Shown here piece by piece: positions 1 through 43,181 of a stretch of DNA of 43,181 nt. Location: assembly GCA_003244275.1 (NCBI GenBank), contig QHCF01000015.1, positions 1-43,181 of the forward strand, written 5' to 3'. Source of the stretch: Acidimicrobiales bacterium. GTDB taxonomy: Bacteria; Actinomycetota; Acidimicrobiia; Acidimicrobiales; QHCF01. The position numbers and the translations under genes were made by a program. The first letter of the stretch is position 1; every line of letters begins with the position of its first letter. The notes below the pieces were generated by a model. It made no database searches. It was not told the origin of the DNA and saw only the letters and a program-made list of their open reading frames with translations.

Positions 1-122
1 CCCGCCAGACCGCCACACCAACCCGCACACAGGATGCACAAGGGTGCCGAGGGGGTTACTGTTCCCGTAGTGCGCTGTGGGCCAAGGCTGTGTTTGCCCC
101 GTCCGGTGAGGAGGGCGGGACA
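1..122. other. left edge, upstream of relaxase gene
   Basis: No gene is seen here. The last bases carry the relaxase ribosome binding site (GAGGAGG near 108-114). MobF elements often keep oriT next to the relaxase, so part of an oriT could lie here or just left of the window, but I see no diagnostic inverted repeat or nic site. No GGGACA boxes of the kind found at 19.8, 32.6, 36.6 and 38.4 kb are present. Confidence 0.4.
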
Positions 123-3100
123 ATGATGAGCGCCCACAAAATCGGGGCCGAACATGTCAATTATTACCTCTCTTACGTTGAGCGGGGGGGTGATGCCGGG
201 CGATGGCTCGGCAAGGGCGCAGAAGCACTCGGCCTCACCGGCGAAGTGACCCCGGAAGCCTTTGCCAATCTCGCGGAGGGCCGGCAGCCCGACGGCACCA
301 AGCTCTTGGAACGCATCCACGCCGATCGGGTCATGGGGTGGGACATGACAATGTCGGCCCCCAAGTCTCTCTCCTTGTTGGCTGTCCTCCACCCCGACGA
401 GGAGATGCGAACCGCACTACGAGACGTCCACGACCGTGCCGTGGCGGCGGGGTTGGCCTACCTAGAAGACGTCGGGGGCGCAGCTCGCCGGGGCTACGGC
501 GGGCGAGATGGCCATGTTGGAGCGCAGATGGTCATCGCTGGCTTCGTGCACAAGACATCTCGGGAGGGCGAGCCGGATCTGCACGAGCACGGCATCATCC
601 TCAACGTGGGCCTTGGTGAGGACGGCCGCTGGACCTCCATCGACTCGCGGTGGGCCTACGCCCACAAGGCCGGCGCCGAAGCCATCTACCGCTCGGAGCT
701 CTACAAAGGAGCAGCCGAACTCGGCGTGGTGTGGGAGGCACCCGACGTCCATGGCAACCGGGAGGTGGCCGGGTTCAGTCGAGCAGAACTGCGGGATTGG
801 TCGACCCGGCGCGCCAACATCGAAGACGAACTGGCCCGTACCGGCGGGTCGGGCCGGCGGGCGGCCGAGGCGGCGGCACTGGCCACCCGCAAGACCAAGG
901 TTGACGTGGAGTTCACCGCCCTCGTCGAGCAGTGGCGGACACGGGCCCGGGACGAGGGTCTGAGCCCCCGGCGTCTGGCCAAGATGGCCGGGGGCTCAGA
1001 CCGGAGGCTGTCGCTGTCAGACGAGGAACTCTTGCGAGCCAAGGACCAGATTCTGAGCCTCGGGGACGGTGGCCTCCTGGAGGGTGGCTCGGCCTTCACG
1101 GTCGATGCCGTCGTGAGGGCCTGGGTGGATCATCTGCCCAGCGGGGCCAGCCGAGAATACGTCGAGGAGCTGGTTGAAGACACCCTGGATGACCCTCGGG
1201 TTGTCCCGTTGGTAGTGGCCGACCACGAGGGGCACGTCCTGACTGGCGAACACGGTATGCCCAAGAACGCCAAGACCCTGCGGCTGGTGCGTAGCGAGGA
1301 CTTGGAAGCGTCCCGCTGCCAGCTGCGCTATTCGACTCAGGCCATGCTGGCCATGGAGGCCAGGGTGATAGACGCCGTGGGTGCCACCCGTCAAGCCGGT
1401 GTGGCCATGGTAGATCCCGGCCTGGTGGAGGCAGTGCTGGCCCGTCATCCGACTTTGACCCTGGACCAGGTGGAGATGGTCAGAGCCATTACCACCAGCG
1501 GGCATGGGGTCGACGCCGTAGTCGGGCCACCAGGCTCGGGCAAGAGCTTCGCCATTGGCGTGGCCCGAGAGATTTGGGAACAGGCTGGCTACCGCCTCCA
1601 AGGTTCAGCTCCGTCGGGCAAAGCGGCGGTGGAACTCGGGTCTGGGGCGGGTATCGACTCCACCACCCTGGCCGCCATCGTGGCGCCCAATACCCCCACC
1701 AGCATCGTCAAGGGCGGGGTCCTGATCCTCGATGAAGCCGGCATGGCCAACACCTTGGACATGGATGCCGTCTTGGCCATGGCCCGTCAAGCGGGGACCA
1801 AGGTTGTGGCCCTGGGGGATCCTCGCCAGATAGCGGCCGTAGGGGCGGGGGGGACATTCGCAGGGATCGTCGAGCGCTTTGGCGCCTCGGAGCTCACCGA
1901 GAATGGTCGTCAGGCCGAAGACTGGGAACGAGCGGCCATTAAGGCCCTGCGGGACGGCCGCTCCGGTGAGGCCGTCGCATCCTACGTAGCTCATGGCCGG
2001 CTGGTGGTGGCCGACGTTCCCGAGGATCTGATGAGTGGCTGTGTCACTGATTGGTGGGCCGCCAGGCCTGAAGGCGAGGTGGCAATGTACGCCGCCACCC
2101 GGGCCCAGGTCTGGCGTCTCAACGCGTTGGCCCGGGCCCGTATGGCCGAGGCCGGCCAGCTCTCTGGCCCGGAGATGGTGGTAGGAGCCGTCAGCAGAGG
2201 TGGCTACGCCTTGCCCGAGCGCACCTTTGCGGCTGGTGATGAGGTCTTGTTGGGCAAGAACCGGGCCAAGGTAAGCGGTGATGTGGTTGTCACTCTGGCC
2301 GACGGTACCCGCCGTCACCAGGGAATCAAGAACGGGCAGCGGGCTCGCATCGTCGAGGTAGATGGCCAGTCCGGCCAGGTCACCGTCACTCACCAGGACG
2401 GCCGGGTTCTGACCTTGGCCAAGGACTACGTCGAGCAATATCTGGCCCACGGCTATGCCATCACTGCCCATAAAGCCCAAGGTGAGACCGTGGGCGAGGC
2501 TGGTCGGGTGGCCGCACTGGGGATCATTGCTGAGGCCGACCGGCGCAAGGGCAAGGCCTTCGTTTACGGGTTGGCCGACGCCGAGCTCGGCCTGGTCATG
2601 GCCAGCCGGGCTACCGACTCGACTCGCTTCTACGTGCTCGCCACTGCCGAGACCCATCTCTACGACGAGGGTTCTCAGATAGAGCCGGTCGACCCCGCCG
2701 CCAGCCTGGCTCGTTCCTGGGGCCGCTCGGCAGCTCCGGGCATGGCTGGCGATGAATTGGAACGAGCCCGTGTGGTCAAGCGTCTGGCGGCGGGCTTCTC
2801 CGCCAAGGACTTGGCAGAGCGACGGGACTCACTGGTCGCCCTTGAGCGAGGCGACCAGGATCCGGCGGTCGCCCTCGAGGTGGCGCGGTCTCAGCGAGAG
2901 GCGGCCAGGACCGAGGTCGAGGCGGCCAGACGCACTCTGGCCGAGGCCATCTTGGACATAGAGGACGCCCGGGAGGTACCCACCCCTGATGCGTCCACCA
3001 CAAATGAGCCCACACTGGTGGATGACCGCCTACTCCTGAGCGTACGCCCAGAGCCAAACCGGCCCGGTGGCTCTGAGCCAGCGCCCACCACTCCAGGGCT

Positions 3101-3812
3101 ACCCAGCCAGGCGGCTGATGTGGTTTCGCCTGATCGCCGGGTCATAGAAGCCGAGGCCAGGGCTGAGGCGGCGCTGATTGCCTCCCGTACGGCCGAGGCG
3201 GCTCTACGGCTGGTGGAGGCGGCGCAGAGCCGTCGAGCGGCTGCCGTGGCTGCCACAGAAGCGGAGATAGGCGGCGATCGCCGCCGTGTCGCTGCCGATC
3301 TGGCCTTACTCGACGAGGCTTTGGCCACCCAGCGCCGGTGGTCGCTGGATGCCCTTGCCGCACAACCTCCAACCTGGGCGGCCGACCTCATCGGAGCCCG
3401 GCCCTCCGAGCGGGCGTCGGCATTGCGCTGGCGCGAGGGGCTCACGCTCATCGACGATGTACGAAAGACCGCCGGCTTCGATCCAGCTGCGCAAGACGAC
3501 GACCCTATGGTGAGGGCCTTGGGTCAACGACCAGACCAACCCTTTGCGCGGCCGGGCTGGGACCATCACCGCGCCTGTTTGCAACGAGTCAGGGTCGACT
3601 TGGGCCTCGAGGTGCCCGACTCCGTGGCGGTCGGCCAAGAAACACCAGCGACCGAGGAGCGCGCCGCTGCTCTGGAGCGCCTTACCGAGGCCTCCCGGCG
3701 ACGCTGGCAACGCCCAGCTCAGTCTGGGCCGAACCGGCTTCGCCGATCCGACGTGTCCCCCCAGTTGGACCCACCGAATCCGCGCTCAGGTCGTCCTAAC
3801 GTCGACCTTTGA
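123..3812 (+). CDS. MobF/TrwC-family conjugative relaxase-helicase
   Basis: A 1229-residue protein that would nick oriT, bind the 5' end covalently and unwind the transferred strand. The N-terminal TrwC domain has tyrosines at about 14, 15 and 18 (NYYLSY) and a metal-binding histidine cluster around 150-158 (DLHEHG). The helicase half is RecD/TraI-like, with Walker A VGPPGSGKS near 466, Walker B LILDEAGM near 534 and a late motif ITAHKAQGET near 777. The last ~350 residues are Ala/Glu/Arg-rich and probably helical. I start it at ATG 123 because GAGGAGG lies 8 bases upstream; an in-frame GTG at 90 lacks this. The tandem ATG at 126 is also possible. The gene converges on the transfer operon with a 27-base gap, so it is transcribed separately. 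Family assignment is firm; the oriT is not identified. Confidence 0.95.
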   Translation: MMSAHKIGAEHVNYYLSYVERGGDAGRWLGKGAEALGLTGEVTPEAFANLAEGRQPDGTKLLERIHADRVMGWDMTMSAPKSLSLLAVLHPDEEMRTALRDVHDRAVAAGLAYLEDVGGAARRGYGGRDGHVGAQMVIAGFVHKTSREGEPDLHEHGIILNVGLGEDGRWTSIDSRWAYAHKAGAEAIYRSELYKGAAELGVVWEAPDVHGNREVAGFSRAELRDWSTRRANIEDELARTGGSGRRAAEAAALATRKTKVDVEFTALVEQWRTRARDEGLSPRRLAKMAGGSDRRLSLSDEELLRAKDQILSLGDGGLLEGGSAFTVDAVVRAWVDHLPSGASREYVEELVEDTLDDPRVVPLVVADHEGHVLTGEHGMPKNAKTLRLVRSEDLEASRCQLRYSTQAMLAMEARVIDAVGATRQAGVAMVDPGLVEAVLARHPTLTLDQVEMVRAITTSGHGVDAVVGPPGSGKSFAIGVAREIWEQAGYRLQGSAPSGKAAVELGSGAGIDSTTLAAIVAPNTPTSIVKGGVLILDEAGMANTLDMDAVLAMARQAGTKVVALGDPRQIAAVGAGGTFAGIVERFGASELTENGRQAEDWERAAIKALRDGRSGEAVASYVAHGRLVVADVPEDLMSGCVTDWWAARPEGEVAMYAATRAQVWRLNALARARMAEAGQLSGPEMVVGAVSRGGYALPERTFAAGDEVLLGKNRAKVSGDVVVTLADGTRRHQGIKNGQRARIVEVDGQSGQVTVTHQDGRVLTLAKDYVEQYLAHGYAITAHKAQGETVGEAGRVAALGIIAEADRRKGKAFVYGLADAELGLVMASRATDSTRFYVLATAETHLYDEGSQIEPVDPAASLARSWGRSAAPGMAGDELERARVVKRLAAGFSAKDLAERRDSLVALERGDQDPAVALEVARSQREAARTEVEAARRTLAEAILDIEDAREVPTPDASTTNEPTLVDDRLLLSVRPEPNRPGGSEPAPTTPGLPSQAADVVSPDRRVIEAEARAEAALIASRTAEAALRLVEAAQSRRAAAVAATEAEIGGDRRRVAADLALLDEALATQRRWSLDALAAQPPTWAADLIGARPSERASALRWREGLTLIDDVRKTAGFDPAAQDDDPMVRALGQRPDQPFARPGWDHHRACLQRVRVDLGLEVPDSVAVGQETPATEERAAALERLTEASRRRWQRPAQSGPNRLRRSDVSPQLDPPNPRSGRPNVDL

Positions 3813-3839
3813 TCGATTCAACGCTCCGCTCAACACCGA

Positions 3840-4412
3840 TCAGCGCCGTTGAGGCCCCGGGGGTGCCGGCGGCTGAGGTCGGCCGGGAGTAGAGGCACCC
3901 GGCTTGGTGGCTTCTGCCACCAACACGTCGATTGTCTCGGGTGGCATTTCCAATACGACTGCGGGCCCTCCTTCTTTGTGGGTCGGCGATCCACCGCAGC
4001 CTCGTAGGTCCCAGCTGTGCATTCGTGACCGCCAGCGCTCCAGGCCCTCATGCCAGACCAGGGGTTCATACGGGCGGGCCGAGTCTGAATAGGCGCCGAC
4101 ATGACCGGCGTGGAGGGCGATCAGCTCCTCGACCATGGCGCCGTGGAGGTACCAGCAGCTCGGAAGCTCGCGTAGCTCGTAGCGTCCGACCAACCAGGCG
4201 GCCCAAGCCGCCAGTTCCGCCGCCGCCTTGGCTACCTCCGTCGACGACCTGGCTCGCCAGTTCCAGTTTGCCGGTTGTCCGGCAGCCGGCGATCCCATGC
4301 TGTCCAGACGGGTGGCCAGCTCCACCAACTCCTTGTCGTGCTGACCCAGCAATTTGAGTACCGGGTCGGGGCTGTTCCTGTCGGGACCGAGGCTGTCGGG
4401 GTCTGTACTCAA
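3840..4412 (-). CDS. hypothetical protein, DUF4913-like
   Basis: 190 residues. The central part (about 75-135) has a tryptophan-rich pattern with LPSCWYLHGAMVEEL and later WRSRMHSWDL, which resembles the DUF4913 proteins of actinomycete mobile elements; this match is from memory and moderate. The tail is Pro/Gly-rich. The start is TTG, overlapping the stop of the helicase gene as TTGA, with AAGGAG upstream, so it is translationally coupled as the last gene of the transfer operon. Function unknown. It ends 27 bases from the convergent relaxase gene. Confidence 0.75.
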   Translation of the reverse strand: MSTDPDSLGPDRNSPDPVLKLLGQHDKELVELATRLDSMGSPAAGQPANWNWRARSSTEVAKAAAELAAWAAWLVGRYELRELPSCWYLHGAMVEELIALHAGHVGAYSDSARPYEPLVWHEGLERWRSRMHSWDLRGCGGSPTHKEGGPAVVLEMPPETIDVLVAEATKPGASTPGRPQPPAPPGPQRR

Positions 4413-7400
4413 AGTTCTCTCCTTCTTTCCGTCTCTGGATAGGGAGGGGGTGGGTCGAATCCAGGTCCGGGTCGTTCCCGTTGCTCCAGGGAACGCCGGG
4501 CCTGAGTCAGGCGGGTTTGGGAACTGCTGGACAGCTCGGCCAGGATCGCTGCCCTGGCTCGCTCATCTGCAGTGTCTGGTGCTCCTCGCCGGGACGGTTC
4601 AGGCTCTGCCGCTTCGGCACTAGGCGCATCCGCGTCGGTTGATTCGGTATCGGCCAGCCGATCGAGCTCCTGGTTGATCTCGGCCTGGCGCCGGCGGAGC
4701 TCGTTCAGCCGCTGGTCTTGGGGAAAGGTCCCTCCAATCAGCCGGGTGGCCTGGGCAGCCTCTTGCTCTGCTACCCGCACGTCTTCCAGGGCGTCAGCGA
4801 GCTCCTGATCCAAGCGAGCCAGGCGGCGTTCGAGCCGGCTGATGAGGCCCAGCGGATCGACTTGGCGCAGCTCGCCTCGACTCGTCATTATCGTGTTGGC
4901 AGGAACGTCGGCCAGGCCAACCTCGACCGAGGTGGTCCCCCGATCACGGAACACTCGGGCCGTCACGCCAAAACCCCCCAACACCCCCACCCGTACGGGG
5001 GGGCTGCCACGGTGAAATCCTCGCCAGGCATCGGGTGATTCCGGCGCAATCACCCGGGCACTGATCTGAGCCAACAACGCCTGGCGCAAAGCGTCGCCGG
5101 CCTCAGGCCGCTTGGTGAAGGATCGCTCGCCCACTTCCATGACGAAGCGATCCCCTCGGGTCTCGGTGCGGGTGGTCAGCGCCGATCGGGCCATGTCGGC
5201 CTTGGCCTGGGATGAGGCGGCCCGGCGCAGCAGAGACTCCCGCCGGGCGATTAGGCCAGCCTGGTCGTCGTGATGGGCCCGGGCCAGGCGGGACAACTTG
5301 GCCACCTCAGAATCAACGCCGGCCTTCTGCAAGATGAGCGGGTTCCCAGACGCCAAAGCCTTGACCTCAGCAAAGGACAGCACCGTGTCCCCCAGGTCGT
5401 CGGCCTCCCGACCGACCTCGTCGTGGACCAGCTGGTCGATAAAGCGGGCCTTTCGTTCCAGGGTTTGCCACATGTACACATCGAAGCTGGCCTCGGTCAC
5501 GTAGCGCAGGATCTGCACCTCGGGATTGTGGTTGCCCTGGCGCAGCAGGCGCCCCTCCCGCTGTTCGATCTCAGCCGGCTTCCAGGGGGCATCCAGATGG
5601 TGCAGGGCCACCGCTCGGTGCTGCACGTTGGTGCCCACCCCCATCTTCGCAGTCGAGCCCACCAGTACGGCCACCCGCCCATCCCGGGCGGCGGCAAAAA
5701 GCTCCGCCTTGTCCCGGGTGCCCTCAGCGTCGTGGATGAAGGCCACCTGCTCGGGGGCCAGACCCCTAGCCACCAGCTCCCGACGGAGTTGGTGATAGAC
5801 GTCCCAGCTCCCCTCCTTGGGGGTGGAGAAGTCACAGAACACGAGTTGCAGAGCACCGGGACGGGGATGAGGCTCCTTGGTGGCCATCCCGGCCAGGGCG
5901 TCGGGATAGTGCTGGGCGGCGTGGGCGAAGTGGATGGCGGCTATCCGCTCGGCGGCAACGGCCACCTTTCCGCCGTCTGGGTCGGGGTCGGGCGTATCGC
6001 TGACCAGGCGCATATCCAAGGCGGCCTTACGGCCGTCGGTGCACACCATCAACATGATGTCGGTGTTGCGGTCCACTCGGCCAGAGCGGATGTCCTCGGC
6101 TCTGGCCTCCAGCTTGGCCATGTAGTGCTGTAGCGCCGGGTTGGTCGGCACCACCACCGTCTCTGGGCCTCCCCCGGCCACCGTGGGGATATTCAGCCCA
6201 AGGTCAGCAGTGCTACGCACATCAGCAACCGCCCGAAACATCGCTAACAGCTCCGGTACGTTGGCGAACCGGGCCATGCGGGTCTTGAGCCGATAACTCG
6301 ACCCGTCGGGAGACAACTCGACGGCCGTGACTGGCCGGGCGAAGGTGGCGGCCCAGGAGTCGAAGTCGGCAATTCCGGCCCGGGCCAGGGTCTTGGGCTG
6401 GAGGTAGCGTTGCATGTTGAACATCTCGGCGATGGTGTTGGATACCGGCGTGGCGGTGGCGAAGGTGGCCGCCCGATTCCCGTGGCGGGAGCGCAACCAC
6501 GCCAATTTGAGGTCCAGGTCCTCGGCCTTTTGTGACCCCCTGATGCCAATATCGGCAACGTTGGTGACTATGGCGCGGTTCTTAAAGTAGTGCGCTTCGT
6601 CCAAGAACACGTAGTCGATCCCAGTGGCCTCGAATACCACCCCATCGTCGCGCTGGTTTTCCCTGAGCAGCTTCTTGTCGCGCTCCTCGGCGTTGGCCAG
6701 CTTGGTCTCCAGGGCCTTCACGCTGAGCCCCTGGCCGGCCTTTGACGAGCTCAGCGCCCCCCGGAGGGCCTCGATCTTCTCGGCCCGGTACTCGGCTCGC
6801 GTCTCTGGAGCGGTGGGGATCAGTCCAAAGGTCGAGTGGGTCAGGATCACCGCGTCCCAGTCCCCGGTGGCGCAACGGGCGACCAGCTGTTTGCGCCCGG
6901 CCGCCTTCATCTCCGACTCATGAGGTACCAGCACCCGGGCCTGGGGGTAGAGCTGGAGAAACTCCCGTGAGAACTGCTCCAACATGTGGTTGGGTACCAC
7001 GTAGGCCGGTTTGCGGGCCAGGCCCAGCCGGCGCATCTCCATTCCTGCCATCACCTGGACCGCGGTCTTGCCCCCTCCCACGGCGTGGGCCAGCAAGACG
7101 TTTGGCTCTTGAAGGATCCGCCACACGGCATCGCGTTGGTGGGAATGGGGCCTGAAGGTCTCAGCCAGGCCGGGCAGTGACAGATGCGAACCCTCCCAGG
7201 CCGGCACCACGTTGGAGTTGAACAACACGTTGTACCGCTGCGCCAAACGAGAAGCCCGCACTGGGTCCTCCCACACCCAGGCCGAGAAGCGCGCTTCCAG
7301 GGCTTCCTGTTTCTCTCGGGCGGCCAGGGTTTCGCCGACATTGAGTGTCCTGGTTCCGTCATCGTCCTTGTCGTAGATCTTGGCCACCGTCTGGTTAAGC

Positions 7401-9526
7401 GACCACTCCAACAACTTGGTGGCCGCCACCCGGTCGGTCCCCCACTCGGCCGTCATGGCCACGTTTCGCCGTATCCACAAGGGGGCGGCAACGGTCCAGG
7501 TGGCGCCGATCTCCGCCTTTTCCACCTGAATGTCCGGGGTGGCCAGGACCTCTCGGGCAAACTCGGAAATGTCGGTGGCCCCGATCCAGGCCGCCCCCAG
7601 CCGGGCATCGATCTCCCCCGGCTCCAGGTCACGGGGCATGACCGCCTCTAGGGCCTCCACGTGGGCCTGAAAGCGAGGTTCACGATTGGCTGCCAGGCGA
7701 GCAGCGTCCAGCTTCTGGCGGACCGGACCGCTTAGGTAAGCCTCGGCGCTCATCAGCTGCCCCGTGGTCGGGTCCTCCCAGACCATGGTTCCCAGCTCGG
7801 TGCGGGCGGCGGACTCGTCCACCCCGAGCAGCTCGGCAATGACTCCCAGGTCCACCCGGGCGTGGCCGTCCAGGCACAGGGCCAGGGCATCGGTCGCCGA
7901 GTCGGCTCCCATAACCGCCTGGCGGGGACCCACCACCCGGGACTCGAAGATGGCCGCCTTGTTGGCCTCCTGGGAGACCGGGTCAAACATCTCCAGGGCG
8001 AACAGGCCGGGCAGATCGGGGTCACGAGCGAAGCCGCCCATCGTCGGGGCCACCCGGCGCATGACTTCCTCACCGGTTTCAGGGTCAGTCTTGCCGGTTC
8101 GGTCCTGGCGGAACCGGTTCAGCGGGCCATAGCGGGCCCGGTAGGCGTCATAGCGGCGTCCCATCGTGGCCTGGGCCTGACCAAAGGCGGCGTCGTCGGC
8201 GTTGGTCGCCTGGCTCTCCAACAACTCGGCCCAGGCATCTCGCAGGCCGATCAGGGCGGCCAGCTCGGCCCGGTCACTCTTCGGCCTGGGGGTGAACGGC
8301 TCGGGCAGGCCTGCTGTGATGCGGGCAAAGCCACCCTCGAGGAGGGTGGCCACGATGCTGCCCTCCTTGTGGTACCGAGCGACGACCGCGTTACCCAGCT
8401 GGGGGCGCTTTGGCGTCGACCGCTCCGGTGGTGGCACTGAAGGCGGGGCCAGGACCAATCCTGATGCTCGGGCCTCGGTCGTGACTCGGGCCAGTCCCTG
8501 GCCCAGATCCTCGGCCAGGGGGCGATCCCAGGGCCGCACCGCCAGGTCGGCCTGGTTGTACTGGCCGTGGGCTGCTCCCATCTCCCCCAGGACCTGGCCG
8601 GGATGCTCGCCAAAGTACTCGTTGATGGCCACCGTTCCGGTAGGGGTATCCACCTCTACCACCCGATCCCAGGGCTGGCCGGCTGGCTCGGCGCCCGGCT
8701 CGCGCCGGCGCAGAACCACCAGGTCGGTCACCACGTCAGTACCAGAAGCGGCCCGGAAGGTCCCTCCCGGGAGTCGCACGGCCCCGAGCAGATCGGCCTG
8801 AGTGGCCATCTCCCGGCGAGCAGCCGGGTTGCGAGCGTCCATGGTGAAGCGCGAGGTAACCACCACCACCAGGCCGCCGGGGCGCACCAGGTCCAGGGAT
8901 TTCACTAGGAAATGGTTATGGATGGAATGCCGGGAGCGGTTGTGCCGGCGGTCCTCGAGGACCACCTTGCCGAACGGCACATTGCCAATCACCGCGTCGA
9001 AGTGGAGGCCAAATCGGCTGTCGGCGAAGCTCTCAGCCCTGATCTCGGCCGAGGGGTACAACGCGCCGGCTACTGCGGCGGTCACCGGATCCAGCTCCAC
9101 CCCGGTCACGGCCGCCCCAGGGGGGGCCAGGCCGATGAAGTTTCCCGACCCGCAACCCGGCTCCAGCACCCGCCCGGCCTTGAACCCCAGGCCGGCCAGG
9201 GTGGACCAGGCGGCTTCCACCACTTCGGCTGACGTGTAATGGGCGTTGATGACCGTGCGAGAAGCAGCCGCCCACTCGGTGTCGTCCAACAACTCCCGCA
9301 ACTGGCGGCGCGTCGGGGCCCACGAAGCGTTGTCAACATCGAAGACCTCAGGGATGGCCCCCCAGGCCGCCCATCGGGCCAGGGCGGCCTGCTCATCGGG
9401 GTGGGGTGGGCGATCCTCGGCCTGGAGCCGGCGCAAGGTTGCCAGGGCGGCCAGGTTGGCCTGGGCCTTGGCCCTCTGCCCGGGCGGGGCCAGGTCACCC
9501 TGGCCGCCCGGGCGAAAGTCTCTTAC
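4409..9526 (-). CDS. giant N6-methylase/SNF2-like helicase (DarB-like)
   Basis: About 1705 residues. The N-terminal methyltransferase-like domain has a SAM motif EPGCGSGNF (122-130) and GNVPFG (181-186) in place of NPPY. The helicase domains follow: Walker A AHAVGGGKT near 814, DEAH box FLDEAHYFKN near 975, TATPVSN near 1030, and QREGRLLRQGN near 1327. A long coiled C-terminus follows. Similar fused methylase-helicases on plasmids, ICEs and phages (for example DarB of phage P1) protect incoming DNA from restriction; that role is inferred here. The frame is open to 9985, but the stretch opposite the 127-residue gene is Gly/Pro-rich shadow. The natural start would be GTA 9526-9524, 8 bases after GGAGGAG and overlapping the upstream stop as GTAA, where neighbours have GTGA. 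No ATG, GTG or suitable TTG lies nearby. Confidence 0.85.
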   Translation of the reverse strand, partial: VRDFRPGGQGDLAPPGQRAKAQANLAALATLRRLQAEDRPPHPDEQAALARWAAWGAIPEVFDVDNASWAPTRRQLRELLDDTEWAAASRTVINAHYTSAEVVEAAWSTLAGLGFKAGRVLEPGCGSGNFIGLAPPGAAVTGVELDPVTAAVAGALYPSAEIRAESFADSRFGLHFDAVIGNVPFGKVVLEDRRHNRSRHSIHNHFLVKSLDLVRPGGLVVVVTSRFTMDARNPAARREMATQADLLGAVRLPGGTFRAASGTDVVTDLVVLRRREPGAEPAGQPWDRVVEVDTPTGTVAINEYFGEHPGQVLGEMGAAHGQYNQADLAVRPWDRPLAEDLGQGLARVTTEARASGLVLAPPSVPPPERSTPKRPQLGNAVVARYHKEGSIVATLLEGGFARITAGLPEPFTPRPKSDRAELAALIGLRDAWAELLESQATNADDAAFGQAQATMGRRYDAYRARYGPLNRFRQDRTGKTDPETGEEVMRRVAPTMGGFARDPDLPGLFALEMFDPVSQEANKAAIFESRVVGPRQAVMGADSATDALALCLDGHARVDLGVIAELLGVDESAARTELGTMVWEDPTTGQLMSAEAYLSGPVRQKLDAARLAANREPRFQAHVEALEAVMPRDLEPGEIDARLGAAWIGATDISEFAREVLATPDIQVEKAEIGATWTVAAPLWIRRNVAMTAEWGTDRVAATKLLEWSLNQTVAKIYDKDDDGTRTLNVGETLAAREKQEALEARFSAWVWEDPVRASRLAQRYNVLFNSNVVPAWEGSHLSLPGLAETFRPHSHQRDAVWRILQEPNVLLAHAVGGGKTAVQVMAGMEMRRLGLARKPAYVVPNHMLEQFSREFLQLYPQARVLVPHESEMKAAGRKQLVARCATGDWDAVILTHSTFGLIPTAPETRAEYRAEKIEALRGALSSSKAGQGLSVKALETKLANAEERDKKLLRENQRDDGVVFEATGIDYVFLDEAHYFKNRAIVTNVADIGIRGSQKAEDLDLKLAWLRSRHGNRAATFATATPVSNTIAEMFNMQRYLQPKTLARAGIADFDSWAATFARPVTAVELSPDGSSYRLKTRMARFANVPELLAMFRAVADVRSTADLGLNIPTVAGGGPETVVVPTNPALQHYMAKLEARAEDIRSGRVDRNTDIMLMVCTDGRKAALDMRLVSDTPDPDPDGGKVAVAAERIAAIHFAHAAQHYPDALAGMATKEPHPRPGALQLVFCDFSTPKEGSWDVYHQLRRELVARGLAPEQVAFIHDAEGTRDKAELFAAARDGRVAVLVGSTAKMGVGTNVQHRAVALHHLDAPWKPAEIEQREGRLLRQGNHNPEVQILRYVTEASFDVYMWQTLERKARFIDQLVHDEVGREADDLGDTVLSFAEVKALASGNPLILQKAGVDSEVAKLSRLARAHHDDQAGLIARRESLLRRAASSQAKADMARSALTTRTETRGDRFVMEVGERSFTKRPEAGDALRQALLAQISARVIAPESPDAWRGFHRGSPPVRVGVLGGFGVTARVFRDRGTTSVEVGLADVPANTIMTSRGELRQVDPLGLISRLERRLARLDQELADALEDVRVAEQEAAQATRLIGGTFPQDQRLNELRRRQAEINQELDRLADTESTDADAPSAEAAEPEPSRRGAPDTADERARAAILAELSSSSQTRLTQARRSLEQRERPGPGFDPPPPYPETERRREL

Positions 9527-9906
9527 TCCGGGGTCTCCTCCATCGCCTGGTCCTCGGAGCCCACCAGGTGGAAGTCCAGGGTCCCCAGCGAACGGAAGGG
9601 ATAAATCTCGTCTTCTCGCTGCGGCTCCGGGTCCTGCCAGCGCCCCGGTTCGGCCGGCAGGTAGACCTTCTCGGCCAGGATGCGTTGTTCGGCCAGCCTC
9701 CGGGCCGCCCCGATCCACACCAGTCGGTCGGCCTGATTCAGATCCGGAGGCACCCGCTGGCGGATGTCCTCCCTGGCCGCCATCATCTCGGCCTCCACCT
9801 GTTCCCCCACCGTCGCGCAGTAGCGCTCCGGGTCCTCCAGCCGAGCGAAGTGGCGGGGCCGAAACCCCTGGAGGTACTCCAGGGCCATCACTGCGTAACC
9901 GTTCAT
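9523..9906 (-). CDS. small conserved protein preceding the helicase
   Basis: 127 residues beginning MNGYAVMALEYLQ, mostly charged and helical (EQVEAEMMAAREDIRQR), with no membrane segment. The start is secure: AAGGGAGGA sits 6-7 bases before ATG 9906. Its amino-acid use is normal, whereas the overlapping helicase frame is unnatural there, so this frame is the coding one. The stop TAA overlaps the presumed helicase start. I recall similar short proteins just upstream of large helicases in actinomycete elements, but cannot name the family. A role as partner of the methylase-helicase is inference from position. Confidence 0.8.
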   Translation of the reverse strand: MNGYAVMALEYLQGFRPRHFARLEDPERYCATVGEQVEAEMMAAREDIRQRVPPDLNQADRLVWIGAARRLAEQRILAEKVYLPAEPGRWQDPEPQREDEIYPFRSLGTLDFHLVGSEDQAMEETPE

Positions 9907-10086
9907 CGTCGTCCTCCCTTAAGAAGTCGTCGAACGACAGTTGACTTGCCGGCGGGCGTCGGCCCACAAGATTCTCCTTTCCCATCTTCGCACGTCTGGG
10001 CCGGCACTCAACAACTGCGGTGGTGGCGACGGTGCGACCCGCCGGCGCCGGCGCGTCGGCCGCAATACCTGGCGGTCTCGGGCCAT
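9907..10086 (-). other. gap between coupling-protein and helicase genes
   Basis: The largest break in the transfer operon (180 bases). It has a GTG at 9967 with AAAGGAG six bases upstream, reading MGRRPPASQLSFDDFLRE and then running into the shadow frame of the 127-residue gene, so it may be a short leader or a lost N-terminus. A 12-base palindrome GCCGGCGCCGGC lies at 10041-10052. No clear promoter or terminator is seen. Confidence 0.4.
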
Positions 10087-12150
10087 CTAGGCGGCCGCCT
10101 TGGGCTTAGTCGGCGGCTTCCCGGGTCGCACCGTGCGCCTGGCGGCCACCACTGGGCGCTGCACTGGCTGGTGTTCGCACCTGGTGGTCTCGGTTCCCGA
10201 GCGCGCCTTTGCCACCAACCGGGACACGGCGTGGCGGGCAGCCCCGACGACGCCGACAGGGAGGCTGGCTGTGCGAGCCAACCTGGTTGGATGGGCCTGG
10301 GGCTTTTCGTCTTGAGGATCCTCGGGTGTTATCCCTGTGATCCGCGTGGCCTCGGCCAGGGCCGCTCGGACCGCCGAGGCGATGGGTCGGCGCCACCAGG
10401 GATCAAGAGCCGCCTCGACGATAGGAGTGTGCTGATGGATGATGAGCGCCCGGCCCTTGGGCAGGGTCCTCACTTGGGAAGCACTCAGGGCCGGGATACG
10501 GCGAAGACTGCTCGACGTGCTAGCCGCTCCCTTGCCTCGGCTGCGCGACATGGTCTCTTGGTCCACGTCACCGGCCAGGTTGGCGATGCGAGTCAGGTCC
10601 TCGATGGTGGCCAGACCACCAAAGACCACCTTGGTGGTGGCCGCGTCCCACATGGCGTCGGTGGCGGCCTGGCCCCAGCGGGCCCGGCCCTGGCCGAGGG
10701 ATTGCAGGACGGCCACCGTGGGTATCCCCGTTCCCCCGCCGTCGGATAACAGGCTGGGCAGGCTGGGCAGCGGGGCGATGTTGGCCGCCTCATCCAGCCA
10801 CAGCGCCAACGGCGGGTCCAGGCGGCCGTAGGGGGAGCGAGCGGCCAGCTTGCGGGCGGTTGCCACCAGGTCCTCAATCAGGGCGGTAATGAGCGGGGCG
10901 ATGGACAACTGGGCGTCGGCCGAGCCCACCAGATACAGCGTGCCGCGCCGGCGCAGGAAGGTCTCGGCATCGAACTCGACTCCCGCCGGAGGCGAACAGG
11001 CGTCGAGTACCCGGGGATCGGCCAATGAGTCAAACGCCCTGCGGACCTGGGTCCAGATCTGGTCACGCTGGCGAGCGTCGGCCGTGGCCTGGTCATGGAG
11101 CTCCTCGGCCCACCCGGGCGCCGCCTCCGGATGAACCCGCAAGATGTCGACCGGGGTGGGATCACCCGGGTGTCCCACCCAGCGCAACACGTCTCGAATC
11201 GGCCGGCCGTCCAAGTCGGCGGCGTGGAGGTAGCACCGCACGACGGCGGCGGTTTGTCCCTGCCAGTAGTCACCGTTGGTCACGCTGCCGGTGTTGAGGC
11301 CGGCGGCGGCGGCAAAACCCTTGGCTCGCAGGATGGCGGTCAGTGAGTCCCGACAGCCCTTCTGAGGAGCCCAGCGCAGCCCGTCGGGCCACTGGGCTGA
11401 ACCCTGCGGGTCAAAGACCGCCACCGGGCCGTGCTCGGCCCGGGCACAGGCCGTGTGCAGCAGGGTGTCGGTGCGGGTGGCGGTGACCACTGCCGCACCC
11501 GGCGAGGCCAGCACTCCGGGGATGATGAAGTTGACCCCCTTGCCCACCCGTGGCGGCCCCAGGACCAGACACGACTCCTCCAGGCTGCTCCACAGCCCGA
11601 TGCCCGACGCCACGTCGCGGCCCAAGCCGATGGCGACGTCTTCGGGTGAGACCTGCCGGCCGGCCAGGGACGGGCGAATCTGAGGGGCACGGGCTCGTAC
11701 TGCTCGGGCCGACAGGTTGCGTCGAACCTGGGCACGATTGGCGAACCCGGGGGGGGAGCGACGCCCCCGGGCACCATCGGTCAGCGTGGCCTGGGTAATC
11801 GCACGGGTCGACCACACCCGCCAGCCGGCCCAGGCTCCCAGCCCGGCGGCCGTTTGAACCACCGCTGTCGTAGACCAGTAAGCCACCGGGCCGGGTAGGT
11901 CGGCCCTGGCGGTGATCTGCCAGGCCAGGGCGGGGTGAGTGACATTGCCGAGGGACGCGGCTGCCGACAGGACCACCGCTGGTACAGAGAGCCCCAACAG
12001 ATGGTGACCGCCAAAGACCAACGCAGCCAGGGTGGCACCTATCCCGAGTACGGCGAGCTCGGCCACCAGGACACCCACCACGACCAGGATGAAGGTGTCG
12101 GTTCCCCCGTCGTAGGGGGGGGCCGCTATCGGACGTCGGGTCATGGTCAT
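10087..12150 (-). CDS. VirD4/TraD-type coupling protein
   Basis: 687 residues. This ATPase would bring the relaxase-DNA complex to the membrane channel. Hydrophobic segments lie at about 20-45, 50-70 and 90-110 (FILVVVGVLVAELAVLGIGA). They are followed by a P-loop, VLGPPRVGKGVN, near 215, Walker B LWLDEAANIAPLP near 450, and the TraG/TraD-like stretch TVAVLQSLGQGRARWG. The C-terminus is basic. The start ATG 12150 overlaps the whiB stop as ATGA and has GGAGG 8 bases upstream; ATG 12144 is an alternative. A longer open frame upstream overlaps whiB and is rejected. Confidence 0.93.
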   Translation of the reverse strand: MTMTRRPIAAPPYDGGTDTFILVVVGVLVAELAVLGIGATLAALVFGGHHLLGLSVPAVVLSAAASLGNVTHPALAWQITARADLPGPVAYWSTTAVVQTAAGLGAWAGWRVWSTRAITQATLTDGARGRRSPPGFANRAQVRRNLSARAVRARAPQIRPSLAGRQVSPEDVAIGLGRDVASGIGLWSSLEESCLVLGPPRVGKGVNFIIPGVLASPGAAVVTATRTDTLLHTACARAEHGPVAVFDPQGSAQWPDGLRWAPQKGCRDSLTAILRAKGFAAAAGLNTGSVTNGDYWQGQTAAVVRCYLHAADLDGRPIRDVLRWVGHPGDPTPVDILRVHPEAAPGWAEELHDQATADARQRDQIWTQVRRAFDSLADPRVLDACSPPAGVEFDAETFLRRRGTLYLVGSADAQLSIAPLITALIEDLVATARKLAARSPYGRLDPPLALWLDEAANIAPLPSLPSLLSDGGGTGIPTVAVLQSLGQGRARWGQAATDAMWDAATTKVVFGGLATIEDLTRIANLAGDVDQETMSRSRGKGAASTSSSLRRIPALSASQVRTLPKGRALIIHQHTPIVEAALDPWWRRPIASAVRAALAEATRITGITPEDPQDEKPQAHPTRLARTASLPVGVVGAARHAVSRLVAKARSGTETTRCEHQPVQRPVVAARRTVRPGKPPTKPKAAA

Positions 12151-12416
12151 GACACACGCCTCCGGCTGTCGTCCTTCTCGGATCGCCTCTGCTCGACCAA
12201 CGAGCGCAGGAATGCCCGCTCTGGCGGGGTGGTCCCTCCCCAGACCCCATAGTCCAGCCGGTCGGGTCGGGCCATTGCCTCCTCCAGGCAGTCCGCTCGC
12301 ACCTGACACCCTCGACATATGGCCTTGGGTTGCTCAGCGTCTTCGCTTGGCTCGGGGTAAAACAACTCATGCGGGCATCCCCGACAGGCCGCCTCAACCC
12401 ACCACCGCGGCCTCAC
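12147..12416 (-). CDS. WhiB-family iron-sulfur regulator
   Basis: 89 residues. The [4Fe-4S] ligands are C11 (or C14), C34, C37 and C43, matching the WhiB pattern C-x2-C-x5-C after a distal Cys. The family turn GVWGG is at 57-61, followed by a basic C-terminus. WhiB proteins are actinobacterial redox/NO-responsive transcription factors that usually work with a sigma factor. The start GTG 12416 has GGAGGAA upstream and overlaps the methylase stop as GTGA. It ends overlapping the coupling-protein start. Its place inside the transfer operon suggests it regulates the element or host genes in response to redox state; targets are unknown. Confidence 0.93.
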   Translation of the reverse strand: MRPRWWVEAACRGCPHELFYPEPSEDAEQPKAICRGCQVRADCLEEAMARPDRLDYGVWGGTTPPERAFLRSLVEQRRSEKDDSRRRVS

Positions 12417-13255
12417 GACACTTCCTCCAGGCGTCCCTGAACCCACAGGGGGCGGTTCGACCACACCACCTCGGTGGCCCGGCTGAGAGCTCCTCCGCTC
12501 ACATTTGCTGTCATCTTGAGGGTTGGTCGCTCTGCCCGCCACCATCCCTCATAGAGCTCGTCATAGAGCGAGCTCGGGTAACCCGAGATCAGCACCGCCG
12601 CCTGGCAGGCATTGAGCGCCTTCGCTAGTTGGCGATGCTGGTCCTCGCCTGCCATGTCATGGCGGTAGTCCCGGCCACCGGTCCCAGTCCCGGCCCGACG
12701 GGTCGAGCCCAGATAGGGAGGATCGCAGTAGACCACGGTGGCAGGGCCGTCCAGCGAGTCCAGAACCTCCAGGGCCGGTCGACACTCAATCTGGACATTG
12801 CGCAGTCGCATGGCCACCGCCCGCATCCGCTCGACCATGGAAACCGCGGTGGCTGCTCGGGAGGCTGAGCGGTTCAGTGTCACCGACCAACCGTGGCCGG
12901 CACCTGATACCGATTGGACCGAGCGAACCCACCACCGCCGGGCCAGTTCCACCTCGTCGGTGTGCTCGCTCGGCGCCGCCTTGGCCAGGTGAAGCTCCTC
13001 CCGGGCGTAGGGAGTCAGTTCGCAGGCCCGAATCAAGTCCGCCGGGTGATCCCGTAGTAGCCGGAAGAAGCGAATCAGCTCCCCGTCGATGTCATTGAGG
13101 ATTTCGATGGCCGATGGCTGCTTGGCCAGCAGCACCGCCGCCGAGCCTGCGAATGGCTCAAGATAGATACGGTGGCTTGGCAGCATCGCCTCACACCAAA
13201 GAGCCAGGCGCTGCTTGGAACCGAAGTAGGCAAACGGTGGTCGTAGCTGGCTCAT
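12413..13255 (-). CDS. D12-class DNA adenine N6-methyltransferase
   Basis: 280 residues. It has the Dam-like order: FAYFGSKQRLA at the N-terminus, SAM-binding YLEPFAGSAAVLL around 30-42, and catalytic VVYCDPPYLG near 177. It would methylate adenine in DNA; the target site is not predictable by eye. No restriction endonuclease is adjacent, so it is a solitary enzyme, probably protecting the element during transfer together with the methylase-helicase. The start ATG 13255 lies 2 bases after the stop of the preceding gene. A longer upstream frame overlaps that gene and looks like shadow. Confidence 0.93.
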   Translation of the reverse strand: MSQLRPPFAYFGSKQRLALWCEAMLPSHRIYLEPFAGSAAVLLAKQPSAIEILNDIDGELIRFFRLLRDHPADLIRACELTPYAREELHLAKAAPSEHTDEVELARRWWVRSVQSVSGAGHGWSVTLNRSASRAATAVSMVERMRAVAMRLRNVQIECRPALEVLDSLDGPATVVYCDPPYLGSTRRAGTGTGGRDYRHDMAGEDQHRQLAKALNACQAAVLISGYPSSLYDELYEGWWRAERPTLKMTANVSGGALSRATEVVWSNRPLWVQGRLEEVS

Positions 13256-13257
13256 CT

Positions 13258-13910
13258 TCACGCCACCGTGGCCGCGACGGCCATCCCGGCGCGCAGGGCC
13301 TGCATGACCGGCTCCGTAAGGCGGTCCTCCACTCGGCTCACTGCGGCCAACAGTTCTGGACGGGCCTCGGCCAACGACCGGGTGACGACGTGGTCGGGGC
13401 CGTAGCACCAGGCGGCCATGGCCAGGTGATGGCCGGGGTTGACCGGTAATCCTGACGGGCTGGTGGTCAGATCGGCATAGGTCACCAAGTCGGTCACCTC
13501 GCTGTCCTCTCTGGGGAACTCCGCCAGCTCGGCACCAAGGCCCCACCACTCAGCCTCGTACCTGGCCCCGTGTGATGGGCGACCAGGCTTGCTATGCGAG
13601 GATGGCCGAGGCTGGCCACATAGCAGGCACCGTCGAGGGGATGAAACGCTGTGGCGATGATGCCCGGCGCACAGCCCACGTCGTGCAACCAGGCCGCCGC
13701 CACCGCCACCTCGCGTTCCGCTGGGGCCAGCACGGTACTCAGTGCCCTGGCCGTCGCGGCCACACCTTGGGTATGGGCCCAGGTGTACTCCAGTGGCGCC
13801 AGCAGCCGACCGGCCTCCCGCTCAGCCCACTCATGCAGACTGGTAGTGAATCGCGGACCAAGCGATACCCTGCCCTCTCGATTATGTCGCCATGTCTGGG
13901 TGTCAGTCAT
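13258..13910 (-). CDS. HD-domain phosphohydrolase, apparent frameshift
   Basis: Read as two pieces. The first (13910 to about 13570) has the HD signature: HTQGVAATA, AAWLHDVG, HPLDGA and LVAHHTG. It then runs into a nonsense tail ending at 13494. Moving to the other frame after HHTG gives RYEAEWWGLGAELAEFPRED, the expected HD-family continuation, and stays open to a stop at 13258. One extra G in the GGGG run (13566-13569 on the plus strand) would restore a ~217-residue protein. So the gene is either mutated, miscalled in the homopolymer, or slips during expression. Family members hydrolyse phosphate esters; the substrate is unknown. The start ATG 13910 has GGAGG upstream. Alternatively, GTG 13497 (GTGA overlap) could start a separate 79-residue protein. 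Confidence 0.75.
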
Positions 13911-13921
13911 CAATAGCCTCC

Positions 13922-14398
13922 TTAGCCAGTACCGACATTGGGGTGGAAGTGGACGACATAGGCGCTACCGGGGTCACCCCAGGCGGCCAGGAACGATGCC
14001 CAGCCAGCCTGAGCAGCAGCCAGCGGGTGTTCGGAAATCACATCAACCACGATCTGGCCGGACTGGTCGCCGGCAATGGTGGCCACGATCCCGTTGCCCT
14101 GATAGGGCAGGTGCTGATAGGCGGGACGAGCGGCGAGGGCCGCCGCCTGGGCTGCTTCTTGGTCTGGCGTAGGTTCCTGCTGGGCATTGATCTGCGCCGG
14201 CCCTGTCGTGGTCGTGCTGATGCTCGTCGTGGTGGCAGCGAGGGGAGCTGGCGCGGGGTGTCGGTCTGAACCACGTCCTACCGACGAAGGCGGACTGGCG
14301 GCGACCGGCGAAGCCGAGTGGGGTGTGGGCCAAAGCCGGGCTACCCCAATAGCCACCACGGCCACGATCGTCAGGGCAACCCCAAGGCGGCGCATCAT
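13922..14398 (-). CDS. membrane-anchored hypothetical protein
   Basis: 158 residues with one N-terminal hydrophobic segment (VALTIVAVVAIGVARL, about 7-22), then a Pro/Ser/Thr-rich linker and a compact C-terminal region (about 70-158). The topology is a single-pass protein with its bulk outside the membrane, as expected for an accessory of the transfer channel. I do not recognise the family. The start ATG 14398 overlaps the CHAP gene stop as ATGA. The stop lies just before the ribosome binding site of the HD gene. Confidence 0.8.
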   Translation of the reverse strand: MMRRLGVALTIVAVVAIGVARLWPTPHSASPVAASPPSSVGRGSDRHPAPAPLAATTTSISTTTTGPAQINAQQEPTPDQEAAQAAALAARPAYQHLPYQGNGIVATIAGDQSGQIVVDVISEHPLAAAQAGWASFLAAWGDPGSAYVVHFHPNVGTG

Positions 14399-15459
14399 GG
14401 CGTGGGCTGGGCGTAGCCGTAGATGGGGGCTCGCTGGCCATGGCTGGTGGCCGTGGCCGGCATGTACGGACCCACTCGGGAGACCTGGTGGGCGTAGTTG
14501 CCGTCCACCTCGGTGATCTCCCCACCGACCCCCACGGCGGTTATGACCCCGACGTGGTCCGACTGCCCCGGCCCCGGCCCCGACCCGAAAAAGACCAGAT
14601 CACCGGGAGAAGGCGTGGCCGTGGCCGGGAACACCTTGCCGTGGGCCTGGGCCCACGTGTAGGGAAAGCCCGAGTAGGCGTTAGACGGGATGCCTACGCC
14701 GGAATGGCCCCACACCCAGGTGGCAAACAGCGCGCACCACTCCTCGCACACCGGCCCGTAGGGGGTGCAGTTCGACCCAGGTGGGGCATCATGGGTCCCC
14801 ACCTGGGAGTTAGCCAGCGCCACGATGGCGTCGGCGCCGGCGAAGCTGGCCGGTACGCAACCACCGACCGAGTCCGATACGAGGGAAGCACTGGCACCAC
14901 CAGAGGTCGGGGCGCCGGGGACCAGGGCAGCAGATTCAGGAGTGCCGGGAGGGGCAGGGGCCAGCGACACCAATCCACTCCCAGAGACCCCAAGGGCCGC
15001 CGCCGTCTGCCACCACAGATCGATGGCCCGGGCGGTGGGGGGACTTCCCACCGGCCCTCCGCCCCGACCCACGTCGAGCTTCTCAGCGATCACGCTCTTC
15101 CCCCCATAGCTGATCTGGAGCAACGTGTGTGGTGCCAGGCCGCCCAGGGCCGAGTAATTCAGACCGGCCGAGGACAACTCGGCAAAGGCGTAGTGCCCAG
15201 TCAGGTGGTCCACATAGGCGCCGTGGTCGGTCGCGGTGGAGGGGTCGCCCGGGCCGCCGTATTGGGTGGCGCCGACTACCTTCCCGCCGGGTGGAAGCGC
15301 GGCACCCGTCAGACTGGCGTCAGCTCCACACGACGAACCCTGACCCGCTGATCCCACGGCCACCGTCAGCATCATCAGGGGTAGGGCCACCATGGCCACC
15401 CCGATGCCGGCAATGGCGAGCACCCCCACCCCGGCTGAATGTGACTTCGAAGCCGCCAC
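14395..15459 (-). CDS. CHAP-domain peptidoglycan hydrolase of transfer system
   Basis: 354 residues. An N-terminal membrane anchor at about 10-38 (VLAIAGIGVAMVALPLMMLT) is followed by an extracellular region. The C-terminal CHAP/NlpC-like domain has the cysteine in EEWCALFATWVWG, SPGDLVFFGSG, the histidine in SDHVGVI, and EVDGNY. It would cut peptidoglycan locally so the conjugation channel can pass the wall. The start is GTG 15459, 9 bases after the VirB4 gene stop. It matches the wall-hydrolase position in Gram-positive conjugative systems. Confidence 0.88.
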   Translation of the reverse strand: MAASKSHSAGVGVLAIAGIGVAMVALPLMMLTVAVGSAGQGSSCGADASLTGAALPPGGKVVGATQYGGPGDPSTATDHGAYVDHLTGHYAFAELSSAGLNYSALGGLAPHTLLQISYGGKSVIAEKLDVGRGGGPVGSPPTARAIDLWWQTAAALGVSGSGLVSLAPAPPGTPESAALVPGAPTSGGASASLVSDSVGGCVPASFAGADAIVALANSQVGTHDAPPGSNCTPYGPVCEEWCALFATWVWGHSGVGIPSNAYSGFPYTWAQAHGKVFPATATPSPGDLVFFGSGPGPGQSDHVGVITAVGVGGEITEVDGNYAHQVSRVGPYMPATATSHGQRAPIYGYAQPTP

Positions 15460-15468
15460 GGCCAGGAC

Positions 15469-16746
15469 CTACGCCACCACGCCCATGGCGGCATCGGTAT
15501 CTACGATGCCCCATTCGCCCGGGGCCACCAAGTGATCCACAATGGTCCCGTGGCGGCCCACCCGCCACAGGGCCCGGCCCCGGCCGGGCAGGCGAGGAAG
15601 GACCTCGCCCTCCACCTCACTCAGGCCCAACAGTTTGCGGGCGTCAGGCACCTGATCACTGGCCTGGGCGAACACCACCCGGGTACCGGTGTCGGCCAAC
15701 AGGCCCTGAGCCTGTTTGACCCGCTCGGAACCGTCGGCTCCTTGGCCCCGGAGGTCCGACAGGCGATGGATGACCGCCATGTTGGCCACTCCCAGTGCCC
15801 GGGACAGCTTCCAGGTGGCCTGTAACCATCTGGTGGTACCGGTGTCCATGAGCACCGCCCACGCCTCGTCCAACACCACGATGCGCCGAGGACCGGGTGT
15901 GGCCAGCACCACCTGGAGCCAGCTCACGGCCAGGAGCATGACCACCGGCAGGGCCGGCGACCCGTACACGGCCGACAGGTCCAGCACCACACCAGGGCCG
16001 GACCAGTCGATCTTGACAGTCGAGTCGCCATCGAACATCCCCTCCAGGTCGCCCGACAACAGGCGGCGCAACTCCAGGGCCACGTCTCGACAAGCCCTGG
16101 CCAGGGCTTCGGGGGTGGTGGCCAAGGGAGCAGCCATGGCCATGGTCGGCTGCAACAGCAACGCGGCCACGTCGGCCAGCTGGGGCGTGGTGGACATGGC
16201 AGCCGCGGTGGCTAGGGCCTCCCCCACCCCGGCCCGCTCCTCGGACGTCGCTCGTCGGCCCAGGGTGGACTCAGCCAACCCGACCACCATCTCCGCCTGC
16301 CTGCGCCGCACCGCCCCAGGGTCGGCGTAACCGCCTGGGCCGGGATCGAGCGGATTGAGCCGAACCTTGCCGCCGGGCGCCAGGCGCACCACCGGCAGTC
16401 CCAGGGCGGCGGCCAGACCGCCGTACTCGCCCTTGGGGTCGAGGATGAAACATTGGCGGCCAAAGCAACCGACCTGTCGGTACAGGTAGCCCTTGACCAG
16501 CGACGACTTCCCACACCCGATTTCTCCCACCACCAACATGTTCGGGTTGGTGAGCAGGCCCTGGTTGTAAAGCTCCCAGGGATCGTAGGTGTGCAGCCCG
16601 CCTGACAGCAGGTCATAGCCGATTATCGGCCCGGTGGCGGCCATCCCGGCCTCCGCCTGCCACGGGTAACACGACGCCAGGTGGCGGGTGGTGACCACAT
16701 GGCGAGGCACACGCAACCGCCTCGCCCGGTTCAACAAGCTCCGCAT
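15469..16746 (-). CDS. VirB4-like ATPase (ATPase domain only)
   Basis: 425 residues. Walker A VGEIGCGKSS is near 72, Walker B IVVLDEAWAVL near 290, and VIHRLSDLRGQG follows. It powers assembly or function of the conjugation channel. Typical VirB4 proteins are about 800 residues. This one has only the C-terminal ATPase half, while the upstream SCO6880-type protein probably supplies the N-terminal half, so VirB4 appears split into two genes. The start ATG 16746 overlaps the upstream stop by one base (TGATG). Confidence 0.9.
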   Translation of the reverse strand: MRSLLNRARRLRVPRHVVTTRHLASCYPWQAEAGMAATGPIIGYDLLSGGLHTYDPWELYNQGLLTNPNMLVVGEIGCGKSSLVKGYLYRQVGCFGRQCFILDPKGEYGGLAAALGLPVVRLAPGGKVRLNPLDPGPGGYADPGAVRRRQAEMVVGLAESTLGRRATSEERAGVGEALATAAAMSTTPQLADVAALLLQPTMAMAAPLATTPEALARACRDVALELRRLLSGDLEGMFDGDSTVKIDWSGPGVVLDLSAVYGSPALPVVMLLAVSWLQVVLATPGPRRIVVLDEAWAVLMDTGTTRWLQATWKLSRALGVANMAVIHRLSDLRGQGADGSERVKQAQGLLADTGTRVVFAQASDQVPDARKLLGLSEVEGEVLPRLPGRGRALWRVGRHGTIVDHLVAPGEWGIVDTDAAMGVVA

Positions 16747-18188
16747 CACATCCCCCACGGGACGGGGGCCACGCCGGCGCACAGCGGCAGACTGGCCGCG
16801 AAGGCCACGTCCTGGCGGCCGTAGAGCCGGGTCAGTTCCACACAGGCTTGGCCAGCGGCCTGCTCAACCTCCCGGCAGGCCACCACCAAAGCCTCTTGGT
16901 CCGGCGCGGCCACCGATACCAAACCCACAAAGCGCATCAGCGCATAACCCGACACCAGCTCCTCTTCTCGGGCCGCGGCCTGGCCTCTCTCCCGCTCGCG
17001 CCGGGCGGTGCGAGCAAAGCCGAACCGCTCACGCTGAACGGCATCGGCATCGTTTTCCAACACATCGCGTTCGGCCCGACGGGCCGCAGCGGAGGGGCTC
17101 AAGGGCTCCATCAACACACTCAGGCTGCGTACGCCATCCACCCGAGACAACAACAGCGGCGACATCCAGGCCGCTCCCACGGACCGCCGCGGCAGCTCAG
17201 ACAGCCAGTAGGTGGCATGCCAGGTGCCGTTGGTCCGATAGGCCCCCCAGGGCGTCTCGGTGGCCGCTGGCCACGGCAGAGGCGGACCCGCCGCCCGCAG
17301 GTGGCGTCGGCCGGCCATAGCCCGGGCGTAGTCGGGGTCGATCAGGCCGTGCAGGACCTCACCTACCTCACTTGGCCCCAGAGCCCCTGACGTCCTCAGC
17401 TCGGCCGAGTTGATGCGCCCGGCCACCAGCTCAACCGCCGCTACCACCTCGGCCAGGCCCGGATCGCCATCTCCCTTGGCCGGGTCACACTGACGAGGGG
17501 CAACCTGAATGGCCACGTAGGTGTCGTGGCGTCGGGTAGCCGGCCGGGTCTGGCGCAGCAGCTCCCAATAGCTCTTGGCCGCCGGCGAGGCGGCCGGGAC
17601 CCGGCGGTGGCGAGCCGCCCACGCCGAGGCCGCGTCAGAGCGCTCAGGACCTGAACGCTCAACCCACTGCACCCGGGTGACCCCCAGGCCGGGAGCGCCG
17701 GCGCCGGCCAGGGCCTCCCCCCAGGCCGCCAGCCTGCGTTCTTGATCCCCGGCGTCGATCATGGCGAAGTCCCCGCCGTTCACGGCCAGGACCGCGGTGT
17801 AGGTGGGCCGTCCCCGTCCACTGCTCACGATTACCGCGGTGGGGTGCTCAGGATTGCCGGCTGCCACCACCGACAGCCCAGCGAACGGCGGCGGGGTGGC
17901 GTCGTCGCCACTGGCTGCCCACGTCGAATGACCCTGAGCACGCCGGCTCCAATGCGAGATCACCGGGCCGGCCCATTCGTGGATTGGCCGCCCCGCCACC
18001 GGCGCCCACGCATACAAAGCGCCGGCCACTAACGGGCACATGGCCACCAGTAGGTTGGTCTTGCCCATCATCAAGACCAGCCCGGTCACACCTCCGGCTA
18101 CCAGGCCGGCCAGCTGCATCCCACCCAAGCCCAGGAGAACTCCGCGAGTCGGCCGCGGACCAAATGTATAAAGCGTGCGCTCAGCCAC
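16746..18188 (-). CDS. SCO6880/PrgI-type transfer membrane protein
   Basis: 480 residues. The N-terminus RTLYTFGPRPTRG and two or three hydrophobic segments at about 17-75 (GMQLAGLVAGGVTGLVLMM) match the PrgI-like part of SCO6880 family proteins of actinomycete type IV secretion systems. A cytoplasmic region follows that corresponds in position to the N-terminal half of VirB4. It is expected at the inner face of the channel beside the VirB4 ATPase. The start GTG 18188 has GGGAG seven bases upstream and overlaps the upstream stop by 8 bases. The longer frame to 18314 overlaps the previous gene and is rejected. Confidence 0.85.
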   Translation of the reverse strand: MAERTLYTFGPRPTRGVLLGLGGMQLAGLVAGGVTGLVLMMGKTNLLVAMCPLVAGALYAWAPVAGRPIHEWAGPVISHWSRRAQGHSTWAASGDDATPPPFAGLSVVAAGNPEHPTAVIVSSGRGRPTYTAVLAVNGGDFAMIDAGDQERRLAAWGEALAGAGAPGLGVTRVQWVERSGPERSDAASAWAARHRRVPAASPAAKSYWELLRQTRPATRRHDTYVAIQVAPRQCDPAKGDGDPGLAEVVAAVELVAGRINSAELRTSGALGPSEVGEVLHGLIDPDYARAMAGRRHLRAAGPPLPWPAATETPWGAYRTNGTWHATYWLSELPRRSVGAAWMSPLLLSRVDGVRSLSVLMEPLSPSAAARRAERDVLENDADAVQRERFGFARTARRERERGQAAAREEELVSGYALMRFVGLVSVAAPDQEALVVACREVEQAAGQACVELTRLYGRQDVAFAASLPLCAGVAPVPWGM

Positions 18189-19443
18189 GGACAGCTCCCG
18201 TTGACGGCTTGTCGCTAGACGCTCCCTGAGAACCCGCCGTGGCGCCGGGTCTCTCACCGCCGGCCTGGCTCGGCCCATTCCCGCCCTTGTCACCGTTACC
18301 GCCCCTGGCGGCATCGGTCACGCCACCGGCTTGTCGGACGACCTTGGCCGCCGCCTGGGCGGCCACTACCGCCGCCCCAGCTGGTCCCGCCGCCCCTGCT
18401 GCTGCGCCGCCAGCCCCACCCGCTTTCTCAGCGGCTCCGCCGGTCTTGGCGGTACCGGTCGTACCAGCGCCGCCCTGGTTACCGGGGGACCCCTTGTCGG
18501 CCGGGCTGCGAGACCCGGCCAGCGACCGTGCCCGGTCAATGGTGCTGGCCGCCGCCATGGCGCCCTTTGCGCCCTGGCGGGCCAGACCGTGGCTGGCTGC
18601 CGCTGCCTCGGCCAGGGGAATCCAGCGCAGCAACGCCACCGGGGCGAAGCCAGCCAACAGCAACAGCGCCATACCACCCACCAAGCGAGCCGTCTCCTTG
18701 CCGGGGGCGTTGCCTATGACCGGCGCGGCCAGTGACGCCGCCCCGACCGCAATGGTGGCGGCGATCACGAACTTGGACAGGATCACCGCCACCAGGAATT
18801 CGGCCAGGCGCTTGGCTGCCGCCGCCCCGGCCTGCCAACACAACGCGATCAGGGCCAAGGGCATGAACAACACGGCGATGTCGATGGCGGCCATGCGCAC
18901 CACCAGCTCCAACCAGATCAAGAAGCCGGCCGCCAGGATTCCCACCGAAAGCCCAACCAGGACCATCACCGGGCTGGGGGTAGCCGGACCCGTAACTGCA
19001 GCCACCGCGAAGGTTTGGGCGGCAAACTTGCCCAGGTCCTTGCCGGCCGAGGCCAACATGGCCGAGGACATCTGGTCGGTGGCGGTGACCAACATGGTGG
19101 TTACCGCCACCACCGCCAGGGTGCCAGCGCCAGCCAGCGCCGGATACAGAAACGCCCGTCGCGCCATTTCCGACACGTCGTTGCGCAGCAGGGACTGCAT
19201 GACTCCGAGGATGATGATGGGCACTCCCACCGCCAGCACCACCAGGCGCATGGTGTGAAGCGGCGACGATGGTCCCGAGAACCACCCGGAGGTCAGGTCG
19301 GGAGTGGTGGTGGCGGTAATGGCGTGGATCATCTGGCTGACCGCCCAGCTCGACGCGTCCTCCAGGGCCGAGGCCAGAGCGCCGAAAACATCGTTGGCGG
19401 CGCTGGTGAAGAAGCTCCCTACGACAGGGATGGTCGCCAACAT
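18181..19443 (-). CDS. TrbL/VirB6-like polytopic channel protein
   Basis: 420 residues with about six hydrophobic segments between 60 and 290 (LVVLAVGVPIIILGVMQSLL, PVMVLVGLSVGILAAGFLIW, IDIAVLFMPLALIALCW). The tail of about 130 residues is Gly/Ala/Lys-rich and low in complexity. This is the usual layout of TrbL/VirB6 proteins, which form the membrane part of the conjugation channel. The start ATG 19443 overlaps the pilin gene stop by one base (TGATG). The tail overlaps the start of the SCO6880 gene. Confidence 0.85.
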   Translation of the reverse strand: MLATIPVVGSFFTSAANDVFGALASALEDASSWAVSQMIHAITATTTPDLTSGWFSGPSSPLHTMRLVVLAVGVPIIILGVMQSLLRNDVSEMARRAFLYPALAGAGTLAVVAVTTMLVTATDQMSSAMLASAGKDLGKFAAQTFAVAAVTGPATPSPVMVLVGLSVGILAAGFLIWLELVVRMAAIDIAVLFMPLALIALCWQAGAAAAKRLAEFLVAVILSKFVIAATIAVGAASLAAPVIGNAPGKETARLVGGMALLLLAGFAPVALLRWIPLAEAAAASHGLARQGAKGAMAAASTIDRARSLAGSRSPADKGSPGNQGGAGTTGTAKTGGAAEKAGGAGGAAAGAAGPAGAAVVAAQAAAKVVRQAGGVTDAARGGNGDKGGNGPSQAGGERPGATAGSQGASSDKPSTGAVRG

Positions 19444-19745
19444 CAATGGACGCCAGTGCCCTTGCCGAAGAAGAAGCTCACGATCCCAGGGGCGGCTCCC
19501 ACAGCCAGGGCGGCGAAGGCACCGACCAGCATGGCGGCCCGCCCGGCGTGGGCGTGGTGGCTGTTGTGGCTGTGCGACGCTACTGCCCAGATGGCCGCCC
19601 CTACCAGGGTGCCGATGATCGCCAGAATCAAGGCGCCGAACTCAGCTCCCGAGGCAAACCCGCTCAGGATATCGAGCCCTGGCAGGCCACCAGAGTTCGG
19701 GCTGATGTTGGGGGTGGCTCCGGCCAAGAACAACAGATTCGACAT
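19443..19745 (-). CDS. small two-helix membrane protein, VirB2-like pilin candidate
   Basis: 100 residues with two hydrophobic segments (FGALILAIIGTLVGAAIWAV at about 36-55 and MLVGAFAALAVGAAPGIVSF at about 71-90) joined by a histidine-rich hairpin. Size, topology and position directly before the TrbL-like gene fit VirB2/TrbC-type pilins; it also resembles the DUF6112 proteins of actinomycete transfer operons. It is the first gene of the transfer operon, with AGAGGAAG upstream of ATG 19745, directly downstream of the GGGACA regulatory array. Confidence 0.75.
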   Translation of the reverse strand: MSNLLFLAGATPNISPNSGGLPGLDILSGFASGAEFGALILAIIGTLVGAAIWAVASHSHNSHHAHAGRAAMLVGAFAALAVGAAPGIVSFFFGKGTGVH

Positions 19746-19906
19746 GCTTGCTTCCTCTCACTACGGGCCGCCGGCCTGTTGCCGAGCGGCATCTCGTAGT
19801 CAGAGCATGCGCTTGGGGTGTCCCGAAAATTGTCCCGAAACGTGTCCCGTCCAGGGATTCATGTCCCGACGGGACACGATTCGTGTCCCGAAAATTGTCC
19901 CGATCC
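19746..19906 (-). promoter_or_regulatory. GGGACA-box array and leader of the transfer operon (copy A)
   Basis: Seven boxes. Read on the minus strand, six are GGGACA and one is inverted. On the plus strand TGTCCC starts at 19819, 19831, 19843, 19862, 19884 and 19896; the inverted box is at 19871. In the direction of transcription the spacings are 12, 13, 9, 19, 12 and 12. The last box is followed by the block CGCATGCTCTGACTACGAG, then an ATG at 19792 opening MPLGNRPAAR, then the ribosome binding site. Copies B and C share the boxes, the block and the leader. It should be the operator/promoter of the transfer operon; the regulator is unknown. Confidence 0.85.
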
Positions 19907-22900
19907 CTACGTCGGCTGTTGGCACAGCTCCAGGTAGGCAGCCAACACGTCCTCACCCACGTCGTCGTCGGACACACGACGGAACTCCTCGAAGGCGACC
20001 CTTCCCTCCTTGGCATCCTGGGCCGCCCGAATCCGCATGGCCACCAGTCGCTCGTCGGTGGGACAGGCCAGCAACCCACGATCAAGGGCCCACGCTGTGC
20101 CGGGGAGATCACCTACCGCCTGGCACGCCTCAGCCAGGTCGCAGGACGCCTCGGCGATGGCTGTGGTCATGGCGTTGACCCAAGAAGCCTGCGGCTCATT
20201 GCTGGCCAGGGGACCTTGGACCCACTCGAAGCTCTTGGGGCCAGCATCGACAAACGGCTCGCCCTTGACCAAGCTGAGCGCCTCTCGGAGATAATCCTGG
20301 GTGTGCTCGGGGTTCCCGCACTTGGCCAGGGCCACCAGCTTGGAGAACCGACCCCAGTTGGTGCCCATGGCCTCGGACACCTGGTAGGTACTCATCACCG
20401 ACGGTGGAAGGTAGGGAGCCCCTGACCCATCCTTGCCCAGTCCCGCCCGCACGGCGGTCACCATATTGCGGAAGGTCTTGTCGGAGCACCGGACGTCGCC
20501 AGGCCACATCGCTTGGATCAACACCCGCTTCTTCACACCTTCGGGATGCAGGGCCAGGTAGGTCGCTATCTCCTTGGCCTTGCCCTCCAGCCCTCCGGCT
20601 ACCACCGGTCCCAAGACCTCGATCTCGCACTCTGCCGCCGCCACGATCTGGCGTACCGCGTCCTGGGCCACCGGCTCAGGACGCTCGGAGCTCACTCCCG
20701 AGACTGGTTCTGGCGGCGACGCCTTCTCGGGTGGTGGTTCCCCTGCCCCCCTGCCGGCCACAAATTCAAGATCAAGAACCTCAGCGGCCAGCTCACGGGC
20801 GTAGGCCATGGAGTCAAGCGCCGAACCGGTCGGCTCTTCAGGCTTCCCCGGCCCGGCCAAGCCGGCCTGGTCGGGCGATTGGCGGTGGCCGTTGCTGGGC
20901 TTGCCCGTAGAGGCCAGATCAAAGTCGCCCCACTCATCGTCAGCCGGCGCGTCACCATCCAGGCCTTCCTTGTCGAAGTAGGCGGCTGGGTCCAACAACT
21001 CTCTCGCCGCTCGTGTCGGACTCACCTCTGTGTCATAGGCCGGATCATCCGGGCCGACGTCATCGTGGCTCTGCGCCACGTCCACCAATCCCCCGATGCT
21101 GGCTACTTCTGACGCCGCCAGACCATGAGGGCGAACCGTCATCCCCAGCGGTGCGACCTCCATCTCGTCGGTGGATGTGTCAAGCACCAGGCCGGCTTCG
21201 CTCATGGGTCCCGCGGCGGCCAGCACCACTCCGCTACGGGCCGAGTCAGCCAGCGCCAGGCGCACCGGGTCCAATTCCTGGCGGGTTGGGGCCTCGGCGC
21301 AGCACACCACCTGGGGTGCCCAGTTGTCGGCCGAACCGTGGAGTCGAGCGGCCAACAACGAGGTCTCCCCTACGTCCTCGACCATCTCGGTCACCTGACG
21401 AGCGTGGACCACCATGGATGGACACACTGCCTCCAGCGTGGCTGCCGGCTGGACCCTTTCCAGTCCGGCCAGCTCGCCGGCGAAGCCCACCGGCACTATC
21501 TCCAGGCACTCCGACCAGGGCTTGGTCCCCAGCTCAGTGACCCAGCTCCGCAACAGCGCCGGCCCGCCCGGCCCCACCAGGGCGATGGAGCCGAAGGCCT
21601 CCAGATTGACCAGCACCTCCTGGCCCTTGGCCGTGCGGCCCACGCCCACCAGGGCCGGCATCAGCGGCTCGGCCTCATCCAGATCCTCGCCCAGGGGTGC
21701 ATCCGGGCCCAGTTCCCACACCTCGCCGCCCTCGAGGGCCGTGAACGGCTCGGGGGCGGCGTCCTGGGCGGCACCAAGACACACCTTGACTCGACCGTCG
21801 GTCTCGACCACCACCCCCAGCACGGTGGCGACTTCGCCATCCCGACTGGCCAACCCAATGGATAAGGCGGCCAGAGCGGCCTCCAGGCGGCCCAGGTTCT
21901 TAGTATCCGCCGCTCTGCGTAGCGCCACCTCGGTCGGTACCAACAATGGGCCCGGCTGGGGAGGCCGGCGGTCCAGGGGGACACGTCTTTGCTGGCGCCG
22001 GCGCAGGAACATCAGGGTACGGATGACCCCGGCGGCCAACAGGGCGGCCAGGAGCACTTCCCCGGCCAAGAGCCGATGGGCGCCGGCGGCCTGGGCACCG
22101 TTGCCAGGGCCCGACTCCCCGCTGCGGGGGGCGGACGTCGATGGGAGGGGCCGGGGCGTGCTCGGTGTTCTCTGATCGCCGGCCGGCTGCTTTGCGTCAT
22201 TGTGAACCCCTGGCCCCTGAGCCGTGCTATTTGGAACCGCCGGCGCCACGCTTTGGACCTTGGGCAAAGTCGGGGCCGGGGCGGCGAGTGAGGGTGGTGG
22301 ACCGGAGTTGGTGCTCGGGACCGGCAGGGTGGCCGCCCGATTCCCGTTCGAGAGAGCTGGGATCACCAACACCTGACCCGGATAAATGAGGTTGGGATGG
22401 GAGATCACATCAGGATTGGCCTTGGCGATTGGCCCCCACAGGGCGCCGTCGTGGTAGTAGTGCTCGGCAATTTCCGACAGGCACTCATCCTTGAGCACCA
22501 CGTGATGGGCCAACACCTCGTCACCTGGCGCTGCCGGGGCGGACACGTAATCAGCGTTCGCCACTTGCGGGTCGGGGATGATCCCATTGCTCACTGGCAG
22601 CGCCAGGCGCCATCCTGGCGTCAGCTCACCGGGATCGCTCAGCCGACCGCCGTCGGCCTGGAGCACGCCGCGGTTCACCTGGAACAGCTGGGGGGCTCGA
22701 TCCGGCGACCCCAGCACCCGGGTGGCGATGCTCGTAAGCGTGTCCCCCGGCGCCACAACCACGCCCAGGTGCTGGCCTGCCATGGCCGGGGTCACGGCAA
22801 CTACAGGGGCTGTGGCTACCGCCGGCAGTGGAGCGGCAAAGCTGGGCGTGGGGGCCCGGCCGAGGAGGATAAAAGCGGCGGTGAATATCGGCACCACCAA

Positions 22901-23215
22901 ACGGCCCATCACTATGCGATGGCCGCCCATGGGGCGTCCGGCTCGGTAGGCCTGAATCGCCTCTCGGCCCTCGCCGGCGGCCGAGCGAAGCAGCCAAGCC
23001 CAGACGCACCAGGCGATCAGGGCAATGGCCCGCAGGATCGTCTGTTCGTCGATGTTGCCTGACTCGAATGCCAGCTGCACCTGGGACCAGGTGGCCACGT
23101 GCCGGGGCAGCGGGTTGCCCACAAAGGCCAACAACAGCGCCGGCAGCCCGAGCAACAGACCGCCAAGTCCGCTCGCGCCTGCCGCGGCTCGAAGTAGTAG
23201 CCGAGTCCGATTCAA
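19907..23215 (-). CDS. LysM-transmembrane-SARP (BTAD) regulator
   Basis: 1102 residues. Three hydrophobic segments lie within the first ~110 residues, then two LysM domains (about 148-205, VAPGDTLTSIATRVLG; about 238-290, LKDECLSEIAEHYYHDG). A Pro/Ser-rich linker, a fourth membrane helix (about 380-400, LLAALLAAGVIRTLMFL) and a long cytoplasmic region follow. From about 852 the C-terminus looks like a SARP: a winged helix (EIATYLALHPEGVKKRVL, AMWPGD) and a helical BTAD repeat region. With four helices the LysM domains sit outside and the DNA-binding end inside, so it could read wall state directly. The start TTG 23215 overlaps the upstream stop as TTGA, with AGGAGG before it. It is the last gene of the Tad operon. 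Targets unknown. Confidence 0.87.
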   Translation of the reverse strand: MNRTRLLLRAAAGASGLGGLLLGLPALLLAFVGNPLPRHVATWSQVQLAFESGNIDEQTILRAIALIAWCVWAWLLRSAAGEGREAIQAYRAGRPMGGHRIVMGRLVVPIFTAAFILLGRAPTPSFAAPLPAVATAPVVAVTPAMAGQHLGVVVAPGDTLTSIATRVLGSPDRAPQLFQVNRGVLQADGGRLSDPGELTPGWRLALPVSNGIIPDPQVANADYVSAPAAPGDEVLAHHVVLKDECLSEIAEHYYHDGALWGPIAKANPDVISHPNLIYPGQVLVIPALSNGNRAATLPVPSTNSGPPPSLAAPAPTLPKVQSVAPAVPNSTAQGPGVHNDAKQPAGDQRTPSTPRPLPSTSAPRSGESGPGNGAQAAGAHRLLAGEVLLAALLAAGVIRTLMFLRRRQQRRVPLDRRPPQPGPLLVPTEVALRRAADTKNLGRLEAALAALSIGLASRDGEVATVLGVVVETDGRVKVCLGAAQDAAPEPFTALEGGEVWELGPDAPLGEDLDEAEPLMPALVGVGRTAKGQEVLVNLEAFGSIALVGPGGPALLRSWVTELGTKPWSECLEIVPVGFAGELAGLERVQPAATLEAVCPSMVVHARQVTEMVEDVGETSLLAARLHGSADNWAPQVVCCAEAPTRQELDPVRLALADSARSGVVLAAAGPMSEAGLVLDTSTDEMEVAPLGMTVRPHGLAASEVASIGGLVDVAQSHDDVGPDDPAYDTEVSPTRAARELLDPAAYFDKEGLDGDAPADDEWGDFDLASTGKPSNGHRQSPDQAGLAGPGKPEEPTGSALDSMAYARELAAEVLDLEFVAGRGAGEPPPEKASPPEPVSGVSSERPEPVAQDAVRQIVAAAECEIEVLGPVVAGGLEGKAKEIATYLALHPEGVKKRVLIQAMWPGDVRCSDKTFRNMVTAVRAGLGKDGSGAPYLPPSVMSTYQVSEAMGTNWGRFSKLVALAKCGNPEHTQDYLREALSLVKGEPFVDAGPKSFEWVQGPLASNEPQASWVNAMTTAIAEASCDLAEACQAVGDLPGTAWALDRGLLACPTDERLVAMRIRAAQDAKEGRVAFEEFRRVSDDDVGEDVLAAYLELCQQPT

Positions 23216-23979
23216 CTTGTGCCTCCTAGCTGGGTCTCTGCCGACGTGCGGATCATGAGATGGGTGGTCTCGCCCCACGGCATCCGGGCCTGGCCGGTGA
23301 CGACGAACCCATGTTCTTGGTAGTACCTCACCAACCTGGTTGGTCCGGCGTGCAGGGCTAAGGTCAGCGAGCGCTCGTCGGCGTGGTGGGACAGTGCTCG
23401 CAACAGCAGCGATCCCCTCCCCGGCTCGGCCTGCGTGGCCCGGGCAAAATTAGAGATGAGATAGGCATCTGGTGGTTTAGTCCTGGCCAGTCGCCTACAG
23501 CCGACCTGGGCCAGGCCGCCGAAGGCTACGACCCCCAGTACCACTGCCAACATGGTCACCTCACCAACCAACGGAGTCGCCAGCAGGCTGATTGCCACGT
23601 CCATCACGCCCAGGACCAGGAAAGCCGGCATGGCTGCCGCAACCATTACCACCAGGAGCAGCGCCGCATAGGGCAACCTCTGGGCGACGGGGCAGGCTAC
23701 CTTCGCTCGTCGCGCTCGTTTCGGGGGATGCAAGATAGCCACCGCCTCCGCCCGGTCATCGGTCCAAGCCCATCCCCAACGGCAACACAGCATCGTGTAG
23801 GCCGCCAACAGCCGTGGCCGTAACCACCAGAACCCACAGCGCAGCATCCGCTCGTCGGCCAGGGTGGAGCTGGCCACCACTTGAGCCGCTCGACGATGCA
23901 GCGCGACGTCATCGGGACGGCACGGGGAGCACCTCGCAGTCGGCGTCGTGATCGATCTCGTTAGGTGCTCAGCGTCCAT
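23212..23979 (-). CDS. membrane-associated GNAT-like acetyltransferase
   Basis: 255 residues. Two hydrophobic stretches lie at about 100-165 (YAALLLVVMVAAAMPAFLVL, VTMLAVVLGVVAFGGLAQVG). The C-terminal part has GNAT-like features: ARATQAEPGRGSLLLRALS, LTLALHAGPTRLVRYYQEHG, and FVVTGQARMP. The acetyl-CoA loop is diverged, so activity is uncertain. Position between the Tad minor-pilin genes and the LysM-SARP gene suggests acetylation of a pilus or regulatory partner; this is inference. The start ATG 23979 overlaps the upstream stop by 11 bases. A second frame at the same place is a shadow. Confidence 0.65.
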   Translation of the reverse strand: MDAEHLTRSITTPTARCSPCRPDDVALHRRAAQVVASSTLADERMLRCGFWWLRPRLLAAYTMLCCRWGWAWTDDRAEAVAILHPPKRARRAKVACPVAQRLPYAALLLVVMVAAAMPAFLVLGVMDVAISLLATPLVGEVTMLAVVLGVVAFGGLAQVGCRRLARTKPPDAYLISNFARATQAEPGRGSLLLRALSHHADERSLTLALHAGPTRLVRYYQEHGFVVTGQARMPWGETTHLMIRTSAETQLGGTS

Positions 23980-24406
23980 ACCGGGTCACCGCCTGGGCCG
24001 AACCCTGCCCGCCCACGCTCAGGGCGCTGAACCCCAGGAGCCCCATCAACGTGGTGGGTACCGGGTATGACGACACCCGGACATTGACCATGTTCCCACT
24101 CACCGAAGTGATCCCGGGGTGGCCGGCCTGGACCATGTAAGCCTCAGCGGCCGCTACCCCTGCGGAGGCATCAGGGACGATCGGGCCAGTGTGCAATGAC
24201 GGGCGGGACAAAGCATCGGCCCCGGCCCGAGCCGCCTGCTCGCCCTCGGCGGTGGCCTGCTCGTGGGCGGCAATGGCGCGCCCGCCGTCAACCACCACCC
24301 CGACCAGCAAGAACAAAGCCGTGGCCAGGACGGCCACCATGGCGGTGAACACCCCTGCTTCGTCTCTATGCCTGGCGGCCGCGGCTCGGCGGATGGCGTC
24401 AACCAC
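23969..24406 (-). CDS. TadG-like pseudopilin/assembly protein
   Basis: 145 residues. The N-terminus RDEAGVFTAMVAVLATALFL is the charged-then-hydrophobic leader of the TadE/TadG families, followed by VDGGRAIAAHEQATAEGEQA, a typical TadG helix. It is expected in the membrane as part of the Tad pilus. The start GTG 24406 has GGAGAG upstream and overlaps the previous gene by 8 bases. Confidence 0.8.
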   Translation of the reverse strand: MVDAIRRAAAARHRDEAGVFTAMVAVLATALFLLVGVVVDGGRAIAAHEQATAEGEQAARAGADALSRPSLHTGPIVPDASAGVAAAEAYMVQAGHPGITSVSGNMVNVRVSSYPVPTTLMGLLGFSALSVGGQGSAQAVTRYGR

Positions 24407-24827
24407 GGCGATAGCTCTCCATGGGGGCCCGGCCCGAGCCGGTCAGCGTGACCGATCCGGGCACGCCGATCAGGCCGTTGTCGATGAGACCGACGTTGCA
24501 GGACACCTTGACCCCCACCGAGCCGCCCGGCGCGAACGCGGCTGTGTCTACTGCGACATTGAGCACTCGGCAACGGGCCGGGCCAAGGGTTCCGGTGGCC
24601 GTCTGGAGGGCCTGGGGCTGCGCCTGGGATGACGTCGCCACGATGGCCGCCGCCTGGGCCGCGTTGCGGGCCGCGTCGGTGACCTGGCCCTTGGCGTAGA
24701 GAAGCTGGCCCATGGTCACAGTGGCGGCGATGAAGCCGACCAGCAGCGTGATGGCGAACAGAGCCGAAGCCAGGACCTGGCCTTCCTCGCCGCGGTGCCC
24801 ATATTCCGGCGGCATAATCTCACTCAA
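24399..24827 (-). CDS. TadE/TadF-like minor pilin
   Basis: 142 residues. A short charged N-terminus (HRGEEGQVLA) leads into one hydrophobic helix, ALFAITLLVGFIAATVTMGQ, then a helical and beta-rich outer part with two cysteines. This is the TadE/F layout. The start is either TTG 24827, overlapping the upstream stop as TTGA like its neighbours, or ATG 24815; neither has a strong ribosome binding site. It is the second of three tandem TadE/G-type genes. Confidence 0.8.
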   Translation of the reverse strand: MSEIMPPEYGHRGEEGQVLASALFAITLLVGFIAATVTMGQLLYAKGQVTDAARNAAQAAAIVATSSQAQPQALQTATGTLGPARCRVLNVAVDTAAFAPGGSVGVKVSCNVGLIDNGLIGVPGSVTLTGSGRAPMESYRRG

Positions 24828-25222
24828 CCCGAGACCCGGTACTGCTGGGCAGGGGCCTGGCTCTTGCCGGTGACGGAAACCGTGAAGAACGGGACCACGG
24901 TGGCCACGTGGCCAGAGACCTGCACCAACGTCTCCGCTCCGGACGTACCCACGGCCACCTTGGTGTCAGTCACCATGTTCCCGCCCAGGCCACCCAGGGC
25001 CGCCTGGGCCGCGCCGTGGGCCTGCGTGGCGTCGCCCCCGAATGCTCGCACCGACTGGCCGCCGGCCGCCGCAGCCGCCTGAACGGCTTGGGCGGCCATG
25101 GCCCACATGGCCAGCTGGATGATCAGCCACAGCGCCACGAACACGGCCGGGAACACGAAGACCAGCTCGGCGGACGCGTTCCCGGCCTCCCCCGCTCCAC
25201 GCCGGCCGGGCGGTGCCGGCGT
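24824..25222 (-). CDS. TadE-like minor pilin with ACG in start position
   Basis: About 132 residues. AGNASAELVFVFPAVFVALW is a clear TadE N-terminal motif, followed by a membrane helix and an alanine-rich helix. No ATG, GTG or TTG occurs in frame between the previous gene's stop and this motif. ACG 25222-25220 lies 5-6 bases after AGGAG, and the previous stop TAG is part of that site (TAGGAG), so it sits exactly where a start belongs. An alternative is GTG 25200 plus one missing G in the run at 25189-25193, which would give MERGEAGNASAEL. The reading frame itself is secure; the first codon is not. Confidence 0.75.
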   Translation of the reverse strand, partial: TPAPPGRRGAGEAGNASAELVFVFPAVFVALWLIIQLAMWAMAAQAVQAAAAAGGQSVRAFGGDATQAHGAAQAALGGLGGNMVTDTKVAVGTSGAETLVQVSGHVATVVPFFTVSVTGKSQAPAQQYRVSG

Positions 25223-25230
25223 GGCGTCTC

Positions 25231-25455
25231 CTACGAGCCCGCCCCGTTGATGTGGTTGACAATGTTGCGGGTGTGGCTCTCCAAGGCGTTGAAGATCAGT
25301 CCGCCGATGAGGATGGCGGCGATGACCGCCAGGCCAGTCAGGATCACCCAGGGCGACTGGACCAGGCCCCGCTCGTCTTGGTGGGCAGCCTTGGCCCGCT
25401 GCACCACCCAGCCCTTTGTCGTCTCCCACGCCAACAAGCACCTCACAGCCAACAT
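25231..25455 (-). CDS. small single-helix protein, Flp-type pilin candidate
   Basis: 74 residues. A charged segment (AKAAHQDERG) is followed by one hydrophobic helix, SPWVILTGLAVIAAILIGGL. Size and place between TadC and TadE genes fit the major Flp prepilin. However, the classical Flp cleavage motif with Glu at +5 is not clear, so it may be another small Tad membrane protein. The start ATG 25455 has AAGGAG 7 bases upstream. A gap of 74 bases precedes it, the loosest junction in this part of the operon, which suggests independent translation at a higher rate. Confidence 0.7.
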   Translation of the reverse strand: MLAVRCLLAWETTKGWVVQRAKAAHQDERGLVQSPWVILTGLAVIAAILIGGLIFNALESHTRNIVNHINGAGS

Positions 25456-25529
25456 CGGATACTCCTTTGTCCCCGTTCCTTGTTTGGTTGGTCCGTGCGA
25501 CCCGAACGGGTTTCTGGTCGACCACGACT

Positions 25530-26402
25530 TCACAGGGCGCCTGACAGCTGGTGCACGGCAGGCGCTCCCAAATAGATCATGTATGCCAGCACCACGACGA
25601 TGCCGGGGGCGAACAGACGCTGACTGACCCGATTGGCCTCAGCTCGGGCGGCCGCCAACTCGGCATCTCGTGAGGAGGCCGCCAGGGCCTGCATCGACAA
25701 GCGAGCCCGGGCCCCTTCGGTACCGGCCAGTTCCAAGCTGGCGGCCACCTGGCCCAGGATGGGAACCTCGAGGCGGCGGCCGAGGTCCTCCAGCGCCGTC
25801 CACATGGTCACGGCATTCATGCCGGCCTCGGCCAGGACCTCTCCGATCCAGACCAGGACCCAGTCCGAGCCGATCTGGGCGGCCTGCTGGGTGGCTTCCT
25901 CCAGGCCCACGCCGGCGGCCATGGCCAGGTTGGTGAGGCGCAGCCAAACTGTTACTACCCGACCGAAGTGCGCCCTGCGCTTGGCTGCCTCCCCCCACAG
26001 CGAGGTGGCCGTGCCCAGAGCGCCAAACACGGCCATTGCCAGCACACCGAGGATTCCGGCCGACGGGGCGGGATGCAACCCCACGGCCTCGGCTACCAGC
26101 CAGGCAAACAGCCCGAACCCGCCCAACACAACCGCGTTGCTGGCCAACCTGGCTCCCCAGGCAGTTGGCTCCAGGTCGCAGATGGCCAAGTCGGCGGCCA
26201 ACGAATTGCGTCGGCCCAGGCGCTCGACGACCTTCATGAGCCAAGCGCCGGCGACTACCGGAAGATTGGCCGGAGGACCAACGGGGCGGCCCTCCAGCCG
26301 AGCCAGCTGAGCGCCCAGGGTGGGTCGTACCGGGATCACCGTGGCAGCCAGCACGGCCAACCCCACCCCGGCCAGGGCGCCACAAACAACGAACCAAATC
26401 AT
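25530..26402 (-). CDS. tadC: TadC-like type II secretion F-domain protein
   Basis: 290 residues with an N-terminal helix, a pair of helices at about 90-140 and a C-terminal helix (GIVVVLAYMIYLG). Between them is a T2SSF-type cytoplasmic region with LAMAAGVGLEEATQQAA. It would form the inner-membrane platform of the Tad machine with the TadB-like protein. The start ATG 26402 overlaps the TadB-like stop as ATGA. TadC versus TadB is judged by order and length. Confidence 0.85.
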   Translation of the reverse strand: MIWFVVCGALAGVGLAVLAATVIPVRPTLGAQLARLEGRPVGPPANLPVVAGAWLMKVVERLGRRNSLAADLAICDLEPTAWGARLASNAVVLGGFGLFAWLVAEAVGLHPAPSAGILGVLAMAVFGALGTATSLWGEAAKRRAHFGRVVTVWLRLTNLAMAAGVGLEEATQQAAQIGSDWVLVWIGEVLAEAGMNAVTMWTALEDLGRRLEVPILGQVAASLELAGTEGARARLSMQALAASSRDAELAAARAEANRVSQRLFAPGIVVVLAYMIYLGAPAVHQLSGAL

Positions 26403-27250
26403 CGTTCAGCCTCCATCAGGGCGATCCTCTCGGCGCCACGGGGCCGGACCAGGCGGGCCATCAACCAGATGCCGGTGGCCATAAGAATGAAGACCAACCC
26501 AAGCACCAGCTGGCCGGCCATCGTCGAGTACCAGGTCAGCAGCGGTGTGGAGCGACCCACCAACCAGAAGGCACCCATGAAGGCCACCGAGCCAATAGCC
26601 ACCGTGCGCATCTCGGAGCGAGCCGAAGCTCTACTGGCGTCCACCTCTCGGCGTTGCGATGCCTCCCGGCGCGCTTCTTTGGCCAGTGCGTCCAGTGCTC
26701 CGGATATCTGCGAAGCATCTCGCTCGGCTGACATGACCAGCGGGGCGATGACCATGTCGGCGGTCGGATCGGCCAACTCCGTGGCCAGGGTCCGCAGGGC
26801 ATCAGCCGGGCGTACGCCCACCTTCACGGCCACTGACATTCGCCCCAGGGGGCCTTCAAGGGGGCCGCTGTTCACTCGCGCCGTAACCTGTAATGCCTCG
26901 GCCAGGCCCTTGGACACCATCATGGTGTCGCGCAACTGCTCGGTCCAGACCGCTATGGCTTCCAGTTTGGCTACCACGTCGGCCTGAGACGGCCCCGAGA
27001 ACAGGCCGGGCAGCAGGCTTACAGCGGCAGCGGCGGCGAGCCCGGCCGCCGGCCACCCGGTGACCCAACCAACGACGGTGCCAAGCACGATCCCAGCGGC
27101 TGCTCGTACCACCACTACCCGAGACGGTAGGGCCCTCCGGGCCGGCGGCCCTGGCCTGCGGAGCCGAAAAGGCACGACCAGTACCCCCAGCCCGGCCCCG
27201 ACCAAGCCGCCCGCCAGGGCCATCAGAGCAGCGCTGGGATCAACCTGCAT
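26399..27250 (-). CDS. tadB: TadB-like type II secretion F-domain protein
   Basis: 283 residues. Helices lie at about 8-26, 48-85, 220-240 and 248-268. The T2SSF region has AVWTEQLRDTMMVSKGLAEA and ASQISGALDALAKEARREAS, the usual TadB pattern. It is the inner-membrane partner of the TadA ATPase. The start ATG 27250 overlaps the upstream stop by one base (TGATG). Confidence 0.87.
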   Translation of the reverse strand: MQVDPSAALMALAGGLVGAGLGVLVVPFRLRRPGPPARRALPSRVVVVRAAAGIVLGTVVGWVTGWPAAGLAAAAAVSLLPGLFSGPSQADVVAKLEAIAVWTEQLRDTMMVSKGLAEALQVTARVNSGPLEGPLGRMSVAVKVGVRPADALRTLATELADPTADMVIAPLVMSAERDASQISGALDALAKEARREASQRREVDASRASARSEMRTVAIGSVAFMGAFWLVGRSTPLLTWYSTMAGQLVLGLVFILMATGIWLMARLVRPRGAERIALMEAER

Positions 27251-28221
27251 CAGCTGCTCCTGGTGATGACGGATTCGATCTGATCGACGTTGAGCGCTGC
27301 CGATGACCTGCCCGTGAGACCTGGCAACGTCCCGCTCTGACCCACATTGCTGGTCCAGCTCACCGTGTAGCCCACGGTGGCGGTGACCGTGTAAGGGCCT
27401 CGGCCGTCAGTTGACTGGTGGTAGGTATATGCACAGCCCGACGGGTCAGCTCCTCCTCCAGTCGGGTCCACGGCCAGCGACCAAGGTGTCCCCGGGCCGT
27501 TACACGACACCGAGCCGCCGTCGCCCATCTCGAAGCTCACCTGGCTGGTAGGTGTGGCCGTAGTGGTGGCCGATACTCCTCCCGCCGAAGCAGTCACTGA
27601 CTGCGGTGACAAGCCGCCACCGAGCCACAACCAGGTGAGGAAGTTGACCGGAGTATCCGGAGAGTGACCGTCCAGGGTGTTCGGGCTCGTCTGGATGCTT
27701 GGCGCCACCAGGTTGAGCTGGTTGGCGGCCTGGAGGGCCAGTTGGCCCGGCGAGGGCGGCGGTGGCCCGGTTGGGCCCTTGGCCGCCGCCGGCGTCGGCC
27801 CCCCCATAGGCACGAAACAAAACGCTGTGCCGCCACAGGCGGCCGTGTTGGCGCCCGAGGTGTTATTGGGATTGACCACGGCGTACAGCCCCTGTTGACC
27901 GTTGGGGCCAGGGACAAGCCCCGTCGGGAGATAGATGTACGGCGGGGGGCCTGTAGGTCCTCCCCCTCCCCCGCTGCTGTGCCCCGACCCACCGCCACCC
28001 GAACTGTGGTTGCCACTGCCGGAGTTGGCGGCCGCCGCACGTCCCCCACCCCCGGGTGACCCACTGAGGACGTTGACCGAGGCTCCGACACCCGACGGGT
28101 TGTAGTTAACGCTGCCTGAGGCACTTACTCCTGTTACATACGCCCAAGCAGGAGCGGCGGTGGTTACCAACAGCCCACACGCGATCAAGCCAGTAGCTGT
28201 CAATCGCCTCAGTCGGGGCAC
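27250..28221 (-). CDS. secreted Gly/Pro-rich protein of the Tad operon
   Basis: 323 residues. The signal peptide is LIACGLLVTTAAPAWAY, with likely cleavage after AWA. The next ~100 residues are Gly/Ser/Pro-rich and disordered. The C-terminal part is beta-rich with two or more cysteines, and FEMGDGGSVSC resembles a PKD-like strand, which is uncertain. It is probably exported and attached to, or part of, the pilus surface; family not recognised. The start GTG 28221 overlaps the end of the lipoprotein gene by 13 bases, with AAGGTGG upstream. Confidence 0.78.
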   Translation of the reverse strand: MPRLRRLTATGLIACGLLVTTAAPAWAYVTGVSASGSVNYNPSGVGASVNVLSGSPGGGGRAAAANSGSGNHSSGGGGSGHSSGGGGGPTGPPPYIYLPTGLVPGPNGQQGLYAVVNPNNTSGANTAACGGTAFCFVPMGGPTPAAAKGPTGPPPPSPGQLALQAANQLNLVAPSIQTSPNTLDGHSPDTPVNFLTWLWLGGGLSPQSVTASAGGVSATTTATPTSQVSFEMGDGGSVSCNGPGTPWSLAVDPTGGGADPSGCAYTYHQSTDGRGPYTVTATVGYTVSWTSNVGQSGTLPGLTGRSSAALNVDQIESVITRSS

Positions 28222-28772
28222 AAGGGCACCACCTTGTCTTGGCCGGACTGAAGCATCCAAGTGCCTGTCGGACCTGGCACCATGACCGCCGTCACGTCAA
28301 CATTGGCGGCCTGGCCCAAGCTGGTGGTTAGCGGCTTACCGTCTTGGCCGTAGGCAATGAGACCAGGACCGGGCTCGCACGAATGTACGACCGCACGGGT
28401 GGCTGAGTAGGCCACGACCACCGGCTGGCCCAAGTCCTGGTGTCCCCGAACGGTTACTCCCGTCCCCTTCTCTACTGTCAGAAGTGCCCGGTTCTGGCTC
28501 AGTGCCGGATCGACGCTGGTCGCAACCAAGGCCGGATCACTGGCGTTCATCGCCAAACTGGCGTTTCCGAACGCCGTTTCCGCTGCTACATAGCCGGTGA
28601 TCACTGCTTGCTGTGGCGTGGTGGTAGTTGTGGGGGCCAGCGTCGTTGTCGTCCTCGGGGGCAAGTGGATCACCCCCGTGGCGGTTGGGCTGGAACAGGC
28701 CGCCAACCCCAAAGCCAAGGCCGCCATGGCGCCCGCCGACCCTGCTCTTGTGACCTTCCTATGCATTGTCAT
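28209..28772 (-). CDS. lipoprotein of the Tad operon
   Basis: About 187 residues. A lipoprotein signal with lipobox LAAC lies within the first 30 residues (AALALGLAACSSPTATG), then a Thr-rich linker (TTTTLAPTTTTT) and a ~130-residue folded region. It should be lipid-anchored outside the membrane. Actinomycete Tad loci often lack an outer-membrane secretin, and such lipoproteins may help the fibre cross the wall; that role is inference. The start ATG 28772 overlaps the 46-residue gene's stop as ATGA; ATG 28766 is also well placed. Confidence 0.82.
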   Translation of the reverse strand: MTMHRKVTRAGSAGAMAALALGLAACSSPTATGVIHLPPRTTTTLAPTTTTTPQQAVITGYVAAETAFGNASLAMNASDPALVATSVDPALSQNRALLTVEKGTGVTVRGHQDLGQPVVVAYSATRAVVHSCEPGPGLIAYGQDGKPLTTSLGQAANVDVTAVMVPGPTGTWMLQSGQDKVVPLCPD

Positions 28773-28909
28773 TCCCTTCCCTTGTACCGCGCCTGTCTGG
28801 CGGACTCCGTGACACCCATATATATGAGCCACGACACCATCACAATGAAACCTGCAATCAAAAAGATGAAGACGGACCACTCAGCAGCCCACACAAACAA
28901 CGAACCCAT
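28769..28909 (-). CDS. 46-residue single-pass membrane protein
   Basis: A short gene fitting exactly between its neighbours: ATG 28909 overlaps the TadA stop by one base (TGATG), and its TGA overlaps the lipoprotein start as ATGA. The protein begins MGSLFVWAAEW, has a hydrophobic core VFIFLIAGFIVMVSWLIY and a basic end (ARQARYKGRE). Coupling at both ends makes it very likely real. It may be a small partner of TadA or of the inner-membrane platform. Family not recognised. Confidence 0.75.
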   Translation of the reverse strand: MGSLFVWAAEWSVFIFLIAGFIVMVSWLIYMGVTESARQARYKGRE

Positions 28910-30300
28910 CAGTGGACCCGGCGATCTGGATGTGTCCAACCGTTGGCAGCCAGCAACTCGGCCGTGCGTACCGTGGGGGGCATTCGCAGCACAGCCCGTC
29001 GATCCGGGCCAGGGGCCCAGACCTCCTGGGACCGCACACTACGATAGTCATCCTCAGTGCCTCTCAGTACCTCTCGCACTGACGACACCACCCGCTCCGT
29101 ATGTGGTTCCGACCCATTGCCATCGACCCAAATCTGTTCAAGGTGGACAACGAAGTGGACCGTGTTAGAGATCATTCGGTTGATCGCCTGGGGCGCCACT
29201 GGTCGCTCAGCGGCGCCGGCGTACATCGTCAGGCGCTCCAGGGCATCGGCTGAGTCCTCGGCGTGGATGGTGGCCATCGACCCGGCCCGCCCGGACGACA
29301 TGGCTCGCACCATGGCCACCACCTCATCGCCCAGCAGCTCGCCCACCATCACCCGGTGGGTGTTGAAACGGACGCTTTGCTGCACCTCGTAGGCCATGCT
29401 CACCTCGCCCAGGCCCTCGCTGTTGGCGTCTCGCTGCTCGTGGGTCAGGCACCGGGGATGGCGCTCGGGCATCCGGTCCAGGCCCAGCTCCTCCACCAGT
29501 TCAACCAGGTAAAGACTCTCTTGGGGCGGAATCTCAGCGCACATGCAACGCATGAAGGTCGTCTTCCCGGCGTCTACCGCTCCGGAGAACAGCCAGTTCT
29601 TCCTGGCGATCACCCCCGCCCTCAGGAAACGAGCCAGGTCGGCGCCGATGGTGCCCAGGTTGACCAGGTCGGCCAGGGTCTGGCGCATCAGGCGGTGACG
29701 CCGTATTGCCACATGAGGGCGACGGGACACCCCCACACAGGCCGACAGCCGGCTACCCTCGGGCAGGCGCAGGTGTACGTAGGGAGCGTTCGCGCCGAAT
29801 TGGCGGCCGTAATGAGAAGCCAACGCTCGTATCCGCTCGACCAGCTCACCGTCGCTGCGCACCACTGGATCCCGCCGTTCGGTGCGACCTCCGGCGAAAT
29901 CGACAAAGATCGCCTCGCTGCCGATGATGGTCACGTTCTCGACGTCTGGGTTCTCCAGGTACTCCAAGAGCCAACCGATCCCCGACATCTCGGCCAGGAC
30001 GTAACGCACCAGCTGATCGACAATCCCGTCGTCACCGACGATCCGCTCCTCCGAGATCACCCGGCGGACCTCCGTTTCCAGGTCAGCCGGCAACGCATCC
30101 TTGTCCCCACCCGTGCGGGCCACGCGCCGGGAAACCTCAGCCTGGATCCGCCGGACCATCTCCGGGTCGGGGGGGGCTGGTCGGGCCGTACGGAGGGCCG
30201 GGGTTGTGGCCAACGGCCGGCCCCTCGGTCCCGGTGGGCCAGCCGGCACGTATCCCCTGGCCCCTGGTGGCCCCGGCGGCCGGCCATTACGTCCGATCAT
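28909..30300 (-). CDS. tadA: TadA/CpaF-type pilus assembly ATPase
   Basis: 463 residues. A Pro/Gly/Arg-rich N-terminus of ~50 residues precedes the CpaF/VirB11-like secretion ATPase. Features include the N-terminal-domain stretch ENPDVENVTIIG, Walker A SGAVDAGKTT near 240, the Asp-box-like region YLVELVEELG, Walker B-like RVMVGELLGDEV, and the His-box SMATIHAED. It powers Tad/Flp fibre assembly. The start ATG 30300 has GAGGAAGG about 6 bases upstream and overlaps a 64-codon frame as ATGA. Confidence 0.92.
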   Translation of the reverse strand: MIGRNGRPPGPPGARGYVPAGPPGPRGRPLATTPALRTARPAPPDPEMVRRIQAEVSRRVARTGGDKDALPADLETEVRRVISEERIVGDDGIVDQLVRYVLAEMSGIGWLLEYLENPDVENVTIIGSEAIFVDFAGGRTERRDPVVRSDGELVERIRALASHYGRQFGANAPYVHLRLPEGSRLSACVGVSRRPHVAIRRHRLMRQTLADLVNLGTIGADLARFLRAGVIARKNWLFSGAVDAGKTTFMRCMCAEIPPQESLYLVELVEELGLDRMPERHPRCLTHEQRDANSEGLGEVSMAYEVQQSVRFNTHRVMVGELLGDEVVAMVRAMSSGRAGSMATIHAEDSADALERLTMYAGAAERPVAPQAINRMISNTVHFVVHLEQIWVDGNGSEPHTERVVSSVREVLRGTEDDYRSVRSQEVWAPGPDRRAVLRMPPTVRTAELLAANGWTHPDRRVH

Positions 30301-30491
30301 GGTCTGCCTTCCTCTTGGGCTATCCCGGCCTGGTGGGCGAGCAGGAATGACCTCAACGAGTGGTGGCTCGGCTGACCTTGGGCTGGGGCCGCCGGCCCAG
30401 TCGAGCACTCTGAGCGGGCCGGTGCCGTGCCTGCGACGCTTGGTGCTGTGCCTTGTCCTGACCTGTCCACGTCCACTCTGGAGACCTTCAT
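30297..30491 (-). CDS. possible 64-residue coupled gene
   Basis: The frame starts at ATG 30491, overlapping the CpaE-like gene's stop as ATGA, and stops at 30297, overlapping the TadA start as ATGA. This two-ended coupling is the pattern of real genes here. The sequence (begins MKVSRVDVDRSG) is Ser/Pro/Arg-rich with no recognisable domain or membrane helix, so it may be only a translational bridge. Kept as tentative. Confidence 0.4.
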   Translation of the reverse strand: MKVSRVDVDRSGQGTAPSVAGTAPARSECSTGPAAPAQGQPSHHSLRSFLLAHQAGIAQEEGRP

Positions 30492-31588
30492 TTCGCAGCA
30501 ACTCGACTTCGCAACCCTGGGTCGCCCGGTTGCCCGGGCCTCACCCTGCGGCGCGGAGGTGGCCCCGACTCGCCAGTGCGGACCGAGTCGCTGGCCCTGT
30601 CTCCATCTTCGCCAGGTCCTTGAACACGCTCAGCCTCTCCGTCGGTCGGGGCCTGACTCTCATAGCGGTCCTCTTCTTCTTCAGACGCCCCTCTCGCTTC
30701 CGACAGCCGGGCGTCCAGAGCCGGTCGCTTGCTCGCAATCTGTGATTGCGACCGGACTCCAGAGCCATAGACCACTCGGGGTACCCGACGCGCAACGTCT
30801 CCACCTTCAGCCTCTACCGATTCGACGCTGGGCGGCGTTCGGGGTACCCCATCGCCGGCCGCAGTTGAGGCATCCGGCCGGGCCACGTTGCCCTGATTTG
30901 GCGCACCCAAGTCCTCCTCCAACCGAGCGACAATCTTTCTGGCCGAGCGTTCCAGAGGACGAAGGTCTGGCAGGCGACTGCGCTTGGGAGGAGCGGCAAG
31001 TTGGCTCACCCACCCGACGCTTGCCAACACCTGTACCCCAACCGACATCGCAACCTCTTGGTCCGACCACGGACCCTCCCCCACCAAGGCCAGGGCTAAC
31101 GGCGCATCGGGGGCCGTATCCCTGACCCACCCGACAATCCCTTTCAGGTGAGCCACGGCCGACAACTCCCGTTGCGCCACCAACACAATTGCCTTGGCTA
31201 ACGGCCCGAGCACCTCTATCGGACCCGCTCCGATGCGCCCAACGTCGGCTATCACCAGCTGGTCGAGGGTGCTCAGATACTCCCCCACGGCGGGCCAGTC
31301 GAGTCGCCCGGTGGCCTCCCAGTCCGCAACCCCTCCGACCACGGCACCGGCTCGGGCGGACAAGCCCTGGCGTACGCCGTGCCAAGGGTCAGCGGACCCC
31401 TCGCCCATACGAACCGCCAGATCAACCAGGTTCGGGGTGGGGGCCAGGTCAAACCGAGCGGCCAGGTCACCGCCGGCCAGGTCGCACTCCACCACCGTGG
31501 CCGAGGCCGACCAACACTGAGCAACCGCCACCGCCAGCGTGGTCGCCCCCGGGGATCCCTTGGCCGAACCGACAATCACCAGGGCCAT
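30488..31588 (-). CDS. CpaE/TadZ-like ParA-family protein, degenerate P-loop
   Basis: 366 residues. The N-terminal ~215 residues look like a ParA/MinD fold: MALVIVGSAKGSPGATTLAV, VVECDLAGGDLAARF, and LVIADVGRIG. The P-loop is KGSPGATT, where the family has KGGxGKT; the second lysine is an alanine, so ATP hydrolysis is doubtful. The C-terminal 150 residues are charged and disordered. TadZ/CpaE proteins place the Tad machine in the cell, and several are likewise degenerate. The start ATG 31588 has GGGAGG upstream, 3 bases after the SAF gene. Confidence 0.85.
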   Translation of the reverse strand: MALVIVGSAKGSPGATTLAVAVAQCWSASATVVECDLAGGDLAARFDLAPTPNLVDLAVRMGEGSADPWHGVRQGLSARAGAVVGGVADWEATGRLDWPAVGEYLSTLDQLVIADVGRIGAGPIEVLGPLAKAIVLVAQRELSAVAHLKGIVGWVRDTAPDAPLALALVGEGPWSDQEVAMSVGVQVLASVGWVSQLAAPPKRSRLPDLRPLERSARKIVARLEEDLGAPNQGNVARPDASTAAGDGVPRTPPSVESVEAEGGDVARRVPRVVYGSGVRSQSQIASKRPALDARLSEARGASEEEEDRYESQAPTDGEAERVQGPGEDGDRASDSVRTGESGPPPRRRVRPGQPGDPGLRSRVAAK

Positions 31589-31591
31589 CTG

Positions 31592-32284
31592 CTACCTCCC
31601 TGGTGTCGGCATTGCGATCAGGCCCAGGCTGCTGGTAGCGGCGGCCGCCTCGATAGCGGCCTGGTCGCCGGCCGGTACCCGCAAAGAGACCAACTCAGAG
31701 GCCGAGGAGCCTGAAGACCCATGACCCACCGTCATCACCGTTCCGACACCCAACTCCGTGCCTGATGTCGCACCAACAGCACTGGCCGACGTTGGGCTGA
31801 GTGTCACTTCCACCGCTTCGCCGGGCGAAACGCCTTCGGCTGGGATCTGAGTCGGCCCCAGAGCCGCACCGATCTCGACTTGTCCAGGACTCAGCCTGTT
31901 GTCGTTACCGGTCAGATCGCCGGGCACCAACAACGCGCCGGGGGCGAGCGGTACGGCAGCGTGCTGGCCCACCACCGAGGCTTCATCGGCCGCAGGTACG
32001 TCGCTGACCCCAGCGATCGGCACCATGTGCGCCACTTGAAGGTCACTGGCCCGGATCACCTGGCCCTGGGTGAGGGTTTGGCCCACCACTAGCACCGCAC
32101 TGCGCTGAGCGGAGCGCTGGTAGGCGATGACCCCGCCGCCGACTCCCACTACCACCAAGACCACAGCTACGCCTGTTCGCAGCCCAGCTCGGGGGCTAGC
32201 TTTTCCCGGCGGAGTCGGCGCGGAGCCGTTCTGCGGAACTCGCCCTACCGGCTTGGCTGCACCAAGCCACGCTGTCTTAGCCAT
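31592..32284 (-). CDS. SAF-domain protein, CpaB/RcpC-like
   Basis: 230 residues. One membrane helix at about 38-56 (GVAVVLVVVGVGGGVIAYQR) is followed by a SAF domain (TLTQGQVIRASDLQVAHMVP) and a RcpC-like region (GVSPGEAVEVTL). CpaB/RcpC proteins belong to the periplasmic or wall part of Tad systems. It is the first gene of the Tad operon. ATG 32284 has GGAGAGGGG upstream; an in-frame start 7 codons earlier is less well placed. The sigma70-like promoter lies ~145 bases upstream. Confidence 0.85.
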   Translation of the reverse strand: MAKTAWLGAAKPVGRVPQNGSAPTPPGKASPRAGLRTGVAVVLVVVGVGGGVIAYQRSAQRSAVLVVGQTLTQGQVIRASDLQVAHMVPIAGVSDVPAADEASVVGQHAAVPLAPGALLVPGDLTGNDNRLSPGQVEIGAALGPTQIPAEGVSPGEAVEVTLSPTSASAVGATSGTELGVGTVMTVGHGSSGSSASELVSLRVPAGDQAAIEAAAATSSLGLIAMPTPGR

Positions 32285-32347
32285 GCTCGCCCCTCTCCTC
32301 TCCACATCCCCAGCACTGCTTTGTTCGCACGTCGTTGCTTGGGTTTG

Positions 32348-32380
32348 GACCGGGGTCCGCCGCCATGACGGACCCCGGTC
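32348..32380 (-). promoter_or_regulatory. 12-bp hairpin in the Tad operon leader
   Basis: GACCGGGGTCCG and CGGACCCCGGTC form a perfect 12-bp stem with a 9-base loop. It lies between the predicted promoter and the first Tad gene. A short T run follows on the plus strand only, so it may be a terminator for leftward-facing neighbours' opposite strand or a leader structure of the Tad mRNA. Confidence 0.6.
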
Positions 32381-32428
32381 TTTGGACAGGGAGAGAGGAA
32401 CAAGGCGGACTCTCCGACCGCTGTGCAG

Positions 32429-32456
32429 ATGATACCTATCGGCCGTGACAAGTCAA
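32429..32456 (-). promoter_or_regulatory. sigma70-like promoter of the Tad operon
   Basis: On the minus strand TTGACT (32456-32451) and TATCAT (32434-32429) are separated by 16 bases. Both are one mismatch from consensus, which is unusually good for GC-rich DNA. The start point would be near 32422, giving a ~137-base leader. No GGGACA boxes overlap it. Confidence 0.7.
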
Positions 32457-32558
32457 GGAACTCTTTGGAAGGCCGCTCCGTCGCCCGGACGGCAAACGCC
32501 TCCCTTACACAGCACAGAGCCCAACGGTAGGCCGCCGATGGCTGTCGGGACCGCCATC

Positions 32559-32715
32559 GGGACAATTTTCGGGACACGAATCGTGTCCCGTCGGGACATG
32601 AATCCCTTGACGGGACAATTTTCGGGACAATTTTCGGGACACCCCAGGCGCATGCTCTGACTACGAGATGCCGCTCGGCACCAGGCCGGCGGCCCGTAGT
32701 GAGAGGAAGCGAGCG
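32559..32715 (+). promoter_or_regulatory. GGGACA-box array and leader (copy B)
   Basis: Seven boxes: GGGACA at 32559, 32571, 32593, 32612, 32624 and 32636, and inverted TGTCCC at 32584. The spacings are 12, 13, 9, 19, 12 and 12, identical to copy A. TTGACG at 32608 overlaps the fourth-box region. The block CGCATGCTCTGACTACGAG follows, then ATG 32668 with MPLGTRPAAR, then GAGAGGAAG. It drives the small-protein, winged-helix and primase genes. Confidence 0.85.
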
Positions 32716-32913
32716 TTGGAACCCACTCAGATTCAAGAGCTCTCCGACGAGCAGGCCATCCCTGAGGACCTGATCCGGCGCCTTGATGCCCACACCGAGC
32801 TGGCCCTGTGGTGGTTGCTGGTTCACCACCAGGACTGGGCCGATGATCCCGCCGAGGTTGAGATCCTTCGGGCGCACCTCCTAGGGCCAGATCGTTCCGA
32901 GCTGGCTTCCTAG
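32716..32913 (+). CDS. small hypothetical protein
   Basis: 65 residues, acidic and helical, with a tryptophan pair (ALWWLLVHHQDWADDPAEVE). It starts at TTG 32716 behind GAGAGGAAG, the same ribosome binding site that serves the genes after copies A and C. An in-frame ATG at 32668 in the conserved leader would add 16 residues. It is the first gene after the GGGACA array. Family unknown; it could be an antirepressor or accessory of the downstream winged-helix protein, but nothing shows this. Confidence 0.65.
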   Translation: MEPTQIQELSDEQAIPEDLIRRLDAHTELALWWLLVHHQDWADDPAEVEILRAHLLGPDRSELAS

Positions 32914-32928
32914 GTCCCGGTCGTCTCG

Positions 32929-33639
32929 ATGGACGCATCGACTCATCCCAAGCTCGATCTGGCCAGTGTTGAGGTCCTCACCGTCGCATCACTTCACGAT
33001 CCCCTCGTGGCCAACCTCGGCCACGATGTCCGCTCCCCCTATGCCGAGACCTTCTGGACCCCCGTTCTCGGCCCCACCGCCATCCTGGCCCTTCGCCGCT
33101 TCGCCAACCAGATGTCAGAGGACTCCTCTGACAGTTACCAGATCCGAGTCGTTGATCTGGCCAAGGACCTGGGCGTAGGTGGCAAAGGTGGCGCCTCCGG
33201 GCGCAATGCGCCGATCCGGCGCACCTTGCGCCGCCTGGTCGATTTCGACATGGCAGCCGTCCGCGGCGACACCTACGCGGTACGACAGCACGTGGCCCCC
33301 CTACCGGCTCGCCACCTGTCCCGACTCTCGCCGGGACTGCAACGCGCCCATGAGCGTTACCTAGAGCAACTGCCGCCGCCCGCCTTGCCGCGCCCGGCGC
33401 TCAATCCGCTACAACGCGACCGGATGATCCTCGAAGAGGCTGCCCGCCGGGCTGGCCTCGGCGCACCACCGCTTAGCACCACAGAACTCCTACGGCGAAG
33501 CGAAGCTCGCCTGGCAACCAGCGGCGGTGCTGGGTACGCAGTGTCCCGGGCCAACCTGCCCACGGCTCGATCCCACCAGACCTCCCTTGCACCAGAGATG
33601 GCCCGTCCCGAACGCGGTGGCCCGGGGCTGGACGGATGA
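32929..33639 (+). CDS. winged-helix DNA-binding protein (putative regulator)
   Basis: 236 residues. The region at about 38-120 looks like a winged helix: FWTPVLGPTAILALRRFANQ, IRVVDLAKDLGVGG, NAPIRRTLRRLVDFDMAAVR, with a following strand (DTYAVRQHVAPL). The C-terminus is Pro/Arg-rich. It lies directly downstream of array copy B, so it is the best local candidate for the protein that binds the GGGACA boxes. A replication-initiation role is the alternative, given the primase next door. Fifteen bases separate it from the previous gene; its ribosome binding site is weak. Confidence 0.75.
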   Translation: MDASTHPKLDLASVEVLTVASLHDPLVANLGHDVRSPYAETFWTPVLGPTAILALRRFANQMSEDSSDSYQIRVVDLAKDLGVGGKGGASGRNAPIRRTLRRLVDFDMAAVRGDTYAVRQHVAPLPARHLSRLSPGLQRAHERYLEQLPPPALPRPALNPLQRDRMILEEAARRAGLGAPPLSTTELLRRSEARLATSGGAGYAVSRANLPTARSHQTSLAPEMARPERGGPGLDG

Positions 33640-33719
33640 CCGAACCTCTCGACCACCTCGAGGCCCGCATGTTGCTCCGGGCCACTACCGAGCGGTCGGG
33701 ACCCGAGATGGCGTTCTGA
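33636..33719 (+). CDS. possible 27-residue coupled gene
   Basis: ATG 33636 overlaps the winged-helix gene's stop as ATGA and reads MTEPLDHLEARMLLRATTER and on to a TGA at 33719, six bases before the primase start. The short length gives little statistical support. It may only carry ribosomes from one gene to the next. Confidence 0.35.
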   Translation: MTEPLDHLEARMLLRATTERSGPEMAF

Positions 33720-33725
33720 GCCGCT

Positions 33726-34685
33726 GTGGACCCACGCCGCTCAGCCATGTCCTACGCCGAGCGCGGCTGGGCCGTCTTCCCCCTCCACTCCCCTGGTCCC
33801 CAGGGCTGCTCGTGTGGGCGAAGTGACTGTGGTGGCAAGCACCCGCGCACCGCTCACGGCTTCCACGACGCCACCACCGACCCTCAGGCCATCGAGGGCT
33901 GGTGGTCCCGGTGGCCTGGCGCCGGGGTAGGAATCCGTACCGGGGCCTCCAGCGGTCTGGTGGTTGTTGATGTTGACCCCGGCCACGACGGCCCGGCCAG
34001 CTTCGCTGCCCTCGTTCGCGAACATGGCGGCCTACGCCAACCCCCGCCCCGGGTCCGCACCGGCGGCAATGGTTGGCATCTCTACTTTGCCCACCCGAGT
34101 GTGACCATCCGCAACGATGCTGGTCGGCGGTTGGGCCCTGGCCTTGATGTCCGAGGCGACGGTGGCTATGTGGTTGCTCCTCCCTCCGGCCATCCCAGCG
34201 GGCACCACTACCGTTGGGTCGGGGCAGCCAACCAGCCGGCACCCATGCCCGGTTGGCTCCTCGAGCGACTCACGCCGGTGCCTGTTTCCCCACGGCGACG
34301 TGTGCCTTTGGACCTGTCCACCTCAAGACTCTCCCGCTACGCCAGCGCCGCCCTGCGAGCAGAGGCCGACGCGGTGGCATTGGCCCCCGACCGTGAGCGC
34401 AACGACACTCTCAACCGGGCCGCTTTCAATCTCGGCCAGCTCGTAGGAGCCGACGCCCTTGACCACGAAGTGACCCGCGGAACCCTCGAGGCCGCGGCCG
34501 AGGCGGCTGGCCTGGGCCAGCGCGAGACCCTCGCCAGTATCGCCAGCGGCCTGCGGGCCGGCATGGAACGCCCCCGGGCACTGACTGTGCTGTCCCAGCG
34601 CTCAGACCACCGCCTCCGTACCCGTACCGAGGCGGCGGCGGTCTCCCGACAGCCAGACCCAGTCCTCCGGGAGCTCTCTCGTTGA
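33726..34685 (+). CDS. Prim-Pol (AEP) DNA primase/polymerase
   Basis: 319 residues. The N-terminus AERGWAVFPLHSPG, a Cys cluster (CSCGRSDCGGKHP), VVVDVDPGHDG with the metal-binding D-x-D, GGNGWHLYFAHP, and LDVRGDGGYVVAPPSGH are the hallmark order of archaeo-eukaryotic Prim-Pol enzymes of plasmids and ICEs. There is no helicase domain; the C-terminal ~110 residues are an arginine-rich helical region. It would prime or copy the single-stranded form after transfer. The start is GTG 33726, or ATG 33747 seven codons later. Confidence 0.88.
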   Translation: MDPRRSAMSYAERGWAVFPLHSPGPQGCSCGRSDCGGKHPRTAHGFHDATTDPQAIEGWWSRWPGAGVGIRTGASSGLVVVDVDPGHDGPASFAALVREHGGLRQPPPRVRTGGNGWHLYFAHPSVTIRNDAGRRLGPGLDVRGDGGYVVAPPSGHPSGHHYRWVGAANQPAPMPGWLLERLTPVPVSPRRRVPLDLSTSRLSRYASAALRAEADAVALAPDRERNDTLNRAAFNLGQLVGADALDHEVTRGTLEAAAEAAGLGQRETLASIASGLRAGMERPRALTVLSQRSDHRLRTRTEAAAVSRQPDPVLRELSR

Positions 34686-34976
34686 GCACTTTGCCATCGG
34701 TTGCCTGGTCACCGCCATCAGGCCGTTGTCCCGTGTGCATCCAATCCGGCTGGTGGTTCCTACGACGCCTTCACCCTGCCACGGCCGGTCAGGCCCGCAA
34801 GGGTCGCCGTGGGACGCCAGCACGGTGGTCGCCCCTACGGGTCGCCTCGCAACGCTCGCCTCGGCCACCGGCTTTCGTGTCCTCGCTCGGCCTGCGGCCG
34901 TCCCTTGTCATCCCTGCCCATTCCGTGGCGCAACGGGTGGCGTCAGAAACCACCGCTCGAAAGGAGCACACAAACC
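34686..34976 (+). other. gap between primase and SSB genes
   Basis: No convincing gene. One frame (TTG 34726 to TGA 34980, 84 codons) overlaps the SSB start as ATGA, but its sequence is Pro/Arg/Cys-rich and unlike known proteins. A second frame from 34682 begins with a CPVC motif. A frameshifted small zinc-binding gene would explain both, but this is weak. The SSB ribosome binding site AAAGGAG is near 34960. Confidence 0.35.
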
Positions 34977-35270
34977 ATGAACAACATCAACCTGATAGGA
35001 AGACTGACCAGGGACCCGGAGCCCGTCGAAGGCACCGAGACACCTCTCACCCGGATGCGCCTGGCTGTGGCCGGCAAGACCGACGACGACACGCTCTTCA
35101 TCGACGTGGTGGCCTTCACCAAGTTGGCCACCAGCTGCGCCGAGCACCTCTCCAAAGGTCGCCAGGTGGCCGTTACCGGCAAACTCCGCTACCGGGAGTG
35201 GGAGACCGACGAGGGCTCCCGGCGCTCAGCACACTCGGTCATAGCCGACCGCGTCGACTTCTTAGGCTGA
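34977..35270 (+). CDS. ssb: single-stranded DNA-binding protein, short form
   Basis: 97 residues. OB-fold start MNNINLIGRLTRDPE, FIDVVAFTKLATSCAEHLSK, and GRQVAVTGKLRYREWETDEG are typical SSB blocks. The acidic C-terminal tail that recruits host repair proteins is absent, so this is a DNA-coating domain only, common in mobile elements. It would protect the transferred strand. AAAGGAG lies ~10 bases before ATG 34977. Confidence 0.92.
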   Translation: MNNINLIGRLTRDPEPVEGTETPLTRMRLAVAGKTDDDTLFIDVVAFTKLATSCAEHLSKGRQVAVTGKLRYREWETDEGSRRSAHSVIADRVDFLG

Positions 35271-35283
35271 ACCTACGGGCACC

Positions 35284-35313
35284 GGCCGGGAGCTTTCCCC
35301 AGAGCTCCCGGCC
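35284..35313 (+). terminator. hairpin after ssb
   Basis: GGCCGGGAGCT and AGCTCCCGGCC make a perfect 11-bp stem with an 8-base loop, 13 bases after the ssb stop. No T run follows, so termination may be factor-assisted or bidirectional. Confidence 0.6.
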
Positions 35314-35359
35314 AAGCTCGCTGGCGCTCTGTCCCCATTTGGGGTGACGGTAAGGAACG

Positions 35360-35374
35360 TGTCACGAAGTGACA
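35360..35374. promoter_or_regulatory. TGTCAC-GAA-GTGACA palindrome
   Basis: A perfect 6-bp inverted repeat with a 3-base centre, at the border between the ssb unit and the decayed cargo. It could be an operator or an old transposon end. No partner copy was noticed. Confidence 0.35.
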
Positions 35375-35401
35375 TCTGACCCGGGACCGCCGGTGTGGTT
35401 G

Positions 35402-35827
35402 TCAGGATGCTCGTGGCGGCTGGCTGGGTGGCCAGAACTTTCGGTCCGGGTCTTGGGGGCTCATGATCCCGACGCTGTTGCCGTCGGGATCGTCGACGAT
35501 CGCGTACCGACCGCCCCAGAAGGCGTCATACGGCGGCTGGTGGCCTCTGTTGCCTGCGCCGGTCAGGTCGGCGTAGATCTCGTCGACAGCGTCGCGGGTC
35601 GCCACCCAGAACCCGAGAACCGTGCTGCCCCCTGTCGTCCCACCCCAGCCGGTATCCCATTGGGAGAAGAACTCGGTGCTGTCCCACTCGATGAGCATGC
35701 CGCCCGGGAGGTTGGCGGCGGCATGAAAAGCGCCCGGCTTGGCTTCGATCTCTAGCCCGAGGCGACGGTAGAACGCGAGCGTGCCGTCGCAGGGGGATCC
35801 CTTACTGACGGTCAGGAGTACCCTCGC
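35402..35827 (-). pseudogene. VOC/glyoxalase-family remnant
   Basis: The frame reads ARVLLTVSKGSPCDGTLAFY, then YRRLGLEIEAKPGAFHAAAN, and continues through DPDGNSVGIMSP to a stop at 35402. This is a VOC-fold dimeric protein such as a glyoxalase or bleomycin-resistance relative. It has no start codon before the first strand, and the expected N-terminal methionine region is missing where it meets the HAD remnant. A 98-residue fragment from ATG 35698 could still be translated but would lack the first half of the fold. It is cargo unrelated to transfer. Confidence 0.6.
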
Positions 35828-36456
35828 TGTAGCTCCTCGACCGTTTCGGGCGCAGGAGAAGGCCCGATACGAACGTGACGCTCAAGGCGGCGAGGACCCA
35901 TAAGGCGCACGTCGCACGGCTGTTCGAGTAACCGACAGCAGCCCGAACAGGACGCCAGCGAGGAGGCAGACGAGCCCACCTGCTGTCGGGCCTCGCGACT
36001 TTGAGGTATGAGGGACTGTGGTGACGGCCATCGGAACATCTCGACTCCCCATCTCGCGGAGGATGCGATGAAGTGGACCGGCAGGCCGAGCCGGCCCAGG
36101 GCGGTCTCGGCCGCCGCCGGCTGGTTCCCTGCCAGGCCCACGGTGTACCCAGCGGCACGCACGGCCTGGAGGCAGGGGAGCGCATCAGGGTGGAAGGCGG
36201 CCTCCGCAATCTCGTCGCTGCTCGCCGGCCGCTCGACGCTGAGCAGGTCCCATACGCCTCGATGGTCCTCACCGCGCTCGATGAGCGCCCCCAGTGCGGC
36301 GAACAGCGCCAGACGGGTCACGCCAGCCTCATCCGCCAAAGCCGACCACGACCGCGTCTCGTCCACGAGGGTTTCACCCACGGCGAAGACCATGGCGCGA
36401 ACAGCAGCAGGGATTGTGAAGCCGTCACCCCATCGCGAAGCGGTCAAACGCGTCAT
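35812..36456 (-). pseudogene. HAD-family hydrolase remnant
   Basis: The first ~150 codons resemble a HAD phosphatase: MVFAVGETLVDETRSWSALA, PDALPCLQAVRAAGYTVGLA, and FIASSARWGVE. The nucleophile Asp of motif I (FDxGxT) is Ala here (FAVGET). After WGVE the frame loses the family's KP-PxFF motif and becomes shadow-like. Around 35850-35990 other frames encode hydrophobic stretches (LVCLLAGVLFGLLSVTRTAV, VLAALSVTFVSGLLL), which look like the end of a broken membrane protein. I judge the gene dead, joined to other debris. Confidence 0.6.
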
Positions 36457-36612
36457 CGAGGAGAGTATTGCGAGCTGGACGTAGGCAGCGTGCTGGCCGG
36501 CGCTGGGCCTGAGTAGGCCGGCGGCGAGTCGGAAGAGTTTGTCGGCCGAGATGGCAAAACCTGAGTTCTACTCTCTCCTCCGTGCCTTACCCGGCCGATT
36601 CAGCAGTGGTTC
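36457..36612. other. spacer between cargo and Xis array
   Basis: About 150 bases with no supported gene. I see no promoter or repeat until the first GGGACA box at 36613. Confidence 0.4.
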
Positions 36613-36757
36613 GGGACAACATCCATGTCCCGATCGGGACATGGATCTACTGTCGGGACACGTTTCGGGACAGTTTTCGGGACATCGAAGGCGCATGCTC
36701 TAACCACGCGATGCCGTTCGGCACCAGGCCGGCGGCCCGTAGGAGGAGGAGCTTGCC
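36613..36757 (+). promoter_or_regulatory. GGGACA-box array and leader of the Xis operon (copy C)
   Basis: Six boxes: GGGACA at 36613, 36636, 36655, 36667 and 36679, and inverted TGTCCC at 36626. The spacings are 13, 10, 19, 12 and 12; the outermost box of copies A and B is missing. The block GCGCATGCTCTAACCACGCG follows at the same distance, then ATG 36711 opening MPFGTRPAAR (17 codons, ending TGA 36764), then GGAGGAGGAG. This copy is more diverged than A and B are from each other. Confidence 0.82.
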
Positions 36758-37009
36758 TTGCTGAGCGACCACGAGACCGGTGCCGAGCACGTCGCCGACT
36801 ACCTGAGCTGTGCGGGGCACGCCTGCCGCTGCCTGCCGCCGGTCACCGCCGATGGCCATCTCCGCTTCGGCCTGTTCGGGTCCCAGACATCCCTGGGTTG
36901 CCTCCCCAGCCAGGAGTCGCTCCCGCGGTGCCCGAGCCACCTCAAGGTTCCCAACCGAGGGATATCCGACGGCAGCTGGAAGGACGGCAATCAGCATGGC
37001 AACCCGTGA
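36758..37009 (+). CDS. hypothetical Cys-containing small protein
   Basis: 83 residues from TTG 36758 behind the strong site GGAGGAGGAG. It has cysteines in LSCAGHACRCLPP, LGCLPSQ and LPRCPSH, but no recognised domain. It overlaps the Xis start by 14 bases. As first gene of the Xis operon it may be a regulator or a degenerate leader. The coding call rests on the ribosome binding site and operon position. Confidence 0.5.
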   Translation: MLSDHETGAEHVADYLSCAGHACRCLPPVTADGHLRFGLFGSQTSLGCLPSQESLPRCPSHLKVPNRGISDGSWKDGNQHGNP

Positions 37010-37202
37010 CGCCAGCCTGGCGCGCAAACCGCTCCTGAGCGTCGGGGAGGTGGCGGTTCTCCTCGGCCAGAGCCGCTCGTCGCTGTACCGGGCCATCGAG
37101 AAGGGCGACCTACCAGTGCCGGTATTCAAGCTGGCCGGGCGGTGGCGGGTGCCGCGTCGGGCTGTCGAGCGCCTGATCGACGGCGAGATCGTGGAGAGGT
37201 AG
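36996..37202 (+). CDS. xis: excisionase-like MerR/HTH_17 protein
   Basis: 68 residues. LLSVGEVAVLLGQSRSSLYR, IEKGDLPVPVFKLAGRWRVP and RRAVERLIDGEI form the short winged helix of excisionases (HTH_17). It would bend the attachment-site DNA and bias the integrase toward excision. The start ATG 36996 is the methionine nearest the domain, with GGAAGGA upstream. Its last 77 bases overlap the 3' end of the integrase gene on the other strand. Confidence 0.87.
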   Translation: MATRDASLARKPLLSVGEVAVLLGQSRSSLYRAIEKGDLPVPVFKLAGRWRVPRRAVERLIDGEIVER

Positions 37203-38394
37203 TAGCCGGTGAGGCTGCTTCGCCAAAAAGGACCCCTTCGATGTGCTCGGCCGCCCGGCGGTCCTCGGCGGCGACCGCGCCGGTGTAATGGCGGGCCATG
37301 TGGACTGTGGCCCACCCGAGCCGGGCTTGCTTTTGCGCCTCGCTAATCACGCGGTCAAGCTCGGTCGACTGAAAATGGCGGAGCGAGTGCAGGTGAACAT
37401 CACACGCGACTCCGGCAGCGTCGCGTACCTCGGCGAAGGCGTGGCTCATGGTGTCCGGGTGTGGTGGAGCACTGCCGCCGGGCTCGAAGGAGAACACGAA
37501 GGAGCCCTCGGGTAACGGTACGTCGCAGCGCTGGGCCAACTTGTCCTGTTCCTCGTGAAGCGATGCCAGCTGAGTCAGGGTGGCAGGGCCCACCGCCACG
37601 GTTCGCCTGCTGGCCTGGGTCTTGGGCGCTCGGGCGACGGCACCACCACCAGGCGTGCCAATCACCCCCTCGTCGATGACCACCGTCCCCGCGTCGTTGT
37701 CAATATCCGACCATCGCAGGGCGCAGGCCTCGCCCCGGCGCATGCCAGTGGCGGCCACCAGCCGGATGAGCACCGCCACCCGCTGCTCAGTGAAGCGGGC
37801 CATCTCCAGAATGGCAACTACCTCGGATGACGACGGGGCTCGCACTGCTCGCGGCCGCTCGTCGGGTGCCCAGGTCGGCAGCTCGGTGTCGGTGATCGGG
37901 TTGGGCAGCTGATTGCCGCTCCACTTGCGGGCGAGACGGCAGGACCGGTGCAGCAATGCCCGGCTGAGTCGGACCGTGGTCGGTCCGGCCCCCTTGTCCT
38001 TGAGCTCGCGGAAGAACCGCTCCACGTCGTACGGGCTCAGGCTCACGATCCGACGGCGGCCGATCGAGTCGCGAATGTGACGGCGCCAGACGCCGTCGTA
38101 GCCCCGGACCGTGTTGGGCGAGAGGTCCTGCCAGCCGTTCTCGCGCCACCCTTCAACAGCCTCGTTGACCGTGGTCTGCGGGCCCCATCTCGACTCTTCC
38201 TCGCTGAGAGCACGAGTCGGCTCCCGCTCCTGCTCCGCCATTAGGCGAGCCAGCTCTCGCTCAGCCGCCCTCTTCGACCCGCGGAATGTCACGCTGCGAT
38301 GGCGGACCTTGGCGCTGGCGTCCCGGCCCAAGAAGACCCTCAGCTCCCAGACATTCGGTCCCCTCTCGACCCGCTGCCGAATACTGCCTGCCAT
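37126..38394 (-). CDS. int: tyrosine recombinase (integrase)
   Basis: 422 residues. An arm-binding N-terminus (MAGSIRQRVERGPNVWELRV) and a SAM-like core-binding domain (EGWRENGWQDLSPNTVRGYD) precede the catalytic domain. The active-site residues visible are R in ATGMRRGEACALRW (~218), H-x-x-R in LHSLRHFQST (~333), and Y in HMARHYTG (~365). It integrates and excises the element at the tRNA-Thr gene 96 bases upstream. The frame is open upstream through the tRNA, but that part is not coding; ATG 38394 starts the conserved domain. The ~35-residue tail after HIEGVLFG lies in the Xis overlap. Confidence 0.94.
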   Translation of the reverse strand: MAGSIRQRVERGPNVWELRVFLGRDASAKVRHRSVTFRGSKRAAERELARLMAEQEREPTRALSEEESRWGPQTTVNEAVEGWRENGWQDLSPNTVRGYDGVWRRHIRDSIGRRRIVSLSPYDVERFFRELKDKGAGPTTVRLSRALLHRSCRLARKWSGNQLPNPITDTELPTWAPDERPRAVRAPSSSEVVAILEMARFTEQRVAVLIRLVAATGMRRGEACALRWSDIDNDAGTVVIDEGVIGTPGGGAVARAPKTQASRRTVAVGPATLTQLASLHEEQDKLAQRCDVPLPEGSFVFSFEPGGSAPPHPDTMSHAFAEVRDAAGVACDVHLHSLRHFQSTELDRVISEAQKQARLGWATVHMARHYTGAVAAEDRRAAEHIEGVLFGEAASPATTSPRSRRRSGARQPDAAPATARPA

Positions 38395-38410
38395 CGTCGC
38401 CTCCGCAATT

Positions 38411-38432
38411 GTTGGGACACTTGTTGGGACAA
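38411..38432. promoter_or_regulatory. two GGGACA boxes upstream of int
   Basis: GGGACA at 38414 and 38426, 12 bases apart in the repeat TTGTTGGGACA, 20 bases before the integrase start. Box and spacing match the three long arrays. They could be the int operator or arm-type sites of the integrase; their place between int and the attachment site allows both. Confidence 0.7.
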
Positions 38433-38486
38433 CCCTACTCCCGAGAAGATACAACGGAGGAATGAAGGCCCTGACCTGGGCTTTTA

Positions 38487-38515
38487 TGGGGCCGGCGGTG
38501 GGACTCGAACCCACG
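38487..38515. other. probable ICE attachment site (tRNA 3' end)
   Basis: Tyrosine integrases of this kind recombine in the 3' end of a tRNA, and int lies just beyond the 3' end of this one. The crossover region should be the T-arm and acceptor stretch. The matching second copy is not in the window, so the left end of the element is further left. Confidence 0.55.
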
Positions 38516-38562
38516 ACCTGACGATTACAAGTCGCCTGCGCTACCAGCTGCGCCACACCGGC
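38490..38562 (-). tRNA. tRNA-Thr (UGU)
   Basis: Folds as a standard cloverleaf. The acceptor stem GCCGGTG pairs with CGCCGGC (one G-U), the D stem is GCGC, the anticodon stem is GGCGA/TCGTC with loop CTTGTAA, and the T stem is GTGGG/CCCAC with TTCGAGT. The anticodon TGT reads ACA (Thr). The sequence continues directly as CCA (38489-38487), so CCA is encoded. It remains intact after integration. Confidence 0.95.
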
Positions 38563-38659
38563 ATTGAGGGGCCAGCCTAACGGTGCGATTGCGCCGGATG
38601 CGGCTGCGATGGGGGAACGGTCCTTGCTTTGCGGCCCATGGGTTGGCAGGCTGCCACGG

Positions 38660-38920
38660 ATGGCACTCAGTGAGCGGGACCGGGCCATCCTCGACTTCGA
38701 GAGGGCCTGGCGGTCGGGGCCGGGCCCCAAGGGATCGGCCATCCGCCAGCAGTTCGCCATCTCCCCGGGCCGCTACTACCAGCTATTGAGCGGTCTGCTG
38801 GCCACACACGAGGCAGATGCGTACGATCCCATGGTGGTCCGTCGCCTGCGTCGCCTGCGAGATCGTCGGCGCCGAGCCCGCTACGAGGGCCGAGCCACAG
38901 AAGCGCACCGGTCGCGGTGA
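38660..38920 (+). CDS. DUF3263 family protein
   Basis: 86 residues. MALSERDRAILDFERAWRS, then SAIRQQFAISPGRYYQLL, and a basic end (VVRRLRRLRDRRRRARY). This is the DUF3263 family of Actinobacteria, a probable small DNA-binding protein of unknown role. The start ATG 38660 begins the conserved domain; the frame extends upstream through non-conserved sequence. It overlaps the next gene as GTGA. First host gene after the element. Confidence 0.88.
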   Translation: MALSERDRAILDFERAWRSGPGPKGSAIRQQFAISPGRYYQLLSGLLATHEADAYDPMVVRRLRRLRDRRRRARYEGRATEAHRSR

Positions 38921-39510
38921 GCAGTCGCGGCGGTGCCGGCGACGACCCACCTGGTCGCTCGGCGGCCGTGGTCATCGGTCGGGCCATCCCCCTTCTGGTG
39001 GTGGCCGTCGCCCTGGGGGCGATCCTGCTCGCTTACTCGCCGGCGCCCGGGGTCTCGCCCGCCGCCTCATCCAGCCCTGCCGCCCCCACCAGCTCGACTG
39101 GGCCAGGCGCTACCGGTTCCGGTTCCACATTGACACCAACTACGCCCCCTCCCGGCACGACGACGCCGGCATCGGTTCCCCCCTCCAAGGTCAAGACGGT
39201 CGTAGCCAATGCCACCTCGGTGAACGGGGCCGCCAGCCGGGTGGGCAGCACCTTGCGCACTGCCGGATATGACGTCCTGGCCACCACCAATGCCTCGTCA
39301 AAGGCACCCAGCTCTCAGGTCTATTACGTCGCCGGCTATGCCGAGGCGGCCGGGCTGGTGGCGACCCGGTTGGGCCTCTCCCCCAATTCGGTCTTGAGTC
39401 TGCCCTCGCCATCGCCGGTGAGCGACACCAGGGGAGCCGACGTGGTAGTTGTCATCGGTCCCGAGCTGGCCTCCGGCTCGGCTTCCAAGTCGAGCACCTC
39501 GACCACCTGA
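38917..39510 (+). CDS. LytR C-terminal-domain membrane protein
   Basis: 197 residues. One membrane helix at about 18-40 (AVVIGRAIPLLVVAVALGAI) is followed by a Ser/Thr/Pro-rich linker and a LytR_C domain (VVANATSVNGAASRVGSTLR, YYVAGYAEAAGLVATRLGL). LytR_C domains occur at the end of LCP wall-polymer ligases and alone in actinobacterial membrane proteins; a wall-related role is likely but unproven. The start GTG 38917 overlaps the DUF3263 stop. It is 2 bases from otsB. Confidence 0.87.
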   Translation: MSSRGGAGDDPPGRSAAVVIGRAIPLLVVAVALGAILLAYSPAPGVSPAASSSPAAPTSSTGPGATGSGSTLTPTTPPPGTTTPASVPPSKVKTVVANATSVNGAASRVGSTLRTAGYDVLATTNASSKAPSSQVYYVAGYAEAAGLVATRLGLSPNSVLSLPSPSPVSDTRGADVVVVIGPELASGSASKSSTSTT

Positions 39511-39512
39511 CG

Positions 39513-40334
39513 GTGGAACCGAGCCGGTTGGCACCCGCCCTGGCTGACTTGGCCGGTATGGCCGACCGGGCAGGCATCATCACCGACTTCGATGGGACTC
39601 TGTCCGCCATCATCGAGGACCCTGGCGAGGCGCGGGCACTGGAGGGGGTCCCAGGCGTCCTGGCCCAATTGGCCCGTCGCTACCGCCGGGTAGCCGTGGT
39701 ATCTGGTCGTCCAGTGACGTTTCTGACCGATCGTCTGGGCCTGGGCAATCCGAGCCTGGAGGACGCGGACGAGGAGAAGCGGGTTGCCGTCTTTGGCCTC
39801 TACGGGCTCGAATGGGCGGGGGCCGACGGCGTGGTCCACACCAGGGCCGATGCCGAACGGTGGCGGTCGGCGGTCGGCCAGGCTGGTCACCAGGCCGGCG
39901 ACGAGGTTGGCCCGGGAGTGGTGGTCGAGCCCAAGGGGCTGTCGCTGACCATCCACTGGCGAACGGTGCCGGACCAGGAGCGATCGGCCCAGCTCGTGGC
40001 TCGTCGCCTGGCCAAGGACTGGAACCTGGTCCGTCACGCCGGTCGTCGCAGCGTGGAGCTCCGACCACCTGTCGAGGCCGACAAAGGTACGGCTGTGACC
40101 AGCCTGTGCAGAGGCCTGGTGGCCGCCTGCTTCGTGGGTGACGACCGCGGCGACCTGCCCGCCTTCGCGGCACTTGACCGGCTGGCGGCCAGCAGTGGAT
40201 TCTTCGCAGTCAAGGTGGCGGTGGACAGCGCCGAGGTCCCGCCCGAGCTGCTGGCATCCGCCGACCTGGTGGTCGAGGGCCCGGAGGGCGCACTGGCGAT
40301 GTTGGCGTCCCTGGCCCTGCTGGCGGAGCAGTAG
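39513..40334 (+). CDS. otsB: trehalose-6-phosphate phosphatase
   Basis: 273 residues. HAD motif I ITDFDGTLSAIIEDP near 25-38, VAVVSGRPVTFL, KGLSLTIHWR, and the acidic motif FVGDDRGDLPAFAAL are those of OtsB. It removes phosphate from trehalose 6-phosphate to give trehalose, an osmolyte and cell-envelope precursor in Actinobacteria. The start GTG 39513 lies 2 bases after the LytR_C gene. It pairs in function with the convergent otsA. Confidence 0.93.
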   Translation: MEPSRLAPALADLAGMADRAGIITDFDGTLSAIIEDPGEARALEGVPGVLAQLARRYRRVAVVSGRPVTFLTDRLGLGNPSLEDADEEKRVAVFGLYGLEWAGADGVVHTRADAERWRSAVGQAGHQAGDEVGPGVVVEPKGLSLTIHWRTVPDQERSAQLVARRLAKDWNLVRHAGRRSVELRPPVEADKGTAVTSLCRGLVAACFVGDDRGDLPAFAALDRLAASSGFFAVKVAVDSAEVPPELLASADLVVEGPEGALAMLASLALLAEQ

Positions 40335-40346
40335 CGGTCGGGCGCA

Positions 40347-40407
40347 CCGGCCATGCCGGCTTTCTGTTACCACCACGTGAGCTATTTGCGCGTCAGCGGT
40401 AACAGAA
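40347..40407. terminator. terminator region between otsB and otsA
   Basis: CCGGC-CAT-GCCGG (40347-40359) is followed by CTTTCTGTT on the plus strand. A second, 10-bp perfect inverted repeat, TTCTGTTACC (40362-40371) and GGTAACAGAA (40398-40407), spans the rest. It fits a bidirectional stop between convergent genes. Confidence 0.6.
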
Positions 40408-40466
40408 CGAGAGCTACCGGCCCCGCTCGGGGCGACTCGGCCCCGGCCCGGTCCCCGCCAAGGCCC

Positions 40467-41870
40467 TCAGCCGGGCTGGTGCCCCTCGGCCGCCGCCAGC
40501 TGATCGTTCAGCCAGTCCCGCGGAGTGCGTCGACCCGCCGCCTCCCGTACCGCGCCCGAGAGGGCCCGGCGCTCACCAGGCGCCATGTCCAGCGCCCGGG
40601 CCAGGGCATCGGCGGTTGCGGACACGTCGAAGGGATTGATACCGATGGCACCCTGAGCCAGCTCGGGCCAGGCGCCCGCCTCCCGGGAGAGAACCAGCAG
40701 CCCGTCGGTGGTGTTGAGGAGAGCTCCCTCCTTGGCCACCAGGTTGAGCCCATCTCGGATGGGATTGACCAGCAATACGTCGTAGCGGCCCAGGGCGGCC
40801 ACCGACCTGGGGTAGTTGTCGGATACGGCCAGAACCACAGGGTCCCAACCAGGCGTGCCCCACGTCCGGTTAACCCTCTCAGCCAACGTCTCCATCTCCG
40901 TCCGGTAGGCCAGGTACTCGGGCAGGCCCTCTCGGGAGGGATAGACCAGCGCCAGGAAGACCACCTTCTCCCGCAGATCAGGGCGTTGGCCGAGCAGCTC
41001 ATCGAGGGCCAGGAAGCCACGCAGGAGGTTCTTGGAGGGTTCGACCCGGTCCACCCGCAGGATCAGGCGGCGGTCGCCGATGACGTCGTCCAACCAGCTC
41101 TGGGCGTCCTGGCAGGCGTCCGATCCCGCCACCCGGGACAGGTCATCGGGATCAGGGCCCAGGGGAGCCACGAACGTGGCGCTCGATCGGCCCAGTACCT
41201 CCGTGCAGCAATCTCGGTAGGCAGCCGCCCACCGCTGCGCATGGAACCCGCAGGCCGTGTGGGCCGCCAGCCCCGACAGAAGCTCCTCGGCCACCGCGTC
41301 GGGCAGGGCCCGCAAGCCGGTCGGATCGCAGAAAGGCGTGTGGGTGAAATGCACAGTCGCCAGATCAGGGCGGGTGTGAGCCAGGTGAGTGCCGACCAGG
41401 CTGAGGTGGAAGTCCTGGATCAGCACAGTCGCCCCCTGCGGAGCGGTGTCAGCCACCGCCTGGGCGAAGGCCTCGTTCACGGTCTGGTAGGCAGCCCAGG
41501 CCTGCCACCACCGTCGATCGATGCGGGGTCGGCGGGTCAGGTCAAAAAGCCCGTGGTAGACGAACCACAAGGTGGCATTGGATACCACGTCGTAGGCCAT
41601 CCGGTAAGTGGCCGGGTCGATGTCCAGCGAGCGCAGGCGCAGGCCCTCTGCCTCCACCAGGCCCTCCCGGGAAGCGGCCCGATCGTCGTCGTCCATGGCC
41701 GCCGCGATCCAGATGGCACCGGTACCCACCAGCAGGGGGCTGAGACTGGACACCAGTCCCCCGGCGCCGCGGCGGGCCACCAGCTCGCCGTCCTCCCGGC
41801 GCGAGAACTTGAGCGGGCCTCGGTTGGATACCACGACCACCTCGGACATGGCTGCATTGGTCACTGACAT
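40467..41870 (-). CDS. otsA: trehalose-6-phosphate synthase (GT20)
   Basis: 467 residues. VVVVSNRGPLKF at the N-terminus, GGLVSSLSPLL, LIQDFHLSLVG, LRVDRVEPSKNLLRG, YPSREGLPEY and LVNPIRDGLNLVAKE follow the GT20 order. It joins a nucleotide-glucose donor to glucose 6-phosphate to give trehalose 6-phosphate, the OtsB substrate. Length is normal. The start ATG 41870, or ATG 41849 closer to the conserved strand. Divergent from the kinase gene with 42 bases between. Confidence 0.93.
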   Translation of the reverse strand: MSVTNAAMSEVVVVSNRGPLKFSRREDGELVARRGAGGLVSSLSPLLVGTGAIWIAAAMDDDDRAASREGLVEAEGLRLRSLDIDPATYRMAYDVVSNATLWFVYHGLFDLTRRPRIDRRWWQAWAAYQTVNEAFAQAVADTAPQGATVLIQDFHLSLVGTHLAHTRPDLATVHFTHTPFCDPTGLRALPDAVAEELLSGLAAHTACGFHAQRWAAAYRDCCTEVLGRSSATFVAPLGPDPDDLSRVAGSDACQDAQSWLDDVIGDRRLILRVDRVEPSKNLLRGFLALDELLGQRPDLREKVVFLALVYPSREGLPEYLAYRTEMETLAERVNRTWGTPGWDPVVLAVSDNYPRSVAALGRYDVLLVNPIRDGLNLVAKEGALLNTTDGLLVLSREAGAWPELAQGAIGINPFDVSATADALARALDMAPGERRALSGAVREAAGRRTPRDWLNDQLAAAEGHQPG

Positions 41871-41912
41871 GCGGGTCGGACGCTAGCCACTCCATCTCGT
41901 TGGGGCACCATT

Positions 41913-42986
41913 GTGATCGTGGCACCTATGCCAGCAGCCGCCGCGCCCGGCGCGGGTTTGCCTCCCCGGCTGGTGGCTGCGCCCGACAAGTTCCGGGGCA
42001 CGGCCACCGCCGCCGAGGTGGCGGGAGCCATCGCCCGCTCAGCCGAGGCGGCAGGGTGGGCGGTCACGGAGCTGGCTCTGGCCGACGGCGGTGAGGGCAC
42101 TCTCGAGGCGCTGGGTGGGCGGTCCCGGCAGTGCAGCGTCGAGGGCCCGCTCGGTGCCCCGGTGACAGCCGAATGGCGACTGGACGGGACCACCGCGGTG
42201 ATCGAGGCGGCTAGGGCGTCAGGGCTGGGACTGGTCGGTGGGCCCTCCGGCAATGACCCGATGGCCGCGTCCAGCGTCGGGACGGGACAGCTCATCGCGG
42301 CGGCGGTGGCGGCCGGAGCCCGTCGGGTGGTGGTGGGAGTCGGGGGCTCGGCCACCACCGATGGGGGCATGGGAGCGGTGGGGGCCCTGGCGGGGGGCAG
42401 CCGCCTGTCCGGTATCGAGCTGGTGGTGGCCTGCGACGTCGATGCCACCTTCGGTGAGGCGGCCACCCTCTTCGCCCCCCAAAAGGGGGCCACTCCTGCC
42501 CAGGTCGCCCTCCTCGACCGCCGCCTGGAGCGCCTGGCTCAGATCTATCTGGACGATTACGGCGTCGACGTCCGGGCTATTCCCGGCAGCGGGGCAGCCG
42601 GTGGTCTGGCCGGTGGCCTGGCCGTCCTGGGGGCCCGGCTGGTGCCAGGCTTCGAGCTGGTGGCCGAGGCGGCCGGCCTGGTTGAGCACCTTCACAACGC
42701 TGCGCTGGTGGTCACCGGCGAGGGCCACCTGGACGATCAGTCGCTCAAAGGAAAGGTGGTGGGTGGCGTGGTGGCCATGGCCGCCTCGGCCGGCATCCCG
42801 GTGCTGGTGGTTGCCGGGGCTGCCGACCCGGTGGCGTGGGAGACCCGGTTGTCCGGTGCTCAGCGGCCCACCGTGGTGTCCCTGGTGGAGCGATTCGGCA
42901 CGCAGCGAGCGCTGGCCGAACCGCTGGCCTGCGTGGAGGCGGCGGTGACGTGGTTCCTGGTGACCGGTCAAGGAAAGCCGCGGTAG
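41913..42986 (+). CDS. glxK: glycerate kinase (GlxK/GckA type I)
   Basis: 357 residues. VAAPDKFRGTATAAEVAGAI at the N-terminus, ALADGGEGTLEAL, VVVGVGGSATTDGG, ALVVTGEGHLDDQS and VVGGVVAMAASAGIPVLVVA are the characteristic blocks of glycerate 2-kinases of this family. It phosphorylates glycerate with ATP for entry into lower glycolysis. Start GTG 41913, or ATG 41928. Its last 19 bases overlap the convergent partial gene. Confidence 0.92.
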   Translation: MIVAPMPAAAAPGAGLPPRLVAAPDKFRGTATAAEVAGAIARSAEAAGWAVTELALADGGEGTLEALGGRSRQCSVEGPLGAPVTAEWRLDGTTAVIEAARASGLGLVGGPSGNDPMAASSVGTGQLIAAAVAAGARRVVVGVGGSATTDGGMGAVGALAGGSRLSGIELVVACDVDATFGEAATLFAPQKGATPAQVALLDRRLERLAQIYLDDYGVDVRAIPGSGAAGGLAGGLAVLGARLVPGFELVAEAAGLVEHLHNAALVVTGEGHLDDQSLKGKVVGGVVAMAASAGIPVLVVAGAADPVAWETRLSGAQRPTVVSLVERFGTQRALAEPLACVEAAVTWFLVTGQGKPR

Positions 42987-43181
42987 GCGGGGACCTCGAC
43001 CAGCGGGGGTCGCTGGTCTCCGCCAACTACCAGCGGCTCGGTGCCCGGACGGATCAGGACGGCCGGACGAACAGCCACCGATCCCACTCCGGCTCGGTCC
43101 AGGGCCACCCGGACGATGGCCGTAGCCTGGGGGCCGAGCTCGGCCAGGGGCCGATTGCGGTGGCGGCGCTGGCCCAGGGCG
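42968..43181 (-). CDS. partial gene, C-terminal end, unrecognised
   Basis: The frame is open from the window edge to TGA at 42970-42968, giving 70 residues that include LGPQATAIVRVALDRAG and RPGTEPLVVGGDQRPPLVEV. The composition is normal and it ends FP just inside the glycerate kinase 3' end. I do not recognise the family from this fragment. The start lies beyond the right edge. Confidence 0.6.
   Translation of the reverse strand, partial: ALGQRRHRNRPLAELGPQATAIVRVALDRAGVGSVAVRPAVLIRPGTEPLVVGGDQRPPLVEVPAYRGFP

Follow-up and report, generated by a model that had tools for sequence, protein, structure and literature searches.

A WhiB-like gene coupled into the transfer operon of a predicted integrative conjugative element from Acidimicrobiales

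The element and its transfer operon

The window, by which we mean the whole stretch of 43,181 nucleotides analysed here, is an entire contig (C188) of a 2.27 Mb Acidimicrobiales genome in 247 contigs. This host genome is a MAG (completeness 88%, contamination 6.5%), and the whiB case described below is that of one element. Outside the transfer operon the window contains:

90..3812, plus strand: TrwC/MobF-type relaxase with helicase domain
24399..30501, minus strand: Tad-type pilus genes (TadE-like, T2SSF, T2SSE ATPase)
from 32716, plus strand: PrimPol operon
37126..38394, minus strand: tyrosine integrase (ATG at 38394 chosen; the longer ORF call enters the tRNA)
38487..38562, minus strand: tRNA-Thr(TGT), presumed integration site

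Relaxase, VirB4, coupling protein (T4CP) and integrase are thus encoded on a single element, which marks it as a putative integrative conjugative element (ICE) whose excision and transfer are predicted from its genes. Beyond the tRNA-Thr lies otsA, which is chromosomal, and the other end of the element is off the contig. A second att site was not found; one copy is present in the window, and weak matches elsewhere in the genome resemble other sites. The Tad-type pilus genes share the element with the VirB4/T4CP transfer module. Four T4CP loci exist in the host genome (on C188, C127, C55 and C185), and only the one in the window has a WhiB-like (Wbl) gene nearby.

The transfer operon occupies positions 19745 to 3840 of the minus strand, with whiB as about its tenth gene:

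19443-19745 and 18181-19446, minus strand: two transfer-core ORFs, the first genes of the operon (o19443 and o18181)
16746-18314, minus strand: SCO6880-family protein, conserved transfer core
15469-16782, minus strand: VirB4-type ATPase, conserved transfer core
14395..15459, minus strand: CHAP-domain protein (cell-wall hydrolase type)
13922..14398, minus strand: 158-aa protein with N-terminal hydrophobic stretch, no function assigned
13494..13913, minus strand: HD-domain protein (Pfam PF01966), accessory block
13258..13497, minus strand: 79-aa ORF, accessory block, no function assigned
12413..13255, minus strand: D12-class, Dam-like DNA adenine methylase, overlapping whiB
12147..12416, minus strand: whiB-like gene, 89 aa, GTG start (ORF and Pfam Whib)
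10087..12150, minus strand: VirD4/TraG-type coupling protein (T4CP), overlapping whiB
4409-9985, minus strand: DarB-like antirestriction protein, 1858 aa (1393 bits to PHROG)
3840-4412, minus strand: conserved ORF at the operon end (o3840), with homologues in relatives

An initial sequence-only reading had named the two neighbours of whiB as a methylase and a coupling protein and had described whiB as coupled to both. The names were right, and so was the coupling: the stop codon of the D12 gene and the start codon of whiB overlap as GTGA (12413-12416), and the stop codon of whiB and the start codon of the T4CP gene as ATGA (12147-12150). GGAGG is found 7 nt upstream of the whiB GTG and 8 nt upstream of the T4CP ATG. 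However, 6 of the 12 junctions between o19443 and o3840 are 4-nt overlaps (two others are long overlaps with uncertain start calls), so that the coupling signals membership of the same operon and nothing specific to whiB. The stretch from 9900 to 20000 has no conspicuous internal promoter: 1 promoter-like site was detected there vs 0.9 expected. Because whiB lies inside the transfer operon, it should be expressed together with the transfer genes, and the operon anatomy supports the earlier proposal that its amount tracks transfer expression. The DarB-like antirestriction protein and the Dam-like methylase are encoded in this same operon.

The WhiB-like protein

The predicted Wbl ORF is intact. 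The 89-aa protein matches Pfam Whib (PF02467) with an E-value of 5.9e-17 and 62.4 bits, the gathering cut-off being 23.6, and contains all four cluster cysteines (C11-x22-C34-x2-C37-x5-C43) and a GVWGG turn (residues 57-61). It conforms to the pattern C-x22-C-x2-C-x5-C plus G[I/V]W[G/A]G; the four-cysteine motif and this turn are Wbl hallmarks according to excerpts of PMC10245118. No NCBIfam model matched the protein, and the closest solved structures are those of Streptomyces WhiB (8dy9, E 1.7e-10), WhiB4, and WhiB1. We infer that it carries a [4Fe-4S] cluster. The Whib domain, the four cysteines, GVWGG, and the aromatic sigma-contact residues are common to this protein and WhiB1-7/WhiD, but it differs from them in an extra cysteine (C14), a two-residue insertion preceding GVWGG, and a longer and less basic tail. 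C14 and the insertion might modify the interface, or the cluster itself. The C-terminal tail, ERAFLRSLVEQRRSEKDDSRRRVS, has 8 R/K and 5 D/E in 28 aa, whereas the nearest chromosomal Wbls have 8 R/K and 2 D/E in 17 aa. With the basic tail diluted in this manner, promoter-specific DNA contact may be weak, and the DNA specificity of the protein is uncertain.

The residues for contact with the sigma factor are conserved. Replacement of F31, F32 or W76 of WhiB3 by Ala abolished sigma-A binding, and the WhiB1 counterparts are F17, F18 and W60, according to the available portion of PMC10245118. F19, Y20 and W59 of the window Wbl, which also contains LFYP, align with these three WhiB1 residues, and its W5 aligns with W3 of WhiB1. 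The host sigma-70 protein, with the C-terminus ...ERIRQIEARAMSKLRHPSS, has the LRHP stretch (...MSKLRHPSS), which presumably includes the counterpart of M. tuberculosis H516. The conserved contact residues and the LRHP of the host sigma factor support sigma binding as a potential, and the window Wbl likely binds the principal sigma factor. A sensory role is a different matter. In PMC10245118, the absence of the N-terminal Trp in WhiB7 is tied to a solvent-exposed, more oxygen-sensitive cluster, and WhiB1 and WhiB3 enclose the cluster with Trp; excerpts of PMC3390391 describe the WhiB1 cluster as rather insensitive to oxygen and very sensitive to NO. Judging by the W5/W6 pair near its N-terminus, the window Wbl probably has an enclosed cluster and is less likely to be an oxygen sensor. 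The suggestion that the protein senses oxygen, NO or redox state is not supported. The Trp that encloses the cluster in WhiB1 and WhiB3 is kept (W5, next to W6).

Seven Wbls are encoded in the host genome, and the nearest relative of the window protein, on contig C81, is one of them (53% identity over 78 residues). A phylogenetic tree of 35 rows left 21 of 32 inner branches open and gave the window row a long branch. In it the window gene clusters weakly with chromosomal Wbls of the same order, of the C81 type (support 82/74), and falls into no named subclass with support. Eight rows had been dropped beforehand, namely a copy of the window gene (L006) and seven near-identical rows from one genus. 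The tree supports only a position near the C81 type.

This kinship bears on the possibility that the Wbl is a competitor of host Wbls, as the WhiB of mycobacteriophage TM4 is reported to be, and that by dampening a host Wbl function it affects cell division or prevents superinfection in the course of mating. The retained sigma-contact residues, the diluted tail and the same-order chromosomal relatives, above all the C81 type, would be in line with such a competitor. By analogy, WhiBTM4 offers a precedent, being a dominant negative that inhibits host whiB2 and causes superinfection resistance according to excerpts of PMC8612146. The TM4 work was done in mycobacteria, however, and we regard competition of this kind as unlikely.

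Distribution of Wbls among related transfer modules

An alignment of three T4CPs was used to collect 80 loci from named genomes (the best 80 of 520 confirmed), with flanking sequence of up to 10 kb per side; with a single T4CP as query against genome contigs, no close relatives were confirmed. The transfer core recurs in the searched loci, with homologues of VirB4c in 75, VirB4n in 63, o18181 in 53, o19443 in 46, and o3840 in 67. Neither motif nor HMM detected a Wbl in any of these best 80 of 520 T4CP-family loci. A motif search of 91 loci gave four chance matches, which on reading were not Wbls. The Wbl HMM, built from 43 Wbl segments with the window gene in the training set, found none in 92 loci at E 10 and recovered the window's own Wbl at 9e-26. 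Homologues of WhiB, D12, HD, 79-aa, 158-aa, and CHAP proteins were likewise absent from the searched T4CP loci at E 1e-4, although CHAP-like proteins of different sequence may be present there. In 67 loci the median distance from VirB4c to T4CP is 1045 bp, with a range of 221-8102, whereas in the window it is 3.3 kb. On an Iamia plasmid (NZ_CP050950; class Acidimicrobiia), a small helix-turn-helix gene precedes the T4CP gene instead.

Within the same order, 13 of 298 genomes, the window's included, had a T4CP match at E 1e-110, and within the phylum 8 of 396, again counting the window's, at 1e-80. Among the 19 further T4CP loci from these sets (12 from the order and 7 from the phylum; two on the same contigs as loci of the 80, some shortened by contig ends), one contained a Wbl. 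Viral contigs yielded one T4CP relative and one distant Wbl, which was left out of the tree as its motif did not fit the search pattern. Since related transfer modules mostly lack a Wbl (0 of 80 and 1 of 19), the window whiB is an accessory gene, and the picture of whiB as wired into transfer control as an integral part is weakened. The gene is intact, lies in the transfer operon, is coupled on both sides, and is missing from nearly all related modules.

The single positive locus, L206, belongs to a genome (G222) of the same order. It contains, in this order, an ArdC-like gene (a label that is a sequence reading), T4CP, an HNH gene, a conserved ORF, a 79-aa Wbl, a primase, an xis-like gene, and an integrase. 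A 29-bp repeat with 93% identity lies before the first gene (1822-1850) and before the Wbl-primase genes (5936-5964). Like the window, L206 is thus a T4CP-family element with a Wbl, a repeated short leader ahead of it, and coupling to the next gene. In contrast to the window, its Wbl is located downstream of T4CP, HNH, and the conserved ORF and is coupled to the primase gene, with an overlap of TGATG; its turn reads GMFGG, Phe replacing Trp. Such elements have thus captured Wbls at least twice, at different positions.

These comparisons allow one to weigh whether the gene might be a mere passenger, that is, a host gene of recent capture that plays no part in transfer and persists because it sits in a tight operon. 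Its absence from nearly all relatives would fit, as would a GC content (0.659) and GC3 (0.733) that match those of the neighbouring genes. However, the motifs are intact, the Shine-Dalgarno sequence is good, and another element of the same order acquired a Wbl independently (L206). Moreover, all relatives are at most 53% identical, so that none of the genes found can be its recent source. A passenger role appears doubtful.

Wbls on mobile elements are otherwise widespread. At E 1e-5, matches were obtained in 80 plasmid and 398 phage records, all below 60% identity. In 13 inspected loci of these 80 plasmid records, no annotated VirB4/T4CP operon occurred within 6-8 kb of the Wbl, which distinguishes them from the window. 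By tblastn, a VirB4-like ATPase lies about 4 kb from the Wbl of one plasmid (L177), and a DarB-like helicase (34% identity) about 2 kb from that of a Rhodococcus sp. SGAir0479 plasmid typed as MOBF (L180). No other transfer genes were found within about 1.5 kb at the 30 best class-level Wbl loci (the window's included) or at 30 loci around L206-like Wbls. As far as the accessible parts of the sources go, plasmid SCP1 has three Wbls (PMC6282962) and the Frankia AICE FeuI6863 one (PMC3218068), so that these genes, like that of the window, reside on a plasmid or integrating element. Excerpts of PMC8612146 report that Wbls are widespread in actinophages. The window protein resembles the latter and TM4 WhiB as a mobile-element Wbl, its best PHROG being phrog_472 (WhiB), but actinophage Wbls are encoded in the phage early region and the window Wbl in a conjugation operon. 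Searches of open PubMed Central papers brought up no Wbl encoded within a VirB4/T4CP operon. Thus, while the family and its element-borne members are well known, the position of this gene among transfer genes is unusual.

Three shared leaders

The operon containing whiB is preceded by a leader that recurs twice on the element:

19746..19904, minus strand: leader/operator copy A, before the transfer (whiB) operon, with repeats, palindrome, conserved block, and start codon
32540..32716, plus strand: leader copy B, ahead of the PrimPol operon and a 65-aa ORF (96% identity with A)
36610..36750, plus strand: leader copy C, ahead of a small ORF (about 83 aa), with 83% identity to B

Each leader, a new observation of this analysis, is about 160 bp long and consists of GGGACA units spaced at 12 bp, a palindrome, and an invariant block that reaches the start codon. 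The pattern TGTCCCN6TGTCCC, with one mismatch allowed, has 12 matches vs 0.56 expected. Of 148 genomes of the class, this was the only one with the triple-repeat pattern, and the leader occurs at no other place within it. Viral contigs contained no exact copy of the repeat, and a search for repeated leaders in 44 upstream regions of related T4CP loci gave a short self-match in L064 only. The three leaders look like operators of one element-wide regulon. A further sequence, TGTCCCAACAAGTGTCCC, at 38414-38431 on the minus strand, between the 3' end of tRNA-Thr and the integrase start, has the TGTCCC spacing of the leaders with a different filler.

A conserved RNA structure was considered for the leaders. 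Folding gave z-scores of -4.5 (A), -4.35 (B) and -1.56 (C), and a search for known RNA families found only the tRNA. The near-identity of A and B together with the weak value for C leaves such a structure unshown. A partnership with WhiA was also considered: GACAC, the sole sequence found for the WhiB-WhiA pair, is that of WhiA (PMC4850268), and it is contained in GGGACAC. It was rejected because only some of the repeats have GACAC and no HTH_WhiA match was obtained in the 88%-complete host genome.

The window Wbl is one candidate binder of the GGGACA array. Acting with sigma-A at the three leaders, it might form a feedback loop that governs transfer, replication by PrimPol, and the small ORF ahead of the integrase gene. 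Its own operon starts with one of these near-identical, element-exclusive leaders, and Pfam recognised no other DNA-binding regulator among the small ORFs tested. On the other hand, we know of no Wbl that binds 12-bp direct-repeat arrays, and the GACAC sequence belongs to WhiA, which the search of this genome did not find. Several element ORFs without an assigned function could be the binder, and the array is missing from L206, which has other repeats. We give feedback through the leaders a low probability. A stronger form, in which the Wbl is a cluster-gated master cofactor that switches all three leaders together with host sigma-A, seems very unlikely.

Proposed role and implications

With moderate confidence, we favour the reading that the acquired Wbl is a sigma-factor partner made along with the transfer genes, which would retune sigma-A-dependent transcription for the element. 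The ICE would have acquired an actinobacterial Wbl gene together with the genes for the HD protein and the Dam-like methylase and the 79-aa ORF, as one accessory cassette that inserted between the CHAP gene and the coupling-protein gene. Holding its [4Fe-4S] cluster, the protein would bind the host's principal sigma factor at region 4. RNA polymerase may then be drawn to some promoters or kept from others for as long as the transfer operon is active, in the donor and perhaps also soon after arrival in a new host. Candidate targets are host genes, the three shared leaders of the element, or both. The net effect would most likely be a short-lived retuning of sigma-A-dependent transcription to the element's advantage.

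Wbls are common on mobile elements, but a role is known for hardly any of them. With a Wbl in a transfer operon, there is a defined setting for asking if these proteins work for the element or redirect its host, and the same setting bears on whether cluster state gates conjugation in Actinomycetota. The shared leaders could be used as ready-made reporter constructs. If the Wbl did act as a cluster-gated cofactor, the state of its iron-sulfur cluster would set the timing of replication, transfer, and excision of the element.
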